A DNA stretch of 64,000 bases from Albidovulum sediminicola (GTDB lineage: Bacteria; Pseudomonadota; Alphaproteobacteria; Rhodobacterales; Rhodobacteraceae): NCBI RefSeq assembly GCF_025751575.1, contig NZ_JAOWLA010000002.1, positions 62,001-126,000 on the forward strand. The letters run 5' to 3'. The stretch's first letter is position 1. Every line of letters begins with the position of its first letter. The notes below the pieces were generated by a model, which saw only the letters and a list, made by a program, of their open reading frames with translations, was not told the origin of the DNA and did not search any database. Positions 1 through 64,000 of this stretch are shown piece by piece. A program made the translations under genes and the position numbers.

Positions 1-489
1 GATCGGTTCGGGGCAAAGCCGGGGCAGGGCACGGGCGATCTCATCCTCCGGGCAGTCGTGGAAGAAGGTCCGCCGCGCGCCCTGCGGATCGGCGCTGTAG
101 GTCACGCCGCCCGGATCGGCCCTGACCACGTCCTTGAGCGGCTGGCGCGGCCCGGCCCGGCGCAGGTCGATGATGGATTTCCCCGTCTTGGGAACGTAGG
201 CGCAAAGATAGATCAGCCGGGCGATCCGCCCGGGGTCCAGAGCGGCGGCAAGCGTCACGGGGAACCCGGCCGCGGAATGGCCGACCAGAACCGTCGGCGC
301 CTCGGCCGCCGCAAGGAGCGCGCTGGCGTAGAGATCAAGCGTCACCTCGGACGCAGGTGTCGGGTCGTCCCCGTGTGCGGGCAGGTCGATGGCCCTGGCT
401 TCGTGCCCGAGGCGGGTTAGCGCATCGACGACCCGCGACCAGCACCAGGCACCATGGCAGGAGCCGTGGACAAGCAGGAAGCGCGCCAT
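1..489 (-). CDS. Alpha/beta hydrolase, 3' part beyond window edge
   Basis: The gene starts at an ATG at 489 and runs open off the left edge (163 codons seen, no stop). The protein begins MARFLLVHGSCHGAWCW, the oxyanion-side loop of esterases related to plant salicylate/methyl-ester esterases. The nucleophile elbow GHSAAG follows near residue 70. This argues for a cytoplasmic serine esterase or lyase with no signal peptide. It is the last visible gene of a minus-strand operon and starts 3 bp after the pcaD-like stop. The substrate cannot be read from sequence; the catalytic Asp/His would lie partly outside the window. Confidence 0.75.
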   Translation of the reverse strand, partial: MARFLLVHGSCHGAWCWSRVVDALTRLGHEARAIDLPAHGDDPTPASEVTLDLYASALLAAAEAPTVLVGHSAAGFPVTLAAALDPGRIARLIYLCAYVPKTGKSIIDLRRAGPRQPLKDVVRADPGGVTYSADPQGARRTFFHDCPEDEIARALPRLCPEPI

Positions 490-492
490 CCC

Positions 493-1287
493 CTAACCCG
501 CGGTATGGCCAATGTCGCGCAGGAAGCCCGTCAGCACCTCTGCATAGTCCTCGGGCTTTTCGACCGGGGGCAGGTGTCCCGCGCCCCGGATCAGGTGAAA
601 GCGGCTGCCACGCACCAGTTCGGCGGTCTCGCGCACGAGATCGGGGGGTGTCGAGCCGTCCTCGGACCCGGCGATGGCCAGCGTCGGCAGGGTCAGGCCG
701 GAGGTCGGGGTGATGAAGTCGGTCCCCGCGATGGCGGCCGAACAGCCCGCATAGCCGTCCACGGGGGTCCCGGCCAGCATGGCGCGCCAGCCCTTCAACT
801 CTGCCGTTTCGCGGAAGCGTCGCGAAAACCAACGCTCCATCATCACGTCGGCGATGGCCTCAATCCCCTCGGCGCGGACCTTGGCGATGCGCTCCGCCCA
901 CATCTGCGCGGTGCCGATCTTGGCGGCGGTGTTGGACAGCACCATCGCCCGAACCATGTCGAACCGCTTCACCGCCAGCCCCTGCGCGATCAGCCCGCCC
1001 ATCGACAGGCCCACGAAGACGCAATCGCGCACCTCTAGCGCGTCGAGCAACCGCTCGGCGTCGCGAATGATCGTGCCCATCGAATAGGGGCCCTTGTGGC
1101 AAGCAGACAGGCCGTGGCCGCGCGTGTCGTAGCGGATCAGCCTCAGGTCACGGGGCAGCATGGGCACAAGCTTGTCCCACATCCGGAAATCGGTGCCGAG
1201 CGAGTTCGAGAAGACGACCGGCGCACCGTTCGGGTCGCCATCCTCGCGCCAGTGGATATGGGTGTCGCCCAGGTCGAGGATGTTCAT
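493..1287 (-). CDS. pcaD: Alpha/beta hydrolase, 3-oxoadipate enol-lactonase-like (PcaD family)
   Basis: 264 aa, the usual PcaD length. N-terminal strand-loop with SNSLGTDFRMWD, then GLSMGG (nucleophile Ser) near residue 95 and a C-terminal GAGHLPPVEKPE carrying the catalytic His. PcaD hydrolyses 3-oxoadipate enol-lactone to 3-oxoadipate in the protocatechuate branch of the beta-ketoadipate pathway. No other pca gene is visible here, so the true substrate may differ within this lactonase/esterase family. The ATG overlaps the stop of the upstream dehydratase gene by 4 bp (ATGA), which suggests translational coupling. Confidence 0.7.
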   Translation of the reverse strand: MNILDLGDTHIHWREDGDPNGAPVVFSNSLGTDFRMWDKLVPMLPRDLRLIRYDTRGHGLSACHKGPYSMGTIIRDAERLLDALEVRDCVFVGLSMGGLIAQGLAVKRFDMVRAMVLSNTAAKIGTAQMWAERIAKVRAEGIEAIADVMMERWFSRRFRETAELKGWRAMLAGTPVDGYAGCSAAIAGTDFITPTSGLTLPTLAIAGSEDGSTPPDLVRETAELVRGSRFHLIRGAGHLPPVEKPEDYAEVLTGFLRDIGHTAG

Positions 1288-2261
1288 GCGTCCTCCAGCA
1301 TGGAAAGGGCGCGGGCAAAGACGCCCGCATCGACATTGCCGCCGGAACAGACGGCGATGACGGTATCGCCCGCGATTCGGTCGGGGTGGAACAGGGCCGC
1401 CGCCAGCGCCACCGCGCCGCCCGGCTCGACCACGATGCGCAGGTGGGCGAAGGCCATGGCCATGGCATGCAGAGCCGCCTCCTCGCTGACGACAAGGCCG
1501 GGGCCGGCCAGTCGGGCAAGGATCGGGAAGGTCAGGTTGCCCGGCTGCGGCGTCACGATCGCGTCGCAGAGCGAGCCCGAAAGCCGGGTATTGCGCTGGA
1601 TGCTGCCCTTGGCGAGCGAGCGGGCGGCGTCATCGAACCCCTCTGGCTCCGCCGGGCGGACGCGCAGGCCCGGCGCCTCGGCCTCACAGGCCAGGGCGAT
1701 CCCGGCGCTGAGGCCGCCACCGCCGCAGGGCACCAGGACCTCCGCCCGCGTCACGCCAGTTGCTGCCGCCTGGCGCGCGATCTCAAGGCCCGTCGTCCCT
1801 TGCCCGGCGATGACCAGGGGTTCGTCGAAGGGGCGGATCAGGGTCAGGCCGCGTTCGGAGGCGATGGCAGCACCGATGGCATCGCGGTCTTCGCCCGCGC
1901 GGTCGTAGAGTACAACCTCGGCCCCCAGCGCGCGAGTGTTGGCGATCTTCACCGCCGGCGCGTCGGAGGGCATGACGATCACCGCCGGGGCGCCGTGGCG
2001 CTGCGCTGCCAGCGCCACGCCCTGCGCGTGGTTGCCCGAAGAATAGGCGATCACCCCGCGTTCCAGCGCCTCTGGCGGCAGGGCGGAGACCGCCGACCAG
2101 CCGCCCCGGAACTTGAACGATCCGGTGTGCTGCAGGCATTCGGGCTTGACCAGCACCCGCCGCCCGGCGATGGCGTCGAGCGCGGGCGATGACAGGAGCG
2201 GCGTTTCGCGCACGGCCCCGTGAAGACGGCCCGCCGCCGCGCGGATCATCTCGATGTTCAT
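1284..2261 (-). CDS. PLP-dependent threonine/serine dehydratase family protein
   Basis: 325 aa from the chosen ATG at 2261, which overlaps the stop of the upstream hydrolase as ATGA; an ATG at 2279 would add six residues. Fold-type II PLP enzyme: SFKFRGG carries the Schiff-base lysine, SSGNHAQGVA is the substrate loop, and CGGGGLSAG binds the PLP phosphate. The family deaminates L-threonine or L-serine, or acts on hydroxyaspartate or D-amino acids. There is no C-terminal ACT-like regulatory domain, so it is the short catabolic type rather than biosynthetic IlvA. It lies between two alpha/beta hydrolases in one operon. Confidence 0.8.
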   Translation of the reverse strand: MNIEMIRAAAGRLHGAVRETPLLSSPALDAIAGRRVLVKPECLQHTGSFKFRGGWSAVSALPPEALERGVIAYSSGNHAQGVALAAQRHGAPAVIVMPSDAPAVKIANTRALGAEVVLYDRAGEDRDAIGAAIASERGLTLIRPFDEPLVIAGQGTTGLEIARQAAATGVTRAEVLVPCGGGGLSAGIALACEAEAPGLRVRPAEPEGFDDAARSLAKGSIQRNTRLSGSLCDAIVTPQPGNLTFPILARLAGPGLVVSEEAALHAMAMAFAHLRIVVEPGGAVALAAALFHPDRIAGDTVIAVCSGGNVDAGVFARALSMLEDA

Positions 2262-3085
2262 GAGAGTTTTTCCCGCCACGCCCGGATCGCGGCAAGGCTT
2301 TCGGCCTCATCAAGGAAAGGCACATGGGCGCGGCCGGGCACGTCGGCAAAGATCATGTCGGGGCGCCGCCGCCGCATCTCTTCCGCGGTTTCTGGCGACA
2401 GCAGGTCGGAGTTCGCCCCCCGGATCAGCGCCAGAGGCAATCCCGCGCTGGCGTCGAAAAGCGGCCAGAGGTCGGCGACCGGCGCCTGGTACCCCGCCAG
2501 AAAGCTGTCGCGCAGCGCCGGGTCGTAGCGGATCTTCAACCCGTCTGGCGTTTCCTCGTAAAGCTGATGGGCGAAGGCGGTCCAGCGGGCGGGGGGCACG
2601 TCCTCAAAGCCGGGCATGGCGCGGGGCAACTTTTCGGCCAGTTCGGAGATGCTTCTGGCCGCCGGGTTGCGCCCGACATAATCGCAGATCCGGTCGAGCC
2701 CGCCGCGCTCGATCACCGGGCCGATGTCGTTCAGGCACAGGCCGCTGACCCGGTCGCGCGCGGTTGCCGCCAGCGCCATGCCGATCAGCCCCCCGCGCGA
2801 GGTGCCAAGGATCGCAGTGCGCGCGATGCCCAGATGCGCCAGCAGTTCCAGCGCGTCCTGCGCTTCCCGCGCGACGGTGTAGCTTTCCGCCCCGGTCCAG
2901 TCCGATGCGCCACGCCCGCGATAGTCCGCCCGGATCAGGCGCACGCCGGGCAGATGCGGGACAAGGAAATCGAAATCGGTCGAGGACCGGGTCAGCCCGG
3001 CCAGGCACAGGACCGGAAGCCCCGCGCCCTCGTCGCGGTAGGCCAGGCGGGCGCCGTCGGAGGCGGTGAAATAGGCAAGCGTCAT
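2258..3085 (-). CDS. Alpha/beta hydrolase
   Basis: 275 aa. Typical hydrolase order: strand with LCLAGLTRSSTDF, RADYRGRGAS after the second strand, nucleophile elbow GTSRGG near residue 97, and a C-terminal GRAHVPFLDE with the catalytic His. The Arg after the nucleophile Ser (SRGG) is seen in several uncharacterised esterase subfamilies. The ATG at 3085 overlaps the HAD gene stop by 4 bp, and its own stop overlaps the dehydratase start. Substrate unknown; no signal peptide, so cytoplasmic. Confidence 0.8.
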   Translation of the reverse strand: MTLAYFTASDGARLAYRDEGAGLPVLCLAGLTRSSTDFDFLVPHLPGVRLIRADYRGRGASDWTGAESYTVAREAQDALELLAHLGIARTAILGTSRGGLIGMALAATARDRVSGLCLNDIGPVIERGGLDRICDYVGRNPAARSISELAEKLPRAMPGFEDVPPARWTAFAHQLYEETPDGLKIRYDPALRDSFLAGYQAPVADLWPLFDASAGLPLALIRGANSDLLSPETAEEMRRRRPDMIFADVPGRAHVPFLDEAESLAAIRAWREKLS

Positions 3086-3765
3086 GGGGTGGCGATATCC
3101 GGGATCGTGGTCAGGTCGGAAAGGATGTGATGGGGCTTGCCCGGAAGCCGGTCAAGGGGCAGACCCGCCCGGTTGACCCAGGCCACCCGGAACCCGTAGG
3201 CCGAGGCCGCCGCCGCATCCCATCCGTTCGACGAGACGAAGAGCACATTGGCCGCCGTGCCGCCGAAGCGGTCGGTCACCAGGCGGTAGACGGCAGGGGC
3301 GGGCTTGAAGATGCCGACGCTTTCGACCGAAAGCACGCCGTCAAGCAGATCCCCGATCCCGGCCGATTGCACGGCGCCTGCCAGCATCTCCGGGGCGCCG
3401 TTCGACAGGATCGCGGTGGCAAGGCCCGCTTCCTTCAGCCGCGCCAGCATCGCGGGCACCTCGGGGTAGGCCTGAAGTTCCCAATAAAGCGCCAGAAGCC
3501 GCTCGCGAAGCTCCGGCTCGGAAAGACCGGAGGCCTCAAGCGCCCAGTCGAGCCCGTCCTGGGTCACCTGCCAGAAATCGGTATGCGCCCCCATGACGGC
3601 CCGAAGCCAGCTGTATTCCAGCTGCTTGCGCCGCCAGTCCTCGGCCAGCTTCGGCCAGGCTTCGGCCAGCGCCGCGCGGCCGGGTTCGGCGGCCGCGATC
3701 CGGGCGGCGGCGGCCACGTCGAAAAGCGTTCCATAGGCGTCGAAGACGCAGACCTTGATGGGCAT
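3082..3765 (-). CDS. Haloacid dehalogenase type II (HAD superfamily)
   Basis: 227 aa from the ATG at 3765, preceded by GGGAGG; an upstream ATG at 3813 would add a non-conserved leader. Motif I is VFDAYGTLFD with Asp9 as nucleophile, motif II ILSNG, the lysine lies in GIFKPAP, and the C-terminal SSNGWD fits (S)-2-haloacid dehalogenases rather than phosphatases. These enzymes hydrolyse 2-haloalkanoates through an aspartyl ester. It is the first gene of the minus-strand operon with three alpha/beta hydrolases. True dehalogenation is not certain, since phosphatase relatives share the core. Confidence 0.8.
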   Translation of the reverse strand: MPIKVCVFDAYGTLFDVAAAARIAAAEPGRAALAEAWPKLAEDWRRKQLEYSWLRAVMGAHTDFWQVTQDGLDWALEASGLSEPELRERLLALYWELQAYPEVPAMLARLKEAGLATAILSNGAPEMLAGAVQSAGIGDLLDGVLSVESVGIFKPAPAVYRLVTDRFGGTAANVLFVSSNGWDAAAASAYGFRVAWVNRAGLPLDRLPGKPHHILSDLTTIPDIATP

Positions 3766-3907
3766 CGGTCCCTCCCTTGCGGGCAGACTGGCCGCGGAAT
3801 GGGGCGGGTGCAAGCGCCTAATGACCCGCGTGACAGGCGCCGCTCTGGTCCTCGGGGCGGTTCCGTGGTGAAATCGCCCCCAAGCGGGACCGAAAGCGGA
3901 GGCCGCA

Positions 3908-4495
3908 ATGACCAGCCCATTCGAACGTCTCAGGGACCTTCTGGAGGAAACCCGGTCAGAGATCGACCAGGACCTGGCCGAGCGGCGGAAACGCTTGCGC
4001 TACCGGATCGAGCGGGGGCGGGCGGTCTTCGACAACGAGATCCGCGATGCGCATCGCGCGATCCGGGAAAAGCTGCCGGGCTATGTCTTGCGGGCCCGGC
4101 CCGGCGTCATTCTGACCGCGCCGGTGATCTATTCGCTGATCCTGCCATTCGCGCTTCTCGACCTCTTCGTGACGATCTACCAGGCGATCTGCTTTCCGAT
4201 CTATGGGATCGACAAGGTGCGGCGGCGCGATCATATCGTCATCGACCGGCACCGGCTTGCCTATCTGAACGGGCTTCAGAAACTGAACTGCCTTTACTGC
4301 GGGTATGCGAACGGCCTGATCTCGATGGTCAGGGAAGTCGCGGCTAGGACCGAGCACTACTGGTGCCCGATCCGCCACGCCCGCAGCCCGGCCGATCCTC
4401 ACGACCACTATCCGGAGTTCCTGGACTACGGCGATGGCGACGCGTTTCGTACGCAGGGCCGGAAGCCGCGCGAGGACCTCAGGAAGGACCGTTGA
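3908..4495 (+). CDS. Conserved membrane-associated protein with CxxC motif, function unknown
   Basis: 195 aa. The N-terminal 60 residues are highly charged (Glu/Arg-rich) and probably helical. One or two hydrophobic segments follow near residues 75-100 (GVILTAPVIYSLILPFALLD). Then come LNCLYCGYANG near residue 140 and YWCPIRHARS near 165, which together place three Cys and one His in reach of each other, possibly a metal site. The start has a purine-rich leader (GAGGCCGC). It lies alone on the plus strand between the HAD operon and fabI, which converges on it. I do not recognise a characterised family; the pattern recalls small roseobacter proteins of unknown role. Confidence 0.7.
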   Translation: MTSPFERLRDLLEETRSEIDQDLAERRKRLRYRIERGRAVFDNEIRDAHRAIREKLPGYVLRARPGVILTAPVIYSLILPFALLDLFVTIYQAICFPIYGIDKVRRRDHIVIDRHRLAYLNGLQKLNCLYCGYANGLISMVREVAARTEHYWCPIRHARSPADPHDHYPEFLDYGDGDAFRTQGRKPREDLRKDR

Positions 4496-5284
<789 letters not shown>

Positions 5285-5290
5285 CTCAGG

Positions 5291-6520
5291 TCACCCCCGG
5301 TATTTGCTCATCACAAGGGTCGCGTTGGTCCCGCCGAAGCCGAAGCTGTTGGACAGGACGCCGTCAAGCTCCACGCCGTCGCGCAGTTCGGTCACGATCT
5401 CGGACGGATCGAGCGCCGGGTCGAGCGTGGTCACGTTGGCCGAGGCTGCGATGAAACCCTTGTTCATCATGATCAGCGAATAGATCGCCTCATGCACCCC
5501 GGTCGCGCCGAGCGAATGGCCAGTCAGCGACTTCGTGGAGGCGACGGGGGGCGTCGTGCCCTTGCCGAAGACGCGGCGGATCGCCTCCATCTCGGTCACG
5601 TCGCCCACGGGAGTCGAGGTGCCGTGGCTGTTGATGTAGTCGATCTTGCGCCCCTCGGGCAGCGTGGAGACCGCGAGCCGCATCGACCGTTCGCCGCCTT
5701 CGCCCGAGGGCGCCACCATGTCGTACCCGTCCGAGGTCGCGCCGTAGCCCGTAACCTCGCCATAGATCTTGGCGCCGCGCGCCAGCGCGTGGCTCAGTTC
5801 CTCAAGCACGACGACGCCGCCGCCGCCTGCGATGACGAAACCGTCGCGGGTCGCGTCATAGGTGCGGGACGCGGTAGACGGTGCGTCGTTGTACTTCGAC
5901 GACATCGCGCCCATCGCGTCGAAAAGGCACGACAGCGTCCAGTCCAGTTCCTCGCCGCCGCCGGCGAAGACCACGTCCTGCTTACCCATCTGGATCAGTT
6001 CGGTGCCGTTGCCGATGCAATGCGCCGAGGTGGAGCAGGCCGAAGTGATCGAGTAGTTCACGCCCTTGATCTTGAACGGCGTCGCCAGGCAGGCAGAGTT
6101 CGTGGACGACATGCAGCGTGTGACCATGAAGGGACCCATGCGCTTGGGGCTGCCCTTGTTGATCACGGTGTCGAAGGCCACGAAGAAGTTCTTGGTGGAT
6201 GGACCGCCCGAGCCCATGATCAGGCCCGTGCGATCGTTCGAGACCTCGGCCTCGGTCAGGCCGCTGTCCTGGATCGCCTGTTCCATGGCGATGAAGTTGA
6301 AGGCCGCGCCGTCGCCCATGAATCGCAGGTTGCGCTTGTCAATGTGGTCTTCCAGCACGATCTGCGGCTTGCCGTGAACTTGGCTGCGAAAGCCGTGTTC
6401 GGCGTATTCGGGGGCAAAGACGATGCCCGACCGGCCGGCGCGGAGCGAGGCTTCGACCTCGGCGGCATTGTTGCCGATGGGCGAGACGATCCCGATCCCG
6501 GTGATGACGACGCGGCGCAT
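5291..6520 (-). CDS. fabB: 3-oxoacyl-[acyl-carrier-protein] synthase I
   Basis: 409 aa, full-length KAS I. The active-site Cys is in [14 protein letters not shown]; the two catalytic His are in [11 protein letters not shown] and [13 protein letters not shown]. FabB extends the unsaturated acyl-ACP made by FabA, so it is needed for anaerobic-type unsaturated fatty-acid synthesis. A good AAGGAG lies upstream of the ATG at 6520. It sits directly after fabA and before fabI, an arrangement common in alphaproteobacteria. Confidence 0.96.
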
Positions 6521-6542
6521 GGGCGCACTCCTTCTTTGGGGG

Positions 6543-7052
6543 TCAGCTTGCGGAAAGCGCGACCTTCATGTCCTTGACCTGGTAGATGACCTCGCCATCG
6601 GCCTCGACGATGCCGTCGGCCACGCCCATGGTCAGGCGGCGGGTCTGGATCGCCTTGGTGAAGTCCACCTTGTAGGTCAGCATCTTGCGGTCCGGGCGCA
6701 CCATGCCGGTCAGCTTGACCTCGCCCACGCCAAGCGCATAGCCGCGGCCTTCCCAGCCGCGCCAGCCGAGGTTGAAGCCCGTCAGCTGCCAAAGCCCGTC
6801 AAGGCCGAGGCAGCCCGGCATGATCGGGTTGCCGGGAAAATGGCAGGCGAAGAACCACAGGTCGGGGGTGATGTCGAACTCCGCCACGACATGGCCCTTG
6901 CCGTGCAGCCCGCCATCTTCCGAGATGTCGGTGATGCGGTCCATCATCAGCATCGGCGGTTCCGGAAGCTGCGCGTTACCGGGGCCGAAAAGCTCGCCTC
7001 TTGCACATTTCAGGAGGTCGTCGCGATCGAAGCTCTTCGGATATGCCGCCAT
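6543..7052 (-). CDS. fabA: 3-hydroxydecanoyl-[acyl-carrier-protein] dehydratase/isomerase
   Basis: 169 aa from the ATG at 7052 ([10 protein letters not shown]), matching the usual FabA length; an ATG at 7097 would add an unconserved leader. Hotdog fold with [14 protein letters not shown] (catalytic His) and LGLDGLWQL (catalytic Asp). It dehydrates 3-hydroxydecanoyl-ACP and isomerises trans-2 to cis-3-decenoyl-ACP, the branch point to unsaturated fatty acids. It is the first gene of fabA-fabB-fabI, divergent from irr across about 160 bp. Confidence 0.95.
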
Positions 7053-7158
7053 GCGGTTGGTTCCCGTCCCTTGCCCTGTTTCAAACCCCTCTAGCACCCC
7101 GGTGCGCGGCAGAGCAAGGGCGGGCTGGGGCCCGGACGCCCCATCTTGCGGCGGGCGA

Positions 7159-7187
7159 TTGAAAAACCCACCGCCTTTGGTCTAAAT
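7159..7187 (+). promoter_or_regulatory. Candidate promoter of irr
   Basis: TTGAAA at 7159-7164 and CTAAAT at 7182-7187 are separated by 17 bp, about 27 bp ahead of the irr ATG. The gap to fabA is shared, so regulation of the two operons could interact. This is pattern matching only. Confidence 0.35.
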
Positions 7188-7213
7188 GGGACTGTATCTT
7201 GCTGGAGCGGACT

Positions 7214-7630
7214 ATGGACGACAACCTGGCGACAGGCGCGGAAAGCTGGCTTGCGGGCGCGGGGCTCAGGCCCACGCGGCAGCGGCTCGCGCTTGCCGCG
7301 CTGTTGGTCGGCGACGGGGAACACCGCCATGTCACCGCCGAAAGCCTGCACGCGGCGGCGCGTTCGGCCGGGGAGCCGGTCTCGCTGGCAACCGTCTACA
7401 ACACGCTGCGCGCCTTTTGCGACGCGGGCCTGATGAACGAGATCACGGTGGACGGATCGCGCAGCTATTTCGACACGCGCCTGGACGACCACCCGCATTT
7501 CTTCTGGGAGGATACCTCTCAGCTGGTCGATGCGCCGAAGGACCAGCTGGAAATCGCGCACCTTCCCGAGACGCCCGAAGGGGGCGAGGTGGCGCGCGTT
7601 GACGTGGTGATCCGCCTCAAGCGGGTCTGA
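7214..7630 (+). CDS. irr: Fur-family transcriptional regulator, Irr type
   Basis: 138 aa from the ATG at 7214 (upstream GGAGCGG); a TTG at 7199 is possible. The N-terminal winged helix has GLRPTRQRLALAALL and LATVYNTLRAF; the C-terminal dimer/metal domain has the HPHFFW motif. Irr in rhizobia and Rhodobacterales represses or activates iron and haem genes under low iron and is degraded or inactivated by haem. It lacks the CxxC pairs of Zur/PerR, which supports Irr rather than Fur proper. Divergent from fabA, a linkage seen in other alphaproteobacteria. Confidence 0.85.
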   Translation: MDDNLATGAESWLAGAGLRPTRQRLALAALLVGDGEHRHVTAESLHAAARSAGEPVSLATVYNTLRAFCDAGLMNEITVDGSRSYFDTRLDDHPHFFWEDTSQLVDAPKDQLEIAHLPETPEGGEVARVDVVIRLKRV

Positions 7631-8224
7631 TCAGCGCCCGGACCGCCAGGCCAGCACCACCATCGCCAGGATGGCGCCGCCCGCGTTGAACACGAGGTCG
7701 AGCGCCGTGTTGTAATAGCCGCCCACATTGGTGTCGGCGATGCCAAGGACGGCGACGAACTCCACGATCTCGTTCGCCGCGCCGAGCCCCATCGCGCCAA
7801 TCGCCGGATAGACCCAGAGCGTCCAGCCCCAGCGCACGCCCGGATAGTTGTGGCGCATCAGATGCCACAGCAGCCAGGCCGTCGTCCCGAAGCCGTAGGC
7901 ATGGACGAGCTGGTCATATTTCAGGATGGTCAATTCGCCGGTACCGGAGATGGGCACGAGAACCGCGGAATAAAGGACGGAGCCGCCGACCGGCACCCCG
8001 CCCCCCGCCATATGCGCAAGCCCCCAGAGCGAGAGCGCCCAGAGCAGCGCAGGCGGAAAGGCCGCCCGGCGCAGGTTCACCCCCACCAGTGCGATCATCC
8101 CCGCCATGGTGGCGAGGTACCACAGGAACTCCAGGTTGCCGATCGAGAGGAACCAGGTGCCGAAGATGGCCGCGTAGGCCAGGGTGAAGGCGAAGACCGC
8201 CCATTCCGCCCGCGTTGGGGTCAT
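7631..8224 (-). CDS. DUF2238 (YjdF-like) integral membrane protein
   Basis: 197 aa with about six hydrophobic helices. The motifs KYDQLVHAYGFG, AANEIVEF and GYYNTALDLVFNAGGA are characteristic of the DUF2238/YjdF family; the conserved acidic and His residues lie within membrane segments. Function unknown. Its stop abuts the irr stop (convergent). The next gene on the same strand ends 16 bp upstream of its start, so the two may be co-transcribed. Confidence 0.8.
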   Translation of the reverse strand: MTPTRAEWAVFAFTLAYAAIFGTWFLSIGNLEFLWYLATMAGMIALVGVNLRRAAFPPALLWALSLWGLAHMAGGGVPVGGSVLYSAVLVPISGTGELTILKYDQLVHAYGFGTTAWLLWHLMRHNYPGVRWGWTLWVYPAIGAMGLGAANEIVEFVAVLGIADTNVGGYYNTALDLVFNAGGAILAMVVLAWRSGR

Positions 8225-8240
8225 GTCCCGGCCTCCGGCC

Positions 8241-9110
8241 TCAGAACCATTGCCCGGGCTCCATGAAACCCAGGTCCATCAACTGCTGCGCCCTCCAGTC
8301 GAAGCGGGTGGAGCGCGCCCAGACGAAGCTTTGCACCGCGTGCTTCGACGCCGGGTTGCGCCGCAGCGCCTTGGCGGTCCGGAAAGACGCGATGGCGGCG
8401 GTCACGTTGTTGTGCCAGGGACAGGCGCAGGTGTTCATCTCCTCAATCGAGAGCGAATGGTCGGGCAGGAGCCTGAGCCCGGGTTCCGCCCGGAAAAGCG
8501 CGATCCGGTCGATGCGGCGACGCGCCCAGGGGATGTGTTCCTCGAACCGCCACTTGAGGCCGCCGTAAAGATCGACCTGACGCGCCTTCTCGGCGCCTTT
8601 CTCCTCATCCCAGCGGGGTAGGGCGTAGTAGCCGGCCGCATCCAGCATCGCGTCCTCGACCGAGACGCCGAGCGGCGCCCGTTCAAGGTCGGCGGCGTAA
8701 AGATCGACCACCATGCAGAAGACCGCGCTGCGCCGCTCCTCGGTGTGGAAGGTCAGCATCTCCTCAACGCTGCGGCTTTCGGCAAAGGGGTGGAAGAGGT
8801 ATTCGCCGTTGTAGCAGTAGTAGAACCAGGTCGTCGGCGGTGCGACGGCCAGAAGCGCGTTGACCGCGCCGGTGACCGCACCCTCGGCCCGCGTGTCGTG
8901 ACGGATCGCGTGAACGCGCCCTTCGAATTCCGCCGGAAGATCGATCCCGTCGGGCAGGAAGGCCAGCACCGGCTGGAACCCTGCCGCAAGATGGTGGCGC
9001 AGGGTCGACTCAAGCTCCACCTCATCCTCGGCGAAGATCAGCGCGACGGGACCCTTGCCCAGCAGGGCGCGGTGATTGGCCAGGAAATGGGACAGCGGCT
9101 GGGGTGTCAT
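8241..9110 (-). CDS. Conserved hypothetical protein, possibly glycosyltransferase-like
   Basis: 289 aa, soluble, no signal peptide. There is an alpha/beta N-terminal half with GPVALIFAEDEVELES and HHLAAGFQPVLAFLPDG, resembling the nucleotide-sugar half of small GT2-like proteins, then WFYYCYNGEYLFHPFAES and a C-terminal NTCACPWHNN. I cannot point to a DxD pair in the right place, so the transferase idea is weak. The start at 9110 lacks a strong ribosome-binding site. It lies upstream of the DUF2238 gene on the same strand. Confidence 0.5.
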   Translation of the reverse strand: MTPQPLSHFLANHRALLGKGPVALIFAEDEVELESTLRHHLAAGFQPVLAFLPDGIDLPAEFEGRVHAIRHDTRAEGAVTGAVNALLAVAPPTTWFYYCYNGEYLFHPFAESRSVEEMLTFHTEERRSAVFCMVVDLYAADLERAPLGVSVEDAMLDAAGYYALPRWDEEKGAEKARQVDLYGGLKWRFEEHIPWARRRIDRIALFRAEPGLRLLPDHSLSIEEMNTCACPWHNNVTAAIASFRTAKALRRNPASKHAVQSFVWARSTRFDWRAQQLMDLGFMEPGQWF

Positions 9111-9228
9111 CTTGCTCGGTCTTGACTGGGCCGCCCGGCATGTCGCGCCAGTGCGTTCGGGTTCGGGCGCGACTAGATGGCGTCAACGGGCGCCGGGAAT
9201 CAAGGGCCGGTGATGCGTGACCTTGGGA

Positions 9229-10851
9229 TCAACGATGCCCGGCGCCCGTGCACCCCGCTGAACTTGTCGAGGTGAAGTCGTTGCCGGCGAAATGCATGGT
9301 CGCGACTTCTTTGATCCCGTTCGACCAGCGCATCCGCAGCGTCAACGTCGATCCTGACAGCGTGCCGCTGCCGCTGCCCTGCGCGCCGAGCGAGTTTCCG
9401 GCGCTGGCCGCCCAGCTGCCGTCGGCCATCGGGCTCAACCGGGTCCAGCCCGACACCCGGACGAGCAGGGCGCAATTCGCCACCCATTGCCAGGTTCCGG
9501 AAACGTCGAGCTGGGCGGCAGCCCGAGTGGTGCCCGTCTCGACCACCGTCCCGGGTGCCGTCTCTGGCGCCCGTCCGGTCGCGACCTGGGCGGCGGGGCA
9601 AGTGCCCGGCTTCGCGCCCTTCAACTCCGTCAGCGCGGCGGGGGAGCCGAGCGCGGTCTTAGCCAACGCGGACCCCGAGGCGGCGCGATAGCGGTCCCAG
9701 GCGGCGCGGGTGCGCGCCCCGGCGATCCCGTCGGCACCGCCCGCCGAACACCCAAGGCGATTGAGTTCGGCCTGGGTGTCACGCATCAAAGCGCGTGCGG
9801 CCTCCGCCTCAGCCTCCGCCGCGCTGGCCGGCGGCGGAGCCTCCTCCACCTGCGAGGTGCTGGCGAGACGCGCCGAGGGGGCGCTTTCCTCTCGTCCCAG
9901 CGATTCAAGCGCGCGCTCCGCCAGATCGACCGAGAAGTCGCCGCTGTCGCCGTGGCGGCGCAAGAACCCCTCCAGCGCGTCGCGGGTGCCGAGTTCCATC
10001 GCCAGACGGAAATCATCGCGGATCTGGGACGTATCTGACGGAACGGCTGTATCGACCGGCTGGGCCGAGCCGCCCGCGAAATAGAATTCCCCCAGCAACT
10101 CATCGTAATAGGCCGGGAACTGCGCGTGGTTGCGTGTCTTGGCCAGATCGCGGACCTCGACCCGCAACTCAGCGATCATTGCGCGCAATTCCATGTCCTG
10201 CCGCGTGAGCTTGGGCAGCAGAAGCCGGGTGAAGACCGAGTTCGGGTCCCTGTCCTGATCGTCCAGCGCATCGAGCGCGGTCTGCCCGGCGCCCGCCGAG
10301 AAGACGACGAAGGTCCCCTCGGGCGCGGTGATGCGGCCAAGGCCGCGGGCCTGGCCGATGGCGCGCTTCGTCCCGCCCGCGGCGAAGGGATTGTTGCGGC
10401 AGGCGTCGAGGAACACCAGCGTCGCGCGCGCCCCGGAACTGCGCACCGTGTCCAGAAGGTTCGACAGGGCAAAGCTTTCGAGCTTGATGAAGTTCTCCCC
10501 GCCCGCCTCGGGAGAGGTGATGTCGACCGGCAGCAAATAGTTTTCGCCCTCGATCTCGACGCCATGGCCCGAGTAATAGATGAGCGCGGTATCGCCCGGC
10601 TCGATCCGGCCGACGAATTCGGCGATGTCGCGTGCCATGTTTCGCCGGGTCACGTCGAAATCGGCGATGACATCGTAACCTTGGGCCCCCAGAAGCGCGG
10701 AGACTGCGCGGGCGTCGCCGCCGGCTTTTTCCAGCGCGGGGACCGATTGGTAGGCGTCGTTGCCGATGACCAGCGCGACCTGCTTTGCCTGGGCAAGCCC
10801 TGCCGACAGAACCAAGGTGAATGCGAATGCTGCAACGGCGAGAATGCGCAT
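9229..10851 (-). CDS. Secreted caspase-like (peptidase C14) protein with peptidoglycan-binding-like C-terminal region
   Basis: 540 aa from the ATG at 10851, preceded by GGAGGA. A longer open frame to 11016 runs into the miaB start and is rejected. Signal peptide about residues 1-22 (cut near AQA), then a caspase p20 fold with the catalytic dyad His96 (YYSGHG) and Cys151 ([10 protein letters not shown]). A low-complexity Ala/Glu linker follows, then a small module around [17 protein letters not shown] that resembles a peptidoglycan-binding domain, and a C-terminal GTWQW domain probably of beta strands. Bacterial caspase-like proteins cleave after Arg/Lys; the target here is unknown. A second caspase-like protein lies at 41782. 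Confidence 0.85.
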
Positions 10852-10987
10852 GCCGTCCTCCGAATACCAGTTGTGGAAGTCTGGCGTGGCGATGCGCGGC
10901 GGGTCAACCGGCGTTTGGGGGGAAATTGCGCGCAGTTGCCCCTTGCGCGGCATTGCGCTATCCCGTCGCATCCGAAGGGATCCATCC

Positions 10988-12310
10988 ATGTCCGAACCGA
11001 AGAAGCTTTTCATCAAGACCTACGGCTGTCAGATGAACGTCTACGACAGCGAGCGCATGGCCGAGGCGCTGGGCGCGGAAGGCTATGTGACGACCGAGGT
11101 GGCCGAAGAGGCCGACATGGTGCTTCTGAACACCTGCCACATCCGTGAGAAGGCGGCGGAGAAGGTCTATTCCGACCTTGGCCGCCTGCGTCCACTGAAG
11201 CAGGCGAAACCCGACCTCAAGATCGGTATCGCGGGCTGCGTCGCGCAGGCGGAGGGCGAGGAGATCCTGAAGCGGATGCCGCTGGTCGATCTGGTGGTGG
11301 GGCCGCAAAGCTATCACCGCCTGCCCGCGATGGCGAAGGCAGCCGAGGCGGGGCAGAAGACGGTCGACACCGATTTCCCCGAGGAGGACAAGTTCGACCA
11401 CCTGCCGGACCGCCCCAAAGCTTCGGTCCGCCCGACCGCGTTCCTGACCGTGCAGGAGGGCTGCGACAAGTTCTGCGCCTTTTGCGTGGTGCCCTATACC
11501 CGTGGTGCCGAGGTCTCCCGCCCCGTCGAACGCATCCTGACCGAGGCGCGCGGGCTGGTGGAAAAGGGTGTACGGGAATTGACGCTTCTGGGCCAGAACG
11601 TGAATGCCTATCACGGGCAAGGCGCGGACGGGGACTGGACGCTGGCGCGGCTGGTGCGGGAGCTTGCGCGCGTCGATGGGCTGGAACGCATCCGCTACAC
11701 GACCTCCCATCCCAACGACATGGGCGACGACCTGATCGCGGCGCATGGCGAGGAGCCGAAGCTGATGCCCTACCTGCACCTGCCGGTGCAGTCGGGCTCG
11801 GACCGGATCCTGAAGGCCATGGCGCGCAAGCATACGGCCGAACAATACCTGCGCCTGATCGAGAAGATCCGCGCCGCGCGCCCCGACATGATGATGTCGG
11901 GCGATTTCATCGTCGGCTTCCCCGGCGAGACCGATGCCGATTTCGACGCGACGATGGACCTGATCCGCGCGGTCAACTACGGCATGGCCTATTCCTTCAA
12001 GTATTCCGCCCGACCCGGCACGCCCGCGGCCGAAAAGGCGCCGGTGCCGGCCGATGTGGCAGACGCGCGGCTTCAGACGCTTCAGGCACTGATCACCCAG
12101 CAACAGCGTGCCGCGCAGGAAGGCATGGTCGGGCGCGAGGTCTCGGTCCTGTTCGAGAAGCCTGGGCGGCTGAAGGGGCAGATGGTGGGCAAGTCCGATT
12201 ACCTGCACGCGGTCCATGTCGAGACCGGCCTGCCGGTCGGCGCCATCGCGCGGGTGAGAATCGTTTCCTCCGCTCCGAACTCGCTTGCCGGAGAGATCGT
12301 GGCGGCCTGA
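10988..12310 (+). CDS. miaB: tRNA-2-methylthio-N6-dimethylallyladenosine synthase
   Basis: 440 aa from the ATG at 10988 after GAAGGG. Methylthiotransferase domain with cluster cysteines Cys14 (TYGCQMN), Cys50 and Cys84; radical-SAM domain with Cys159, Cys163 and Cys166 ([10 protein letters not shown]); C-terminal TRAM domain. MiaB adds the methylthio group to i6A37 in tRNAs that read UNN codons. It heads a conserved plus-strand series with phoH and ybeY. The gene is divergent from the caspase-like gene across 136 bp. Confidence 0.96.
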
Positions 12311-12490
12311 GTCCGCCCCGCAGGTGCGCCCAAGCGTCCGGATCGGCGGAAAAGCGGTGCGCAAGCGCCTCAATAACGCCCGCTTTTCACGCTATCTTGA
12401 TGCTATGCCCGGGCGCGCAGCACTAGGGCTTGCGTGTGCACCCATAGGCGGGCACCATCTAGGTGCGAACCCTTTGCGAAGGAGACACGT

Positions 12491-13510
12491 TTGGGCTTCT
12501 CTGCCTTGACCCCCCCGCCGAAGCCGGAAGATCTGCACGAGACGCTTCTGGAATTTCCCGATAATCGGCTTCTGATCGATCTGTGCGGCGAGTTTGACCG
12601 CAACCTCTCGCAGATCGAACACCAGCTTGGGGTCCACATCCTGCGCCGCGGCAATCATCTCGCGGTGGTGGGTGGTGCGGAGGGCAGGGGGCGCGCGGCG
12701 GCGGTGCTGCAAACGCTCTACGGGCGGCTCGAAACCGGGCGCGGCATCGACGCGGGCGAGATCGACGCCGCCATCCGCATGGGTGATATGGGCGTCGCCA
12801 ACCCGCCGAGCCTTGACGAACAGCTTGAAATGTTCGCCGCTGGTCGGATGGAAATCCGCACCCGCAAGAAACAGGTTGAACCACGCACCGAGGCCCAGAA
12901 GGCCTATGTGAAGAACCTCTTTCAGCACGAGCTCGCCTTCGGGATCGGACCGGCAGGCACGGGCAAGACCTATCTGGCCGTCGCGGTGGGCGTGACGATG
13001 CTGATCGGCGGCCATGTGGACCGGATCGTGCTCTCGCGCCCCGCGGTCGAGGCGGGCGAGCGGCTGGGCTTCCTGCCCGGCGACATGAAGGAAAAGGTCG
13101 ATCCCTACATGCAGCCGCTCTACGACGCGCTGAACGACTTCCTGCCCGCCAAGCAGGTGCAGAAACTGATGGAGGAAAAGCGCATCGAGATCGCGCCCCT
13201 GGCCTTCATGCGCGGGCGTACGCTCGCCAACGCCTTCGTCGTGCTGGACGAGGCGCAGAACGCCACCACCATGCAGATGAAGATGTTCCTGACCCGCCTG
13301 GGCGAGGGCAGCCGCATGGTCGTGACCGGCGACCGCACGCAGGTTGACCTGCCGCGCGGCGTGTCCTCGGGCCTGACGGACGCCGAGCGGATCCTGGCCG
13401 ATGTCCGCGGTGTCAGCTTCAATTACTTCACCGCGAAGGATGTGGTGCGCCATCCCCTTGTGGCCCGCATCATCGAGGCCTATGACCGCGACGATGGAGC
13501 CGCTGGTTGA
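12491..13510 (+). CDS. phoH: PhoH-like ATPase
   Basis: 339 aa if read from the TTG at 12491, which has GAAGGAG six bases upstream; a GTG at 12434 gives 19 more residues without family likeness. N-terminal KH-like/RNA-binding region, then the P-loop GPAGTGKT at residues 153-160, and Walker B VVLDEAQN followed by TGDRTQVDLP. PhoH/YbeZ forms an RNA-processing unit with YbeY. It overlaps ybeY by 17 bp. The roughly 180 bp between miaB and this gene contain no convincing ORF; its promoter is not obvious. Confidence 0.9.
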   Translation: MGFSALTPPPKPEDLHETLLEFPDNRLLIDLCGEFDRNLSQIEHQLGVHILRRGNHLAVVGGAEGRGRAAAVLQTLYGRLETGRGIDAGEIDAAIRMGDMGVANPPSLDEQLEMFAAGRMEIRTRKKQVEPRTEAQKAYVKNLFQHELAFGIGPAGTGKTYLAVAVGVTMLIGGHVDRIVLSRPAVEAGERLGFLPGDMKEKVDPYMQPLYDALNDFLPAKQVQKLMEEKRIEIAPLAFMRGRTLANAFVVLDEAQNATTMQMKMFLTRLGEGSRMVVTGDRTQVDLPRGVSSGLTDAERILADVRGVSFNYFTAKDVVRHPLVARIIEAYDRDDGAAG

Positions 13511-14000
13511 CACATTGATCGAGGACGCGCGCTGGGACGCGTTCGGGCTGGAGGATCTGGCCGAGGAGGCCGCGCGCGCGACGCTTGCCGCGCTCGGCCT
13601 GGCCGCGTCGGGGTTCGAGATCAGCCTTCTGGGTTGCGATGACCGGCGGATCGCCGATCTGAATGCCGACTACCGCGGAAAGCCGCAACCGACCAACGTG
13701 CTGTCCTGGCCCTCCGATGAGCGCGCGGCCGACGAAGACGGCGCCGCGCCCGACCTGCCCGACCCGGGACCCGAGGAGATGCCCGAGGAGTTGGGCGACA
13801 TCGCGATCGCCTGGGAAACCTGCGAGCGCGAGGCGGTGGAGCAGGGCAAGCCCCTGCGCGATCATGTCACGCATCTTCTTGTTCATGGAACGTTGCATCT
13901 TCTGGGCTACGATCACATCCGCGATGGCGATGCGGCATTGATGGAAGGCACCGAAGTCCGCATACTTGAACAGATGGGCCTGGCGAACCCATATGAGTGA
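13494..14000 (+). CDS. ybeY: Endoribonuclease YbeY
   Basis: 168 aa from the ATG at 13494, inside the 3' end of phoH. Zinc motif HLLVHGTLHLLGYDH near residues 124-138 (three His). YbeY matures the 16S rRNA 3' end and takes part in ribosome quality control. An acidic insertion around residues 80-100 (DEDGAAPDLPDPGPEE) is common in alphaproteobacterial forms. Translationally coupled on both sides: it overlaps phoH and the CBS-domain gene. Confidence 0.95.
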   Translation: MEPLVDTLIEDARWDAFGLEDLAEEAARATLAALGLAASGFEISLLGCDDRRIADLNADYRGKPQPTNVLSWPSDERAADEDGAAPDLPDPGPEEMPEELGDIAIAWETCEREAVEQGKPLRDHVTHLLVHGTLHLLGYDHIRDGDAALMEGTEVRILEQMGLANPYE

Positions 14001-14922
14001 GCCGGGGCAGAACGGCCCTGCAAGTTGGAAAGGACAGATGGGCGAATCCGCAGACGGGTCGCAGTTCGCAGACAGCACTGACGATCCCGCAGACAGTAGC
14101 GCGCAGAAGGGCTTTTTTGGCCGTATCTTCAGCGCCCTGACCCCCTCGGAATCAGGAGAGGACGATACCGCGCCGACCCTGCGCGGGGAGGCGCCGGCAC
14201 CCGGCGCGGTGCTTCCGGGCATTGCGAACCTGCGCAGATTGCGCGTTGACGACGTGGCCATCCCCAAGGCCGAGGTCGTCGCGGTTCCCGTCACGATCAG
14301 CCTGACCGACCTGGTGGCAAGATTTCGGGAAAGCGGATTTTCGCGGTTGCCGGTCTTCAAGGGGACGCTCGACAGCCCGCTGGGGATCGTCCACCTCAAG
14401 GACCTCGCGCTCCAACAGGCGTTTTCCGACGCGAAGCCAAGGTTTTCGCTGCGCAAGCTGCTGCGGCCGCTGCTTTATGCGCCGCCCTCCATGCCGATTG
14501 GCGTGCTCCTGCAGAAGATGCAGAGCGAGCGCATCCACATGGCGCTGGTCATCGACGAATATGGCGGTGTGGACGGCCTCGTGACGATCGAGGATCTGAT
14601 CGAGACCGTGATCGGGGAAATCGAGGACGAACACGACACCTCCGAATCCGGCCTCTGGACGCTGGAAAAGCCGGGGCAATACCTTGTCCAGGCCCGCGCC
14701 CCGCTTGAGGAGTTCGAGGCCGAGATCGGCATCAAGCTTGCCGATGCCGAAGAGGATGAGGAAATCGAAACCCTGGGCGGCCTGGTCTTCATGCTGACCG
14801 GGCGGGTTCCGGCGCGGGGCGAGGTCGTGCCCCACGACAGCGGGGCGGAGTTCGAGGTCGTGGACGCCGACCCGCGCCGGATCAAGCGTCTGCGCGTCCG
14901 CCTGCCGCAGCCGAAGGGCTGA
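13993..14922 (+). CDS. CBS-domain transport/hemolysin-like protein (CorC/TlyC family)
   Basis: 309 aa from the ATG at 13993, which overlaps the ybeY stop by 8 bp; an ATG at 14038 with GGAAAGGA upstream is an alternative. A polar low-complexity start precedes two CBS repeats (around VPVTISLTDLVARF and LVIDEYGGVDGLVTIEDLIE) and a C-terminal CorC_HlyC domain ending LRVRLPQPKG. No transmembrane segment, so this is the soluble CorC form rather than the DUF21-containing type. The family is linked to Mg/Co efflux. Context phoH-ybeY-corC-lnt is conserved in proteobacteria. Confidence 0.88.
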   Translation: MSEPGQNGPASWKGQMGESADGSQFADSTDDPADSSAQKGFFGRIFSALTPSESGEDDTAPTLRGEAPAPGAVLPGIANLRRLRVDDVAIPKAEVVAVPVTISLTDLVARFRESGFSRLPVFKGTLDSPLGIVHLKDLALQQAFSDAKPRFSLRKLLRPLLYAPPSMPIGVLLQKMQSERIHMALVIDEYGGVDGLVTIEDLIETVIGEIEDEHDTSESGLWTLEKPGQYLVQARAPLEEFEAEIGIKLADAEEDEEIETLGGLVFMLTGRVPARGEVVPHDSGAEFEVVDADPRRIKRLRVRLPQPKG

Positions 14923-14923
14923 C

Positions 14924-16444
14924 ATGCGGATCTTCCGCTTCCTGCGCCGCGACAGTCGGCCGGGCTGGCGCGCGCTGGCCGGGGCGGTGGTGCTGGGCGT
15001 CGCCATGGCCTCGGGGCAGGCGCCCTTCGGGCTGTGGTGGCTGTCGCTCGGGGCGCTTGGCGTGCTGACCGGCGTCGTTGCGGCAGAGGCGCGGCGCGCT
15101 CAGCGGCTTTGGTTGGGCTGGGCCGCAGGCCTTGGCTATTTCGCGCTGGCGCTGTTCTGGATCGTCGATCCTTTTCTGGTGGAGCCGGAAATCTTCGGCT
15201 GGATGGCCCCTTTCGCGCTGATCCTGATGTGCGCGGGCATGGCGCTGTTCTGGCTTTTCGCGGCGGCGCTTGCCGGGCTTGGGCACGGTCGCGCCGGCCG
15301 GGTGCTGGGCTTTGCGCTGGGTCTCGCGCTCAGCGATCTGGCGCGGGGCTATGTTCTGACCGGCTTTCCCTGGGCGCTGATCGGCCATGTTTGGATCGAC
15401 ACGCCCGTGGCACAAGCCGCAGCCTTTGTCGGGCCGGTCGGGCTGACGCTTATGACCACGCTTTTGGCGGCCATGCCCCTGCTGGCGCGCGGCATGCGGG
15501 CGCGGTTGGCGCTTGCGGTCGTGACGGCCGCGGCCCTGGGCGGGCTTTGGCTGGCCGGGGAGGCGCGCCTGCATCGGGACATCGCCGGACGTGAGCCGCC
15601 GGTTCGCGTGCGCTTGGTCCAGCCCGACGCCGATCAGGCGCTGAAATGGCAGGGCGACATGTGGCGCGTGTTCCTGGAGCGGCAGATCACGCTGACGTCC
15701 GCGCCTTCGACCCAACCCCTGGATCTGGTGATCTGGCCCGAAACCGCGGTCCCCTACCTTCTGGGCGAGACCGGGGACCTGTTCGAGCGGATGATCGCGG
15801 CCTCCGGCGGGGTGCCGATCGTGACCGGCATCCAACGTGCCGAGGGCACGCGTTACTTCAACAGCCTGATCGCCATCGACGCGACCGCCGAGGTCACGGC
15901 ACTGCATGACAAATCGCATCTCGTCCCCTTCGGCGAATACATTCCCTTCGGCGATCTTCTGGTGCCTTTCGGCATCCGCGCCTTCGCCGCGCAGGAAGGG
16001 TTCGGCTATACCGGCGGCTCGAAGATCCGGACGCTCGACCTTGGTCGCGCGGGTCAGGTCCTGCCGCTGATCTGTTACGAGGCGATCTTTCCCCAGGACC
16101 TGAACCGGGCTGTGGGCCAGGCGGACTGGGTTCTCCAGATCACCAACGACGGCTGGTTTGGCGACATTTCGGGGCCTTATCAGCATCTTGCCCAGACGAA
16201 GCTGCGCGCGATCGAGCAGGGTCTGCCGGTGGTGCGCGTCGCCAATACCGGGGTTTCTGCGGTCATCGACGCGAAGGGCCGGGTGGTGGGCAACCTTGCG
16301 CTGAACACCCAAGGGGTTCTGGATGCGGATGTTCCACCTTCCCTTGACCGTCCTCTTTACGCCCGGACGGGCGATCTTCCGGCCGCGCTCTTGCTGTGCC
16401 TCGGCCTCGGCGGCCTGTTGCTCCGGCGCCGATTCGCGGATTGA
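14924..16444 (+). CDS. lnt: Apolipoprotein N-acyltransferase
   Basis: 506 aa, starting one base after the upstream stop. About six to seven N-terminal membrane helices (residues 15-200) and a periplasmic nitrilase domain with the catalytic triad Glu in WPETAVPY, Lys in DKSHLVPFGEY and Cys in LICYEAIFP. A final hydrophobic helix lies at the C-terminus. Lnt N-acylates the N-terminal Cys of lipoproteins in the inner membrane, the last step of lipoprotein maturation. Confidence 0.95.
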   Translation: MRIFRFLRRDSRPGWRALAGAVVLGVAMASGQAPFGLWWLSLGALGVLTGVVAAEARRAQRLWLGWAAGLGYFALALFWIVDPFLVEPEIFGWMAPFALILMCAGMALFWLFAAALAGLGHGRAGRVLGFALGLALSDLARGYVLTGFPWALIGHVWIDTPVAQAAAFVGPVGLTLMTTLLAAMPLLARGMRARLALAVVTAAALGGLWLAGEARLHRDIAGREPPVRVRLVQPDADQALKWQGDMWRVFLERQITLTSAPSTQPLDLVIWPETAVPYLLGETGDLFERMIAASGGVPIVTGIQRAEGTRYFNSLIAIDATAEVTALHDKSHLVPFGEYIPFGDLLVPFGIRAFAAQEGFGYTGGSKIRTLDLGRAGQVLPLICYEAIFPQDLNRAVGQADWVLQITNDGWFGDISGPYQHLAQTKLRAIEQGLPVVRVANTGVSAVIDAKGRVVGNLALNTQGVLDADVPPSLDRPLYARTGDLPAALLLCLGLGGLLLRRRFAD

Positions 16445-16480
16445 CCCGGGCCTGCGTGCCGGATAGTCAGACCGGGCGAA

Positions 16481-16528
16481 CCGTCACAACGGCTTCCTGG
16501 CGTGACGGGGATAACCCCAATGGAGCAC
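16481..16528 (+). promoter_or_regulatory. SAM/SAH riboswitch of metK
   Basis: Stem P1 is CCGTCAC (16481-16487) with GTGACGG (16502-16508), a perfect 7 bp. The loop holds AACGGCTTCCTGGC. The downstream TGGAGCA (16521-16527), which contains the metK Shine-Dalgarno GGAG, can pair with GGCTTCC to form the pseudoknot. This matches from memory the conserved sequence of the SAM/SAH riboswitch class, known upstream of metK in Rhodobacterales. Ligand binding would hide the ribosome-binding site and lower MetK synthesis. An extra GGGG-ATAA-CCCC mini-hairpin sits between P1 and the SD. Confidence 0.85.
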
Positions 16529-16531
16529 TTC

Positions 16532-17698
16532 ATGTCCCGCAAAAATTACATCTTCACCTCTGAATCCGTGTCGGAGGGGCACCCTGACAAGGTCTGCGAC
16601 CGCATTTCCGATGCCGTTCTGGACGCCTTCCTGTCTGAGGAACCGAACGCCCGCGTTGCCTGCGAAACCTTTGCCACCACCAATCGCGTCGTCGTCGGCG
16701 GTGAGGTCGGCCTGTCCACCAAGGAAAAGACCAAGGCGATGATGGCGCGTATCGATGGCATCGTGCGCGACTGCGTCCGCGACATCGGCTACGAGCAGAA
16801 GAAGTTCCACTGGGACAAGATCAAGGTTCACAACTACCTGCACGAGCAGTCCGCCCATATCGCGCAAGGCGTGGACCGGGACGGGGCCGGGGATCAGGGG
16901 ATCATGTTCGGCTACGCCACGCGCGAGACGGCGGAGCTTATGCCTGCGCCGATCCAGTATGCCCACGCGATCCTGCGCCGGTTGGCCGAAGCGCGGAAGT
17001 CCGGCGCCGAACCGACGCTGGGGCCGGATGCCAAAAGCCAGCTGTCGCTGCGCTACGTGGATGGGAAGCCGGTCGAGGTGACCTCGATCGTGCTGTCGAC
17101 CCAGCACACCTCGAAGCGGCAGACCTCGAAAGTCATCCGCAAGATCGTCGAGCCCTATATCCGCGAGGTCCTGCCCGATGGCTGGCTGACGCGGAAGACC
17201 GAATGGCACGTGAACCCCACGGGCACCTTCGTCATTGGCGGGCCGGATGGGGACGCGGGCCTGACCGGGCGCAAGATCATCGTCGACACCTATGGCGGCG
17301 CGGCGCCCCACGGGGGCGGGGCGTTCTCCGGCAAGGACCCGACCAAGGTTGACCGTTCGGCCGCCTATGCGGCACGCTACCTGGCAAAGAACGTGGTGGC
17401 GGCGGGGCTTGCCGAACGCTGCACGCTGCAGCTGTCCTATGCGATCGGCGTGGCGAGGCCCCTGTCGATCTATGTCGATACCCATGGTACGGGCGAGGTC
17501 GCCGATGCCGAGATCGAAAAGGCGGTTGCCGAGGTCATGGACCTGACCCCGCGCGGCATTCGCACGCAGTTGGGCCTGGACCGGCCGATCTATCAGCGAA
17601 CCGCGGCCTATGGCCATTTCGGCCGGGCGCCGGAAGCCGATGGCGGCTTCAGCTGGGAACGCACCGACCTGGCCGAGGCGCTGAAGAAGGCGGTCTGA
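16532..17698 (+). CDS. metK: S-adenosylmethionine synthetase
   Basis: 388 aa from the ATG at 16532, seven bases after GGAG; in-frame ATGs at 16502 and 16520 fall inside the riboswitch. Signature sequences [26 protein letters not shown] and [19 protein letters not shown] are all present. MetK makes S-adenosylmethionine from methionine and ATP. Expression is probably controlled at translation initiation by the SAM/SAH riboswitch that contains its ribosome-binding site. Confidence 0.97.
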
Positions 17699-17720
17699 GC
17701 CGAACCGGGCGGGACGGACG

Positions 17721-17741
17721 CCGGGGGTTTTGCACCCCCGG
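17721..17741 (+). terminator. GC-rich hairpin after metK (terminator or repeat element)
   Basis: CCGGGGGT (17721-17728) pairs with ACCCCCGG (17734-17741) around the loop TTTGC. The following ACCCCCGCAGGGTATTTGGG resembles the hairpin-plus-TATTTGGG tail often found between genes in Rhodobacterales. There is no clear U-tract, so factor-independent termination is uncertain. Confidence 0.5.
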
Positions 17742-17807
17742 ACCCCCGCAGGGTATTTGGGCAATGAAGAAGGGGCCGTTCATATGCGGCCGTTCTGGAG
17801 GTGTGAC

Positions 17808-18272
17808 ATGGCCAAGACCGATGTCTCGGGACTGACGCAGCTGGGGGCGGAGACGAAGATGCCGGCCTCGCCCGAGGAGGCGCTGCTGGAGAAGGTGCCG
17901 GCAGGGCATTCCGGAACGCAATATGTCGTGCGCTTCACGGCGCCGGAGTTCACCTCGATCTGCCCGATGACGGGGCAACCGGATTTTGCGCATATCGTGA
18001 TCGACTACATCCCGCGCGACTGGCTGGTCGAAAGCAAGAGCCTCAAGCTTTACCTGCATTCCTTCCGCAATCACGGGGCCTTCCACGAGGACTGCACGAT
18101 CGACATCGCCAAGCGGCTGGTGGCGCTGCTCGACCCGGAGTGGCTGCGTATCGGCGCCTATTGGTATCCGCGCGGGGGTATCCCGATCGACGTTTTCTGG
18201 CAGACCGGCGCGCCGCCCGCGGGCGTCTGGATCCCCGATCAGGGGGTCGCGCCCTATCGCGGCCGGGGCTGA
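17808..18272 (+). CDS. queF: NADPH-dependent 7-cyano-7-deazaguanine reductase
   Basis: 154 aa from the ATG at 17808, preceded by GGAGG; an upstream ATG at 17730 lies in the metK hairpin. Short (type I) QueF with the thioimide-forming Cys in [14 protein letters not shown] and the substrate motif [16 protein letters not shown]. QueF reduces preQ0 to preQ1, the last soluble precursor of queuosine at tRNA position 34. No preQ1 riboswitch was recognised upstream. Confidence 0.95.
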
Positions 18273-18342
18273 GGGCGGCGCCCGTGCCTTGACGGCGGGG
18301 CCCGCGCCCGCTAGGCCGCCGCATCCCAGCCTGATGGTGCCG

Positions 18343-19044
18343 ATGACCGACCCAGAGACCCCCCAGCCCGAGTGGCGCAACTTTTATGGCCGTCGCCATG
18401 GCAAGACGCTGCGTCCGAGCCAGAAGACCTATCTGTCCGAGGATCTGGAAACCTTGCGTCCCCTTGGCGTGACGCGGGAGGATAACCCCGAGCGGCAGCC
18501 CATCGACCCTGCGGCGATCTTCGGCGATGACCGTCCGGTCTGGCTTGAGGTCGGTTTCGGCGGGGGCGAGCATCTGGTCCATATGGCCGCGCGCTACCCT
18601 GCGGTCGGCATCATCGGCTGCGAGCCGTTCATCAATGGCGTCGCCATGCTTCTGGGCAAGATCCGCGAGGCCGGTGCGACCAACCTTGCCGTACATCCTG
18701 GCGATGCGCGCGACCTGATGGAGGTGCTTCCCGAGGGGGCGGTCGCACGGGCGTTTCTCAACTACCCCGATCCCTGGCCGAAGCGCCGCCATCACCGGCG
18801 CCGCTTCGTCACGGCGGAACACCTCTTGCCGCTGGCGCGCGTCATGGCGAAGGGGGCGGAGTTCCGGGTCGCGACCGACATTCCCGACTACGTGCGCCAG
18901 ACGCTGAAGGAAGTGCCGCGTGCCGGGTTTGCGCTGGTGCGTCAAGGCGACGTGCCCTGGGACGACTGGATATCCACGCGCTATGAGCAGAAGGCGCTGC
19001 GCGAAGGGCGCGCGCCGCATTACCTGACCTTCGTTCGGGGCTGA
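18343..19044 (+). CDS. trmB: tRNA (guanine-N7-)-methyltransferase
   Basis: 233 aa from the ATG at 18343; an ATG at 18334 is equally possible, and neither has a strong ribosome-binding site. SAM-binding EVGFGGGEHL near residue 68 and the family motif NYPDPWPKRRHHRRR near 150. TrmB forms m7G46 in the tRNA variable loop. It follows queF by 70 bp and is another tRNA-modification gene. It converges with frcR. Confidence 0.94.
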   Translation: MTDPETPQPEWRNFYGRRHGKTLRPSQKTYLSEDLETLRPLGVTREDNPERQPIDPAAIFGDDRPVWLEVGFGGGEHLVHMAARYPAVGIIGCEPFINGVAMLLGKIREAGATNLAVHPGDARDLMEVLPEGAVARAFLNYPDPWPKRRHHRRRFVTAEHLLPLARVMAKGAEFRVATDIPDYVRQTLKEVPRAGFALVRQGDVPWDDWISTRYEQKALREGRAPHYLTFVRG

Positions 19045-19063
19045 GACCGCCCAAAGGCGCCGC

Positions 19064-20251
19064 TCAGCCGAAGAGTGGCTGCGCCAGCAGATAGCGCTCG
19101 ATGATCGGAAGCGAGGCCGCCCCGATGGCGCGGGCGTTGCGCCCGATCGCCGCCTCGGCGATCACGGGCTCGTCGATGCCTTGGGTGTCGATGACGGTCA
19201 GCGCCTTCCGGGTCCGCTCCACGATCTGGCTGCGGACGCTGTCGGGGCAGTTCGAATCGATCAGGATGGTCTCGAAGTCGATGACGGAGGAGACCGCGAC
19301 CGCCGCGAGCGCGAGGTGTCGGGCGGTATGGTCGATCCAGTCCTCCAGCGGCTGGCCGAACTGGGACCAGTCGGTCTCGGGCCGCCAGATGGCCGCGGGG
19401 TCGAAGCCCGCCGCCTCCAGCCGCGCTTCCAGAAGATAGATCGAGGCATGGTGGATCAATTGCTGGGCGCCGGTTTCGGATGCGACCGGGATCGAGCCGA
19501 AGGCGCCCGCGTTACCGGTTCGCCCGACATAGACCGTATCGTTCAAGACCACGCCGCCGCCGATGAAGGAGCCGATGAAGAAGTAGGCGTAGTCTGCGAA
19601 CTCTCGGCCGCGGCCGAAGACATGTTCGGCGGTACAGGCCGCCGTCGCGTCGTTGCGAACGGTGACGGGCAGGCCGGTGATCTCCGCCACCGCGGCAGTC
19701 ACGTCGAAATCCCGCCAGCGCTGCATTTCTTCCTTGGGGGCGTTCACGACGTCAAGCCAGTTCCAAAGCTCGAAGGGCGCCGCGACACCGATGCCCGCCA
19801 CGCGCCGGCGCTCAGCGGGCTTCAACCCGGCGAGCAGCTTTTCGAAGTTCTCGCTCAGGAATGCCGTCAGGGCGTCGGGGGAGGGGTAGGGGTAGGTGCG
19901 CTTGATCTGGGCCCGGATCTTGCCGGCCAGGTCGATCAGCACCAAATCGGTGCTCCTGCGGCCGATGTTCAGCCCGACCGAGAGGGCTCCGTCAGGGCGC
20001 AGCGTCATCGGGATCGAAGGCTTTCCGACCCGTCCACGGATCGGCTCCCCCCGGACCAGAAGCCCGTCCTTTTCCAGCTGCCGGATGATGATCGATACGG
20101 TCTGAGCCGAGAGATTGGTACGGCGCGCGATCTCGGCGCTGGGCAGGCCACCGTGGCGCTGGATCATGGAAAGGACAAGCCTTTCATTGTGATCGCGGAT
20201 CCCCGACTGATTGGCGCCCCCCATGGGATCGCGGATGGTGGTGGTGTCCAT
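19064..20251 (-). CDS. frcR: ROK-family transcriptional regulator, FrcR-like
   Basis: 395 aa. N-terminal winged helix (SAEIARRTNLSAQTVSIIIRQLEKDGLL, read in parts) followed by an actin-like ROK domain with NIGRRSTDLVL and a glycine-rich FIGSFIGGG loop. ROK repressors bind sugars or sugar phosphates. It is divergent from frcB, the same arrangement as the fructose uptake operon frcR/frcBCAK of Sinorhizobium meliloti, so it probably controls the importer through the shared 188-bp intergenic region. Confidence 0.85.
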   Translation of the reverse strand: MDTTTIRDPMGGANQSGIRDHNERLVLSMIQRHGGLPSAEIARRTNLSAQTVSIIIRQLEKDGLLVRGEPIRGRVGKPSIPMTLRPDGALSVGLNIGRRSTDLVLIDLAGKIRAQIKRTYPYPSPDALTAFLSENFEKLLAGLKPAERRRVAGIGVAAPFELWNWLDVVNAPKEEMQRWRDFDVTAAVAEITGLPVTVRNDATAACTAEHVFGRGREFADYAYFFIGSFIGGGVVLNDTVYVGRTGNAGAFGSIPVASETGAQQLIHHASIYLLEARLEAAGFDPAAIWRPETDWSQFGQPLEDWIDHTARHLALAAVAVSSVIDFETILIDSNCPDSVRSQIVERTRKALTVIDTQGIDEPVIAEAAIGRNARAIGAASLPIIERYLLAQPLFG

Positions 20252-20300
20252 TGCTCTTGACCGGTGTTTTTCTGGCGCCTCCAGTTTGACCGTCTGAATT

Positions 20301-20329
20301 AATAAATCAAGTTTATTTATTTATTGACA
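20301..20329 (+). promoter_or_regulatory. frcR-frcB intergenic operator and -35 element
   Basis: The inverted repeat AATAAA (20301-20306) / TTTATT (20312-20317) sits in an A/T-rich island and is followed by TTGACA (20324-20329), a consensus -35 for frcB. The -10 is weak (around GCATAG, 20347). A/T-rich palindromes are typical ROK operators. Binding by FrcR is inferred, not shown. Confidence 0.45.
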
Positions 20330-20439
20330 GATGAGGGCGACTCGCCGCATAGGAGGGGCAGGGACGGGCAGACTACCGCCGGTCCGGCAATCCGGCGCAA
20401 GGCAGGTGCCCCGCCAGAGACGATCCATGGGAGGATGAC

Positions 20440-21453
20440 ATGACCAAATTTCTGATGGGCGCCGCGGTCGGCGCGCTTGTACTCGGTGCCGCCTCGGCCG
20501 CTTCGGCTGACAGTGCATGCCTGATCACCAAGACCGACACCAACCCCTTCTTCGTCAAGATGAAAGAAGGCGCGAGCGCCAAGGCCGCGGAGCTGGGCAT
20601 CGAGCTGAAATCCTATGCCGGCAAGATCGACGGCGACAGCGAAAGCCAGATTTCCGCGATCGAGACCTGCATCGCCGATGGCGCCAAAGGCATCCTGCTG
20701 ACGCCGTCCGACACCAAGGGCATCGTGCCGGCGGTTCAAAAGGCGCGCGACGCGGGCCTTCTGGTGATCGCGCTCGACACCCCGCTTGACCCGATCGAGG
20801 CGGCCGACGCGACCTTCGCGACCGACAACTTCCTTGCCGGCGAACTGATCGGCAAATGGGCGAAAGCCGCGCTGGGTGATGCCGCGGCGGATGCCAAGAT
20901 CGCCATGCTCGACCTTGATGTCAGCCAGCCGACCGTCGACGTCCTGCGCGATCAGGGCTTCCTGCAGGGCTTCGGGATCGATCTGGGCGACCCCAACAAG
21001 TGGGGCGACGAGACCGATGCGCGCATCGTCGGCAATGACATCACCCAGGGCAACGAGGAAGGTGGCCGCCGGGCGATGGAAAGCCTGTTGGCGAAAGATC
21101 CGTTCATCAACGTCGTCTACACGATCAACGAACCCGCCGCCGCCGGTGCCTACGAGGCGCTCAAGGCGATCGGCCGCGAGAAGGACGTGCTGATCGTCTC
21201 AGTCGATGGCGGCTGCCCGGGCGTTGCCAACATCAAGGATGGCGTGATCGGTGCGACCTCGCAGCAGTACCCGCTGCTGATGGCCTCGCTCGGGATCGAG
21301 GCGATCGCGGCCTATGCGAAAGACGGCACCAAGCCGCAGCCGACCCCGGGCAAGTCCTTCTTCGACACCGGTGTCGCACTTGTCACCGACAAGCCCGCCG
21401 AAGGGGTCGAGTCCATCGACACCGCGAAAGGCACCGAGCTTTGCTGGGGCTGA
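20440..21453 (+). CDS. frcB: Sugar ABC transporter, periplasmic binding protein (fructose-type, FrcB-like)
   Basis: 337 aa with a GGAGG ribosome-binding site. Sec signal peptide about residues 1-23 (cut near ASA). Type I periplasmic binding fold starting [18 protein letters not shown], with the hinge region around [13 protein letters not shown] and VSVDGGCPG. The family binds fructose, ribose or mannose. First gene of frcBCA and probably the most strongly expressed, since a stem-loop separates it from frcC. Confidence 0.88.
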
Positions 21454-21500
21454 TGCCCCTGCATTGATCGGAACGCCTTAGAGGGACAGAATGACCAAGT

Positions 21501-21524
21501 GGGGGCGGTGGCGACGCCGCCCCC
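21501..21524 (+). other. Stem-loop between frcB and frcC
   Basis: GGGGGCGG (21501-21508) pairs with CCGCCCCC (21517-21524), loop 8 nt. It lies after frcB and 26 bp ahead of frcC. Such structures often stabilise the upstream binding-protein mRNA or reduce read-through. Confidence 0.6.
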
Positions 21525-21550
21525 GACTGTTATCCGGGAGGAACGGGAAC

Positions 21551-22621
21551 ATGGCCAGCGAATCCGGTACCACAAATAGCTACGAAAGCGCGATCAAGGG
21601 CAGCCCGGACGCGGTGGCCGAGTTCACGCAGCGCCGCTCTGCCGTGCACAGCTTCCAGCACCTTCTGCACCAGACGCCGTCGCTGGTGCCGCTGATCGTG
21701 CTGCTGGCTGCCGTTGCGGTCTTCGCGGCCCTGCTCGGCGCCAAGTTCTTCTCGCCCTTCACGCTGACGCTGATCCTGCAGCAGGTGGCCATCACCGGTA
21801 TCGTCGGTGCGGCGCAGTCGGTGGTGATCCTGACCGCCGGCATCGACCTTTCGGTCGGTGCGATCATGGTGCTTTCGTCGGTCGTCATGGGCCAGTTCAC
21901 CTTCCGCTACGGGCTCCCGCCCGCCTTCGCGGTCCTTTGCGGCTTTGCCTGCGGGGCGCTGATGGGCTTCATCAACGGGACGCTGGTCGCGCGGATGAAA
22001 CTGCCGCCCTTCATCGTGACGCTCGGCATGTGGCAGATCGTTCTTGCCACGAACTTCCTATACTCCGCGAACGAGACCATCCGCAGCCAGGACATCACCG
22101 AACAGGCGCCGATTCTGCAGCTCTTCGGGGAAAGCTTTCGGATCGGCGGAGCGGTCTTTACCTATGGTGTCGTCGCGATGCTGGTGCTGGTCCTGGTGCT
22201 CTCCTATGTCCTGCGCCACACCGCCTGGGGCCGCCACGTCTACGCCGTGGGCGATGATCCCGACGCGGCCGAGCTTGCGGGCGTCCAGGTCAGCCGCGTT
22301 CTGGTGACGGTCTATGTGCTTTCGGGGCTGATCTGCGCGCTGGCGGGTTGGGTGTTGATCGGGCGGCTTGGCTCGGTATCGCCGACCGCGGGGCAGTTCG
22401 CGAACATTGAAAGCATCACGGCGGTGGTGATCGGGGGGATCTCGCTCTTCGGCGGGCGCGGCTCGATCCTCGGGATGCTCTTCGGGGCGCTCATCGTCGG
22501 GGTCTTCTCGCTGGGTCTCAAGATGCTCGGCACAGACCCGCAATGGACCTATCTCCTCATCGGCGCGCTGATCATTGGCGCCGTCGCCGTGGACCAGTGG
22601 ATCAGAAAGGTGGCTGCGTGA
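21551..22621 (+). CDS. frcC: Sugar ABC transporter permease (FrcC-like)
   Basis: 356 aa from the ATG at 21551, after GGGAGGAACGGG; an earlier in-frame ATG at 21491 lies in the stem-loop region. About nine to ten membrane helices; motifs LTAGIDLSVGAIM and AVGDDPDAAELAGV (the EAA-like cytoplasmic loop) are those of the RbsC/FrcC family. It forms the inner-membrane channel of the fructose-type importer. Its stop overlaps the frcA start by one base. Confidence 0.9.
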   Translation: MASESGTTNSYESAIKGSPDAVAEFTQRRSAVHSFQHLLHQTPSLVPLIVLLAAVAVFAALLGAKFFSPFTLTLILQQVAITGIVGAAQSVVILTAGIDLSVGAIMVLSSVVMGQFTFRYGLPPAFAVLCGFACGALMGFINGTLVARMKLPPFIVTLGMWQIVLATNFLYSANETIRSQDITEQAPILQLFGESFRIGGAVFTYGVVAMLVLVLVLSYVLRHTAWGRHVYAVGDDPDAAELAGVQVSRVLVTVYVLSGLICALAGWVLIGRLGSVSPTAGQFANIESITAVVIGGISLFGGRGSILGMLFGALIVGVFSLGLKMLGTDPQWTYLLIGALIIGAVAVDQWIRKVAA

Positions 22622-23397
22622 TGGAACCGATCCTGAAAGCCCGCAATCTCGTCAAGCGCTATGGCCGTGTGGTGGCCCTTGACCACTGCGACTTCGAGCT
22701 GATGCCGGGGGAAATCCTGGCCGTCATCGGCGACAACGGTGCGGGGAAGTCGACACTGATCAAGGCCATCTCGGGCGCGGTCACGCCGGACGAAGGCGAA
22801 ATCTGGCTCGAAGGCCGCAAGATCGGCTTTTCAAGCCCGCTGGAGGCGCGGGGCGCGGGGATCGAGACCGTCTACCAGACGCTCGCCATGTCGCCCGCGC
22901 TTTCGATCGCGGACAACATGTTCATGGGGCGCGAGCTGCGCAAGCCCGGCATCATGGGCAGCCTCTTCCGCCAGCTTGACCGCCCGGCGATGGAGAAATT
23001 CGCCCGCGACAAGCTGACGGAGCTTGGCCTGATGACGATCCAGAACATCAACCAGGCGGTGGAAACGCTGTCGGGGGGGCAGCGGCAGGGGGTGGCCGTC
23101 GCGCGTGCTGCCGCCTTCGGGTCCAAGGTGGTGATCCTGGATGAGCCGACCGCGGCGCTGGGCGTCAAGGAAAGCCGCCGGGTGCTGGAGCTAATCAGCG
23201 ACGTGCGCTCGCGCGGCATTCCGATCATCCTGATCAGCCACAACATGCCCCATGTGTTCGAGGTCGCGGACCGCATCCACATCCACCGGCTGGGCCGCAG
23301 GCTGTGCGTGATCAAGCCGGGCGATTACACGATGTCGGACGCCGTGGCCTTCATGACCGGCGCGAAAGAGGCCCCGGGCGCGGCCGAGGCGGCCTAA
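22621..23397 (+). CDS. frcA: Sugar ABC transporter ATP-binding protein (FrcA-like)
   Basis: 258 aa from the ATG at 22621 (TGATG overlap with frcC). Single ABC domain: Walker A GDNGAGKST at 37-45, signature LSGGQRQG at 150-157, Walker B VVILDEP at 170-176, switch His in LISHNM. A single-domain ATPase is what separates FrcA from the double-domain RbsA type. The kinase gene frcK that follows in Sinorhizobium is absent; the next gene is on the opposite strand. Confidence 0.92.
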   Translation: MEPILKARNLVKRYGRVVALDHCDFELMPGEILAVIGDNGAGKSTLIKAISGAVTPDEGEIWLEGRKIGFSSPLEARGAGIETVYQTLAMSPALSIADNMFMGRELRKPGIMGSLFRQLDRPAMEKFARDKLTELGLMTIQNINQAVETLSGGQRQGVAVARAAAFGSKVVILDEPTAALGVKESRRVLELISDVRSRGIPIILISHNMPHVFEVADRIHIHRLGRRLCVIKPGDYTMSDAVAFMTGAKEAPGAAEAA

Positions 23398-23421
23398 GGC
23401 CGCCCGGCCGGGGCGTGGGCA

Positions 23422-24465
23422 TCACTCGGGCTGGAAGCCGCCGATCAGCTGGCGCAGGCCGATCCAGGCGCCCAGGCTGATCGCGGCCAGCGTGACAGGC
23501 CCCGACCAGGAAAGCGCCGCGATGGCGGAGACGCCCTGGCCGACGGAACATCCCATCGCCAGAACCCCGCCGATCCCCATCAGGGCCGCGCCGCCGACCT
23601 GGCGGCCAAGCTCGCGCGGGTCCTCGCAGGCTTCCCAGCGGAACAGGCCGCGGATCATCGAGCCCGCGAGCGCGCCCGCCAGAACGCCGACGACGGACCC
23701 GACCGAGAAGGAGAGCCCGCCCGAGGTCGAGGTCATCAGGTAGATCAGCGTGCGCCCGACCGGCGCGGTGAAGGATGGCCCCTCGACCGCGATCTCCTCA
23801 AGGCTGGCATCGAAAAGCCAGCTTGTCCCGGCAAAGCACCAGACGACGGCCAGACCCGCGGCGATCCCCCAAAGCATCATGGCCGGGCGCGCGCGCAGCG
23901 CGGCGCTGGAGAGCGCCCAGCCGAAGCAAAGGACCGCGACGGCCGCGATCGTGAGGGCGGCGGGAACGCCAAGTGCGCCCAGGTCGGAAAGAACGCCCTG
24001 CGGCCCCTCGGCGGCTGGCTGCGGGAAAAGCGCGACGCGCAGCGGCGCCAGCGGGCCAGATAGCGCCACGAAACCGAAAAGGCCCATCACCACCACTACC
24101 ACGAGCGATCGCAGATCGCCGCCGCCGAAGCGAACGAGCGCTCCGAAGCCGCAGTTGCCCGCCATCGCCATACCGTAGCCAAACATCAGCCCGCCGACGA
24201 TCGAGGCAACCGGGTCCCAGGCGATGCTGTGATAGATGGTACCCTCCAGGTCGATCCAGCCGGCCATCGCCCCGACCTGCGTTCCCAGGATTGCCACGCC
24301 CAAGACAATCCCCCAGAGCCGGAGGCGGCTCTGGCTGCCGCCGTAGATCGCTGATTCCAGCGCGCCGAGCGTGCAGAAATCACCCAGACGCGCGGTGAGC
24401 CCCAACACGACGCCCCCCACCAGCCCGACCAGGGCCGCCAGAAGGCCGAAAGGCAAGCCGTCCAT
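23422..24465 (-). CDS. soxT: YeeE/YedE-family sulfur-compound transporter (SoxT-like)
   Basis: 347 aa, about nine to ten membrane helices. Conserved Cys-bearing motifs GNCGFGALVR (about residue 104) and MGCSVGQG (about 310) are those of the YeeE/TsuA thiosulfate-uptake family. The start has GGGAGGATAAGGG upstream. It is the third gene of soxS-soxR-soxT on the minus strand, divergent from soxV; soxT in Pseudaminobacter has the same place. It probably moves a sulfur compound into the cytoplasm, perhaps the signal sensed by SoxR. Confidence 0.82.
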   Translation of the reverse strand: MDGLPFGLLAALVGLVGGVVLGLTARLGDFCTLGALESAIYGGSQSRLRLWGIVLGVAILGTQVGAMAGWIDLEGTIYHSIAWDPVASIVGGLMFGYGMAMAGNCGFGALVRFGGGDLRSLVVVVVMGLFGFVALSGPLAPLRVALFPQPAAEGPQGVLSDLGALGVPAALTIAAVAVLCFGWALSSAALRARPAMMLWGIAAGLAVVWCFAGTSWLFDASLEEIAVEGPSFTAPVGRTLIYLMTSTSGGLSFSVGSVVGVLAGALAGSMIRGLFRWEACEDPRELGRQVGGAALMGIGGVLAMGCSVGQGVSAIAALSWSGPVTLAAISLGAWIGLRQLIGGFQPE

Positions 24466-24480
24466 CCCTTATCCTCCCTC

Positions 24481-24503
24481 GCGCCCCCGCGCGCTGGGGG
24501 CGC
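24481..24503 (-). other. Stem-loop between soxR and soxT
   Basis: GCGCCCCC (24481-24488) pairs perfectly with GGGGGCGC (24496-24503) around a 7-nt loop. On the coding strand it lies directly upstream of the soxT ribosome-binding site, so it may reduce read-through or protect mRNA ends. Confidence 0.55.
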
Positions 24504-24513
24504 TATCAACATT

Positions 24514-24855
24514 TCAGTCCGGTTCGCAGAATAGCCTGGAGAGCAGGTTGACCATCTCCAGCACTCTGGGATCCAGGATCGAGTAAAAGATCGCCTGCCC
24601 CTCCCGGCGGGCACTCACAAGCCCTTCGAGCCTGAGGCGCGCAAGCTGCTGGCTCACGACAGCCTGACGCGAGCACAGAAGGTTTTCAAGCTCGGTCACG
24701 CTCTTCTCGCCGCCCCGCAGGTGGCAAAGAATGGTGAGCCGCCCGTCATGGCCAAGAGCCTTGAGAAACGTCGCCGCCTCATTCGCGCGCTCGACGAGCG
24801 CTTCGAGATCGCGCTCCGATCGCTTGGGGATGCCAGTCTTCGCCTCGTCGCTCAC
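24514..24855 (-). CDS. soxR: ArsR-family persulfide-responsive repressor of sox genes
   Basis: 113 aa from the GTG at 24855, with CAGGAG upstream; a longer open frame reaching 25065 overlaps soxS and is rejected. Winged helix with LLCSRQAVVSQQLARLRLEG. Cys44 and Cys110 are 66 residues apart, the same spacing as the Cys41/Cys107 pair of Rhodobacter SqrR, and their tetrasulfide or disulfide formation would release DNA. Cys61 is an extra cysteine also seen in SoxR. It follows soxS and precedes soxT. Likely operators are at 25346 and 26747. Confidence 0.9.
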   Translation of the reverse strand: MSDEAKTGIPKRSERDLEALVERANEAATFLKALGHDGRLTILCHLRGGEKSVTELENLLCSRQAVVSQQLARLRLEGLVSARREGQAIFYSILDPRVLEMVNLLSRLFCEPD

Positions 24856-24961
24856 TCGCGGCTCCTGTTTCTCCCTCGACTCATGGCGGGGCGGCGTCGA
24901 TCCCGCAACCCCCCCGACGCGTCGAATTCGTTCGACTGCGAACGAAAAGGCCCCCGGCCTC

Positions 24962-25330
24962 TCAGTCCGCCAGCACCGCGCCCGCCTGGCGCAGCATGGC
25001 GCCGAGCATCGGCCAGAAGAAATCTTCGCCCGGGTAGCCCTCAAGCCGACCGCTTTCGACCCCATCAGCGACGACGACGAAGGTCGGCGTGAAGATGGGG
25101 GCCGCCTCGATCCGCAACCCCTCCGGCAGGGGCGCCCGCAGGTCGATCCGGCGCAGCGGGGCCAGGCGGCCCTCGGCTGTCAGGGGATATTCGGGCGCTA
25201 CCTCCTCGTTCCAGCGCGCGCAGTAGATGCAGCCAGCCTGTTCGAACATCAAAAGCTCATACTCCGTCGCCCCGGCCGCAGCGGCGGACAGGGGAAGCAG
25301 AAGGACCGCGAGGATTGAGCGAACAGGCAT
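24962..25330 (-). CDS. soxS: Periplasmic thioredoxin-like protein SoxS
   Basis: 122 aa. Signal peptide about residues 1-21 and the redox motif Cys34-Ile-Tyr-Cys37 (GCIYCARW). In Paracoccus, SoxS keeps the SoxY cysteine reduced and so re-activates SoxYZ. The ATG at 25330 has little Shine-Dalgarno likeness and sits only about 16 bp from the operator-like palindrome, so its transcript leader must be very short. First gene of the leftward soxSRT unit. Confidence 0.88.
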   Translation of the reverse strand: MPVRSILAVLLLPLSAAAAGATEYELLMFEQAGCIYCARWNEEVAPEYPLTAEGRLAPLRRIDLRAPLPEGLRIEAAPIFTPTFVVVADGVESGRLEGYPGEDFFWPMLGAMLRQAGAVLAD

Positions 25331-25345
25331 GTTGACAGGTCATAT

Positions 25346-25361
25346 GAACATATAAATATTC
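25346..25361. promoter_or_regulatory. Putative SoxR operator, soxS-soxV gap
   Basis: GAACATATAAATATTC is an imperfect 16-bp palindrome (six of eight pairs match) in a short A/T-rich island. It lies beside TTGACA at 25332-25337. The same 16-bp pattern recurs at 26747. In Paracoccus and Pseudaminobacter SoxR binds the soxS-soxV and soxW-soxX gaps; the binding here is inferred from position and likeness. Confidence 0.65.
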
Positions 25362-25419
25362 TAATGTAATTTTGGGACCTCGGCAAGCGCCGCGGACTGC
25401 CGTGCTCTTGGGGGCGTTG

Positions 25420-26157
25420 ATGCTGGAGATTTCCTTTGGGGGCGCCTTGATTGCGGGTTTCCTCGCGTTCTTTTCCCCCTGTGTGCTGCCCATGGTGCCG
25501 TTCTATCTGTCCTACCTGGCCGGCGTTTCGGTGCACGAACTGGGCGCGGGCGGCGGGCTGACGCCTGCGGCGCGCGGACGGCTCGTCGTGCGGACGGTGG
25601 CCTTTGCGCTGGGCGTGACGACGATCTTCATGATGCTGGGCCTCGCGGCCTCCGGCCTTGGTCGCGGACTTGCCGCCTGGATGGAGACGCTGTCCTGGGT
25701 CGCGGGTGGGGTACTGATCCTTTTCGGCCTGCATTTCCTGGGCATCCTGCGGATCGGACTGTTCTACCGCGAGGCGCGGCTTCAGTCCGACCAGCGCCCG
25801 ACGACGGTCGTCGGGGCCTATGTCCTGGGCCTGGCCTTCGGTTTCGGCTGGACGCCCTGCGTTGGCCCCGCTCTGGCCGCGATCCTGATGATTGCCGGGG
25901 GCATGGGAGAAATCTGGCGGGGCGGGGCGCTGCTTCTGGTCTTCGGGCTGGCGATGACCTCGCCCTTCGTGCTCGCCTCGGCCTTCGCGGGTCCGTTCCT
26001 GGCCTGGCTGGGCCGCCATCGCGCCATTGTCCGATACGTGGAAAAGGCGACCGGCGTCATGCTGATCGTCTTCGGGATCCTGATCGCGACGGATACCGTC
26101 AACCTGATTGCCGACTGGATGATCCGGACCTTCGACTGGTCCGCCACCATCACCTGA
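25420..26157 (+). CDS. soxV: CcdA-like thiol electron transporter SoxV
   Basis: 245 aa from the ATG at 25420 (GGGGGC upstream; the start is not certain). Six membrane helices with the two redox cysteines Cys21 (FFSPCVLPMVP) and Cys147 (FGWTPCVGP). SoxV carries reducing equivalents from cytoplasmic thioredoxin to periplasmic SoxW/SoxS. First gene of the rightward sox operon, 13 bp ahead of soxW. Confidence 0.92.
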   Translation: MLEISFGGALIAGFLAFFSPCVLPMVPFYLSYLAGVSVHELGAGGGLTPAARGRLVVRTVAFALGVTTIFMMLGLAASGLGRGLAAWMETLSWVAGGVLILFGLHFLGILRIGLFYREARLQSDQRPTTVVGAYVLGLAFGFGWTPCVGPALAAILMIAGGMGEIWRGGALLLVFGLAMTSPFVLASAFAGPFLAWLGRHRAIVRYVEKATGVMLIVFGILIATDTVNLIADWMIRTFDWSATIT

Positions 26158-26170
26158 GAGGAGTACCGAC

Positions 26171-26731
26171 ATGAGACGCCTTCTGACCCTCGCCGCCGCG
26201 CTCTTCCTGGCTGCGGGTCCGGCCTTGGCCGTTCCCCTGGGCGACGATGGGTTGCACAAGCCCGACTGGCTGCGCGAGACCTTCAAGGATCTGCGCGAGG
26301 ACCTGGAGGAGGCGAACGCCGAGGGCAAGCGGCTGCTGGTCCTGATCGAGCAGCGCGGCTGCATCTACTGCACCAAGATGCAGGAAGAGGTCTTCACGGT
26401 CCCCGAAATCGACAAGCTGATCCGAGAGGGCTACTTCGTCGTTCAGATGAACCTGTTCGGCGATGTCGAGGTGACGGACTTCGACGGCGAGGTCCTGTCG
26501 GAAAAGGACATGGCGGCGAAGTGGGGCGTGATGTTCACGCCGACGATGATCTTCCTGCCCGAAGACGTCCCGGAAGGGCAGAGCGCGGTCGAATCGGCGG
26601 TTGCCGTGATGCCCGGCGCTTTCGGCAAGGGCACGACCGAGGCGCTCTTCATCTGGGTGCGCGACCATGGCTACGAGACCGGTGAGCACTTCCAGAAATT
26701 CGTCGCTTCGCGTGTAAATCCGGGCAATTAG
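26171..26731 (+). CDS. soxW: Periplasmic thioredoxin SoxW
   Basis: 186 aa with AGAGGAG upstream. Signal peptide 1-20 (cut after ALA), thioredoxin fold with Cys64-Ile-Tyr-Cys67 and cis-Pro in MFTPTMIFLP. SoxW accepts electrons from SoxV; in Paracoccus it is not essential, with SoxS as the more direct reductant of SoxY. The ArsR-type operator-like palindrome lies 16 bp after its stop. Confidence 0.92.
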   Translation: MRRLLTLAAALFLAAGPALAVPLGDDGLHKPDWLRETFKDLREDLEEANAEGKRLLVLIEQRGCIYCTKMQEEVFTVPEIDKLIREGYFVVQMNLFGDVEVTDFDGEVLSEKDMAAKWGVMFTPTMIFLPEDVPEGQSAVESAVAVMPGAFGKGTTEALFIWVRDHGYETGEHFQKFVASRVNPGN

Positions 26732-26746
26732 CGCCTATCGAGTTTT

Positions 26747-26762
26747 GAATATAAGAATATTC
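26747..26762. promoter_or_regulatory. Putative SoxR operator, soxW-soxX gap
   Basis: GAATATAAGAATATTC, inside the perfect inverted repeat TGAATAT-AAGA-ATATTCA (26746-26763). It overlaps TTGAAT (26745-26750), a candidate -35, with GCATAT 18 bp downstream as a candidate -10. It shares the frame GAA-ATA-AATATTC with the soxS-soxV site. Repression of soxX onward by SoxR is inferred. Confidence 0.7.
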
Positions 26763-26843
26763 ATGAATGCATATGTTTTTAGTTGCTCTCGATGGCCGAG
26801 CGGCGTTATCGTCACTCCGAGGGAAAGATCAGGGAGGATCGCA

Positions 26844-27317
26844 ATGAAAAGCCAGCTTTGGCTCGCGTCCTTGGTAGCGCTGTCCGCGGCGCTGCCAGCG
26901 GCGGCCGATACCGCGCCGGGCGACGTGGCCTATACGGACGGGGCGGTGGCCGTGTCCTTGACCGGAGTGGCCGGTGATGCGGCGGCAGGCGCCAAGGTCA
27001 TGACGACCCGGTCCGAGGGGAACTGCGTCGCATGCCACCAGATCGCCGCGATGCCGGACGTGCCGTTCCAGGGCGATATCGCGCCCGCGCTTGACGGGGT
27101 GGCCGACCGCTACGACGAGGCGCAGCTGCGCGGCATCGTCTCCAATGCGAAGATGAGCTTCGAGGGCACCTTCATGCCCGCCTTCTACAAGACGACCGGC
27201 TTCATTCGTCCCGGCGATGCCTACTCGGGCAAGGCCGCGCCGGAAAATCTGCCGCCGATCCTGACGGGTCAGCAGATCGAGGACGTTGTCGCCTATCTGC
27301 TCACGCTCAAAGAGTGA
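26844..27317 (+). CDS. soxX: Sulfur-oxidising cytochrome c SoxX
   Basis: 157 aa from the ATG at 26844 after GGGAGG; open frame upstream to 26745 lies in the operator region and is rejected. Signal peptide 1-22, haem motif CVACH at 61-65, Met ligand probably in FEGTFMPAFY. SoxX pairs with SoxA to oxidise thiosulfate onto the SoxY cysteine and pass on the electrons. First gene of the soxXYZABCD part. Confidence 0.95.
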   Translation: MKSQLWLASLVALSAALPAAADTAPGDVAYTDGAVAVSLTGVAGDAAAGAKVMTTRSEGNCVACHQIAAMPDVPFQGDIAPALDGVADRYDEAQLRGIVSNAKMSFEGTFMPAFYKTTGFIRPGDAYSGKAAPENLPPILTGQQIEDVVAYLLTLKE

Positions 27318-27344
27318 CGGGCCAGGGATTTCAAGGAGATGACC

Positions 27345-27764
27345 ATGATGATCACCAGACGTGAAGCGATCCTTGCCGGGTTCGGCAGCATCGCGACCGC
27401 AGCGGTCCCCAGCATGGGGCTTGCGGCCACCGTCGACGAGTTGACCGCAACCTTCACCGGCGGCGCCGCCGCGGGCGAGGGTGGGCTGACCCTGACGGCC
27501 CCGGAAATCGCCGAGAACGGCAACACCGTTCCGGTCGAAGTGAACGCGCCGGGTGCGGTCGCGATCATGATCTTGGCGACGGGCAACCCGGAACCGGCGG
27601 TTGCGACCTTCACCTTCGGCCCGGCGGCAGGCAGCCAGCGCGCCGCCACCCGCATCCGCCTGGCCAAGACCCAGGATGTCGTGGCGATGGCGAAGATGGC
27701 CGACGGTTCGGTCGTTCAGGCTTCGGCCACTGTCAAGGTTACCATCGGCGGCTGCGGCGGCTGA
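27345..27764 (+). CDS. soxY: Sulfur-carrier protein SoxY
   Basis: 139 aa from the ATG at 27345 (AAGGAG eight bases upstream; ATGs at 27339 and 27348 also fit). The Tat-type signal TRREAILAGFG explains export as a folded SoxYZ complex. It ends in GGCGG, the swinging arm with substrate-binding Cys137. Sox intermediates stay covalently on this Cys while SoxXA, SoxB and SoxCD act. Confidence 0.96.
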   Translation: MMITRREAILAGFGSIATAAVPSMGLAATVDELTATFTGGAAAGEGGLTLTAPEIAENGNTVPVEVNAPGAVAIMILATGNPEPAVATFTFGPAAGSQRAATRIRLAKTQDVVAMAKMADGSVVQASATVKVTIGGCGG

Positions 27765-27782
27765 GGATCAGGAGTTAGAAAC

Positions 27783-28112
27783 ATGGCAAAAGATGCAAAA
27801 CCGCGCGTGAAGGTTCCGAAGTCGGCCGCTGCCGGCGAGGTCGTCACGATCAAGGCCCTGATCAGCCACCAGATGGAATCTGGCCAGCGCAAGGACAAGG
27901 ACGGGAACCTGATCCCGCGCTCGATCATCAATCGCTTCACTTGCGACCTGAACGGCGTGAACGTCGTTGATGTGACGCTGGAACCGGCGATCTCCACCAA
28001 CCCCTACTTCGAGTTCGACGCCAAGGTCGATGCGGCGGGGGAGTTCAAGTTCACCTGGTACGACGACGACGGCTCTGTCTACGAGGACACGAAGCCCATC
28101 GCCATCGCCTGA
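27783..28112 (+). CDS. soxZ: SoxYZ complex subunit SoxZ
   Basis: 109 aa, AGGAG upstream, no signal peptide of its own. It is exported by riding with Tat-targeted SoxY. Immunoglobulin-like fold with LISHQMESGQRKDKDGN and the conserved TWYDDDGSVYEDTK end. It begins 18 bp after soxY, as in all known sox operons. Confidence 0.96.
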   Translation: MAKDAKPRVKVPKSAAAGEVVTIKALISHQMESGQRKDKDGNLIPRSIINRFTCDLNGVNVVDVTLEPAISTNPYFEFDAKVDAAGEFKFTWYDDDGSVYEDTKPIAIA

Positions 28113-28141
28113 TGGCCAGCGCAGGTCGGGGAGGAGACGGA

Positions 28142-29014
28142 ATGCAGCACAGAAGAACGACAAGGAACCTGGCGGTGGCCGCGGCGCTTGGTCTGGCCCT
28201 TACGGGCATCGCCAACGCGGACCCGGCCGAGGACACGCTTGAGGTCACGACCGACGATGCCACCATCACGCTGACCACGACGGCGCCCGCGCCGGCGGCG
28301 GTGGCCGATGTGTTCGACACGGTCTATTCGGGCTGGCACTTCCGCGACCCGGATACCCGGGACATGCAGCGGGACGACTTCGACAACCCGGGCATGGTCT
28401 TCGTCGACCTCGGGCAGGAGAAGTGGGACGAGGCCATCGGAACCAACGGCGAAAGCTGCGCCGGCTGCCACGAGGGGCCCGAAAGCATGGCGGGTCTTCG
28501 CGCCGTCATGCCGCAGGTCGATGAAGCGACCGGCAAGCTCATGATCATGGAGGACTACATCAACACCTGCGTGACCGAGCGCATGGGGTTGGAGAAGTGG
28601 GGCACGACCTCGGGCGACATGAAGAACATGCTGGCCCTGATCTCCATGCAGTCGCGCGGCATGCCGCAGAATGTGGCCATCGACGGCCCCGCCGCCCCGT
28701 TCTGGGAGCAGGGCAAGGAAATCTACTACAACCGCTATGGCCAGTTGGAGATGTCTTGCGCGACCTGTCATGAGGACAACTACGGCAACTACATCCGCGC
28801 CGACCACCTGAGCCAAGGCCAGCTTTCGGGCTTCCCGGTCTACCGGCTGAAGGACGCGGGTCTGGTGTCGGCCCAGCAGCGCTTCGTCGGCTGTGTGCGC
28901 GACACACGGGCAGAGACCTTCAAGGCCGGGTCGGACGAGTTCAAGGCGCTTGAGCTTTATGTCGCCTCGCGCGGCAACGGCCTTTCGGTCGAAGGCGTGG
29001 GCGTCCGCCACTGA
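28142..29014 (+). CDS. soxA: Diheme cytochrome c SoxA, L-cysteine S-thiosulfotransferase subunit
   Basis: 290 aa from the ATG at 28142 after GGGGAGGAG. Signal peptide about 1-26. Two haem motifs CAGCH (106-110) and CATCH (206-210), plus Cys251 in RFVGCVRDTRAET, the cysteine persulfide ligand of the active-site haem. This is the long diheme type of Paracoccus and Rhodovulum. With SoxX it forms the thiosulfate-SoxY conjugating enzyme. Confidence 0.96.
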   Translation: MQHRRTTRNLAVAAALGLALTGIANADPAEDTLEVTTDDATITLTTTAPAPAAVADVFDTVYSGWHFRDPDTRDMQRDDFDNPGMVFVDLGQEKWDEAIGTNGESCAGCHEGPESMAGLRAVMPQVDEATGKLMIMEDYINTCVTERMGLEKWGTTSGDMKNMLALISMQSRGMPQNVAIDGPAAPFWEQGKEIYYNRYGQLEMSCATCHEDNYGNYIRADHLSQGQLSGFPVYRLKDAGLVSAQQRFVGCVRDTRAETFKAGSDEFKALELYVASRGNGLSVEGVGVRH

Positions 29015-29022
29015 CGAAATCG

Positions 29023-29051
29023 GGCGGCCGCCGGTGTGTCCGGCGGCCGCC
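29023..29051 (+). other. 12-bp stem-loop between soxA and soxB
   Basis: GGCGGCCGCCGG (29023-29034) pairs perfectly with CCGGCGGCCGCC (29040-29051), loop TGTGT. No U-tract follows (GTCTCTATC). Probably an mRNA-stabilising or partial-termination element dividing soxVWXYZA from soxBCDF. Confidence 0.7.
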
Positions 29052-29135
29052 GTCTCTATCAACTCACGAAATGAGCGGGTCGCCCGACGCGTTTGCGCGG
29101 TTGCGATCGCATGTCTGCAAGTCAAGGAGTCGGTC

Positions 29136-30827
29136 ATGATCACCCGTCGGGAATTCCTTCAGGCTTCGGTGGCAGCTTCTGCCATCGTTGGCATTTCCGG
29201 CTTCGGAAACTGGTCGCGCCTTGCCGCCCAGCAGGCCCTGACCCAGGACCAGCTGTTGCAGTTCGACGACTTCGGCAACGTGACGCTGATCCACATCACC
29301 GACATCCACGCGCAGCTGAAACCGATCTGGTTCCGCGAACCGGAGATCAACATCGGCGTGGGCGAGGCCGCCGGCCGCCCGCCCCATGTGACGGGCAAGG
29401 ACTTCATCAAGATGTTCAACCTGACGCCCGGCTCGCCCGAAGCCTACGCGCTGACCTACGAGGACTTCACCGCCTTGGGTAAGACCTACGGCAAGATGGG
29501 CGGCATGGACCGCGTGGCGACCGTCGTCAAGGCGATCAAGGCCGCGCGCCCCGAAGCGATCCTGCTCGACGGCGGCGACACCTGGCACGGGTCCATGACC
29601 AGCTTCCTGACCAAGGGACAGGACATGGTCGATGTCATGAACGCGCTGGGTGTCGAGGCGATGACCAGCCACTGGGAATGGACCTACGGCTCCGAGCGGG
29701 TGAACGAGATCGTGGAGGGGCTGCCCTTCCCCTTCCTCGGCGCCAATATCTTCGACGTGGAGTGGAACGAGCCGGCCTACGAGCCCTATACGATCTTCGA
29801 ACGCGGCGGCGTCCGGATCGCGGTCATCGGCCAGGCCTTTCCCTACATGCCGATCGCGAACCCCGGCTGGATGTTCCCCGAATACAGCTTTGGCATCCGC
29901 GAGGAGCGCATGCAGGAGGTGGTGGACGAGGTGCGCGGGCAGGGCGTCGATCTGGTCGTGTGCCTGTCGCACAACGGCTTCGACGTCGACCGTAAGATGA
30001 TTTCCCGCGTCAAGGGCATCGATGTGATCCTGACCGGCCATACCCATGACGCCGTGCCCGAGCCGGTTCTGGTGGGCGAGACGATCCTGATCGCCTCCGG
30101 CTCGAACGGCAAGTTCGTCAGCCGCGTGGACCTCGACGTGCGTGACGGGCGCATGATGGGCTTCCGCCATAAGCTGATCCCGATCTTCTCGGACGTGATC
30201 GCGCCGGATGCAGAGATGGCCTCGCTTATCGACGAAGCCCGCGCGCCCTTCAAGGACCAGCTGGAGGAGCAGATCGGCACGACGGACAGCCTGCTTTACC
30301 GCCGGGGCAACTTCAACGGCACCTGGGACGACCTGATCTGTCGGGCGGTCCGGTCCGAGCGTGATGCGCAGATCGCGCTGTCGCCCGGGGTGCGCTGGGG
30401 CACGACGCTCCTGCCCGGCGACGCGATCACGCGCGAGGATATCCACAACGTCACCTCGATGACCTACGGCGCCTGCTACCGCAACGCGATGACGGGCGAG
30501 ACGCTGAAGCTGATCCTTGAGGACGTGGCCGACAACATCTTCAACACGGATCCCTACTACCAGCAGGGCGGCGACATGGTCCGCGTCGGCGGGCTGGCCT
30601 ATGCGATCGACGTGTCCAAGCCGATTGGCGAGCGGATCAGCGACATGCGCCTGGCCGACACCGGCGAGGCGATCGAGGCGGCGAAATCCTACACCGTCGC
30701 CGGCTGGGCTAGTGTCAACGAAGGTACCGAAGGGCCGCAGATCTGGGACGTGATCGAATCCCACATCCGGAAGATCGGCACCGTCAGCCTGGAACCCAAC
30801 ACCACGGTCACCGTAACCGGCATCTGA
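29136..30827 (+). CDS. soxB: Thiosulfohydrolase SoxB
   Basis: 563 aa from the ATG at 29136 with AAGGAG upstream. Tat signal TRREFLQASVAASAIVG. Dinuclear manganese metallophosphatase-like core: HITDIHAQ, LLDGGDTWHG, MTSHWEWTYG and TGHTHDAVPE, all as in known SoxB. It hydrolyses the S-sulfonate from SoxY-bound thiocysteine, releasing sulfate. The 121-bp gap to soxA contains the strong stem-loop. Confidence 0.97.
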   Translation: MITRREFLQASVAASAIVGISGFGNWSRLAAQQALTQDQLLQFDDFGNVTLIHITDIHAQLKPIWFREPEINIGVGEAAGRPPHVTGKDFIKMFNLTPGSPEAYALTYEDFTALGKTYGKMGGMDRVATVVKAIKAARPEAILLDGGDTWHGSMTSFLTKGQDMVDVMNALGVEAMTSHWEWTYGSERVNEIVEGLPFPFLGANIFDVEWNEPAYEPYTIFERGGVRIAVIGQAFPYMPIANPGWMFPEYSFGIREERMQEVVDEVRGQGVDLVVCLSHNGFDVDRKMISRVKGIDVILTGHTHDAVPEPVLVGETILIASGSNGKFVSRVDLDVRDGRMMGFRHKLIPIFSDVIAPDAEMASLIDEARAPFKDQLEEQIGTTDSLLYRRGNFNGTWDDLICRAVRSERDAQIALSPGVRWGTTLLPGDAITREDIHNVTSMTYGACYRNAMTGETLKLILEDVADNIFNTDPYYQQGGDMVRVGGLAYAIDVSKPIGERISDMRLADTGEAIEAAKSYTVAGWASVNEGTEGPQIWDVIESHIRKIGTVSLEPNTTVTVTGI

Positions 30828-30848
30828 GACAGAAAGGGAGAGTTCGCC

Positions 30849-32117
30849 ATGACCGACGAACCCGCCAAAGGGGCTTCACGCCGCACGTTCCTGAAGGGCA
30901 GTGCCGCGCTTGGCGCGGGCGCGCTGGCCGCCAGCGCCGCCGGGGCCGAGGGCGCCGATCCGCTGATCACCGAGGTTCAGGACTGGGCCTCCTCCTTCGG
31001 GGATGCGGTCGATGCTTCGCCCTATGGCATGCCCATCCGCTTTGAATCGCACGTCGTGCGGCGCAACGTGGAATGGCTGACCGAAAGCCCGGTCTCCTCG
31101 ATCAACTTCACGCCCATTCATGCGTTGGAAGGCACGATCACCCCGCAGGGCTGCGCGTTTGAGCGTCACCATTCCGGCGCGATCGAACTGTCGAAAGCCG
31201 ACTACCGGCTGATGATCAACGGGCTGGTCGATACACCCTTGGTCTTCACTTTCGAGGATCTGATGCGCTTCCCGCGCGCGACCGTCACGGCCTTCCTCGA
31301 ATGCGCGGCCAACGGCGGCATGGAATGGGGCGGTGCCCAGTTGGAGGGCTGCCAGTTCACCCAAGGCATGATCCACAACATGGAATACGTGGGCGTGCCC
31401 CTGCGTTACCTGCTGGAAGAAGCGGGCGTCCAGGCCGAGGGCAAGTGGATCTACGCCGAGGGCGCCGATGCGTCCTCGAACGGCCGCTCGATCCCGATGG
31501 AAAAGGCGCTGGACGACGTGATGGTCGCCTTCTTCGCCAATGGGGAGGCGCTGCGCAAGGAGCATGGCTATCCCGTTCGGCTGGTCGTGCCGGGCTGGGA
31601 AGGTAACATGTGGGTCAAGTGGGTGCGCCGCATCGGTGTCTACGACCAGGCGGTCGAAAGCCGCGAGGAGACCTCGAAATACACCGACCTGATGCCGGAC
31701 GGGCGGGCGCGCAAGTGGACCTGGGTGATGGACGCGAAATCCGTCATCACCTCGCCCTCGCCGCAGGCGCCGGTGCGTCATGGCAAGGGACCGCTGGTGA
31801 TCACCGGGCTCGCCTGGTCGGGCAACGGCAAGATCGCGAAGGTCGATGTGTCGCTTGACGGCGGGCGCAACTGGCAAGAGGCCCGCATCACCGGCGAGGC
31901 GAAGTCCAAGGCGCTGACGCGCTTCCACCTGGACATCGACTGGGACGGGTCGGAACTGCTGCTCCAGTCCCGCGCGACGGATGAGACCGGCTACGTCCAG
32001 CCGACCAAGGACGCGCTGCGCGCGATCCGGGGGCTCAACAACGTCTATCACAACAACGGTATCCAGACCTGGTGGCTGAAGTCCGACGGGGAGGTTGAAA
32101 ATGTCGAAGTCGCTTAA
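30849..32117 (+). CDS. soxC: Sulfane dehydrogenase molybdenum subunit SoxC
   Basis: 422 aa, AAAGGGAGAG upstream. Tat signal SRRTFLKGSAALGAGA. Sulfite-oxidase-type molybdopterin fold with the Mo ligand Cys152 (FLECAANGG) and a C-terminal dimerisation domain starting near residue 290. With SoxD it oxidises the SoxY-bound sulfane sulfur to the sulfone level, so this organism should oxidise thiosulfate fully to sulfate without sulfur globules. Overlaps soxD by 17 bp. Confidence 0.96.
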   Translation: MTDEPAKGASRRTFLKGSAALGAGALAASAAGAEGADPLITEVQDWASSFGDAVDASPYGMPIRFESHVVRRNVEWLTESPVSSINFTPIHALEGTITPQGCAFERHHSGAIELSKADYRLMINGLVDTPLVFTFEDLMRFPRATVTAFLECAANGGMEWGGAQLEGCQFTQGMIHNMEYVGVPLRYLLEEAGVQAEGKWIYAEGADASSNGRSIPMEKALDDVMVAFFANGEALRKEHGYPVRLVVPGWEGNMWVKWVRRIGVYDQAVESREETSKYTDLMPDGRARKWTWVMDAKSVITSPSPQAPVRHGKGPLVITGLAWSGNGKIAKVDVSLDGGRNWQEARITGEAKSKALTRFHLDIDWDGSELLLQSRATDETGYVQPTKDALRAIRGLNNVYHNNGIQTWWLKSDGEVENVEVA

Positions 32118-33198
32118 CCTTCTTGCCGGAACCGTGCTGGCGGCGGGCCTTGCAGCCAGTCCCGCGCTGGCCGAGAAAATGGGCCTGGGTCGCGCGGCGC
32201 TACCCGAAGAGATCGCCGCCTGGGACGTGTCAGTCCTGCCCGACGGCACCGGCCTGCCCGAGGGAGAGGGCGATGTCCTGACCGGCGATGAGGTCTTTGC
32301 CGACAAATGCGCGTCCTGCCACGGCGAATTCGCCGAGGGGCTCGACAGTTGGCCGGTGCTGGCGGGCGGGGCGGGGACGCTCCATGACCGCCGCCCGGTC
32401 AAGACCATCGGCAGCTACTGGCCCTATCTTTCGACGGTGTTTGACTACGTCCACCGCTCCATGCCCTTTGGCGGCGCGCAGACGGTCACCAATGACGAGG
32501 CCTATGCGATCACGGCCTTCCTTCTCTATTCCAATGGGCTGGTTGAGGACGACTTCGTCCTGTCGAATGAAAACTTCACCGAGATCGTGTTGCCGAACGC
32601 CGAAGGGTTCTACCCCGACGACCGGGCCGAAAGCGAATACCCGCTCTTCAGCGCCGCGGCCTGCATGAGCGAATGCGGCCCCGAAGTGAAGATCACCAAG
32701 CGCGCGGTCGAGATCAACGTGACGCCCGAGGACCCCGACGGCCGCCCTGCCGGAACGCTGCCCGACTACATGGCGTCGGCGATGGGCGCGGCGCCCGAAG
32801 CCTCACCCGAACCCGCCGCCGAGGAGGCCGTCGAAGAGGCGGCAGTGGACACGGCCGAGGCGATGGCGGCGGTCGATCCCGAGATGGTCGAGGATGGCCA
32901 GAAGGTCTTCAAGAAATGCGCGGCCTGCCACAAGGTTGGTGAGGGTGCCAAGAACGGCACCGGCCCGCATCTGAACGGCGCGCTTGGCCGTGCGGCGGGT
33001 TCGCTTGACGGCTTCAAGTATTCCAAGGCCATGACCGATGCCGGCGCCGGCGGGCTGGTCTGGGACGAGGCGTCGCTCATGTCCTTCCTCGAAAACCCGA
33101 AGGGTTTCCTCAAGGGCACCAAGATGTCCTTCGCGGGCCTGAAGAAAGAGGACGACCGGGCGGCGATCGTGGCCTATCTTTCGACCCTGGCACCCTAA
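32101..33198 (+). CDS. soxD: Sulfane dehydrogenase diheme cytochrome c subunit SoxD
   Basis: 365 aa from the ATG at 32101 with GGGGAGG upstream, inside the soxC 3' end. Signal peptide 1-24. First haem CASCH at 70-74; an Ala/Glu-rich linker around residues 225-262; second haem CAACH at 273-277 in a class I cytochrome domain with Met ligand in GTKMSFAGL. It accepts electrons from SoxC and passes six per cycle to the respiratory or photosynthetic chain. Confidence 0.96.
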   Translation: MSKSLNLLAGTVLAAGLAASPALAEKMGLGRAALPEEIAAWDVSVLPDGTGLPEGEGDVLTGDEVFADKCASCHGEFAEGLDSWPVLAGGAGTLHDRRPVKTIGSYWPYLSTVFDYVHRSMPFGGAQTVTNDEAYAITAFLLYSNGLVEDDFVLSNENFTEIVLPNAEGFYPDDRAESEYPLFSAAACMSECGPEVKITKRAVEINVTPEDPDGRPAGTLPDYMASAMGAAPEASPEPAAEEAVEEAAVDTAEAMAAVDPEMVEDGQKVFKKCAACHKVGEGAKNGTGPHLNGALGRAAGSLDGFKYSKAMTDAGAGGLVWDEASLMSFLENPKGFLKGTKMSFAGLKKEDDRAAIVAYLSTLAP

Positions 33199-33236
33199 GC
33201 CGGTGCGCGCCGCTTTCTGAAGGGAAGGGGACGGGC

Positions 33237-34499
33237 ATGCGCCTGACACGAAGAACCGTGATGGCCGCCGGCGCGGGGGCCGCCGGTCTGCTGGCCGCCC
33301 CGGCCGTCTTCGGTCAGGGCCGTCCGCATGTCGTCGTCATCGGCGGCGGGGCCGGCGGGGCGAGCGTCGCGCGCGGTCTTGCCCTGGCCTCCGCCGGTGC
33401 GATCGAGGTGACGCTGGTCGAGGCCAACCCCCGCTACACGACCTGCTTCTTCTCCAACCTCTACCTTGGCGGGCTGCGCCCGATCGAGAGCCTTCAGTTC
33501 AGCTACGACGGCCTGACCGCGGCGGGCGTCACCGTCATCCACGACCTTGCCACCGGGATCGACCGTGGCGCGCGCACCGTGGCGCTCGCCGGTGGGGCAG
33601 TGCTGGGCTATGACCGGCTGGTGCTGGCCCCCGGCATCGATTTCGTCGAGGGTGCAGTTCCCGGCTGGACGCTCGACCAGGCGGACGTCATGCCCCATGC
33701 CTACAAGGCCGGGCCGCAGACCGACCTTCTGCGCCGCATGGTCGAGGCCATGCCCGAGGGCGGGCTTTTCGTCATGGTCGCGCCGCCCAATCCCTACCGC
33801 TGCCCGCCCGCGCCCTATGAACGCGCCTGCATGATCGCGCATCTGCTGACACAGACGAACCCGACCGCGAAGATCATGATCCTGGACCCCAAGGACAGGT
33901 ATTCCAAGCAGACGCTCTTCGAGAACGGCTGGCTGAAGCATTACGGCGGCATGATCGAATGGGTGAACCCCGAATTCGGCGGCGCCGACGTTGAGGTGCG
34001 CCCCGAGACCATGGAAGTCCTGATCGAGGGCGAGGCGCAGCCGGTCGATGTCTGCAACGTGATCCCGGCGCAAAAGGCCGGCCGCATCGCCGAAATCGCG
34101 GGCGTGACCGACGACAGCGGTTGGGCGCCGATCCGGCCCGACAGCCTGCGCTCGGCCATCGATCCGATGGTCTGGGTGCTTGGCGATGCCGCGCAGGCGG
34201 CCGAGATGCCGAAATCGGCGGTGGCCGCGCATTCGCAGGCCGGGGTCGTGGTCGCCTCGCTTCTGGGTGAACTGACCGGTGCCTCGGTGCCGCCGCCCCT
34301 GTTCGTCAACACCTGCTGGTCGGCGCTTGCGCCCGGGGATTCCATCAAGCTCGGCGGCGCCTATGCCCCGGGGTATGACCGCATCACCCAGACCGGAAGC
34401 TTCATCAGCCGCCCCGACGAGACCGAAGACGAGCGCCGGCTGACCTATGAGGAAGCCTTTGCCTGGTATGACACCCTGACCGCCGAGATATTCGGCTAG
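33237..34499 (+). CDS. soxF: Flavocytochrome c sulfide dehydrogenase flavoprotein SoxF
   Basis: 420 aa, AAGGGAAGGGG upstream. Tat signal LTRRTVMAAGAGAAGLL. FAD fold VVVIGGGAGGASVARG (32-47); redox-active Cys189 (YRCPPAPYERA) and Cys360 (NTCWS), the pair that attacks sulfide in FccB. The C-terminal FCSD domain ends YDTLTAEIFG. In Paracoccus SoxF works with the diheme cytochrome SoxE, but soxD is followed directly by soxF here with only 38 bp between. Confidence 0.93.
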   Translation: MRLTRRTVMAAGAGAAGLLAAPAVFGQGRPHVVVIGGGAGGASVARGLALASAGAIEVTLVEANPRYTTCFFSNLYLGGLRPIESLQFSYDGLTAAGVTVIHDLATGIDRGARTVALAGGAVLGYDRLVLAPGIDFVEGAVPGWTLDQADVMPHAYKAGPQTDLLRRMVEAMPEGGLFVMVAPPNPYRCPPAPYERACMIAHLLTQTNPTAKIMILDPKDRYSKQTLFENGWLKHYGGMIEWVNPEFGGADVEVRPETMEVLIEGEAQPVDVCNVIPAQKAGRIAEIAGVTDDSGWAPIRPDSLRSAIDPMVWVLGDAAQAAEMPKSAVAAHSQAGVVVASLLGELTGASVPPPLFVNTCWSALAPGDSIKLGGAYAPGYDRITQTGSFISRPDETEDERRLTYEEAFAWYDTLTAEIFG

Positions 34500-34530
34500 C
34501 CGCGCGCCGTCGCGCCAAAGGAGCCCCGAC

Positions 34531-35439
34531 ATGCTGACCCGCCGCCATTTCATCGCCGCCACTGGGGCTGCGTTTGCGCTTCCCGCCCCCCGCCTCTGGG
34601 CGGCCAGCACGCTCGACCTCGGCGGTGCGCGCATCGACACGCTGTCGGACGGTTTCCTGACGCTGCCCGCCGATTTCATCCTCGGCGGCATGCCCGAGGC
34701 CGAGGTGCAAGAGATCACGGCCCGATATGGCGTCGCGGGCGACCAGTTGACGCCACCCTGCAACGTCACGCTTTGGCGGGACGGCACCAACACGGTGCTT
34801 TTCGATCTGGGGTCGGGACCGGATTTCCAGCCCACTGCCGGAAAACTGGCCGAGGCGATGGAGGCGCTCGGCCTCACGGTCGAGGATGTGACCCATGTCG
34901 TCTTCACCCATGGCCACCCCGACCACCTCTGGGGCCTTCTGGATGAATTCGACGACCCCGTTTTCCCCAATGCGGAGCATTCCATCGGCGGGGCGGAGTT
35001 CGACTATTGGACCGACCCAGAGACCGTGGACACGATCGGCGCGGCGCGCACCACCTTCGCCGTCGGCGCCGCGCGGCGGCTCGGGGCCGTGGCGGACAAC
35101 CTGCGGCGCCTTTCGGACGGGGAGGAGGTCCTGCCGGGCCTCTTCGCGCGGCTGACGCCGGGCCACACGCCCGGCCACATGTCCTTCGACCTGACCGGCG
35201 GGTCGGTCCCCGTCACCGTCATCGGCGATGCCATCGGTAACCATCACGTCGGGTTCGAGCGGCCCGACTGGGCCTCGGGCTCCGACCAGGACAAGGACCT
35301 GGCCGCCAGCACGCGGGTCGCGCTTCTGGACCGGATGGCCGCGGATGAGGTCGTTCTGATCGGCTACCACCTGCCAGACGGCGGGATCGGCCGCGCCGAA
35401 CGCGCGGGTGCGGGCTACCGCTTTATCCCCGAGGTCTGA
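34531..35439 (+). CDS. soxH: Tat-exported metallo-beta-lactamase-fold hydrolase, SoxH-like
   Basis: 302 aa, AAAGGAG upstream. Tat-type signal LTRRHFIAATGAAFALP. Metal motif His127-x-His129-x-Asp131-His132 (FTHGHPDHLWG), a later His in TPGHTPGHMS, Asp in VIGDAIGNHH and a final GYHLPDGG. SoxH of Paracoccus is a periplasmic metalloprotein of unknown need for thiosulfate growth. Last gene of the rightward sox run; soxG is absent. Confidence 0.82.
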   Translation: MLTRRHFIAATGAAFALPAPRLWAASTLDLGGARIDTLSDGFLTLPADFILGGMPEAEVQEITARYGVAGDQLTPPCNVTLWRDGTNTVLFDLGSGPDFQPTAGKLAEAMEALGLTVEDVTHVVFTHGHPDHLWGLLDEFDDPVFPNAEHSIGGAEFDYWTDPETVDTIGAARTTFAVGAARRLGAVADNLRRLSDGEEVLPGLFARLTPGHTPGHMSFDLTGGSVPVTVIGDAIGNHHVGFERPDWASGSDQDKDLAASTRVALLDRMAADEVVLIGYHLPDGGIGRAERAGAGYRFIPEV

Positions 35440-35450
35440 GGCAGCGGCCC

Positions 35451-36512
35451 TCAGGCCGTCGCGAGGCGCGCGCGCTGATCGACCACGAAATCGGTCAGCA
35501 CCGCGCCGACCCACATGCAGAAGAGCGCGACCCAAGCCGTCGCGGCAAAGATCGACCCGCCGGTGACACCGGCGCCGATGGCGCAGCCGCCTGCCAGCAT
35601 GGCACCGAATCCCATCAGGACCGCCCCCGTCATCGCCCGGCGCATCTGGCTTTCGCCATCGAAGCCCTGGAAGCGCAGGCTTCCCTTCAGCGCCGCCGAG
35701 ATCAGCGCGCCCGCGAAGACGCCCGGCACCAGCCCGATGTCGAAGTCGAGGGCCGGGCTGTCGCTCAGGAAGAACATCAGCGTGTCCGCCGACGGGCCGG
35801 AAAACGAGGCGGAGGTCACGCTGACCGGCTCGAACGCGACCTGCGACAGCGAGAAGGTCAGCACCCAACCCAGCGCCACGGCGAAACCCACGCCCGAGGC
35901 GAAGATCAGCCGCGGCCACCCAAGCCCGTTGCGGAACGAGAGCCAGAGCGACAGGAGCGCCACCGCCACACCCAAGGCAAGGCCCGCACCATCCGGCAGG
36001 CCGATCGCGCTGACCAGATCGACGTTGCGCCCCCCCGGTGTCACCCAAAGCCCGGCAAGGTACTGGCGCGCGGGCGACAGCCAGCCGTGGCGCGCCATCT
36101 GCGCGACCACCGCAAAGATCAGCCCGGCCACGACCGAGCGCAGGTTGCCCGTCGCGGCCAGCACCAGAAGCCGCCCGGAACACCCCCGCGCCAGCACCAT
36201 CCCGGCGCCGAACATCAGCCCGCCGATGACTGCGCCCGACCACGACCCCGCGATGGCCATCATGCGGGAGTCCTCCGCACGGAAAAGACCCAAGAGCTCC
36301 GCGCCTTGCACCCAGATGACCGCGGTGGAGAAGGTCAGGAGCCAGACCGCCATGCGTTCACCCAGCCGTCCGCGTGCGAACTCGACCGTCGCCGCCCTGA
36401 GGCAGAAGGCAGATCGTTCGGCGGAAAAGCCGAAGACCGCGCCGGTCAGAAGCCCCAGAAGGGCGGCCAACTGTGGTTCCTCGAAAATCTCCAGAAGGGC
36501 GGTCAGATCCAT
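35451..36512 (-). CDS. YeeE/YedE-family sulfur-compound transporter, second copy
   Basis: 353 aa, about ten membrane helices, AAGGAG upstream. Cys motifs ARGCSGRLLVLAATGNLRS near residue 109 and MLAGGCAIGAGVTGG near 310 are those of the thiosulfate-transporter family. It converges on the sox operon from the right, mirroring soxT at the left end. It differs clearly in sequence from soxT, so this is not a recent duplication. Likely moves thiosulfate or another sulfur species. Confidence 0.8.
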   Translation of the reverse strand: MDLTALLEIFEEPQLAALLGLLTGAVFGFSAERSAFCLRAATVEFARGRLGERMAVWLLTFSTAVIWVQGAELLGLFRAEDSRMMAIAGSWSGAVIGGLMFGAGMVLARGCSGRLLVLAATGNLRSVVAGLIFAVVAQMARHGWLSPARQYLAGLWVTPGGRNVDLVSAIGLPDGAGLALGVAVALLSLWLSFRNGLGWPRLIFASGVGFAVALGWVLTFSLSQVAFEPVSVTSASFSGPSADTLMFFLSDSPALDFDIGLVPGVFAGALISAALKGSLRFQGFDGESQMRRAMTGAVLMGFGAMLAGGCAIGAGVTGGSIFAATAWVALFCMWVGAVLTDFVVDQRARLATA

Positions 36513-36613
36513 GGGCGCTCCTTGCGTTCCCTCGCGCGTACACGCGCGCGAGCGCCCGGTCGTTGATCTGGATCAGCCCTGGATGTTTCGCCGCCCCACT
36601 GGCGCGCCGCGCC

Positions 36614-37864
36614 TCAGTTCAGGCCAAGCTCGACTGCCGCTGCTTCGAGCCGTGCGAGCGCCCCGGCATCGCCCGCAAAGACGTCGCGCGCGCGCGCCAG
36701 CGCCGCCGCCGCCTCTGCCCGTTCGCCCAGCACCATGCGGGCGCGGATCAGCTTGTGCCAACCCTCAAGGTCGTCCGGTGCGCCCTCAAGCCGCTCGGCA
36801 AGGCGGTCCACCATCCCGCGGATCATCGCCTGTCGGTCCTGCGTGCTCATCTGCGAGGCGGCGGCGACGTCGGCGGCGGTTGGGCCGGGGGTGGCGGCGG
36901 GTGCGGTGTCGGCGACCGGGGCAAAGCCGCGACGGCCGGTCAGGTCGATGCCGGCGGCGCCGGCGCGCTCCCGGATGCGGTCGCGCAGGTCGCCGGTCCA
37001 GGCCGCATCGGGTGGCGCCTTGTCGAGGATGTCGAGCCAGAGCGTGACCGCGCCCGTTGCGTCGCCAGCCTGATCCATGGCGAGCCCATTGAAGAAGCGC
37101 GCCCGCGGATTGCCGGGATCGAGGTCGAGCGCCCGCGCGATGACCGCCTCGGCCCGGTCGGTTACCCGGTCCGCGTCCGCGCGCACCAGCGCCTCTGCCT
37201 GAAGCGCGAGGATGTCGGCATCCTCCGGCGCCAGCGCCGCCGCGCGGGCATAGGCGCCTGCCGCATGCTCATACCGGCCGGTGCCGGAATAGGACCAACC
37301 CAGCATCTTCCAGCCCTCGACGTCCCCGGGGGCGCCCTCCAGCCGTGCGGCCAGGCGCGCGATCATCGTGTCTACGTCGTCAAGCCGGCTGCCCTCTGGC
37401 GTCTGCGTGGGGGCGGCGGCGCCGGGGGCGGTCATCGCGCCGCTTGGCGGCGGAAGAATTGCCAGCGGGCTGGCCGCAACGCCGCGCGCCGGCTTCGCCA
37501 CGACCCCCGCCAGTTCCGGGCGCCCGGTCGCGCCGTAAAGGAGCGCGCTGCCCACGACCACCCATCCGACCGTCACCGCGACCGCCGCGACCTGTCCCTT
37601 GCTGCCCAGTCCCGCCATCTGTTCCCCATCCGCCTTGCGTGCCGCAGCCACCACGCGCCGTTCGATTTCCCGCCGCGTGGCGGCCGCGTCTTCTGCCGTG
37701 ACGATGCCGGCCGCGTGGTCGCGCTCCAACTGCCGAGCCTGCTCTCGAAAGACCTCGATCCCTGCCTCACCCGCCGCGTCCGGCGCAGGGCCGCGCAGGA
37801 AGGGCAGGGCGATGGCCAGGGCTGCCAGCGCCGTGAGCAGCGAGAGAAAGAGCCAGAGCGTCAT
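36614..37864 (-). CDS. ccmI: Cytochrome c maturation protein CcmI (CycH)
   Basis: 416 aa. Two N-terminal membrane helices (residues 1-22 and about 93-113) with a charged cytoplasmic loop between, then a periplasmic TPR domain from about residue 155 (MLGWSYSGTGRYEHAAGAYARAAALAPEDA, in parts). CcmI holds apocytochrome c for haem ligation by CcmFH. The ATG overlaps the ccmH stop by 4 bp. Its place beside the sox and multihaem genes fits a high demand for c-type cytochromes. Confidence 0.9.
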   Translation of the reverse strand: MTLWLFLSLLTALAALAIALPFLRGPAPDAAGEAGIEVFREQARQLERDHAAGIVTAEDAAATRREIERRVVAAARKADGEQMAGLGSKGQVAAVAVTVGWVVVGSALLYGATGRPELAGVVAKPARGVAASPLAILPPPSGAMTAPGAAAPTQTPEGSRLDDVDTMIARLAARLEGAPGDVEGWKMLGWSYSGTGRYEHAAGAYARAAALAPEDADILALQAEALVRADADRVTDRAEAVIARALDLDPGNPRARFFNGLAMDQAGDATGAVTLWLDILDKAPPDAAWTGDLRDRIRERAGAAGIDLTGRRGFAPVADTAPAATPGPTAADVAAASQMSTQDRQAMIRGMVDRLAERLEGAPDDLEGWHKLIRARMVLGERAEAAAALARARDVFAGDAGALARLEAAAVELGLN

Positions 37865-38343
37865 GTCTCGCGCCCCTCGTCCAGAAGCGAAGCCGCCAGC
37901 GCCCGGTCTGCCGCGTCAAGCTCCGGCTCTGCCGGTTGGACCCGTCGCCGCCAGAGGCGTGAGAAGCCGAGGACCGTGACGATGAGCAGGATCGCCGGGC
38001 CGGACCAGAGCGCATAGGTCAGCGGGCGCACCGGCGGGTCGAGCAGCACGAAGCTGCCGAAGCGATCAACCAGGAACGCGACCGCCGCGTCGTCGCTATC
38101 GCCCGCGACCAGACGTTCGCGCAGGATCACCCGCATGTCGCGCGCCAGTGCCGCGTTGGAATCGTCGATGGACTGGTTGCGGCAGACCACGCACCGCAGG
38201 TCGCGGCTGAGCGCGCGGGCGCGCGCCTCAAGCGTGGCGTCGGCCAGAACCTCGTCCGGCAGGACGGCGAGCGCGGGGAGAGGCAGCGCGACGGGGCCCG
38301 CCAGCGTGGCGATCACCGCCAGGGGGATCAACGTACGCCTCAT
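37861..38343 (-). CDS. ccmH: Cytochrome c maturation protein CcmH (CycL)
   Basis: 160 aa from the ATG at 38343 (ATGA overlap with ccmF); the open frame further upstream lies within ccmF. Signal peptide about 1-25, the apocytochrome thiol-reducing motif LRCVVCRNQS, and a C-terminal membrane helix (ALWSGPAILLIVTVLGF). CcmH reduces the CxxCH disulfide before haem attachment. Confidence 0.94.
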   Translation of the reverse strand: MRRTLIPLAVIATLAGPVALPLPALAVLPDEVLADATLEARARALSRDLRCVVCRNQSIDDSNAALARDMRVILRERLVAGDSDDAAVAFLVDRFGSFVLLDPPVRPLTYALWSGPAILLIVTVLGFSRLWRRRVQPAEPELDAADRALAASLLDEGRET

Positions 38344-40316
38344 GCCCGCACCGCCTGTGCCGCCGGTCGCGCGGACAGCGTGCCCACGCGGAAGCGGCGG
38401 TCGATCAGCGACAGGAGACCGCCGAGCGCCATGATCAGCGGCCCCAGCCAGATCAGGATCACGAAGGGGTGGTAGTAGACCCGCACCCCCCACTTGCCGG
38501 TGCCCGAGGGGCCGCTGACCGACACGTAAAGGTTGCTGAGGAACCTCGGTGCGATCGCGGCCTCGGTCGTCACCCGGCGGCTGACGGGGTAGTAGCGGCG
38601 CTCTGCCTCCATCACCGTCACGGGGCGGGCGTCCCGTTCGACGGCGAAGCTTGCGCGCTCGACCTCGTAATTCGCCTCAAGCGTCACGCGCACCGATTGC
38701 AGCGTGAAGTCATAGCCACCGGCGGAGATGCTCTCGCCCTCCTTAAGCGCGGCGATGATCTCCTCTTCCCACAGGGTCATGCAGGTGATGCCTGCGATCA
38801 GCAGCCCAAGACCGGCATGGGCAAGGACCGTGCCCCAGGTGGCGAGCGGCGTCGTGCGCAGGAGCGTCCAAGCCCGCGCGCGGGGCAGGCGGGAGGGCTG
38901 CGCGCGCGCCACGACGATCCAGAAGGCGCCAAGCACCAGCCAGATCGCCAGCCCCAGCCCAAGCGCCGCGCCCAGCCCCGTCATGCCGCCAAGCGCCGTC
39001 GCGGCCAGCGCGGCAAGGCCTGCGGCGGCCAGAGGCCAGCGCAAGCGGATCAGCGCCGCGCCCAGCTGATCGCGCTTCCACCGCAGGAACGGTCCGACGC
39101 TCAGCGCCAGCGCCAGCACCGCCATGATCGGCCCGAAGCTGCGGTTGAAATAGGGCGGGCCGACCGAGATCTTCTCCGGTCCGATCATCTCGACGAAAAG
39201 CGGGTAGAAGGTGCCCAGGAACACCGTGGCGGTCGCGACGACCAGAAGGATGTTATTGAGGATCAGCGCGCCCTCGCGGCTGACGGGGCGGAAGGTCGCG
39301 GACTGGTCGAAATCCCCCGACCTCAGCGCGAAAAGCGTCAGGGCCCCGCCGGTGAAGGCGCTGAGGATGACCAGGACGCCCACCCCCCGCGCCGGGTCCG
39401 CGGCGAAGGCATGCACGCTGGTGATGACGCCGGAACGGACGACGAAGGTCCCGATCAGGCTCAATGAGAAGGTCAGGATCGCCAGGAGGATCGTCCAGAC
39501 GATCAGGGTCTGGCGCCGCTCCACCACCAGCGCGGAATGCAGAAGCGCGGTACCCACGAGCCAGGGCATGAAGCTTGCGTTTTCCACCGGGTCCCAGAAC
39601 CACCAGCCGCCCCAGCCGAGTTCGTAGTAGGCCCAGAAGCTGCCCAGCGTGATGCCGATGGTCAGGAAGATCCAGGCGAGCAGCACCCAGGGCCGCACCA
39701 GCCGCGCCCAGGCCGCGTCGATCCGCCCCTCGATCAGGGCGGCGACGGCGAAGGAAAAGACGATCGAGAAGCCCACATAGCCGAGATACAGGAAGGGCGG
39801 ATGCAGGATCAGCCCGATGTCCTGGAGAAGCGGGTTCAGCTCCATCCCCTGCGCCGGGGCGGGGTGAAGGCGCTCGAACGGGTTCGAGGTGAAAAGGCTC
39901 AGCGCCAGGAAGCTGACCGCGATCATCCCCTGCACCGCCAGCGTCCGCGCCTTTAGCGTCGCGGGCAGCGACCGCCCGAGGAGGGCCACGGCCGCGCCGA
40001 AGACCGACAGGATCAGTACCCAAAGCAGCAGCGAGCCCTCGTGGTTGCCCCAGGCGGCTGATAGCCGGAAATGAAGCGGCATCGCCGCGTTGGCGTTGTT
40101 CGCAACGACGGCGACCGAAAGGTCGGTGGCCGCGAAGGCCCGCAGCAGCATCGCCATCGCAAGGGCCACGAAGCCCAGTTGCGCGACGGCCGCACCATCG
40201 GCGAACCGCATCAGCGGCAGGATGCGCCGCCAGGCGCCATAGATTGGCACCGTCGCCTGCGCCACGGCGATCATCAGCGCGAGGATCATCGCGAAATGGC
40301 CGATTTCAGCTGTCAT
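38340..40316 (-). CDS. ccmF: Cytochrome c haem lyase subunit CcmF (CycK)
   Basis: 658 aa from the ATG at 40316, preceded by GAGGGGG. About 14-15 membrane helices. WGNHEGSLLLWV and the haem-handling WWD motif GWGGWWFWDPVENASF are clear, with conserved membrane His. CcmF, with CcmH and CcmI, attaches haem to apocytochromes. ccmF-ccmH-ccmI are coupled by ATGA overlaps; ccmE and ccmG are not in this cluster and must lie elsewhere. Confidence 0.96.
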   Translation of the reverse strand: MTAEIGHFAMILALMIAVAQATVPIYGAWRRILPLMRFADGAAVAQLGFVALAMAMLLRAFAATDLSVAVVANNANAAMPLHFRLSAAWGNHEGSLLLWVLILSVFGAAVALLGRSLPATLKARTLAVQGMIAVSFLALSLFTSNPFERLHPAPAQGMELNPLLQDIGLILHPPFLYLGYVGFSIVFSFAVAALIEGRIDAAWARLVRPWVLLAWIFLTIGITLGSFWAYYELGWGGWWFWDPVENASFMPWLVGTALLHSALVVERRQTLIVWTILLAILTFSLSLIGTFVVRSGVITSVHAFAADPARGVGVLVILSAFTGGALTLFALRSGDFDQSATFRPVSREGALILNNILLVVATATVFLGTFYPLFVEMIGPEKISVGPPYFNRSFGPIMAVLALALSVGPFLRWKRDQLGAALIRLRWPLAAAGLAALAATALGGMTGLGAALGLGLAIWLVLGAFWIVVARAQPSRLPRARAWTLLRTTPLATWGTVLAHAGLGLLIAGITCMTLWEEEIIAALKEGESISAGGYDFTLQSVRVTLEANYEVERASFAVERDARPVTVMEAERRYYPVSRRVTTEAAIAPRFLSNLYVSVSGPSGTGKWGVRVYYHPFVILIWLGPLIMALGGLLSLIDRRFRVGTLSARPAAQAVRA

Positions 40317-40398
40317 GCCGCTGCCCCCTCGGCGTCCGGCCGGTTTTCCCTGCGTAGGGACCACGCGCCGTCAGGGACGACGCGCGGCCGCTCGCCGC

Positions 40399-41496
40399 TT
40401 ACTGGTAGAGAGAAAACTCGATCCTGCGATTCCTGCTCTTGTTGAAGGCCGAGTCGTTCGGGACCATCGGCCGGTCCTCTCCGAAGCCCGCCGAATGCAG
40501 GCGGCGGCGGTCCACGCCCCTGCGCGAGAGGTAGTCGACAACCGAGAGCGCGCGGCGTTCCGACAGGCTCTGGTTATAGGCGTTCGATCCGTCGTCATCG
40601 GTATGGCCCGAGATCAGGAGCCTGAGGCTGGGGCAGCGCTGGACGATATCGACCACGGTCGACAGCACGAAGTCGCTTTCGGCATCAAGCCGCGCGCTGC
40701 CGGAGGCGAAGTAGATGTTGCCCGTTTCCGACAGGATCTCGAACCGGCCGACGCATTCTTCGTAGGAGAACTCTCCTTGCGTCTCAAGCGCCGCCGACGG
40801 CTGGGGCACGTCGGGCGTCGGCGTAGCGGGCGCCGCATCCGCCACCTGGGCGCTGGCCCCCGCCGCCCGGCGCACGAAGGTGAACTGGTAGGTGATGTTC
40901 ATCTCGGGCACGATGTCGAAGCCGCCCGCGGTCTCGGCGATCTTGCGCAGGTTGTTGCCCAGGGCGAAGTCATCGACATGAAAGACGATCGGCCGGGCAG
41001 AGGCCGCAACGAAGCGGTCATTGCTGTCGGGCGTGATGATCGCGTCCGTGACCAGGCGGTTCGACGCCCCGTGGATATCCATCGAGAAGGGGATCTGCAC
41101 CTCTTTCTGTCCGCCGGGCGCAAGGCCCGCCGCCATGTCGGGTGACAGTTGCGCGGTCACGACCGCCTCGGGGAACTTGAAGGTTTCGAAGAACAGGAAG
41201 CGCATGCGCACGTTGCGCAGGTCGTTGCGGGTATCGACGGATTCGAGCTTCACGTTGATCGTGGCCTTGCCGTCGGCCTCGATCGAGCTTCCGAAGGTCG
41301 CGAAGGAATGCGTCTCCACGATCTCCTTGCCCTCGACGTGCTTGATCGAGCCGAAGCGAATGAAGGAGGTCGCGGGGTCCAGATCCCATCCCGGTTCAAA
41401 GGGATTGTCCTGCGCGTGGGCCGTCGAAACCGTCAGCGCAAGGCCGAGCGCGACGATCATACCCGTCAGGTTGACATTGAGTTGCCCAAATCGCAT
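40399..41496 (-). CDS. Exported fusion of a YceI-like domain and an OmpA peptidoglycan-binding domain
   Basis: 365 aa from the ATG at 41496; a start at 41562 would add 22 residues before the signal peptide. Signal peptide about 1-28 (cut near AHA). Residues 30-215 look like YceI: a W-LDPATSFIRF start, SVDTRNDLRNVRM and FETFKFPEAVVTAQL. The C-terminal 110 residues are OmpA-like with FASGSARLDAES, ISGHTDDDGSNAYNQSLSERRA in parts, and NRRIEFSLYQ. YceI proteins bind isoprenoids in the periplasm; the OmpA part anchors to peptidoglycan. Divergent from the haem-caspase gene, suggesting a common envelope role. Confidence 0.75.
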   Translation of the reverse strand: MRFGQLNVNLTGMIVALGLALTVSTAHAQDNPFEPGWDLDPATSFIRFGSIKHVEGKEIVETHSFATFGSSIEADGKATINVKLESVDTRNDLRNVRMRFLFFETFKFPEAVVTAQLSPDMAAGLAPGGQKEVQIPFSMDIHGASNRLVTDAIITPDSNDRFVAASARPIVFHVDDFALGNNLRKIAETAGGFDIVPEMNITYQFTFVRRAAGASAQVADAAPATPTPDVPQPSAALETQGEFSYEECVGRFEILSETGNIYFASGSARLDAESDFVLSTVVDIVQRCPSLRLLISGHTDDDGSNAYNQSLSERRALSVVDYLSRRGVDRRRLHSAGFGEDRPMVPNDSAFNKSRNRRIEFSLYQ

Positions 41497-41599
41497 GCCA
41501 AACACTTTGCTACCCCGCTGGTCGCACAAAAGACTCGTCTTGGACAACGCCCGACAATGCACCGACTGTTCAGGATGAAAGCTGTTCGAATCGTGCGCG

Positions 41600-41616
41600 C
41601 GTTGCTTAACGCAACG
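41600..41616. promoter_or_regulatory. Inverted repeat in divergent OmpA/caspase gap
   Basis: CGTTGC (41600-41605) and GCAACG (41611-41616) around TTAAC. It lies in the 285-bp gap between the divergent YceI-OmpA and caspase genes, where no other gene was found. It could be an operator; this is based only on symmetry. Confidence 0.35.
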
Positions 41617-41781
41617 TTAGCCGCGCCTCTGCGGCTTGCCAAACTTTCCTTGCCCTTCCGGCGCCCCCATGGGATTTCGATCACGATTGGGCGCGCTGCG
41701 GGCCGTGTCGGGCCTTGCGCTGTTGCCGGGGCCGGGGCGCGAGGCGTAGTCTTGCCCTCAACGCCGAACGGAAACGCGTCG

Positions 41782-43083
41782 ATGACATTGGCTCGCCTGC
41801 TTGTAATGATTGCCCTGGCCTTGGGCCTCGCGGCCCCGGCCGCACAGGCCGAGTTGAAGCTTGCCAATGTGGGCAAGACCGTGACCGGCGACCACCGCAT
41901 CGCGCTGGTCATCGGCAATGGCCGCTACGAGGCCATCGGCGCGCTCGACAACACCGTCAGCGATGCCGAGTTGATGGCGCGGACCCTGACCGGGGTGGGT
42001 TTCGAGGTCACCAACCTGATCGACGCCGACCAGAACGCGATGAAGCGCGGCATCGCGAATTTCGGGCGCGCGCTGCGCGAGGCGGGGCCCGATACGGTCG
42101 CGCTTTTCTACTACGCGGGCCATGCGGTGCAGTCCTTTGGCACCAACTACCTGCTGCCCGTCGACAGCGCCATCCGCGACCAGGCCGATCTTGATCTTGT
42201 CGGGGTAGAGGCGGGGTGGATCCTGCGTCAGCTCTACTCGGCGCGGGTGCGCACCAATATCGTCATCCTCGACAGTTGCCGGAACAACCCGTTTCCCAAC
42301 GTCGCGGGCTTCCGCGATCAGGGCCTGGCAGAGATGAACGCGCCCACGGGCAGCTTCATCGCCTATGCGACCGCGCCGGGCAGCGTGGCGCTGGACGGGC
42401 TTTCGGGCAACAGCCCCTACACGAGCGCGCTGGCCAGGGCGATCGCGTCCGACCGGGAATCGATCGAGCTTCTGTTCAAGAAGGTGCGCGTCCAGGTGCT
42501 TGAGACCACCGGCGGCGCGCAGACGCCCTGGGAAAGCTCCTCACTGACGTCGGATTTCTATTTCCAGTCCGAAGGGAAGGGCGGGAGCGCGCCCGCCGCT
42601 GCCGCCCCGTCGAATGCTGAGGAAACGCTTTGGACCTCGGTCAAGGACAGCGGTGACGCGACGCAGGTCCAGCTTTACCTCTGGACCTTCCCGCAGGGCC
42701 GCCACCGGGGCGAGGCGGAATCGCTTCTGGCCGCGCTGACCCGGCCCAAGCCGGAGGCCCCGCAGCCCGACCCTGCGCAGGACGGCGTCGTCGCGGTCAC
42801 CTTCACCGCCCCCGTCGAAAAGGGCGAGCCGCAGATCGTCGGGCGTTCGATCCAGGAGCTGATCAAGAGCCAGCCGCTCTTCCCGCCGTTCGAGGGCATT
42901 CCCGACGAGCTCTGGAAGGGGCAGCATTGCACCAACTGCCACGATTGGACGAAGGAACGCATCTGCGAGCAGGCGAAGTTCTACGTCACCGAACAGGCCG
43001 AGCGGTCGCTGGACAAGCCCCATCCGCTTGGCGTCGAGTTCAAGCAGCACCTGCGCAGCTGGGCCATGGGCGGCTGCCGCTAG
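41782..43083 (+). CDS. Secreted caspase-like protein with C-terminal CxxCH (haem c-like) domain
   Basis: 433 aa from the ATG at 41782. Signal peptide 1-23 (cut near AQA). Caspase p20 fold with His114 (YYAGHAVQS) and Cys166 (ILDSCRNNPF), so the catalytic dyad is intact. A linker around residues 270-330 leads to a C-terminal domain with IPDELWKGQHC, CTNCH at 383-387, two more Cys (ERICEQ; the final MGGCR) and several His. CxxCH is a covalent haem motif in an exported protein, though a zinc site is possible. It converges with the TPR-barrel gene of the multihaem cytochrome pair. Confidence 0.8.
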   Translation: MTLARLLVMIALALGLAAPAAQAELKLANVGKTVTGDHRIALVIGNGRYEAIGALDNTVSDAELMARTLTGVGFEVTNLIDADQNAMKRGIANFGRALREAGPDTVALFYYAGHAVQSFGTNYLLPVDSAIRDQADLDLVGVEAGWILRQLYSARVRTNIVILDSCRNNPFPNVAGFRDQGLAEMNAPTGSFIAYATAPGSVALDGLSGNSPYTSALARAIASDRESIELLFKKVRVQVLETTGGAQTPWESSSLTSDFYFQSEGKGGSAPAAAAPSNAEETLWTSVKDSGDATQVQLYLWTFPQGRHRGEAESLLAALTRPKPEAPQPDPAQDGVVAVTFTAPVEKGEPQIVGRSIQELIKSQPLFPPFEGIPDELWKGQHCTNCHDWTKERICEQAKFYVTEQAERSLDKPHPLGVEFKQHLRSWAMGGCR

Positions 43084-43146
43084 GCAAGAAAGAACCGGCC
43101 GCGGCGGATGCCGGGCCGGTCCCGTGCCCCGCCGGGGCGAATGACC

Positions 43147-44949
43147 TCAGAACGACTTGGAGACGCCCGCGATGAAGTAGAGTTCCTTCTGCTTCTCGCG
43201 CGTGGTCGAGGTGTCCGTTTGCGACCAGCGCCCGCCCGCGTCGAACTGCAGGCTGGTGGAGCGATCGATCTTGTAGCGGAAGTTGACCGAGGGCATCACG
43301 AAGGTCTCGTCCCCGTCCGCAAGATCGCGGTAGCCGACGCGCAGGCGCGGGCTGACGTGGATGTTTTCCGCGACCGGGATGCGGATCGAGCCGTCGGCGA
43401 CGTAAAGATCGCTTCCGGGCGCGTCGGCGTAGCGCAGGCCAAGGTTCACACGGTCGTCCTCCATGAGGATCGAGGAGCCGGTGAAGCGCACGCCGTAATA
43501 GCCGCGCACGCCCTCGTCCGGCACCGCGGCCACCGGCGTTCCGGTCGTCGTCGCGGGCTTGGAGCTCTGGTTGAAGAGGGTTCCGTCCAGCGACAGGTCC
43601 CAGCTTTCGTTCAGCTTGCCGTAGTAGGTCAGGCCCAGCGTCGTTACCTTGGAGGAGCGGGCGATCGCCAGATCCTCCACCGCGTCCTCGCCGAAAAGCG
43701 CGACGAGGTCCTCGACGGTGGTGGCGCCCTGTCCGATCAGCGCGTTGTCGAGGTTCAGCTGCGGGCTGCGATAGTGCGACAGCCGCCCGGTTACGCGGGC
43801 GTTGTTCTCCAGCCGGGCCGATCCGGTCACCAGAAGGCGGGTGATCTCCTCGAACTTGAGGTCGTATTCGGCGTTCGCATAAAGGTTCATTCCGTCGAAG
43901 CTGCGCTGGTATTCGACCCCCAGCGCATGGCGATAGGTGAGGGAATCCTCGCGCTCCATCGCGGTGTAGACGGTCAGGTCGCCGGCGCCGCCGAGGTCTT
44001 CCCAGGTGGCGCTCGCCCCGAGCAGCCAGCGGTCGGCCGACAGGAAGTCGTCGCGCGAGCTTTCCACGACCTGGCCCAGGACCGCGCCCAGCGTCACGCC
44101 GCTGCCGGTCGGCCATTTCAGCGACACGCCGTCGGTCCGGTAGGCGATGGCGCGCGGGTCGAGCTTCTGGCGGCCCACCGTGACCACCCGGCCCGATGCC
44201 TTGTCCTCGAATGCGACCAGCGCCTCGGAGAGCCGCAGGTCGGTGTCGCCCTCCTCGAAGTCGTGCTCGAGCAGGCCCGAGAAGGTCAGGCGCACGCGGC
44301 GGTCGGCGTTGTCGATCGTGCGTGTGTAGTTCAGCCCCGCGACAAGCGCGTTCTCGAACGTGTCGTCCTCTTCCGTGATGTCGTCGGGGTCGGGCGTGAG
44401 ATCGGTGATCTCGGTCGTGCCCTCGTTGTAGCGATAGGTGAGCGAGAAGTGCCCGCGGTCGCGCACCACGGTCCCGGTCGCGGCCTCGTCCGCCGCGGCG
44501 GCGGTCGCCGCGGCCGTGCGGCGCGGCGCGGTGGCGGTGCGGGGGGGCGTCGCGACGACGACTGCGGCGGGCGGGTTGGGCGGCATCGGGGCGGCCCCCG
44601 ACAGGATCGCGTTCAACCGTGCGCGGACCCGCGCCGCGCCCTCGCCGTTGGGGTATTTCTGCAGATAGATTTCGTATTCCGCCTTGGCATGGGCGAGCTG
44701 GCCGTTCGCCTCGCGCACGTTGCCCAGAAGCTCCTGCGCGCGGGCGCTGTAGGCGTTCTCGGGCATCGCGATCAGCCGCGTCAGCAACTGCACGGCGCGC
44801 AGATATTCCTGCGCGTCCGCGGCCTGCTCGGCCTGTTGCATCAGGTTTTGCACCGCGGCGCTTGGCTGGGCGGTCTGGGCCGCGCTCAGTTCTGCCTGCC
44901 CGATCTGGAGCGCCAGGACCAGCAGGCCGATGCTCTTGATCTGTTTCAT
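43147..44949 (-). CDS. Outer-membrane beta-barrel protein with N-terminal TPR domain
   Basis: 600 aa, GGAG upstream. Signal peptide about 1-23, then two or three TPR motifs (residues 30-115, ending YPNGEGAARVRARLNAIL), a Pro/Ala/Thr linker (residues 118-150) and about 440 residues of alternating strands. The chain closes with IAGVSKSF, a terminal Phe typical of outer-membrane barrels. It follows the 20-haem cytochrome in the same direction with 154 bp between, like porin-cytochrome pairs (MtrAB, PioAB); homology to MtrB/PioB is not shown. TPR plus barrel is also the layout of Slam secretion proteins, which is the main alternative. Confidence 0.7.
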   Translation of the reverse strand: MKQIKSIGLLVLALQIGQAELSAAQTAQPSAAVQNLMQQAEQAADAQEYLRAVQLLTRLIAMPENAYSARAQELLGNVREANGQLAHAKAEYEIYLQKYPNGEGAARVRARLNAILSGAAPMPPNPPAAVVVATPPRTATAPRRTAAATAAAADEAATGTVVRDRGHFSLTYRYNEGTTEITDLTPDPDDITEEDDTFENALVAGLNYTRTIDNADRRVRLTFSGLLEHDFEEGDTDLRLSEALVAFEDKASGRVVTVGRQKLDPRAIAYRTDGVSLKWPTGSGVTLGAVLGQVVESSRDDFLSADRWLLGASATWEDLGGAGDLTVYTAMEREDSLTYRHALGVEYQRSFDGMNLYANAEYDLKFEEITRLLVTGSARLENNARVTGRLSHYRSPQLNLDNALIGQGATTVEDLVALFGEDAVEDLAIARSSKVTTLGLTYYGKLNESWDLSLDGTLFNQSSKPATTTGTPVAAVPDEGVRGYYGVRFTGSSILMEDDRVNLGLRYADAPGSDLYVADGSIRIPVAENIHVSPRLRVGYRDLADGDETFVMPSVNFRYKIDRSTSLQFDAGGRWSQTDTSTTREKQKELYFIAGVSKSF

Positions 44950-45103
44950 TGCCTTACTCCGTTTCCGCCGGCTTCAAATCCCTGCCGGTCTGGTGCGGGT
45001 GCCCCGCTTCCGGGGGCTTGCCGCAATGTCAACTGTCAATCTGGGTTCCGGCCCGGTGCCCCGACGTGGCGGTGCGATATTCCAGGGGCCGCAACCCTCT
45101 TAC

Positions 45104-46750
45104 CTAGTGGCAGTAGCTGCAGTCGTCCGGGTCGCTCAGGGATCCGCGGCCGCCGGGCAGGTTTGTATCGATCCAGCTCATGACGCCGGAGTAGCTGAAC
45201 CATGTATCGGTGCTCGTGTGGCAACCGGCGCAATCCGTGGCGATCCCGATGGATTCATGCCAGGAGGGCGGCGTGTCGGCGGTATAGGTGTTGCCGGAGA
45301 AGTGGCAACCCTCGCAGGTGCCGATCACTTCGGCGTGGTCCACGTCAAGCGATGCCGTGAAGCTTGTGGTCGAGCCGTGACAGGCCGCGCAGTCGGTCGA
45401 GGTCGGCATGTGATCGCCCGGCTGGGCCGGAGCGCCCCAGGTGTTGCCGGAGAAGTGGCACGACGCGCAGTCGCCGACAACCTCGGCATGGTCCACGCTC
45501 AGCGAAGCGGTGAAGCTTGTGGTCGAGCCGTGGCAGGCCGCGCAGTCGTTCGAGGTTGACATGTGGTCGCCAGGTTTGGCAGGCGCGCCCCAGGTGTTGC
45601 CGGAGAAGTGGCACGAGGCGCAGTCGCCGACAACCTCGGCATGGTCCACGCTCAGCGAAGCGGTGAAACTTGCGGTCGAACCGTGACAGGCCGCGCAGTC
45701 GTCGGTGGTGGCCATGTGGCTTGCCGGCTGCGCGGGCGCGCCGAAGCTGTTGCCGCTGAAGTGGCAAGCCGCGCAGGGCTCCGTCGTCTCGGAGTGCTGG
45801 AAGGTCCGGCCGATCGAGAAGGCCATGGTGTTGTGGCACTCCGCGCAGTCCTGCGAGACCGGCGGGTGGCTCGGCGGCTGGGATTCGGCGCCCCAGGGGT
45901 TGCCGTCGAAGTGGCAGGACGCGCAGGCGCCCGGGACTGCGTCATGGTCCAGGTTCACCACCGCGAAGCTGCGCTCGAAGAACGGCGAATGGCAGGTGTC
46001 GCAGGTTTCCGGCGCCGGGATGTGATCGACGGGCTTGCCCATCGCAGTCGTGCCGTTGTGGCAGTTGGCGCAGGGCTGATCGACCAGCAGGTGATCGACC
46101 GCGCCGCCCGCGAAGGTCAGCGTTCCGTGGCAGGCCGCGCAATCGTCGGGCGCCTGGATGTGGTTCGCCGGCTGGCCGGGCGCGGTCACGCCGTTGTGGC
46201 ACGAAGCGCAGCTTCCCAGCACGTCGCGGTGATCGACGCGGACGTCCTTGCGGTTGGTGGTGACGTGGCAGTTGTCGCAGCTGTCGCTGGCGGGGATATG
46301 GTTCGCGGGTTTGCCGCGCGCCTTTGACCCGTTGTGGCAGGTCGCGCATTCCTGCGTGATTTGCGTGTGATCAAAGGCGAAGGGCACGAAGTTGCGCGAG
46401 GTGTGGCAATCCTGACAGTTGTTGCCGACCGGCGGGTGAGAGGCGGGCTTGCCGCGCGCCAGACCGCCGTCATGGCAGGCCACGCAGTCGCTAGGCGTGC
46501 CCTTGGTGGTGTTGTTGACGTGGCAGGCCTCGCAGAAGATCTCGGCGTGGCGTCCGGTCAGCGGAATGCCGCCGGCCTGGACGTGATCGAAGCCGGGCAT
46601 GGAGTTCGCGCTGTCCTGCGCGGCGGCGGGCGTCGCGGCCATCACCAGCAGTGCAACAACAAGGCCGCAAAGGATGAACAGAGCTTCCCGGCTGGTCCGA
46701 AGGGCGCGGCCCACGATGGGATGCGCCGGCTCAAAGGGCCCAAAGATCAT
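45104..46750 (-). CDS. Exported 20-haem c-type cytochrome
   Basis: 548 aa from the ATG at 46750 (GGAG upstream); a GTG at 46774 would add eight residues. The signal peptide has a long n-region and a hydrophobic core at residues 24-40, cut near AAAQ. Twenty CxxCH motifs follow, the first at 73-77 and the last forming the C-terminus (CSYCH, 544-548). Motifs 3 to 18 all have the spacing His-x6-CxxCH, so the preceding His is probably the second axial ligand (bis-His, cytochrome c3/c7-like). No other domain is visible. Likely a periplasmic or outer-membrane electron wire paired with the downstream barrel protein. Confidence 0.9.
   Translation of the reverse strand: MIFGPFEPAHPIVGRALRTSREALFILCGLVVALLVMAATPAAAQDSANSMPGFDHVQAGGIPLTGRHAEIFCEACHVNNTTKGTPSDCVACHDGGLARGKPASHPPVGNNCQDCHTSRNFVPFAFDHTQITQECATCHNGSKARGKPANHIPASDSCDNCHVTTNRKDVRVDHRDVLGSCASCHNGVTAPGQPANHIQAPDDCAACHGTLTFAGGAVDHLLVDQPCANCHNGTTAMGKPVDHIPAPETCDTCHSPFFERSFAVVNLDHDAVPGACASCHFDGNPWGAESQPPSHPPVSQDCAECHNTMAFSIGRTFQHSETTEPCAACHFSGNSFGAPAQPASHMATTDDCAACHGSTASFTASLSVDHAEVVGDCASCHFSGNTWGAPAKPGDHMSTSNDCAACHGSTTSFTASLSVDHAEVVGDCASCHFSGNTWGAPAQPGDHMPTSTDCAACHGSTTSFTASLDVDHAEVIGTCEGCHFSGNTYTADTPPSWHESIGIATDCAGCHTSTDTWFSYSGVMSWIDTNLPGGRGSLSDPDDCSYCH
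45291..45749 (-). repeat. Three tandem 153-bp repeats inside the multihaem cytochrome gene
   Basis: TTGCCG(G/C)(A/T)GAAGTGGCA recurs at 45291, 45444, 45597 and 45750, an exact 153-bp period. Each unit codes 51 residues with two haem motifs (CAACHGST...VDHAEVVGDCASCHFSGN). The two right units are nearly identical in DNA; the left one is more diverged. Confidence 0.9.
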
Positions 46751-46816
46751 GCCGAATTCTCCAAACTGTCCCACGAAGCTTTTCGAAATGCCGGGCGGTT
46801 ATCCGCTTATATGATG

Positions 46817-46850
46817 ACGTTAGGTAATCGTTTCCTTTGGGTCAACGATT
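46817..46850 (-). promoter_or_regulatory. Candidate promoter and operator of the 20-haem cytochrome gene
   Basis: On the minus strand TTGACC (46845-46840) and TAACGT (46822-46817) are 17 bp apart. The inverted repeat AATCGTT (46826-46832) / AACGATT (46844-46850), spacer 11, covers the -35 element, as a repressor site would. The gap 46751-46999 holds no gene. Confidence 0.45.
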
Positions 46851-46999
46851 TTGCAGGGCATGAGGCGATGCCGCGATCTGTGTCGCCCCAATGCCGCATA
46901 TTGCCGCAGCTCTGGCGCGCCTGCGTTCCGGGCACCATGCCCATGGACGCCCCCCGTCGCTTGCGCTATCAGCGATGCGGATTTTGAAGGGAGTTCCGA

Positions 47000-48349
47000 A
47001 TGTCCGCCCATGGTGAGCCCGTCGCGATGACCGCCCGCAGGTCCGGCCCCCTGAGGGGCGTGGCCGAGGTTCCGGGCGACAAGTCGATTTCCCACCGCTC
47101 GCTGATCCTCGGCGCGCTGGCCGTTGGCGAGACGCGGGTTACCGGCCTGCTGGAGGGGCAGGACGTGCTCGACACCGCCAAGGCGATGCGGGCCTTCGGG
47201 GCTGAGGTCACGCGGCTTGGCGCCGGCGAATGGTCCGTCCACGGCGTCGGCGTCGGCGGCTTTGCCGAACCGGCCGAGGTCATCGACTGCGGCAACTCCG
47301 GCACCGGGGTGCGCCTGATCATGGGCGCGATGGCGACATCGCCGATCACAGCGACCTTTACGGGCGACGCCTCCTTGCGCAAGCGCCCGATGGGCCGTGT
47401 CACCGATCCGCTGGCGCTGTTCGGCGCGCGATCCTACGGGCGCAAGGGCGGGCGGCTGCCGATGACGGTCGTCGGCGCGGCCGATCCGGTGCCGGTGCGC
47501 TACACGGTGCCGATGCCCTCGGCCCAGGTGAAGTCGGCGGTGCTGCTGGCCGGGCTTAACGCGCCGGGCGAAACCGTCGTGATCGAAAAGGAACCGACCC
47601 GCGACCATTCCGAACGCATGCTGCGCGGCTTCGGCGCCGAGGTCCGCGTCGAGGACACCACGGAGGGGCGCGTCATCACCCTGACGGGGCGGCCGGAACT
47701 GAAGCCGCAGACCGTGGCGGTGCCGCGCGATCCCTCCTCGGCCGCCTTCCCGGTCTGCGCCGCGCTGATCGTCGAGGGCTCCGACATCACGGTGCCCGGC
47801 GTCAGCCAGAACCCGACCCGCAACGGCCTTTACACCACGCTGGTGGAGATGGGCGCCGAGATCGAGTTCCAGAACCCCCGAGAAGAGGGCGGTGAACCCG
47901 TGGCCGACCTGCGCGTGCGCTTCTCCGCCCTCAAGGGGATCGAGGTGCCGGAGGAGCGCGCGGCCTCGATGATCGACGAATATCCGGTGCTGTCGGTCGT
48001 GGCGGCCTGCGCCGAGGGCACGACCGTCATGCGCGGGGTCAAGGAACTGCGCGTCAAGGAAAGCGACCGTATCGACGCGATGGCGCGGGGCCTTGAGGCC
48101 ATGGGCGTGCGCATCGAGGAGGATGAGGATACGCTGATCGTCCACGGGATGGGCGCGGGCGGCGTGCCCGGCGGCGGGACCGCGAAGACCCATATCGACC
48201 ACCGGATCGCGATGTCCTTCCTGGTCCTCGGTCTCGCTTCGCAAAAGCCCGTTAGCATCGACGACGGCTCGCCGATCGCGACCTCTTTCCCGGTGTTCGA
48301 GGGCCTGATGCGCGGCTTGGGCGCCGAGGTCGCGCGCACGGGCGCATGA
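47000..48349 (+). CDS. aroA: 3-phosphoshikimate 1-carboxyvinyltransferase (EPSP synthase), class II type
   Basis: 449 aa, GAAGGGAG upstream. EPSP synthase joins shikimate-3-phosphate and phosphoenolpyruvate in aromatic amino-acid synthesis. All four sequence marks of class II enzymes are present: GDKS (26-29), SAQVK (174-178), RDHSE (201-205) and NPTR. Gly101 in GNSGTG is the position where the glyphosate-insensitive CP4 enzyme has Ala. Overlaps cmk by 4 bp, a common aroA-cmk-rpsA order. Confidence 0.95.
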
Positions 48350-48939
48350 TCTTCACCGTTGCCATCGACGGGCCGGCCGCGGCGGGGAAAGGGACCATCT
48401 CGCGCGCTGTGGCCGAGCGTTTCGGTTTCGCCCATCTCGACACCGGGCTTCTTTACCGCGCCGTGGGTGCCAAGGGCGGTGACCCGGTCGAGGCGGCGCT
48501 AACCCTGTCAGATGCCGACCTGACCCGCGACGACCTGCGCACGCTTGAAGCCGGGCAGGCCGCGAGCCGCGTCGCGGTGATCCCCGAGGTGCGGGCAGCC
48601 CTGACCGATTACCAGCGCAGCTTCGCCCGGCGCGAGGGTGGCGCGGTCCTGGACGGGCGCGACATCGGCACGGTGATCTGCCCCGAGGCCGAGGTGAAGC
48701 TTTTCGTCACCGCCAGCGCCGAGGTCCGCGCCCATCGCCGATGGCTGGAAGTCGGCGGAGATGAGGCGCAGGTTCTGGCAGAGGTGATCGAGCGTGACAA
48801 AAGGGATGCGGAACGCGCCACGGCACCGCTCAAGGCGGTTGAGGATGCGGTTGTTATCGACACGACGGTCCTTTCGATCAATGCGGCCGTTGATGTTGCT
48901 TGCCGGGTCATTGCCGAAGCACTTGGTGTTCGGCAATGA
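48346..48939 (+). CDS. cmk: Cytidylate kinase
   Basis: 197 aa, a little shorter than the roughly 220 aa of E. coli Cmk. P-loop GPAAAGKGT at about residues 10-18, CMP-site region [10 protein letters not shown], lid with [19 protein letters not shown] in parts. It phosphorylates CMP and dCMP. The ATG overlaps the aroA stop. In many alphaproteobacteria rpsA follows directly, but here an unrelated gene is inserted between. Confidence 0.93.
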
Positions 48940-49415
48940 AGGGGCTTGTCTCTCGCCTTGGCCAAGTGCTGGGGATTGTGCCGGCTGATACCGCCTCCTC
49001 TGATCCCTTTGGCACCGCGCAGGTCTGGGCGGCAGAAGCGCAGGATCAGAACGTCTGGGCCGCGCTTTTTGACGACCGAGATTTTTGGGGCCTTGAGGAC
49101 GAGGACGAAAGAGACAATGCGCCGCTGACCCCATTTGCAGCATGTCAGTCAATGACGTGGTATGATGACGATTTCGTCGAGTGTGGCTGGTCGGCTCACC
49201 ATGGGCCAGCTCGGGAAATCTTCGTCGGGAACAGCTTTGTCGATCAATGGGGTGCTGAATTTGACCGACGTGCGGTTGCGCGTGGGGTGACCGCCAACGC
49301 ATTTGTCATGGTTTTCTCACAAGGTGGAACTCTGCCCGGCTGGTTCACAAGCCCGCGTGATGCAGAGGTTGGTGGCGTACGGCTTGTCTATCTTGGTGTA
49401 CTGACGGTGCAATAG
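48936..49415 (+). CDS. Possible immunity protein (Imm22-like), orphan
   Basis: 159 aa from the ATG at 48936 (ATGA overlap with cmk). Very rich in Trp and Asp; [12 protein letters not shown] followed by [13 protein letters not shown] and NAFVMVF resembles the Imm22 immunity family (a YDxDFxE core), but I rate this as a family guess. Codon use is less G/C-biased at third positions than in neighbours (GGG GTG ACC, TGG TCG, CTT GTC TAT), hinting at acquired DNA. It splits the usual cmk-rpsA pair. No toxin gene is nearby. Confidence 0.45.
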
Positions 49416-49565
49416 CGCCTTGGCCTGTTGGATCTCGGGGGGCGTATCATAATTGGCTGCGTCTTGTCCTTACCGACATGTGCGGACCAGTTTCCGAGTT
49501 GGCGATAGAGATCGTCCGAAAACTTGCGAATGTCTGGCGCGCAGGCGGCATCCGGCCTTTGTGGC

Positions 49566-49594
49566 TTGCCTCGGGGGCCGGAACTCACTATAGA
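49566..49594 (+). promoter_or_regulatory. Promoter of rpsA
   Basis: TTGCCT (49566-49571), 17-bp spacer, TATAGA (49589-49594). It gives a leader of about 165 nt before rpsA. The 350-bp gap 49416-49765 otherwise contains no convincing gene; short open frames there have no known likeness. Confidence 0.6.
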
Positions 49595-49765
49595 CGCAGC
49601 CGTCCAATAAGGCGATCGAAGCCAACGAGACGGGCAGTGCAGGGTCGGGCGTCACGCTGCGGCCCTGTGTCTTTGTCCGGGTGGTGTGCCCGAAAGACGC
49701 GAAACCAAAGACCGGCGGAGCCAACCGCATGGCCAGAAAACATGTTGAAAAGGAACTGAAAACGC

Positions 49766-51445
49766 ATGTGCGCTAAAGCGACCATGGAGGAATTCGAAGC
49801 CCTCCTGAACGAAAGCTTCGAGATCGACACCCCGGACGAAGGTTCGGTCGTCAAGGGCAAGGTCATCGCCATCGAGGCGGGCCAGGCCATCATCGACGTC
49901 GGCTACAAGATGGAAGGCCGCGTCGATCTGAAAGAATTCGCAGCCCCCGGCCAGGCCCCCGAGATCGCGGTGGGCGATGAGGTCGAGGTCTATCTCGACC
50001 GCGTCGAGAACGCCCGCGGCGAAGCCGTCATCAGCCGCGAGAAAGCCCGCCGCGAAGAGGCCTGGGACCGTCTTGAGAAGGCCTATGCCAACGAAGAGCG
50101 CGTCGATGGCGCCATCTTCGGCCGCGTCAAGGGCGGCTTCACCGTCGATCTGGGCGGCGCCGTGGCGTTCCTTCCGGGCAGCCAGGTCGATGTCCGTCCG
50201 GTGCGCGATGCCGGCCCGCTCATGGGCATGAAGCAGCCGTTCCAGATCCTCAAGATGGACCGCCGCCGGGGCAACATCGTCGTGTCGCGCCGCGCGATCC
50301 TCGAAGAGTCCCGCGCCGAGCAGCGCGCCGAGGTTATCGGCAACCTGTCCGAAGGCCAGGTCGTGGATGGCGTCGTCAAGAACATCACCGAATACGGTGC
50401 GTTCGTTGACCTCGGTGGCGTCGACGGTCTGCTCCATGTCACCGACATGGCGTGGCGCCGCGTGAACCACCCGTCCGAGATCCTGAACATTGGCGAGACC
50501 GTCAAGGTCCAGGTGATCAAGATCAACAAGGAAACCCACCGCATCTCGCTCGGCATGAAGCAGCTTCAGTCCGACCCGTGGGATTCGGTCGAGGCGAAGT
50601 TCCCGCTCGGCTCCATCCACAAGGGCCGCGTCACGAACATCACCGACTACGGTGCATTCGTGGAGCTGGAAGCCGGCGTCGAGGGCCTTGTCCACGTCTC
50701 CGAGATGTCCTGGACCAAGAAGAACGTCCATCCGGGCAAGATCGTGTCGACCTCGCAGGAAGTCGACGTCATGGTGCTCGAGATCGACACCGCGAAGCGC
50801 CGCGTCTCGCTTGGCCTCAAGCAGTGCATGCGCAACCCGTGGGAAGTCTTCGCCGAGACCCACCCGGTCGGCAGCATGATCGAAGGTGAAGTCAAGAACA
50901 TCACCGAATTCGGTCTGTTCATCGGCCTGGAAAACGACATCGACGGCATGGTCCACCTCTCCGACCTGAGCTGGGATCAGCGCGGCGAAGAGGCGATCCA
51001 GTCCTACCGCAAGGGCGACGTGGTCAAGGCCGCGGTCACCGAAGTGGACGTCGAGAAGGAGCGCATCTCGCTCTCCGTCAAGGCGCTGGACGCCGATACG
51101 TTCTCTGACGCCGTTGACGGCGTGAAGCGTGGCTCGGTCATCACCGTGACCGTCACCGCGATCGAGGACGGCGGCATCGAGGTCGAGTACAATGGCATGA
51201 AGTCCTTCATCCGCCGTTCGGACCTGGCCCGTGACCGTGCCGACCAGCGCCCCGAGCGCTTCCAGGTTGGCGATCACGTCGATGTCCGCGTCACCAACGT
51301 CGACAGCAAGACCCGCAAGCTGGGCGTGTCGATCAAGGCGCGCGAGATCGCCGAAGAGAAGGAAGCCGTCGAACAGTACGGTTCCTCCGACTCGGGCGCC
51401 TCGCTCGGCGACATCCTGGGCGCCGCGCTCAAGGGTCAGAAGTAA
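49766..51445 (+). CDS. rpsA: 30S ribosomal protein S1
   Basis: 559 aa, AAAAGGA upstream. It starts MCAKATMEEFEALLNESF and carries six S1 RNA-binding domains, seen as repeated ITEYGAFVDLGG, ITDYGAFVELEAG and ITEFGLFIGLEN segments. S1 brings mRNA to the 30S subunit. An intrinsic terminator follows 25 bp after the stop. Confidence 0.97.
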   Translation: MCAKATMEEFEALLNESFEIDTPDEGSVVKGKVIAIEAGQAIIDVGYKMEGRVDLKEFAAPGQAPEIAVGDEVEVYLDRVENARGEAVISREKARREEAWDRLEKAYANEERVDGAIFGRVKGGFTVDLGGAVAFLPGSQVDVRPVRDAGPLMGMKQPFQILKMDRRRGNIVVSRRAILEESRAEQRAEVIGNLSEGQVVDGVVKNITEYGAFVDLGGVDGLLHVTDMAWRRVNHPSEILNIGETVKVQVIKINKETHRISLGMKQLQSDPWDSVEAKFPLGSIHKGRVTNITDYGAFVELEAGVEGLVHVSEMSWTKKNVHPGKIVSTSQEVDVMVLEIDTAKRRVSLGLKQCMRNPWEVFAETHPVGSMIEGEVKNITEFGLFIGLENDIDGMVHLSDLSWDQRGEEAIQSYRKGDVVKAAVTEVDVEKERISLSVKALDADTFSDAVDGVKRGSVITVTVTAIEDGGIEVEYNGMKSFIRRSDLARDRADQRPERFQVGDHVDVRVTNVDSKTRKLGVSIKAREIAEEKEAVEQYGSSDSGASLGDILGAALKGQK

Positions 51446-51470
51446 TCGTCAGGCCGATTGGCCGGACGGA

Positions 51471-51499
51471 AAGCCCCGCGCGGAAACGCGCGGGGCTTT
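51471..51499 (+). terminator. Intrinsic terminator of rpsA
   Basis: AAGCCCCGCGCG (51471-51482), loop GAAA, CGCGCGGGGCTT (51487-51498), then T residues. A 12-bp perfect stem with a GNRA loop; it may work in both directions against the convergent DUF2817 gene. Confidence 0.9.
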
Positions 51500-51515
51500 T
51501 GCGTTTCCAACAGGG

Positions 51516-52592
51516 TCAGGTCCAGGCCGCCAGTCCTGAAAGCAGGCGGTCGATCTGCTGGACGCCCTCGCGCAGCACAAAGGCCCGCCAGCCCGGATTG
51601 CGCGGGCTGGCCGCGTCGCGGCAGCAGGCGCGCAGGGCGGCCTGATCCGGGGCATCGCGCCCCTTGAACCGAAGCCACCGTTCCATCCGGTCCTGCCGGA
51701 AGACGCTTGCCGCGTCCCCGGTCCCGAACTCGATGACCGAACCCGCGATGCGCGCGCCGGGAAGTTTCTGCCCGATGGCCCCGCAAAGCAGCCCCTCGTA
51801 GGGCGGAACGGAGCGCGCCCGGAAGCCGGAGGCGCCGTCCCTCGCCAGCCCCCACCAGGCCATGGCCTGCGCACGCGCCTCGCTTCCCTGCGGTGCGAAG
51901 ATCAGGTGTACCACCTCGCCGTAATCCCCGACCCCGGTGTGAAAGTCGATGAAGCCGATCCAGGCCGCGCCGGCCAGATGGGTCGTCAGGATGCGCCGGA
52001 AGGTCCGGTTGGCCCAGTCGGGTCCGGTTCCGCAATAGTAAAGCCCCTCGGGCGCCTGCGACTGGCCTGAGATCGCGCGCCCCTCGATGTCCCAGCCGTT
52101 CCGGTCCAGATAGTCAACGTAGTCGCGCCAGGCCCTGAGGTCGTCGCCCGCATCCAGGTCGCGGGCGTGGAGGAACGGCGCCAGCGCCGCGTAGGCCTGG
52201 TTGTGGGGGGCAGGCCAGGCGGTACGAAAGTTGCGGTTGAGGTCAATGTTCGCCTCAGTCGTTCGCAGCATGTGCGAGAAGCCCCAGGGGTTTGCGCCAT
52301 GCACCAGGACCAGCCGCAGATCCTCCGCCAGGGTGGCGCCCGGATGCTTCCTGAGCCAGCCGGTCTGGATGGCCGCGCCCGCGAACCCCTCGCCCCCATG
52401 CACGCCCGAGATGACCAGCGCCGCCCGCGGGGCGTCGTCGCGCCCCAGCACCGCCACATCGACGCAAAGCGCCTCTCCCTCCGCGCCGAGCAGGTCGTCG
52501 CGCCCGTATTGGAAGCACCGCGCGCCTGCCGCTTTCGCGGCACCGCGAAAGGCGGCCCGCGACTGGGCATAGGTTTCGCCGAAACAGTCCAT
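51516..52592 (-). CDS. DUF2817 / M14-like zinc carboxypeptidase family protein
   Basis: 358 aa, no signal peptide. VHGGEGFAG supplies the HxxE zinc pair near residue 65, IDLNRNF the substrate Arg region, FIDFHTG the third zinc His and VIEFGTG the probable catalytic Glu. This fits the DUF2817 branch of M14 peptidases/deacylases. Substrate unknown. It converges with rpsA. Its start lacks a strong ribosome-binding site. Confidence 0.8.
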   Translation of the reverse strand: MDCFGETYAQSRAAFRGAAKAAGARCFQYGRDDLLGAEGEALCVDVAVLGRDDAPRAALVISGVHGGEGFAGAAIQTGWLRKHPGATLAEDLRLVLVHGANPWGFSHMLRTTEANIDLNRNFRTAWPAPHNQAYAALAPFLHARDLDAGDDLRAWRDYVDYLDRNGWDIEGRAISGQSQAPEGLYYCGTGPDWANRTFRRILTTHLAGAAWIGFIDFHTGVGDYGEVVHLIFAPQGSEARAQAMAWWGLARDGASGFRARSVPPYEGLLCGAIGQKLPGARIAGSVIEFGTGDAASVFRQDRMERWLRFKGRDAPDQAALRACCRDAASPRNPGWRAFVLREGVQQIDRLLSGLAAWT

Positions 52593-52701
52593 GCGCAGCG
52601 CCCCCCCTGGCGGCCCTGGCCCCGCGGCCTCGCCCGATCACGATAGCGCGCCGGAAGACGAATCAGGATAGAGTCTTTTTGGCGAGCCGCGCGGCAAAGC
52701 T

Positions 52702-52715
52702 TTTACGCGCGTAAA
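52702..52715. promoter_or_regulatory. Perfect 14-bp palindrome in the gap before ihfB
   Basis: TTTACGCGCGTAAA is fully self-complementary. It lies in the 303-bp gap 52593-52895 between divergent genes, where no other coding signal was seen. It is a candidate operator for either neighbour. Confidence 0.4.
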
Positions 52716-52806
52716 TGCTGCACTGCGGCTTCCGGGATCGCGGTGAAAAGCCGCGCTAAAATAGGTTAACGACGGGGAAATGCTGCTTTTCCAAGGGCTT
52801 TCCTGT

Positions 52807-52834
52807 TTGTCGCTTTTGAATTTGGCCCTATAGT
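52807..52834 (+). promoter_or_regulatory. Candidate promoter of ihfB
   Basis: TTGTCG (52807-52812), 16-bp spacer, TATAGT (52829-52834), about 60 bp before the ihfB ATG. Good match for a sigma-70-type promoter. Confidence 0.55.
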
Positions 52835-52895
52835 CGGGCCAAAGAAGAAAATTGTGGCGGCGGCATATTGTGCCGTATGCGCAGGGGGGAGTTGA

Positions 52896-53177
52896 ATGAT
52901 CCGGTCGGAACTCATCCAGAAGATCGCCGACGAGAATCCGCATCTGTTTCAGCGCGACGTCGAAAGGATCGTGAACACGATCTTCGAAGAGATCGTGAGC
53001 GCGCTGGCGCGTGGCGATCGGGTGGAGCTGAGGGGCTTCGGTGCGTTTTCGGTGAAGAAGCGCGACTCGCGCCAGGGGCGCAATCCGCGCACCGGCGCCT
53101 CGGTCGAGGTGGACGAAAAACACGTCCCCTTCTTCAAGACCGGCAAACTGCTGCGAGACCGCCTGAACGGTGAATGA
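52896..53177 (+). CDS. ihfB: Integration host factor subunit beta
   Basis: 93 aa, GGGGGGAG upstream. It has the typical HU/IHF fold with the DNA-bending arm [14 protein letters not shown] and the intercalating Pro. IHF beta pairs with IHF alpha and bends DNA at specific sites in replication, transcription and recombination. The starting [17 protein letters not shown] is characteristic of IhfB. Confidence 0.95.
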
Positions 53178-53186
53178 TCCGGTACC

Positions 53187-53546
53187 ATGCTGCGCGTTCT
53201 GAAATGGCTTTTCCTTGCTCTTCTGGGCCTCGTGTTGCTCGCCGTCGCGTCCGCGAACCGGGAGCCGGTGCTGCTGAAGCTTGTCCCCGATGAGGTCGAT
53301 AGCTTCTTCGGCTTCGGCCTGTCGCTGCGCATGCCGCTTTTCCTTGTCGTTTTCGCGGGCATCGTGGCGGGGTTGGCGATCGGGTTCGTCTGGGAATGGT
53401 TGCGCGAGGCGAAGCACCGCAGCGCCGCGTCCCAACACCGGCGCGAGGCCGGGCGCCTGGCGCGCGAGGTTGACCGCCTGAAGGCCGACAAGGCGGAGCC
53501 CGAGGACGACGTCCTGGCCCTGGTCGAAGGCAAGGGCGCGCGCTGA
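53187..53546 (+). CDS. LapA-domain (DUF1049) membrane protein
   Basis: 119 aa. Two membrane helices (residues 4-22 and 50-70) and a C-terminal charged coiled coil (EAGRLAREVDRLKADKAE). The length and layout match LapA/YciS, which in enterobacteria helps LPS assembly regulation with LapB. It starts 9 bp after ihfB, a frequent ihfB-lapA pairing. The ribosome-binding site is weak. Confidence 0.8.
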   Translation: MLRVLKWLFLALLGLVLLAVASANREPVLLKLVPDEVDSFFGFGLSLRMPLFLVVFAGIVAGLAIGFVWEWLREAKHRSAASQHRREAGRLAREVDRLKADKAEPEDDVLALVEGKGAR

Positions 53547-53595
53547 ACCCTGCTTGGGGTTTGTGCGACGGCCGATAATCCGCTAGAGCGCAGCC

Positions 53596-54234
53596 ATGGA
53601 CATCGCCGTCAAGATCTGTGGCCTTCGGGAGCCCGCCCATGTCGCCGCCGCCGCCGAGGCGGGCGCGCGTTATGTGGGCTTCGTGTTCTTCGCGCGTTCG
53701 CCCCGTCACCTCGCGATCGCGGATGCGGCCGCGCTGGCGCTGACGGTGCCGACAGGCGTTGCCAAGGTGGCGCTGACGGTGAATGCGACCAATGCGGAGC
53801 TTGATGCCATCACCGGTGCGGTGCCGCTCGACATGCTCCAGCTTCACGGCTCGGAAAGCGCCGAGCGGGTGGTGGAGGTGCGCGCGCGCTATGGCCTGCC
53901 GGTGATGAAGGCGGTCGGGGTAGCCGAGCCGGGCGACCTCGCGGCGCTCGATCTTTACCAGAATGTCGCCGACCAGATCCTGGTCGATGCCAAGCCCCCG
54001 AAGGGCGCAGCGCTGCCCGGCGGCAACGGGCTTGCCTTTGACTGGCGGCTGATGCTGGGCCGGGTCTGGCGGCGGCCCTGGATGCTGGCTGGCGGCCTCA
54101 CGCCCGAGACCGTGGCGCTCGCCATCCGCTCCACCAATGCGCGGCAGGTCGATGTCTCCTCCGGCGTCGAAACGGCGCCGGGGGTGAAGGACGAGGGCCT
54201 GATCCGTGCCTTCTGCAAGGCCGCGCTGGCATGA
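53596..54234 (+). CDS. trpF: Phosphoribosylanthranilate isomerase
   Basis: 212 aa TIM barrel. VKICGLRE holds the catalytic Cys, [15 protein letters not shown] the catalytic Asp/phosphate site. It isomerises phosphoribosylanthranilate in tryptophan synthesis. trpF and trpB lie together with a small acetyltransferase inserted between them and ATGA-coupled to trpF. trpA is not seen. Confidence 0.95.
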
Positions 54235-54677
54235 TCCGCTTCCGCCCTGCGGAAGAGGCCGATGTGCCCGCGGTCGTCGCGTTGCTTGTGGACGACGTTC
54301 TGGGCGCGACCCGGGAGGCGGGGGCGGACGCCGCCTATCTGGCCGCGTTCCATCGAATGCGGGCAGAGGGCGCGAACCACCTGATCGTCGGCGAGCAGGA
54401 GGGGCGCATCGTCGCCACCTACCAGATCACCTTCATCTCTGGCCTGTCGCTGCGCGCGACGCGGCGGGCGCAGGTGGAATCGGTGCGCGTGGCCTCCGGC
54501 CTCAGGGGACAGGGCGCTGGCGCCGCGATGATGCGTGACGCCGAGGCCCGCGCCCGCGCGGCCGGCTGCGGGCTGATGCAGCTGACCACCAACCGCACCC
54601 GCCCCGATGCCCATCGTTTCTACGAACGCCTTGGCTTTACCCCATCCCACATTGGCTATAAACGCGATCTGAACTGA
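54231..54677 (+). CDS. GNAT-family N-acetyltransferase
   Basis: 148 aa. Acetyl-CoA motif [16 protein letters not shown] (residues 85-100) and the C-terminal [14 protein letters not shown] typical of RimI-like GNATs. Substrate unknown. It overlaps trpF by 4 bp and ends 12 bp before trpB, so it is co-transcribed with tryptophan genes. Confidence 0.88.
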
Positions 54678-54689
54678 GAGGAGGCGACC

Positions 54690-55922
54690 ATGGCCGAGGA
54701 CCTGATCAACAGCTTCATGAGCGGACCCGACGAACAGGGCCGGTTCGGCATCTTCGGCGGGCGTTTCGTGTCCGAGACGCTGATGCCGCTCATCCTCGAT
54801 CTTGAGGCGGAGTATAAGAAGGCCAAGACCGACCCGACCTTCTGGGCCGAGATGGACTGGCTCTGGAAGCACTACGTGGGCCGCCCCTCGCCGCTTTACT
54901 ACGCCGAGCGGCTGACGACGCATCTGGGCGGCGCCAAGATCTACATGAAGCGCGACGAGCTGAACCACACCGGCGCGCACAAGATCAACAACGTCCTGGG
55001 CCAGATCATCCTGGCGCGGCGCATGGGCAAGACCCGGATCATCGCGGAAACCGGCGCGGGCCAGCATGGCGTGGCGACCGCGACCGTCTGCGCCAAGTTC
55101 GGGCTGAAGTGCATCGTCTACATGGGCGCTCATGACGTCGAACGCCAGGCGCCGAACGTCTTCCGCATGCGCCTTTTGGGGGCAGAGGTCGTGCCCGTCA
55201 CCTCGGGGCGCGGGACGCTCAAGGACGCGATGAACGACGCGCTGCGCGACTGGGTGACCAACGTGCGCGACACCTTCTACTGCATCGGCACGGTCGCCGG
55301 CCCGCACCCCTATCCGGCGATGGTCCGCGACTTCCAGTCGATCATCGGCAAGGAGGTCCGCTGGCAACTGGCCGAGCAGGAGGGTGAGGGTCGCCTGCCC
55401 GATACGGTCGTCGCCGCGATCGGCGGCGGGTCGAACGCCATGGGGCTTTTCTACCCGTTCCTTGATGACCCTTCGGTCCGCATCATCGGCGTCGAGGCCG
55501 GCGGCAAGGGCGTGGACGAGCGGATGGAGCATTGCGCGAGCCTCACTGGCGGGCGTCCGGGCGTTCTGCACGGCAACCGCACCTACCTGCTTCAGGACGA
55601 GGACGGCCAGATCCTCGAAGGGTTCTCGATCTCGGCCGGGCTCGACTATCCCGGCATCGGGCCGGAACATTCCTGGCTCCACGACACGGGCCGCGCGCAA
55701 TACGTCTCGATCACCGACAAGGAGGCGCTTGGCGCCTTCCAGCTTTGCTGCGCGCAAGAGGGGATCATCCCGGCGCTGGAACCCAGCCATGCGCTGGCCC
55801 ATGTGATGAAGATCGCGCCGGAGCTTCCGAAGGACCACATCATCGTGATGAACATGTGTGGCCGCGGCGACAAGGACATCTTCACTGTCGCCAAGCACCT
55901 GGGTGTCGAGGTCAAGACCTGA
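54690..55922 (+). CDS. trpB: Tryptophan synthase beta chain
   Basis: 410 aa, GAGAGGAGG upstream. Schiff-base lysine in [12 protein letters not shown], catalytic Glu in AETGAGQHG, phosphate loop IGGGSNAMG, and the final EPSHALAHV. It makes tryptophan from indole and serine. A strong terminator lies 26 bp after the stop, closing the ihfB-to-trpB gene run. Confidence 0.97.
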
Positions 55923-55948
55923 CCGACCGCACATCCTACACGTCCAAG

Positions 55949-55973
55949 GGGCGCCCTGGTGGGCGCCCTTTTT
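55949..55973 (+). terminator. Intrinsic terminator of trpB
   Basis: GGGCGCCC (55949-55956), loop TGGT, GGGCGCCC (55961-55968), then TTTTT. Classic rho-independent form. Confidence 0.9.
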
Positions 55974-56174
55974 CGTTTTGCATGGCGCGAACACCGGCGG
56001 AATGCCGCCATAAACCCTGGTTTATGCGCCTTAGCCTTGGGGCCTAGAGACGCGAGCCTAAACGTCCGGCAGATTTCCCATGTTCGCCGTTCTCGCCTTG
56101 ATGACGGTGCGCCGGTCTGGCGGCGCGCCCCGTATCAACGGATTTCGCACCAAAGGACAACGAAAGGAAAAGAC

Positions 56175-56678
56175 ATGTTCAGGACTCTTCTGCTGACCTC
56201 CGCCTTCGCCGCATTCTCGGCGGCGGGCGTCATCGCGACCACGGGCCCCGCACTGGCAATCACCACCGACGAGGTCATCTCGGATCTCCAGGCCCAGGGC
56301 TACACGAGCATCGAGGTCAAGGTCGGCCCGACCCAGATCAAGGCAGAGGCCTCGAACGGCACGGACAAGCTGGAAGTCGTCTACGACAAGGAAACCGGCG
56401 AGGTGCTGAAAAGCGAGGTCTACGCGGGGCAGGGCTCCGAGGTGGACCCCGGCATCGAGGTCGAGAATGAGGACAAGAACTTCGTTGACGACGGCGACGA
56501 CGACAGTCACTCGGGCAGCGATGACGATGACGATGAAGATCATTCCGGCCGTGATGACGACGATCACGATGACGACCATGACGATGATCATGACGACGAC
56601 CATGACGATGACCATGGCGGCGGCGGTGATGACCATGGCGGCGGCGGCGACGATCACGGCGGCGGTGACGACGACTGA
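56175..56678 (+). CDS. Secreted PepSY-like protein with Asp/His-rich tail
   Basis: 167 aa from the ATG at 56175 after GAAAGGAAA. Signal peptide about 1-28. One PepSY-like domain (DEVISDLQAQGYTSIEV through LEVVYDKETGEVLKSEV). From residue 98 on the tail is almost only Asp, His, Gly and Ser, with repeated DDDH units and three GGGGDDH-type units. Such a tail should bind divalent metals (Ca, Zn, Ni or Cu). It is followed by a related gene with a Lys/Asp tail and a membrane LuxR-type regulator. Confidence 0.75.
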   Translation: MFRTLLLTSAFAAFSAAGVIATTGPALAITTDEVISDLQAQGYTSIEVKVGPTQIKAEASNGTDKLEVVYDKETGEVLKSEVYAGQGSEVDPGIEVENEDKNFVDDGDDDSHSGSDDDDDEDHSGRDDDDHDDDHDDDHDDDHDDDHGGGGDDHGGGGDDHGGGDDD

Positions 56679-56789
56679 TCCCGGCGGCCGCGCCCCGGCC
56701 GGGGCGCGGCACCGCCCGGGCTTGCGCCATCCCCGTGGTTTTCCGATAGTGGCACCGAACTCTGCCAGTTCCGCCCGAGGCCAGAAGCG

Positions 56790-57230
56790 ATGAAGCGACG
56801 GCATTTCCTTCTGTTGGCGACGGCCGCGGCACTTGCGGCCGGACCGGCCCTTGCGCTTGATATCGTCGCCGATATCACGGCGCAGCTGCGCGCGCAGGGC
56901 TATACCTCGATCGCCGTCACGCGGACGCTTCTGGGGCGTCAGCGCATCGTCGCGCGCAGCCCGGAATATCAGCGAGAGATCATCGTCAACCCGCGCACCG
57001 GGGAAATCCTGCGCGACTACTGGTCGCTGGTTTCCGGCGCCCAGCCCACGGCCGACGAGGACATGTCGATCATTCGCGGCGGCCCGGACGCATCCGACGA
57101 CGATAAGGATGACGACGACAAGTCCGACGATGATAAGGCCGACGACGACAAGTCCGACGACGACCGCGAGGAGGAGGATCGCTCCGGCTCATCCGACAAC
57201 TCCGGCCCCAGTGGGGGTGACGATGACTGA
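56790..57230 (+). CDS. Exported PepSY-like protein with acidic tail, paralogue
   Basis: 146 aa. Signal peptide about 1-22 (KRRHFLLLATAAALAAG). The core DITAQLRAQGYTSIAVTRTLLG matches the upstream protein's LQAQGYTSIEVKVG, so the two are paralogues. The tail from residue 98 repeats DDDK/SDDD units and ends in Ser/Gly/Asp. It starts 111 bp after the first gene. Function unknown; probably acts with its neighbour in the periplasm. Confidence 0.75.
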   Translation: MKRRHFLLLATAAALAAGPALALDIVADITAQLRAQGYTSIAVTRTLLGRQRIVARSPEYQREIIVNPRTGEILRDYWSLVSGAQPTADEDMSIIRGGPDASDDDKDDDDKSDDDKADDDKSDDDREEEDRSGSSDNSGPSGGDDD

Positions 57231-57257
57231 TCCACAGGTGCCCAGGCGTTGCGCCAG

Positions 57258-57797
57258 ATGCCCCGAAACCAAGGCGAGGTCGGGGTGACAGGAAAGATCG
57301 TCGTTGTCATAATTCTATTGGTTCAAGCCATTTGCGCGATTTTCTTCGTCTCCGACATCGTGCTGTCGGTGTTCAACATCTACGCCTCTCCGATCCCCTG
57401 GCAGACGCGCGAATATCTTGAGATCGGCGCGTCCGTCGGATTGGTCCTGGGGCTGGCACTCGGGGCCACGGTCATCCACCACAGCAACCGCGAACGCCGC
57501 CGGGCGGAGGAGAAGCTGCGCCAGGCCTCCGGCGCCTTCATGGAGCTTCTGGCCGAGCGCTTCGACGACTGGGGCCTGACCCCGGCCGAACAGGATGTCG
57601 CGCTTTTCGCGATCAAGGGCATGAGCACGGCAGAGATCGCGAGCCTGCGCAGCACCTCCGAAGGGACGGTCAAGGCGCAGACGAACGCGATCTACCGCAA
57701 GGCGGGCGTCGCGGGGCGACCCCAGCTTCTGAGCCTTTTCATCGAGGATCTGATGGAGGAAACCCCGATGGCGCGCGCCCGGCAGAAGGTGGGTTAG
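57258..57797 (+). CDS. Membrane-anchored LuxR-type (GerE) DNA-binding protein
   Basis: 179 aa from the ATG at 57258; a GTG at 57285 with AAGGCGAGG upstream would give 170 aa. Two membrane helices (about residues 15-35 and 55-73) are followed by a short coiled region and a C-terminal LuxR-type helix-turn-helix (LTPAEQDVALFAIKGMSTAEIA, in parts, and GTVKAQTNAIYRKAGV). No receiver domain. It may sense a membrane or periplasmic cue and regulate the adjoining PepSY genes. It converges with the DUF2237 gene with a 4-bp overlap. Confidence 0.82.
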   Translation: MPRNQGEVGVTGKIVVVIILLVQAICAIFFVSDIVLSVFNIYASPIPWQTREYLEIGASVGLVLGLALGATVIHHSNRERRRAEEKLRQASGAFMELLAERFDDWGLTPAEQDVALFAIKGMSTAEIASLRSTSEGTVKAQTNAIYRKAGVAGRPQLLSLFIEDLMEETPMARARQKVG

Positions 57798-58171
57798 CGG
57801 CCTTCGTCATATCCGGTCAGCACCTCCAGCGGCACGATTTCGAGCGCCCGGCTGTGTGTCGCGGCAAGATGGACGTTCGGCGCGCAGCCTTCCTCGTGCG
57901 CCTGCATGAAGCGCGCGGCGCAAAGGCACCAGCGATCGCCCGGCTTCAGGCCCGAAAAACGCAGGTCGGGCCGGGGGGTGGACAGATCGTTGCCCACATA
58001 CTTCGAATAGGCCAAGAATTCGGCCGTCATGACCGCGCAGACGGTGTGGCTACCGCGATCCTCGGCGCAGGTGTTACAATGCCCGTCGCGGAAGAAGCCG
58101 GTGAGCGGTGCGGTCGAGCAGGGTTCCAACGGACCGCCCAGAACATTGATGCTGTCGTCCATCTTGATCAT
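57794..58171 (-). CDS. DUF2237 family protein
   Basis: 125 aa from the ATG at 58171 (AAAGG upstream), three residues longer than from the ATG at 58162. Cys-rich pattern: NVLGGPLEPC, GFFRDGHCNTCAEDRGSHTVC, and GDRWCLCAARFMQA with the end LEIVPLEVL. These are the marks of DUF2237, a small cytoplasmic family of unknown function whose Cys cluster may bind metal. It lies 10 bp after the DUF2332 stop. Confidence 0.88.
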   Translation of the reverse strand: MIKMDDSINVLGGPLEPCSTAPLTGFFRDGHCNTCAEDRGSHTVCAVMTAEFLAYSKYVGNDLSTPRPDLRFSGLKPGDRWCLCAARFMQAHEEGCAPNVHLAATHSRALEIVPLEVLTGYDEGR

Positions 58172-58181
58172 CGCGGACCTT

Positions 58182-59225
58182 TCAGGGCCAGGAAACTTCA
58201 GGGGCGCGCCAATCCACCCAACGCCCGTGGAAATCGGCGCGGCCCAGATCAATCCTAAGGTCGCCGGGCCAAAGCCGCAATGCCAGGCCCGCGCCGGGCG
58301 TCGCATCGTCGGCCTCCATCCCGAACCAGGCGAGCGGCGCATCGGCGGTGGCCGCGGCGCCCGCGGCTTCGATCAGCGCACGCCCGCGGGACTGGGACGG
58401 CACTGGGAAATACTGCCAGGCCACCGTCGAATAGACCAGGAGGAGCGTCCCCCGTGCCGGGGCCAAGCGCCCGGAGAGCCAGTCTATGGCGTCGCCCCTC
58501 GCAGGCGGCGGCCCGGCGACCGAGATCGCGGCATCGGTCAGCGCCAGGCGCTCCGTCTGGTCCGGCCAGAGGTAGGCGCGCAGGCGCAGCCGGTCCCCGG
58601 CCTGGCCGATGTCGATGGGGGCAAGGTCCACGCCTTGCCGCGCGACCACTGTGAAGGGTGACGCGGGGGGAAGTGTGCCGCGCCAGTCGGGGCGCAGGAT
58701 CAGGGCCGGCGCTTCGGCGCCGCGCCTGTGCCCGCCAAGCTCAACCCCGAAACGGTCGAAGCTCAGATTCAGCCCCGCGCTCGCCCCCAGTTCGAGGAGC
58801 CTGATTGGCAGCGGCGCGCGCGCCGCAAGCCAGTGGGCAAGTGCCACCAGCACCGCCGCGCGGCGCACCTCGTTCGTCTGGGGTGGGCTGTCGATGAAGC
58901 GCCCGATCGTTTGGGCCTCGGTCGCCAGCGCGCGCTCAATCGCCCGCCATAGCGTCTCATCGTCGACGGTGGCCGGCGGATAGACCGCCGTCAGTTCGCC
59001 GTGTCCCGAAAGGCGCAGCGCGTGCAGGGCGCCCGCCAGCCTGAGAGGGACCGAGGCGCCACGCGGGCCGACGTCGCCCGGCCAGGCGAACAGCCGGTCG
59101 GAAAGGGGCGTTCCCGGCTGCAGCCGCGCGCCCAGTAGCGTCATCAACCGCGCCATGAAAGGGGAGCCGAGCGCGGCGCAGCTTTCCCCCTGTTCGCGGA
59201 AGGCGTCGCGCAGGCGCGAGCTCAC
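58182..59225 (-). CDS. DUF2332 family protein
   Basis: 347 aa from the GTG at 59225, which overlaps the pth stop as GTGA; the family start LRDAFREQGESCAALGSPF needs this start, and later ATGs would cut it. Conserved ELGASAGLNLSFDRF resembles a SAM-methyltransferase-like glycine loop. Function unknown. Downstream of pth, upstream of the DUF2237 gene, same strand. Confidence 0.82.
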   Translation of the reverse strand: MSSRLRDAFREQGESCAALGSPFMARLMTLLGARLQPGTPLSDRLFAWPGDVGPRGASVPLRLAGALHALRLSGHGELTAVYPPATVDDETLWRAIERALATEAQTIGRFIDSPPQTNEVRRAAVLVALAHWLAARAPLPIRLLELGASAGLNLSFDRFGVELGGHRRGAEAPALILRPDWRGTLPPASPFTVVARQGVDLAPIDIGQAGDRLRLRAYLWPDQTERLALTDAAISVAGPPPARGDAIDWLSGRLAPARGTLLLVYSTVAWQYFPVPSQSRGRALIEAAGAAATADAPLAWFGMEADDATPGAGLALRLWPGDLRIDLGRADFHGRWVDWRAPEVSWP

Positions 59226-59926
59226 CGGAAGCGGTCCATGAGCTTTTGCAGGGCGCTGCGGGGATCGGGGTCTTCCGCCGCTGGGGCCTTGTCCGGGGCA
59301 GGGGGCGTCGCCTTCGCGGCTGCAGGTGCTGTGCCCGCGCCCCCGGTCGAGGAGCGTGGCGGCGCGGTGCGCAGCGCAACGGCGTTCTGGAACCGCGCGG
59401 CATCGCCCTCGGCCAGCGCGGCCGCACCGTCCGACAGCCCTCGCATCAGATCGTCGAGCCAGTCCGCGTCGGCCTTGGCAAAGTCCGACAGAACATAAGG
59501 CGCGACCCGGTCCTTGTGGCCGGGATGGCCGATGCCGAGCCGCACGCGCTGGTAGCCCTCGCCGATATGGGCGTGGATCGACCTGAGGCCATTGTGGCCC
59601 GCATGGCCGCCGCCCATCTTTACCCGGCATTTCCCGGGGGCGAGGTCCAGTTCGTCGTGAAAGACGGTGACGGCCTCGGGCTCGATCTTGTAAAAGCGCA
59701 TCGCCTCGCCCACGGATTGCCCCGACAGGTTCATGAAGGTCTGCGGTTTGAGCAGCGCCACGCGCGCCGAACCCAACCGCCCCTCGCTCAACAGGCCCTG
59801 GAACTTGGCGCGGAACGGGGCAAAGCCGTGGTCCTCGGCGATCCGGTCCAGCGCCATGAAGCCGATGTTGTGGCGGTTGCCCGCATATTTCTGCCCCGGA
59901 TTTCCAAGGCCGACGAAAAGCCGCAT
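59222..59926 (-). CDS. pth: Peptidyl-tRNA hydrolase
   Basis: 234 aa from the ATG at 59926 (AAAGGAG upstream). Catalytic Asn, His and Asp in GLGNPGQKYAGNRHNIGF and FHDELDLAPG. A 40-residue Ala/Pro-rich tail ending ALQKLMDRFR goes beyond the usual 190-200 aa. Pth frees stalled peptidyl-tRNA. It follows rplY, the standard rplY-pth pair. Confidence 0.95.
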   Translation of the reverse strand: MRLFVGLGNPGQKYAGNRHNIGFMALDRIAEDHGFAPFRAKFQGLLSEGRLGSARVALLKPQTFMNLSGQSVGEAMRFYKIEPEAVTVFHDELDLAPGKCRVKMGGGHAGHNGLRSIHAHIGEGYQRVRLGIGHPGHKDRVAPYVLSDFAKADADWLDDLMRGLSDGAAALAEGDAARFQNAVALRTAPPRSSTGGAGTAPAAAKATPPAPDKAPAAEDPDPRSALQKLMDRFR

Positions 59927-60023
59927 GGGGTGGCTCCTTTGCTGCCGCAAAAGCTAGGGGGGCGGGGGCGGTTCTGCAACGCCATTGGCCGCCGGGGCCC
60001 GGTCAGAGGGCGCGCCGGAAACG

Positions 60024-60052
60024 AAAACGCAGGGCCAAGGGGGGCCCTGCGT
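60024..60052 (-). terminator. Intrinsic terminator of rplY
   Basis: On the minus strand ACGCAGGGCC (60052-60043) pairs with GGCCCTGCGT (60036-60027), followed by TTTT. It lies between rplY and pth and probably reduces read-through into pth. Confidence 0.8.
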
Positions 60053-60077
60053 CTCAATCCTGTCGCCTGATGGCGGA

Positions 60078-60689
60078 TCAGGCTTCTTCCGAGGTCTCTT
60101 CGTCTTCCGACGACCGCAGGCCCGAAGGCGCCGCGATGTTCGCGATCACGAAGTTGCGCGCCACGGTCGGCTTCGCGCCCGAGGGCAGCTCGATGTCGCC
60201 GATGTGGATCACGTCGCCGATTTCGCGGCCGGTCAGGTCGACGGTGATGTGATCGGGGATGTCCCCCGCGGTCACTTCCAGTTCGACTTCCGGACGGACG
60301 ATCGTGACGGTCCCGCCCTTCTTCAGCCCCGGCGCCTTGTCATGGTTGACGAAGGTGACGTGGATGAAAAGGTTGATGCGGGTGGTGCGGCGGATGCGCA
60401 TCAGGTCCACATGCGTCGGCAGGTCCTTGACCACGTCGCGCTGCACGCCGCGGCAGATCACGCGCACGTCTTCCTGGCCTTCAACCTTGAGGTTGAAAAG
60501 CGTCTGAAGGAAGCGGCCCGCCTTGAGGCGCTTCAGCAGCGAGTAGTATTGGATGTTGATCGGCAGGGGCTCTGCGCCGCCGCCGTAAACGATGCCGGGT
60601 ACGTTGCCCTCACGACGAGCTTGACGAGCGGCCCCCTTGCCTGTCCCCGTCCGTACCGCGGCGATAAGATCGGGGATCTCACCAGCCAT
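60078..60689 (-). CDS. rplY: 50S ribosomal protein L25/general stress protein Ctc
   Basis: 203 aa from the ATG at 60689 (GGAGAG upstream), the long CTC/TL5 form with an N-terminal 5S rRNA-binding domain ([20 protein letters not shown]) and a C-terminal beta domain. It ends in an acidic [11 protein letters not shown] tail. It binds 5S rRNA in the large subunit. Confidence 0.95.
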
Positions 60690-60862
60690 TGGTCTCTCCA
60701 TTCAAGTTAAGGGCATCCTCCAAGGGTGCATGCCCATGAGCGGGGGGCTATAGAGGCAAAACGCGGCGATTGGAAGCGCAAAAACGCAAGGCCGCGTGTC
60801 GCGGCTGGCCTAGTGCGCGCGCCATCCGCCGGGTTAGAAGCGAAAGGTACGGAGTAACCATC

Positions 60863-62044
60863 ATGCCGCTTCTGGTCCAGATCCGACTTGCACGCGCGCC
60901 GCTTGTCGCCTTCGCCGCGATGGGCATGGTCTGGGGCGCCTTCGCGGCCATGGTGCCGGACATCAAGGCGATGCTGGGCGCATCGGACGCGCAATATGGC
61001 GCGCTCCTGTTCGCCACGCCCCTCGCGGCGGTCGCGGCCATGCTGCTGGCGCCGAAGCTCGCCCCCCACCTGGGCCGCCACGTCCTGCCGCTTTCGACGC
61101 TGGCGCTTGGCCTCGCGTTCCTGCTTCCGGGCTGGATGGCGGTGCCTTTCCTTTTCGCGCTCTCGATGATGGCCGTGGGCGCCAGCAACGGGTTCCTGGA
61201 TGTCACCATGACCGCCCGCGTCAGCGCGCTGGAGATCGCGCACGGGCTGCACCTGATGAACCTGAACCACGCGGCCTATTCCTTCGGCTACGCCGGCTCT
61301 GCGGTGGCCACGGGGCTTGCGCGCGCTGCCGGCTACGGCCCGGGGGAGATCCTGGGCACGGTCGCGCTGACGGTCGCGGTCCTCTCGGTCCTGACGGCCG
61401 AGCGCGGGCCGGACATCAACGGCTTCGACCGGGCGACAGGTTTGACCGGGCGGCTCGGGATGTTGCCGGTCTGGGGAGGGCTGATCGTGCTGATCGCCTT
61501 CCTGTCCGAAAACGCCGCCGAAAACTGGTCGGCGCTGCATATCGAGCGGACGCTGGGCGGGTCGGTGCGCGAGGGCAGCTTTGGCCCCGCGACCCTGGCG
61601 CTAACCGCCGGGCTTGGCCGGACGGTCGGACAGGTCATCGTCGCCCGCGTGGCCGAGGTGCGGCTGATGCGCTGGGGCGTGGTGGTCGCGGCGCTTGGCA
61701 TGGTGATGACGGCGCTTGCTCCCTCGCCGCTGGCGGTGCATCTGGGGCTTGTCGTGACCGGGCTCGGCACCTCGGTCATCGCGCCGACGGCCTTTTCGGT
61801 CGTGGGGCGGCTTTCGGACCCCGGGCGGCGGGCGCTGATGATCGCCCGGGCGACGACGTTGGGTTATCTCGGTTATTTCTTCGGCCCGCCCGCGCTGGGG
61901 CTGGTGGCAGAGCTCTTCGGGCTGCGGGTGGCCTTCCTTTGCATCGCGGCGGTCCTTCTGGCGGTGCTGGCGCTCTTTCCGCGTCTGCTGGCATCGGGCA
62001 CGCCGGGGCGCGCGGCGGACAGACCGCCCCTTGGGGTTGCCTGA
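60863..62044 (+). CDS. MFS transporter
   Basis: 393 aa from the ATG at 60863 (GGAG upstream). Twelve predicted helices. GLHLMNLNHAAYSFGYAGSA and WSALHIERTLGGS mark the YbjJ-like MFS branch that includes sugar or fucose-like permeases; the substrate is unknown. The downstream gene, starting 2 bp later, is a paralogue with the same motifs. It follows divergently from rplY. Confidence 0.85.
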   Translation: MPLLVQIRLARAPLVAFAAMGMVWGAFAAMVPDIKAMLGASDAQYGALLFATPLAAVAAMLLAPKLAPHLGRHVLPLSTLALGLAFLLPGWMAVPFLFALSMMAVGASNGFLDVTMTARVSALEIAHGLHLMNLNHAAYSFGYAGSAVATGLARAAGYGPGEILGTVALTVAVLSVLTAERGPDINGFDRATGLTGRLGMLPVWGGLIVLIAFLSENAAENWSALHIERTLGGSVREGSFGPATLALTAGLGRTVGQVIVARVAEVRLMRWGVVVAALGMVMTALAPSPLAVHLGLVVTGLGTSVIAPTAFSVVGRLSDPGRRALMIARATTLGYLGYFFGPPALGLVAELFGLRVAFLCIAAVLLAVLALFPRLLASGTPGRAADRPPLGVA

Positions 62045-62046
62045 GG

Positions 62047-63222
62047 ATGGCGGCGGGGGGTGCGGCATCGCTGGTCACGGTGGCACGGCTTTCGCGTGCG
62101 CCGAGCCTGGCGCTGATGGCGGTCGGGGTCTTCTGGGGCACGTTCGCGGCCTATATCCCGGACATCAAGGCGCGGATCGGGGCGCCGGACGGCGCTTTCG
62201 GGCTGGCGCTGATGATGGCGGCGGTGGGCTCCATCGTCTCGATGCAGGCGGCCCCGCGCGTGTTGGCCCGTTTCGGACGTGCGACAACGCCGGTGGCTGG
62301 CGTCGCGGCGGCCGCGATCTCGCTCTCGCCGCTTCTGGCGGCGGATACGGCCGGTCTGGCGGTCGCGCTCTTCTTCATGGGGGCGGCGATCGCGATGATC
62401 GACATCACCGCCAACATCCGCCTGTCGCTGGAGGAGGCCGCACAGGGCCTGCACCTGATGAACTTCTGCCACGCGGCCTTTTCCTTCGCCTTCGCGATCG
62501 CCGCCTTCGCGGCAGCCGAGGCGCGGCGGGCAGGCTGGCCGCCGGAGGTCTTCCTGCCGCTTTCGGCGCTGGCGATCCTGCTTCTGTCCCTTGGCACGGC
62601 GGAGGGCGCGGGCTGGCGTGCCGCGCCCTCCGCACCCGAGGGGGCGGGGCACTCGGACGGGGTGGCGCGCGTGGTCCTGCCGGTGGCCGCGATCCTGTTC
62701 CTGGCCTTCATCTGCGAAAACGCGACCGACAGCTGGTCGGCGCTGCATATCGAACGGACCTTGGGCGCCGCGGTCGGCATCGGCGGCTACGGCCCCGCGA
62801 TGCTGGGCCTGACGATGGGGATCGGGCGCATGGGCGGCCAGGTGGCCGCCGCACGCCTGGGCGAGGGCGCCCTGATCGCCTGGTCGGCGGCCGTCGGTGC
62901 CTTTGGCGCGGTGGTGACGGCCATCGCCTGGGCGCCATGGGTTGGCGTCCTGGGGGTGGCGTTCCTGGGGCTGGGGGCTGCGGTCATGGTGCCCTCGGCC
63001 AACACCATCCTCGGCCGGCTCGTGCGCCCCGACCAGCGCGGGCTGGCCCTGTCGCGCGCCTGGATCTTCGGCTTCGCGGGCTTCTTCATCGGCCCGTCCA
63101 TGATGGGGCAGGTGTCCGCCGCACTGGGGCTGCGTTGGGCCTTTGGCGGGATCGCGGTCCTGATGGCCGCGATCCTGCCCGTCGTCCTATACCTTGCCCG
63201 GCTTGAGGCGCGGCGGCGCTAG
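62047..63222 (+). CDS. MFS transporter, tandem paralogue
   Basis: 391 aa from the ATG at 62047, just after the previous stop with GAGG in between. Twelve predicted helices; GLHLMNFCHAAFSFAF and WSALHIERTLGAA match the upstream transporter, while other parts have diverged well. The pair may work as two separate carriers or as a heterodimer; substrate not known. It converges with lldD. Confidence 0.85.
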   Translation: MAAGGAASLVTVARLSRAPSLALMAVGVFWGTFAAYIPDIKARIGAPDGAFGLALMMAAVGSIVSMQAAPRVLARFGRATTPVAGVAAAAISLSPLLAADTAGLAVALFFMGAAIAMIDITANIRLSLEEAAQGLHLMNFCHAAFSFAFAIAAFAAAEARRAGWPPEVFLPLSALAILLLSLGTAEGAGWRAAPSAPEGAGHSDGVARVVLPVAAILFLAFICENATDSWSALHIERTLGAAVGIGGYGPAMLGLTMGIGRMGGQVAAARLGEGALIAWSAAVGAFGAVVTAIAWAPWVGVLGVAFLGLGAAVMVPSANTILGRLVRPDQRGLALSRAWIFGFAGFFIGPSMMGQVSAALGLRWAFGGIAVLMAAILPVVLYLARLEARRR

Positions 63223-64000
63223 TCAGCTGTAGGCGCCCAGGAACCCCTTGGGGAGCAGGACGTTGTGCCGCCCGACCGCCGCGATGTCGCGCTCGCCGCA
63301 GAGCGCCATGGAGGTGTCAAGCTCCTTGCGGATCACGTCGAGCGCCGTCGTCACGCCCTTTTCGCCCATCGCGCCCAGCCCGTAGACGAAGGCGCGCCCG
63401 ATCATCGTGCCTTTGGCACCCAAAGCCACCGCCTTCAGCACGTCCTGGCCCGAGCGGATGCCGCCGTCCATCCAGACCTCGGTCCGCTCGCCCACGGCCG
63501 CCACGATTTCCGGCAGCATGCGGATCGAGGACAGCGCGCCGTCCAGCTGCCGCCCGCCGTGGTTGGAGACCACGATCGCATCGGCCCCCACGCCCACGGC
63601 ATGCTCGGCGTCCTCGGCATCGAGGATCCCTTTCAGGATCACCTTGCCGCCCCACATGTCGCGCAGCTTGGCAATCTTGCCCCAGTCGAGCGCATGGTCG
63701 AACTTCTGTGCCGTCCAGGCGGACAGCGACGTGGGGTCATCCACACCCTCGACATGGCCGACGATATTGCCAAAGAAGCGGCGCTTGGTGCCCAGCATCT
63801 CCAACCCCCAGGCCCATTTCGTGGCCAGGTTCAGCATCGTCGGGATGGTGAACTTGGGCGGCGCGGAGAGGCCGTTCTTCAGGTCCTTGTGCCGTTGCCC
63901 CAGGATCTGGAGGTCAACCGTGATGACCAGCGCCGAACAGCCCGCGGCCTTGGCGCGGTTGATGATCTTCGCGTTGAAGTCGTCGTCGTTGAGCGTGTAG
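63223..64000 (-). CDS. lldD: FMN-dependent L-lactate dehydrogenase, 5' part beyond window edge
   Basis: 259 codons seen; the reading frame continues off the right edge (ALVITVDLQILGQRHKD is present), so the ATG at 63837 is not the start. C-terminal TIM-barrel part of the alpha-hydroxyacid oxidase family: the Lys in KVILKGIL, the catalytic His and Arg in VVSNHGGRQLDGA, and the FMN phosphate site in DGGIRSGQD and GRAFVYGLG. LldD oxidises L-lactate to pyruvate at the membrane. (S)-mandelate or glycolate oxidase relatives are less likely given QILGQRHKDLKNGLS. Confidence 0.88.
   Translation of the reverse strand, partial: YTLNDDDFNAKIINRAKAAGCSALVITVDLQILGQRHKDLKNGLSAPPKFTIPTMLNLATKWAWGLEMLGTKRRFFGNIVGHVEGVDDPTSLSAWTAQKFDHALDWGKIAKLRDMWGGKVILKGILDAEDAEHAVGVGADAIVVSNHGGRQLDGALSSIRMLPEIVAAVGERTEVWMDGGIRSGQDVLKAVALGAKGTMIGRAFVYGLGAMGEKGVTTALDVIRKELDTSMALCGERDIAAVGRHNVLLPKGFLGAYS

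Follow-up and report, generated by a model that had tools for sequence, protein, structure and literature searches.

A probable reduced, two-gene form of the PCC3 porin–cytochrome system in Rhodobacterales

Two adjoining genes of Albidovulum sediminicola are, judged by their sequences, homologous to the porin and the extracellular cytochrome of the PCC3 porin–cytochrome cluster (He et al. 2017, PMC5566968; Sideroxydans Slit_1446–1449). The family is known and not new; what is new here is what seems to be missing, namely the PCC3 inner parts, which were not found, and an N-terminal stretch of the porin, not the cytochrome–porin type itself. The pair is probably, though far from certainly, a reduced two-gene PCC3 of Rhodobacterales, comprising a surface cytochrome and a porin that are presumably wired to ordinary periplasmic cytochromes. 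PCC3 is widespread and has been named a candidate iron oxidase; a literature search found no report of it in Rhodobacterales, and Rhodobacter is absent from the main text of the 2017 paper. The following features were located in the window, the whole 64,000-nucleotide stretch of DNA that was analysed.

43147..44949, reverse strand: PCC3-type porin gene, 600 aa, with signal, TPR region, Ala/Pro linker and predicted outer-membrane barrel ending in Phe
43150..44460, reverse strand: predicted beta-barrel part of the porin, residues about 164–600
44596..44844, reverse strand: TPR region of the porin, residues about 36–118, aligned in seven porins
45104..46750, reverse strand: PCC3-type extracellular multihaem cytochrome (eMHC) gene, 548 aa, 20 CxxCH, Sec-type signal ending near AAA-QDS
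45286..45776, reverse strand: tandem array in the cytochrome gene, 153-bp unit (51 aa, two haems), 3.2 copies, 85% matches

Relatives and conserved pairing

The conserved pairing that the first-pass annotation had proposed to look for was borne out: cytochrome and barrel genes stand together at all nine loci with full-length relatives of the barrel, a haem-rich ORF lying directly upstream of the barrel gene each time. The pair itself is present in three genomes of two genera. A three-sequence porin profile matched the porins of G502 (E 6e-47) and G385 (E 1e-40) over most of its length, and further profile matches were found in G748 (E 2e-16) and, in two pieces, in G562 (E 5e-14). A seven-sequence profile matched G876 (E 4e-137) and G874 (E 5e-97). 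BLAST of the window porin against a database of nine sequences reached all six of these distant porins (E 8e-51 to 4e-16), and the alignments of the window porin to them cover 384–621 positions. Matches limited to TPR or linker columns, which made up 8 of 11, 7 of 11, 11 of 17 and 3 of 6 genomes in four profile searches, were left out of the full-length counts.

The six distant genomes carry the PCC3 parts, namely an inner-membrane protein, a 21–24-haem cytochrome, a further multihaem cytochrome and the porin. Each inner-membrane protein has two W-x3-H-x13-H motifs (read in L078, L079, L080, L082, L026 and L027). The partial cytochromes of G385, G562 and G876 stop at contig ends; each probably belongs with the contig of its own genome that holds the inner-membrane protein and the periplasmic cytochrome, as in every case the break in the two contigs falls within a haem-rich gene. 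The homology of the porin was established by comparison with the porins of these four-part clusters.

Among 149 family genomes, a search with the cytochrome matched four (G000, G068, G110 and G141). The match in G141 was weak (E 2e-4), and no ORF with two or more CxxCH was seen there in the 10 kb read. In G110, the extracellular cytochrome is split across two reading frames, and no porin was found in the 17 kb read or by single-sequence search. The same genome holds an inner-membrane-protein-like gene and a periplasmic-type gene (read in L100), so that the inner parts of PCC3 have not disappeared throughout the group. In a plasmid search, the window and G502 porins had no match, the window cytochrome matched one record, and the inner-membrane protein matched 14 records, all below 60% identity, of which the Emticicia record was read.

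A reduced form of PCC3

The first-pass annotation overlooked that the inner-membrane protein and the periplasmic cytochrome which complete PCC3 were not found in the window genome. The inner-membrane protein with W-x3-H-x13-H motifs is present in all six distant genomes and was found in none of the three short-form genomes (G000, G803 and G068). The periplasmic cytochrome, sought with that of G502 as the query, was likewise not found in these three; the only matches in G000 and G068 were their own extracellular cytochromes, and the same query did find the periplasmic type in G748, G385 and G562. These absences are to be read with the assemblies in mind, as a gene may be hidden even in the window genome, 99.98% complete in 70 contigs, and the completeness of G068 is only 76%.

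The proposed mechanism is as follows. The porin would be an outer-membrane protein whose TPR region faces the periplasm; it would receive the cytochrome and then hold it or pass it to the surface. The haem wire would thereby be exposed outside the cell. Ordinary small periplasmic c-type cytochromes would replace the dedicated periplasmic wire and the inner-membrane protein, exchanging electrons through the porin. The flow could be uptake or disposal of electrons, and the substrate could be a metal, a mineral or a partner cell. In Sideroxydans ES-1, expression of the PCC3 clusters is lower on Fe(II) than on thiosulfate, and Slit_1448, the extracellular cytochrome, is 0 in all eight proteome columns shown; even for the full PCC3, electron transfer is thus no more than a putative role.

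A more specific version can be put forward only tentatively. The window porin is without roughly 140–270 N-terminal residues that the six distant porins carry, a comparison of six porins with the extension and three without it. In this extension a SPOR domain was detected in two of the five distant porins scanned (all but that of G876), once above and once below Pfam's cut-off. Possibly, the inner-membrane protein, the periplasmic wire and this partly SPOR-bearing region were lost together because the region serves the periplasmic wire, leaving the pair as a self-sufficient surface conduit that taps the periplasmic cytochrome pool, fed for example by Sox. If so, Rhodobacterales would have, in this pair, the outer half of an electron-conduit system in portable form.

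The porin and the possibility of an exporter

The 600-aa exported protein with TPRs, a linker and a terminal Phe is encoded on the same strand as the cytochrome, as first described. It has a signal-like start, and Phe is its last residue. The TPR region is real but weak by sequence: a Pfam scan listed four TPR models, none at its cut-off, and the seven-sequence profile matched the TPR-like protein CpoB in a PDB search (E 8e-7, columns 26–91). About two TPRs fit, with no long array. The C-terminal 430–440 residues probably form a beta-barrel, since the protein ends in Phe and its relatives occupy the porin position of PCC3 clusters. A crude count of amphipathic strands (21 segments) was dropped as evidence, column shuffles giving a mean of 16.5 and a maximum of 22. 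An AlphaFold2 model built from two input sequences only (window and L003) was uninformative (pLDDT 32) and was set aside. A PHROGs search with the porin gave no match.

The TPR-barrel proteins PgaA, BcsC and Slam export polymers or lipoproteins. By analogy, the porin could be a dedicated exporter or anchor of the finished cytochrome, which would then be a detached surface wire or electron store, with no electrons crossing the barrel. This explanation is rather unlikely but carries some weight. The layout of TPRs and barrel is that of known exporters; some route out is needed for the cytochrome, whose sequence shows a Sec-type signal but no evident lipobox; and the presence of both genes at nine of nine porin loci also fits a substrate with its exporter. 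However, a folded 20-haem protein would be demanding to export, and the porin profile, although it matched TPR proteins, matched no exporter barrel of known structure. Moreover, the PCC3 papers treat the barrel, in a predicted role, as a porin–cytochrome conduit.

The cytochrome and its class

The cytochrome ORF spans 45104–46774 on the reverse strand, and the 548 residues are counted from the ATG at 46750. The first-pass count of 20 CxxCH motifs in this exported protein, 16 of them as His-x6-CxxCH, was reproduced; 2000 shuffles of the protein gave a mean of 0.22 (maximum 3) for CxxCH and 0.02 (maximum 1) for His-x6-CxxCH. The distal His, as read from the histidine pattern, is absent for the last haem. 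Counted from the first motif, there are 24.6 residues per haem, and over the whole protein 27.4 (548/20); T, S, A and G make up 39.1%, and the 153-bp tandem array is recent. A PDB search gave no match at E 0.001.

PCC3 has a periplasmic multihaem cytochrome with a median of 21 haems (21–27 in Gallionellaceae), and three lines of sequence evidence assign the window cytochrome to the extracellular class instead. First, it scores 285 bits against the extracellular type of G502 (523 aa) and at most 90 bits against any periplasmic type. Second, K+R is 3.4%, compared to 5–22% across seven periplasmic PCC3 cytochromes. Third, the number of His between successive haem motifs begins 2,0 and is then one, as in the extracellular type, unlike the mostly period-three pattern of the periplasmic type. 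A weak link is the partial porin-side cytochrome of G562, whose score of 70 bits is below the best periplasmic score of 90, and the PCC3 papers themselves only predict that this class is extracellular.

This class speaks against the initial suggestion of an MtrA-like wire, in which the 20-haem protein would run through the barrel and form one continuous chain from periplasm to surface. The wire could be argued from the periplasmic PCC3 cytochrome not being found, so that the window cytochrome may have assumed its part, and from the residues per haem, low as in wire-like cytochromes. Set against the extracellular sequence class and a predicted barrel part of about 437 aa, it is improbable.

Selection

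Both genes of the putative reduced PCC3 are, by their sequences, under purifying selection, with dN/dS against Albidovulum (Defluviimonas) sediminis of 0.28 for the cytochrome, which argues against decay, and 0.29 for the porin; in comparison with G068, which is more distant, the values are higher (0.41 and 0.46). The least probable explanation is a leftover of full PCC3 that no longer conducts or that serves instead, for example, in redox buffering or haem storage: the failure to find the parts that link PCC3 to the inner membrane, and the split cytochrome of G110, where no porin was found, would suit it, but the dN/dS of 0.28–0.29 against A. sediminis, the 20 intact haem motifs and retention of the pair in three genomes of two genera do not.

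Genomic neighbourhood

The sox and ccm genes, once cited as making electron transfer a plausible theme, are indeed nearby: soxX, Y, Z, A and B and the sulfite dehydrogenase gene soxC lie at 26.7–32.1 kb, 11–16 kb from the barrel gene, and ccmF lies 2.8 kb past its 3′ end. Neither shows what the pair does, and Sox is no more than a candidate electron source, suggested by its position.

A CxxCH-bearing caspase gene converges on the porin gene and adjoins the pair in the window, L003 and G068. It was rejected as a PCC3-specific partner, as relatives occur in 53 of the 149 family genomes, that of the window among them. Of ten caspase loci read on the plus strand only, six had the same C-terminal CxxCH domain and the other four showed no such ORF. 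In G044, the caspase gene adjoins what appears to be the same YceI–OmpA gene, yet the 16 kb read there contain no ORF with at least two CxxCH, and the genome gave no porin match.

Implications

These results place PCC3 parts in Rhodobacterales. A natural two-gene PCC3 would separate the outer-membrane unit from the inner-membrane route, and it opens a testable question, whether the porin and the extracellular cytochrome alone are enough for redox activity at the cell surface. The comparison also draws attention to the N-terminal region of the porin, which may be what serves the periplasmic wire.

Comparison with known systems

With MtrAB, MtoAB and PioAB, the pair shares the general idea of a barrel and a multihaem cytochrome at the outer membrane. 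It differs in the cytochrome, which has 20 haems rather than 10 and scores 67.4 bits against a cut-off of 192.2 for the DmsE-family decahaem model, and in the porin, which has a TPR region and no MtrB/PioB family match (none in Pfam or NCBIfam up to E 0.1, and no MtrB chain among the PDB matches of the porin profile up to E 10). The proposal of a distinct type of conduit is supported for the porin, which has no detectable kinship to MtrB or PioB, but not as a new type, since the pair is part of PCC3.

With PgaA, BcsC and Slam, the porin shares its predicted layout, TPRs in the periplasm and an outer-membrane barrel at the C-terminus; it differs in having no sequence match to them and in its partner, a multihaem cytochrome.

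Compared to full PCC3, the window genome is without a detected inner-membrane protein and periplasmic cytochrome. The pair nevertheless shares with PCC3 the order cytochrome–porin, with a predicted outer-membrane barrel gene adjoining the gene for a multihaem cytochrome of the extracellular sequence class, and a cytochrome with few residues per haem, within the 22–39 given for PCC3, and with the T/S/A/G-rich repeats of that system, here of 51 aa.

The cytochrome and its porin

The pair consists of a multihaem cytochrome gene and, about 150 bp downstream and also on the minus strand, an open reading frame for a 600-aa porin.

46750 to 45104, minus strand: multihaem cytochrome gene (548 aa, 20 CxxCH motifs)

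A motif count confirmed the 20 CxxCH motifs reported for the 548-aa protein in the first-pass annotation, 16 of them in the form His-x6-CxxCH; shuffling these residues 2000 times gave a mean of 0.22 CxxCH and a maximum of 3. Every cysteine of the haem region belongs to such a motif. Since there are 19 non-motif histidines for 20 haems, nearly all haems could have bis-His ligation. No histidine lies between the last motif and the preceding one (45104–45220), and the terminal haem is possibly five-coordinate or otherwise ligated. The cytochromes of two close relatives, Albidovulum (Defluviimonas) sediminis (21 haems, 21 other histidines) and genome G068 (19 and 19), are without this gap. The window gene also contains a 153-bp tandem unit (51 aa, two haems; 3.2 copies, 85% matches), which suggests that haem number, 20, 21 and 19 in these three, shifts through gain and loss of repeats. 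Pfam and NCBIfam assign the protein to broad multihaem families only.

The porin has a signal, a TPR region, an Ala/Pro linker, a predicted barrel and a C-terminal Phe, and its Pfam/NCBIfam matches are weak and of TPR type only.

Distribution and conserved pairing

A single-sequence search found the porin in 2 of 149 family genomes and a search of the genus in 2 of 22. At class level, profile searches gave near-full-length relatives in 3 genomes out of 385 and 3 out of 367; at phylum level, they gave them in 4 of 299 and, with a wider profile, in 6 of 398. The own genome is included throughout, the class and phylum samples overlap, and short profile matches are excluded. Nine porin loci were compared: three of a short form (the window, A. 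sediminis at L003, apparently the same assembly as G803, and G068) and six from distant genomes (G502, G385, G748, G562, G876 and G874). At all nine, a CxxCH-rich reading frame lies immediately 5' of the porin gene on the same strand, and the conserved pairing that the first-pass annotation had proposed looking for was thus found. The reverse is not strict, as G110, of the same family, has the cytochrome, and no porin was seen in the 17 kb read at its locus L100 or by single-sequence search.

PCC3 clusters in other genomes

He et al. (2017, PMC5566968) describe PCC3 as a porin–cytochrome cluster in which a porin and two multihaem cytochromes, one extracellular and one periplasmic, are accompanied by an inner-membrane protein that bears SGXXG and two WX3HX13H motifs. 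By cluster content, all six distant genomes carry PCC3. The PCC3-type inner-membrane protein is present in all six (both WX3HX13H motifs were read in L078, L079, L080 and L082 and can also be made out in L026 and L027), and its gene is followed each time by that of a 21–24-haem cytochrome. The order in G502, G748 and G874 is inner-membrane protein, periplasmic cytochrome, extracellular cytochrome and porin, with an additional 13-haem reading frame past the porin in G874; the parts of Slit_1446–1449 of Sideroxydans ES-1 are listed in this order in the published text. For G385, G562 and G876, we can only infer adjacency of the two halves, because they lie on different contigs, each breaking inside a haem-rich gene.

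L100 (G110), 8019–12543: extracellular-type cytochrome over two frames, PCC3-kind inner-membrane protein, 9-haem periplasmic-type cytochrome
L104 (Emticicia oligotrophica plasmid pEMTOL02, NC_018749.1; Bacteroidota), 2198–13996: PCC3-like cluster
L028, 6672–7991, minus strand, and L104, 6150–7472, plus strand: 440-aa ferredoxin-domain/pyridine-nucleotide oxidoreductase

The plasmid cluster encodes CcsA, an inner-membrane protein with both WX3HX13H motifs, a Fer4/Pyr_redox_3 protein, 23-haem and 40-haem cytochromes and a 538-aa hypothetical protein to which the porin profile gives no match. The oxidoreductases of L028 and L104 are 47% identical over 440 aa; their presence in proteobacterial and Bacteroidota PCC3-type clusters suggests that some PCC3 systems include this enzyme as an accessory. 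On the opposite strand, L100 has a gene that reads like Sel1/ankyrin, and L028 has a Sel1/ankyrin gene downstream of its porin.

Other genes also lie in the neighbourhood.

Window, 41782–43083, plus strand: caspase-fold (Peptidase_C14) protein, one CxxCH in its C-terminal domain
Window, 38340–40364, minus strand: ccmF (haem lyase), by family search
L026, 1998–4016, minus strand: ccmF (haem lyase), by reading its sequence

In two alphaproteobacterial families, ccmF thus lies near PCC3 genes. Caspase relatives with the same C-terminal CxxCH occur at 6 of 10 family loci read; the one in G044 is near genes that we take to be of type VI secretion.

An extracellular-type cytochrome

The window cytochrome scores 285 bits against the G502 and 149 against the G748 extracellular cytochrome, and at most 90 against each of seven periplasmic cytochromes; the exception is the partial G562 porin-side cytochrome, at only 70 bits. 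Its Lys+Arg content is 3.4%, compared to 3.4–7.4% in the six distant porin-side and 5.1–21.7% in the periplasmic cytochromes. The clearest mark of class is the register of histidines between motifs. In the five complete porin-side proteins, the counts start with 2, 0 and are then almost always 1, apart from a final 0 in both G502 and the window protein and four higher counts in G502; in five periplasmic cytochromes, they mostly cycle through 1, 2, 0, with G562 least regular. The window register is the porin-side one, which marks the protein as a putative extracellular type.

Inner parts not found

The G502 inner-membrane protein, used as a search sequence, matched in all six distant genomes, and it found nothing in the short-form genomes (the window's own, 99.98% complete; G803, 100%; G068, 76%) or in seven more same-family genomes without the porin. 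Among the short-form genomes, the G502 periplasmic cytochrome matched only the own extracellular cytochromes of the window genome and G068, and nothing in G803. The window porin begins at its TPR region, and the N-terminal extension of the six distant porins is missing: its first aligned residue pairs as 36 to 304 (G385), 34 to 194 (G502), 36 to 213 (G874), 11 to 254 (G562), 48 to 290 (G876) and 52 to 297 (G748). Since positions in G874, G876 and G748 are numbered from the first codon after a stop, the extension would be about 140–270 residues with later start codons. A SPOR domain lies within this stretch at L029 (31.5 bits, cut-off 21); the L027 match (19.1 bits) is below threshold, and none was found at L026, L028 or L078 (five porins scanned, that of G876 outside the scan). 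Inner-membrane protein, periplasmic cytochrome and porin extension are thus missing together from all three short-form cases, and all six distant ones have them; as the three short-form genomes are closely related, this is probably a single event.

Selection and proposed function

In the best supported model, of which we infer everything beyond homology, gene absence and selection, the TPR porin would deliver the cytochrome to the cell surface and hold it there, and the cytochrome would trade electrons with small periplasmic cytochromes. A rival in which the barrel would be an exporter is in keeping with the TPR-type matches and with the conserved pairing. The first-pass annotation had the cytochrome threaded through the barrel as an MtrA-like wire; this goes against the extracellular register. 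That the pair is a relic, as the missing parts might suggest, is argued against by dN/dS between the window and A. sediminis (cytochrome 0.28, porin 0.29; ccmF 0.23, caspase gene 0.21, aroA 0.10, rpsA 0.08) and by constraint on the signal–TPR (pN 0.10, pS 0.35) and barrel (0.14, 0.40) parts of the porin. The linker is unconstrained (0.26, 0.29); against the more distant G068, dN/dS is 0.41 for the cytochrome and 0.46 for the porin.

The published data give no specific support to iron oxidation: in Sideroxydans ES-1, PCC3 is reported at lower expression on Fe(II) than on thiosulfate, and the value for Slit_1448, its extracellular cytochrome, is 0 in each of the eight proteome columns shown. Sideroxydans CL21 is described with two PCC3 copies expressed above the mean, in work that calls PCC3 functionally unverified.

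Comparison with known systems

No report of a two-gene PCC3 without inner parts in Rhodobacterales was found in open-licence papers (supplements aside), nor of porin–cytochrome and multiheme in Rhodobacteraceae in the open-licence literature; the main texts searched do not mention the porin's TPR region as tetratricopeptide or TPR, a literature search for such a region brought up no paper describing one, and a paper that links Defluviimonas with extracellular electron transfer names the genus once, as a community member. The proposal of a new type of conduit was not borne out, because PCC3 is already published. The window cytochrome differs from MtrA/DmsE-type decahaem proteins, falling under the DmsE-family cut-off (67 vs 192 bits). 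Compared to PCC3, the window system has no detected inner-membrane protein, periplasmic cytochrome or porin N-terminal extension, while the Thr+Ser+Ala+Gly content of its cytochrome (39%) fits the published description of the PCC3 extracellular cytochrome.
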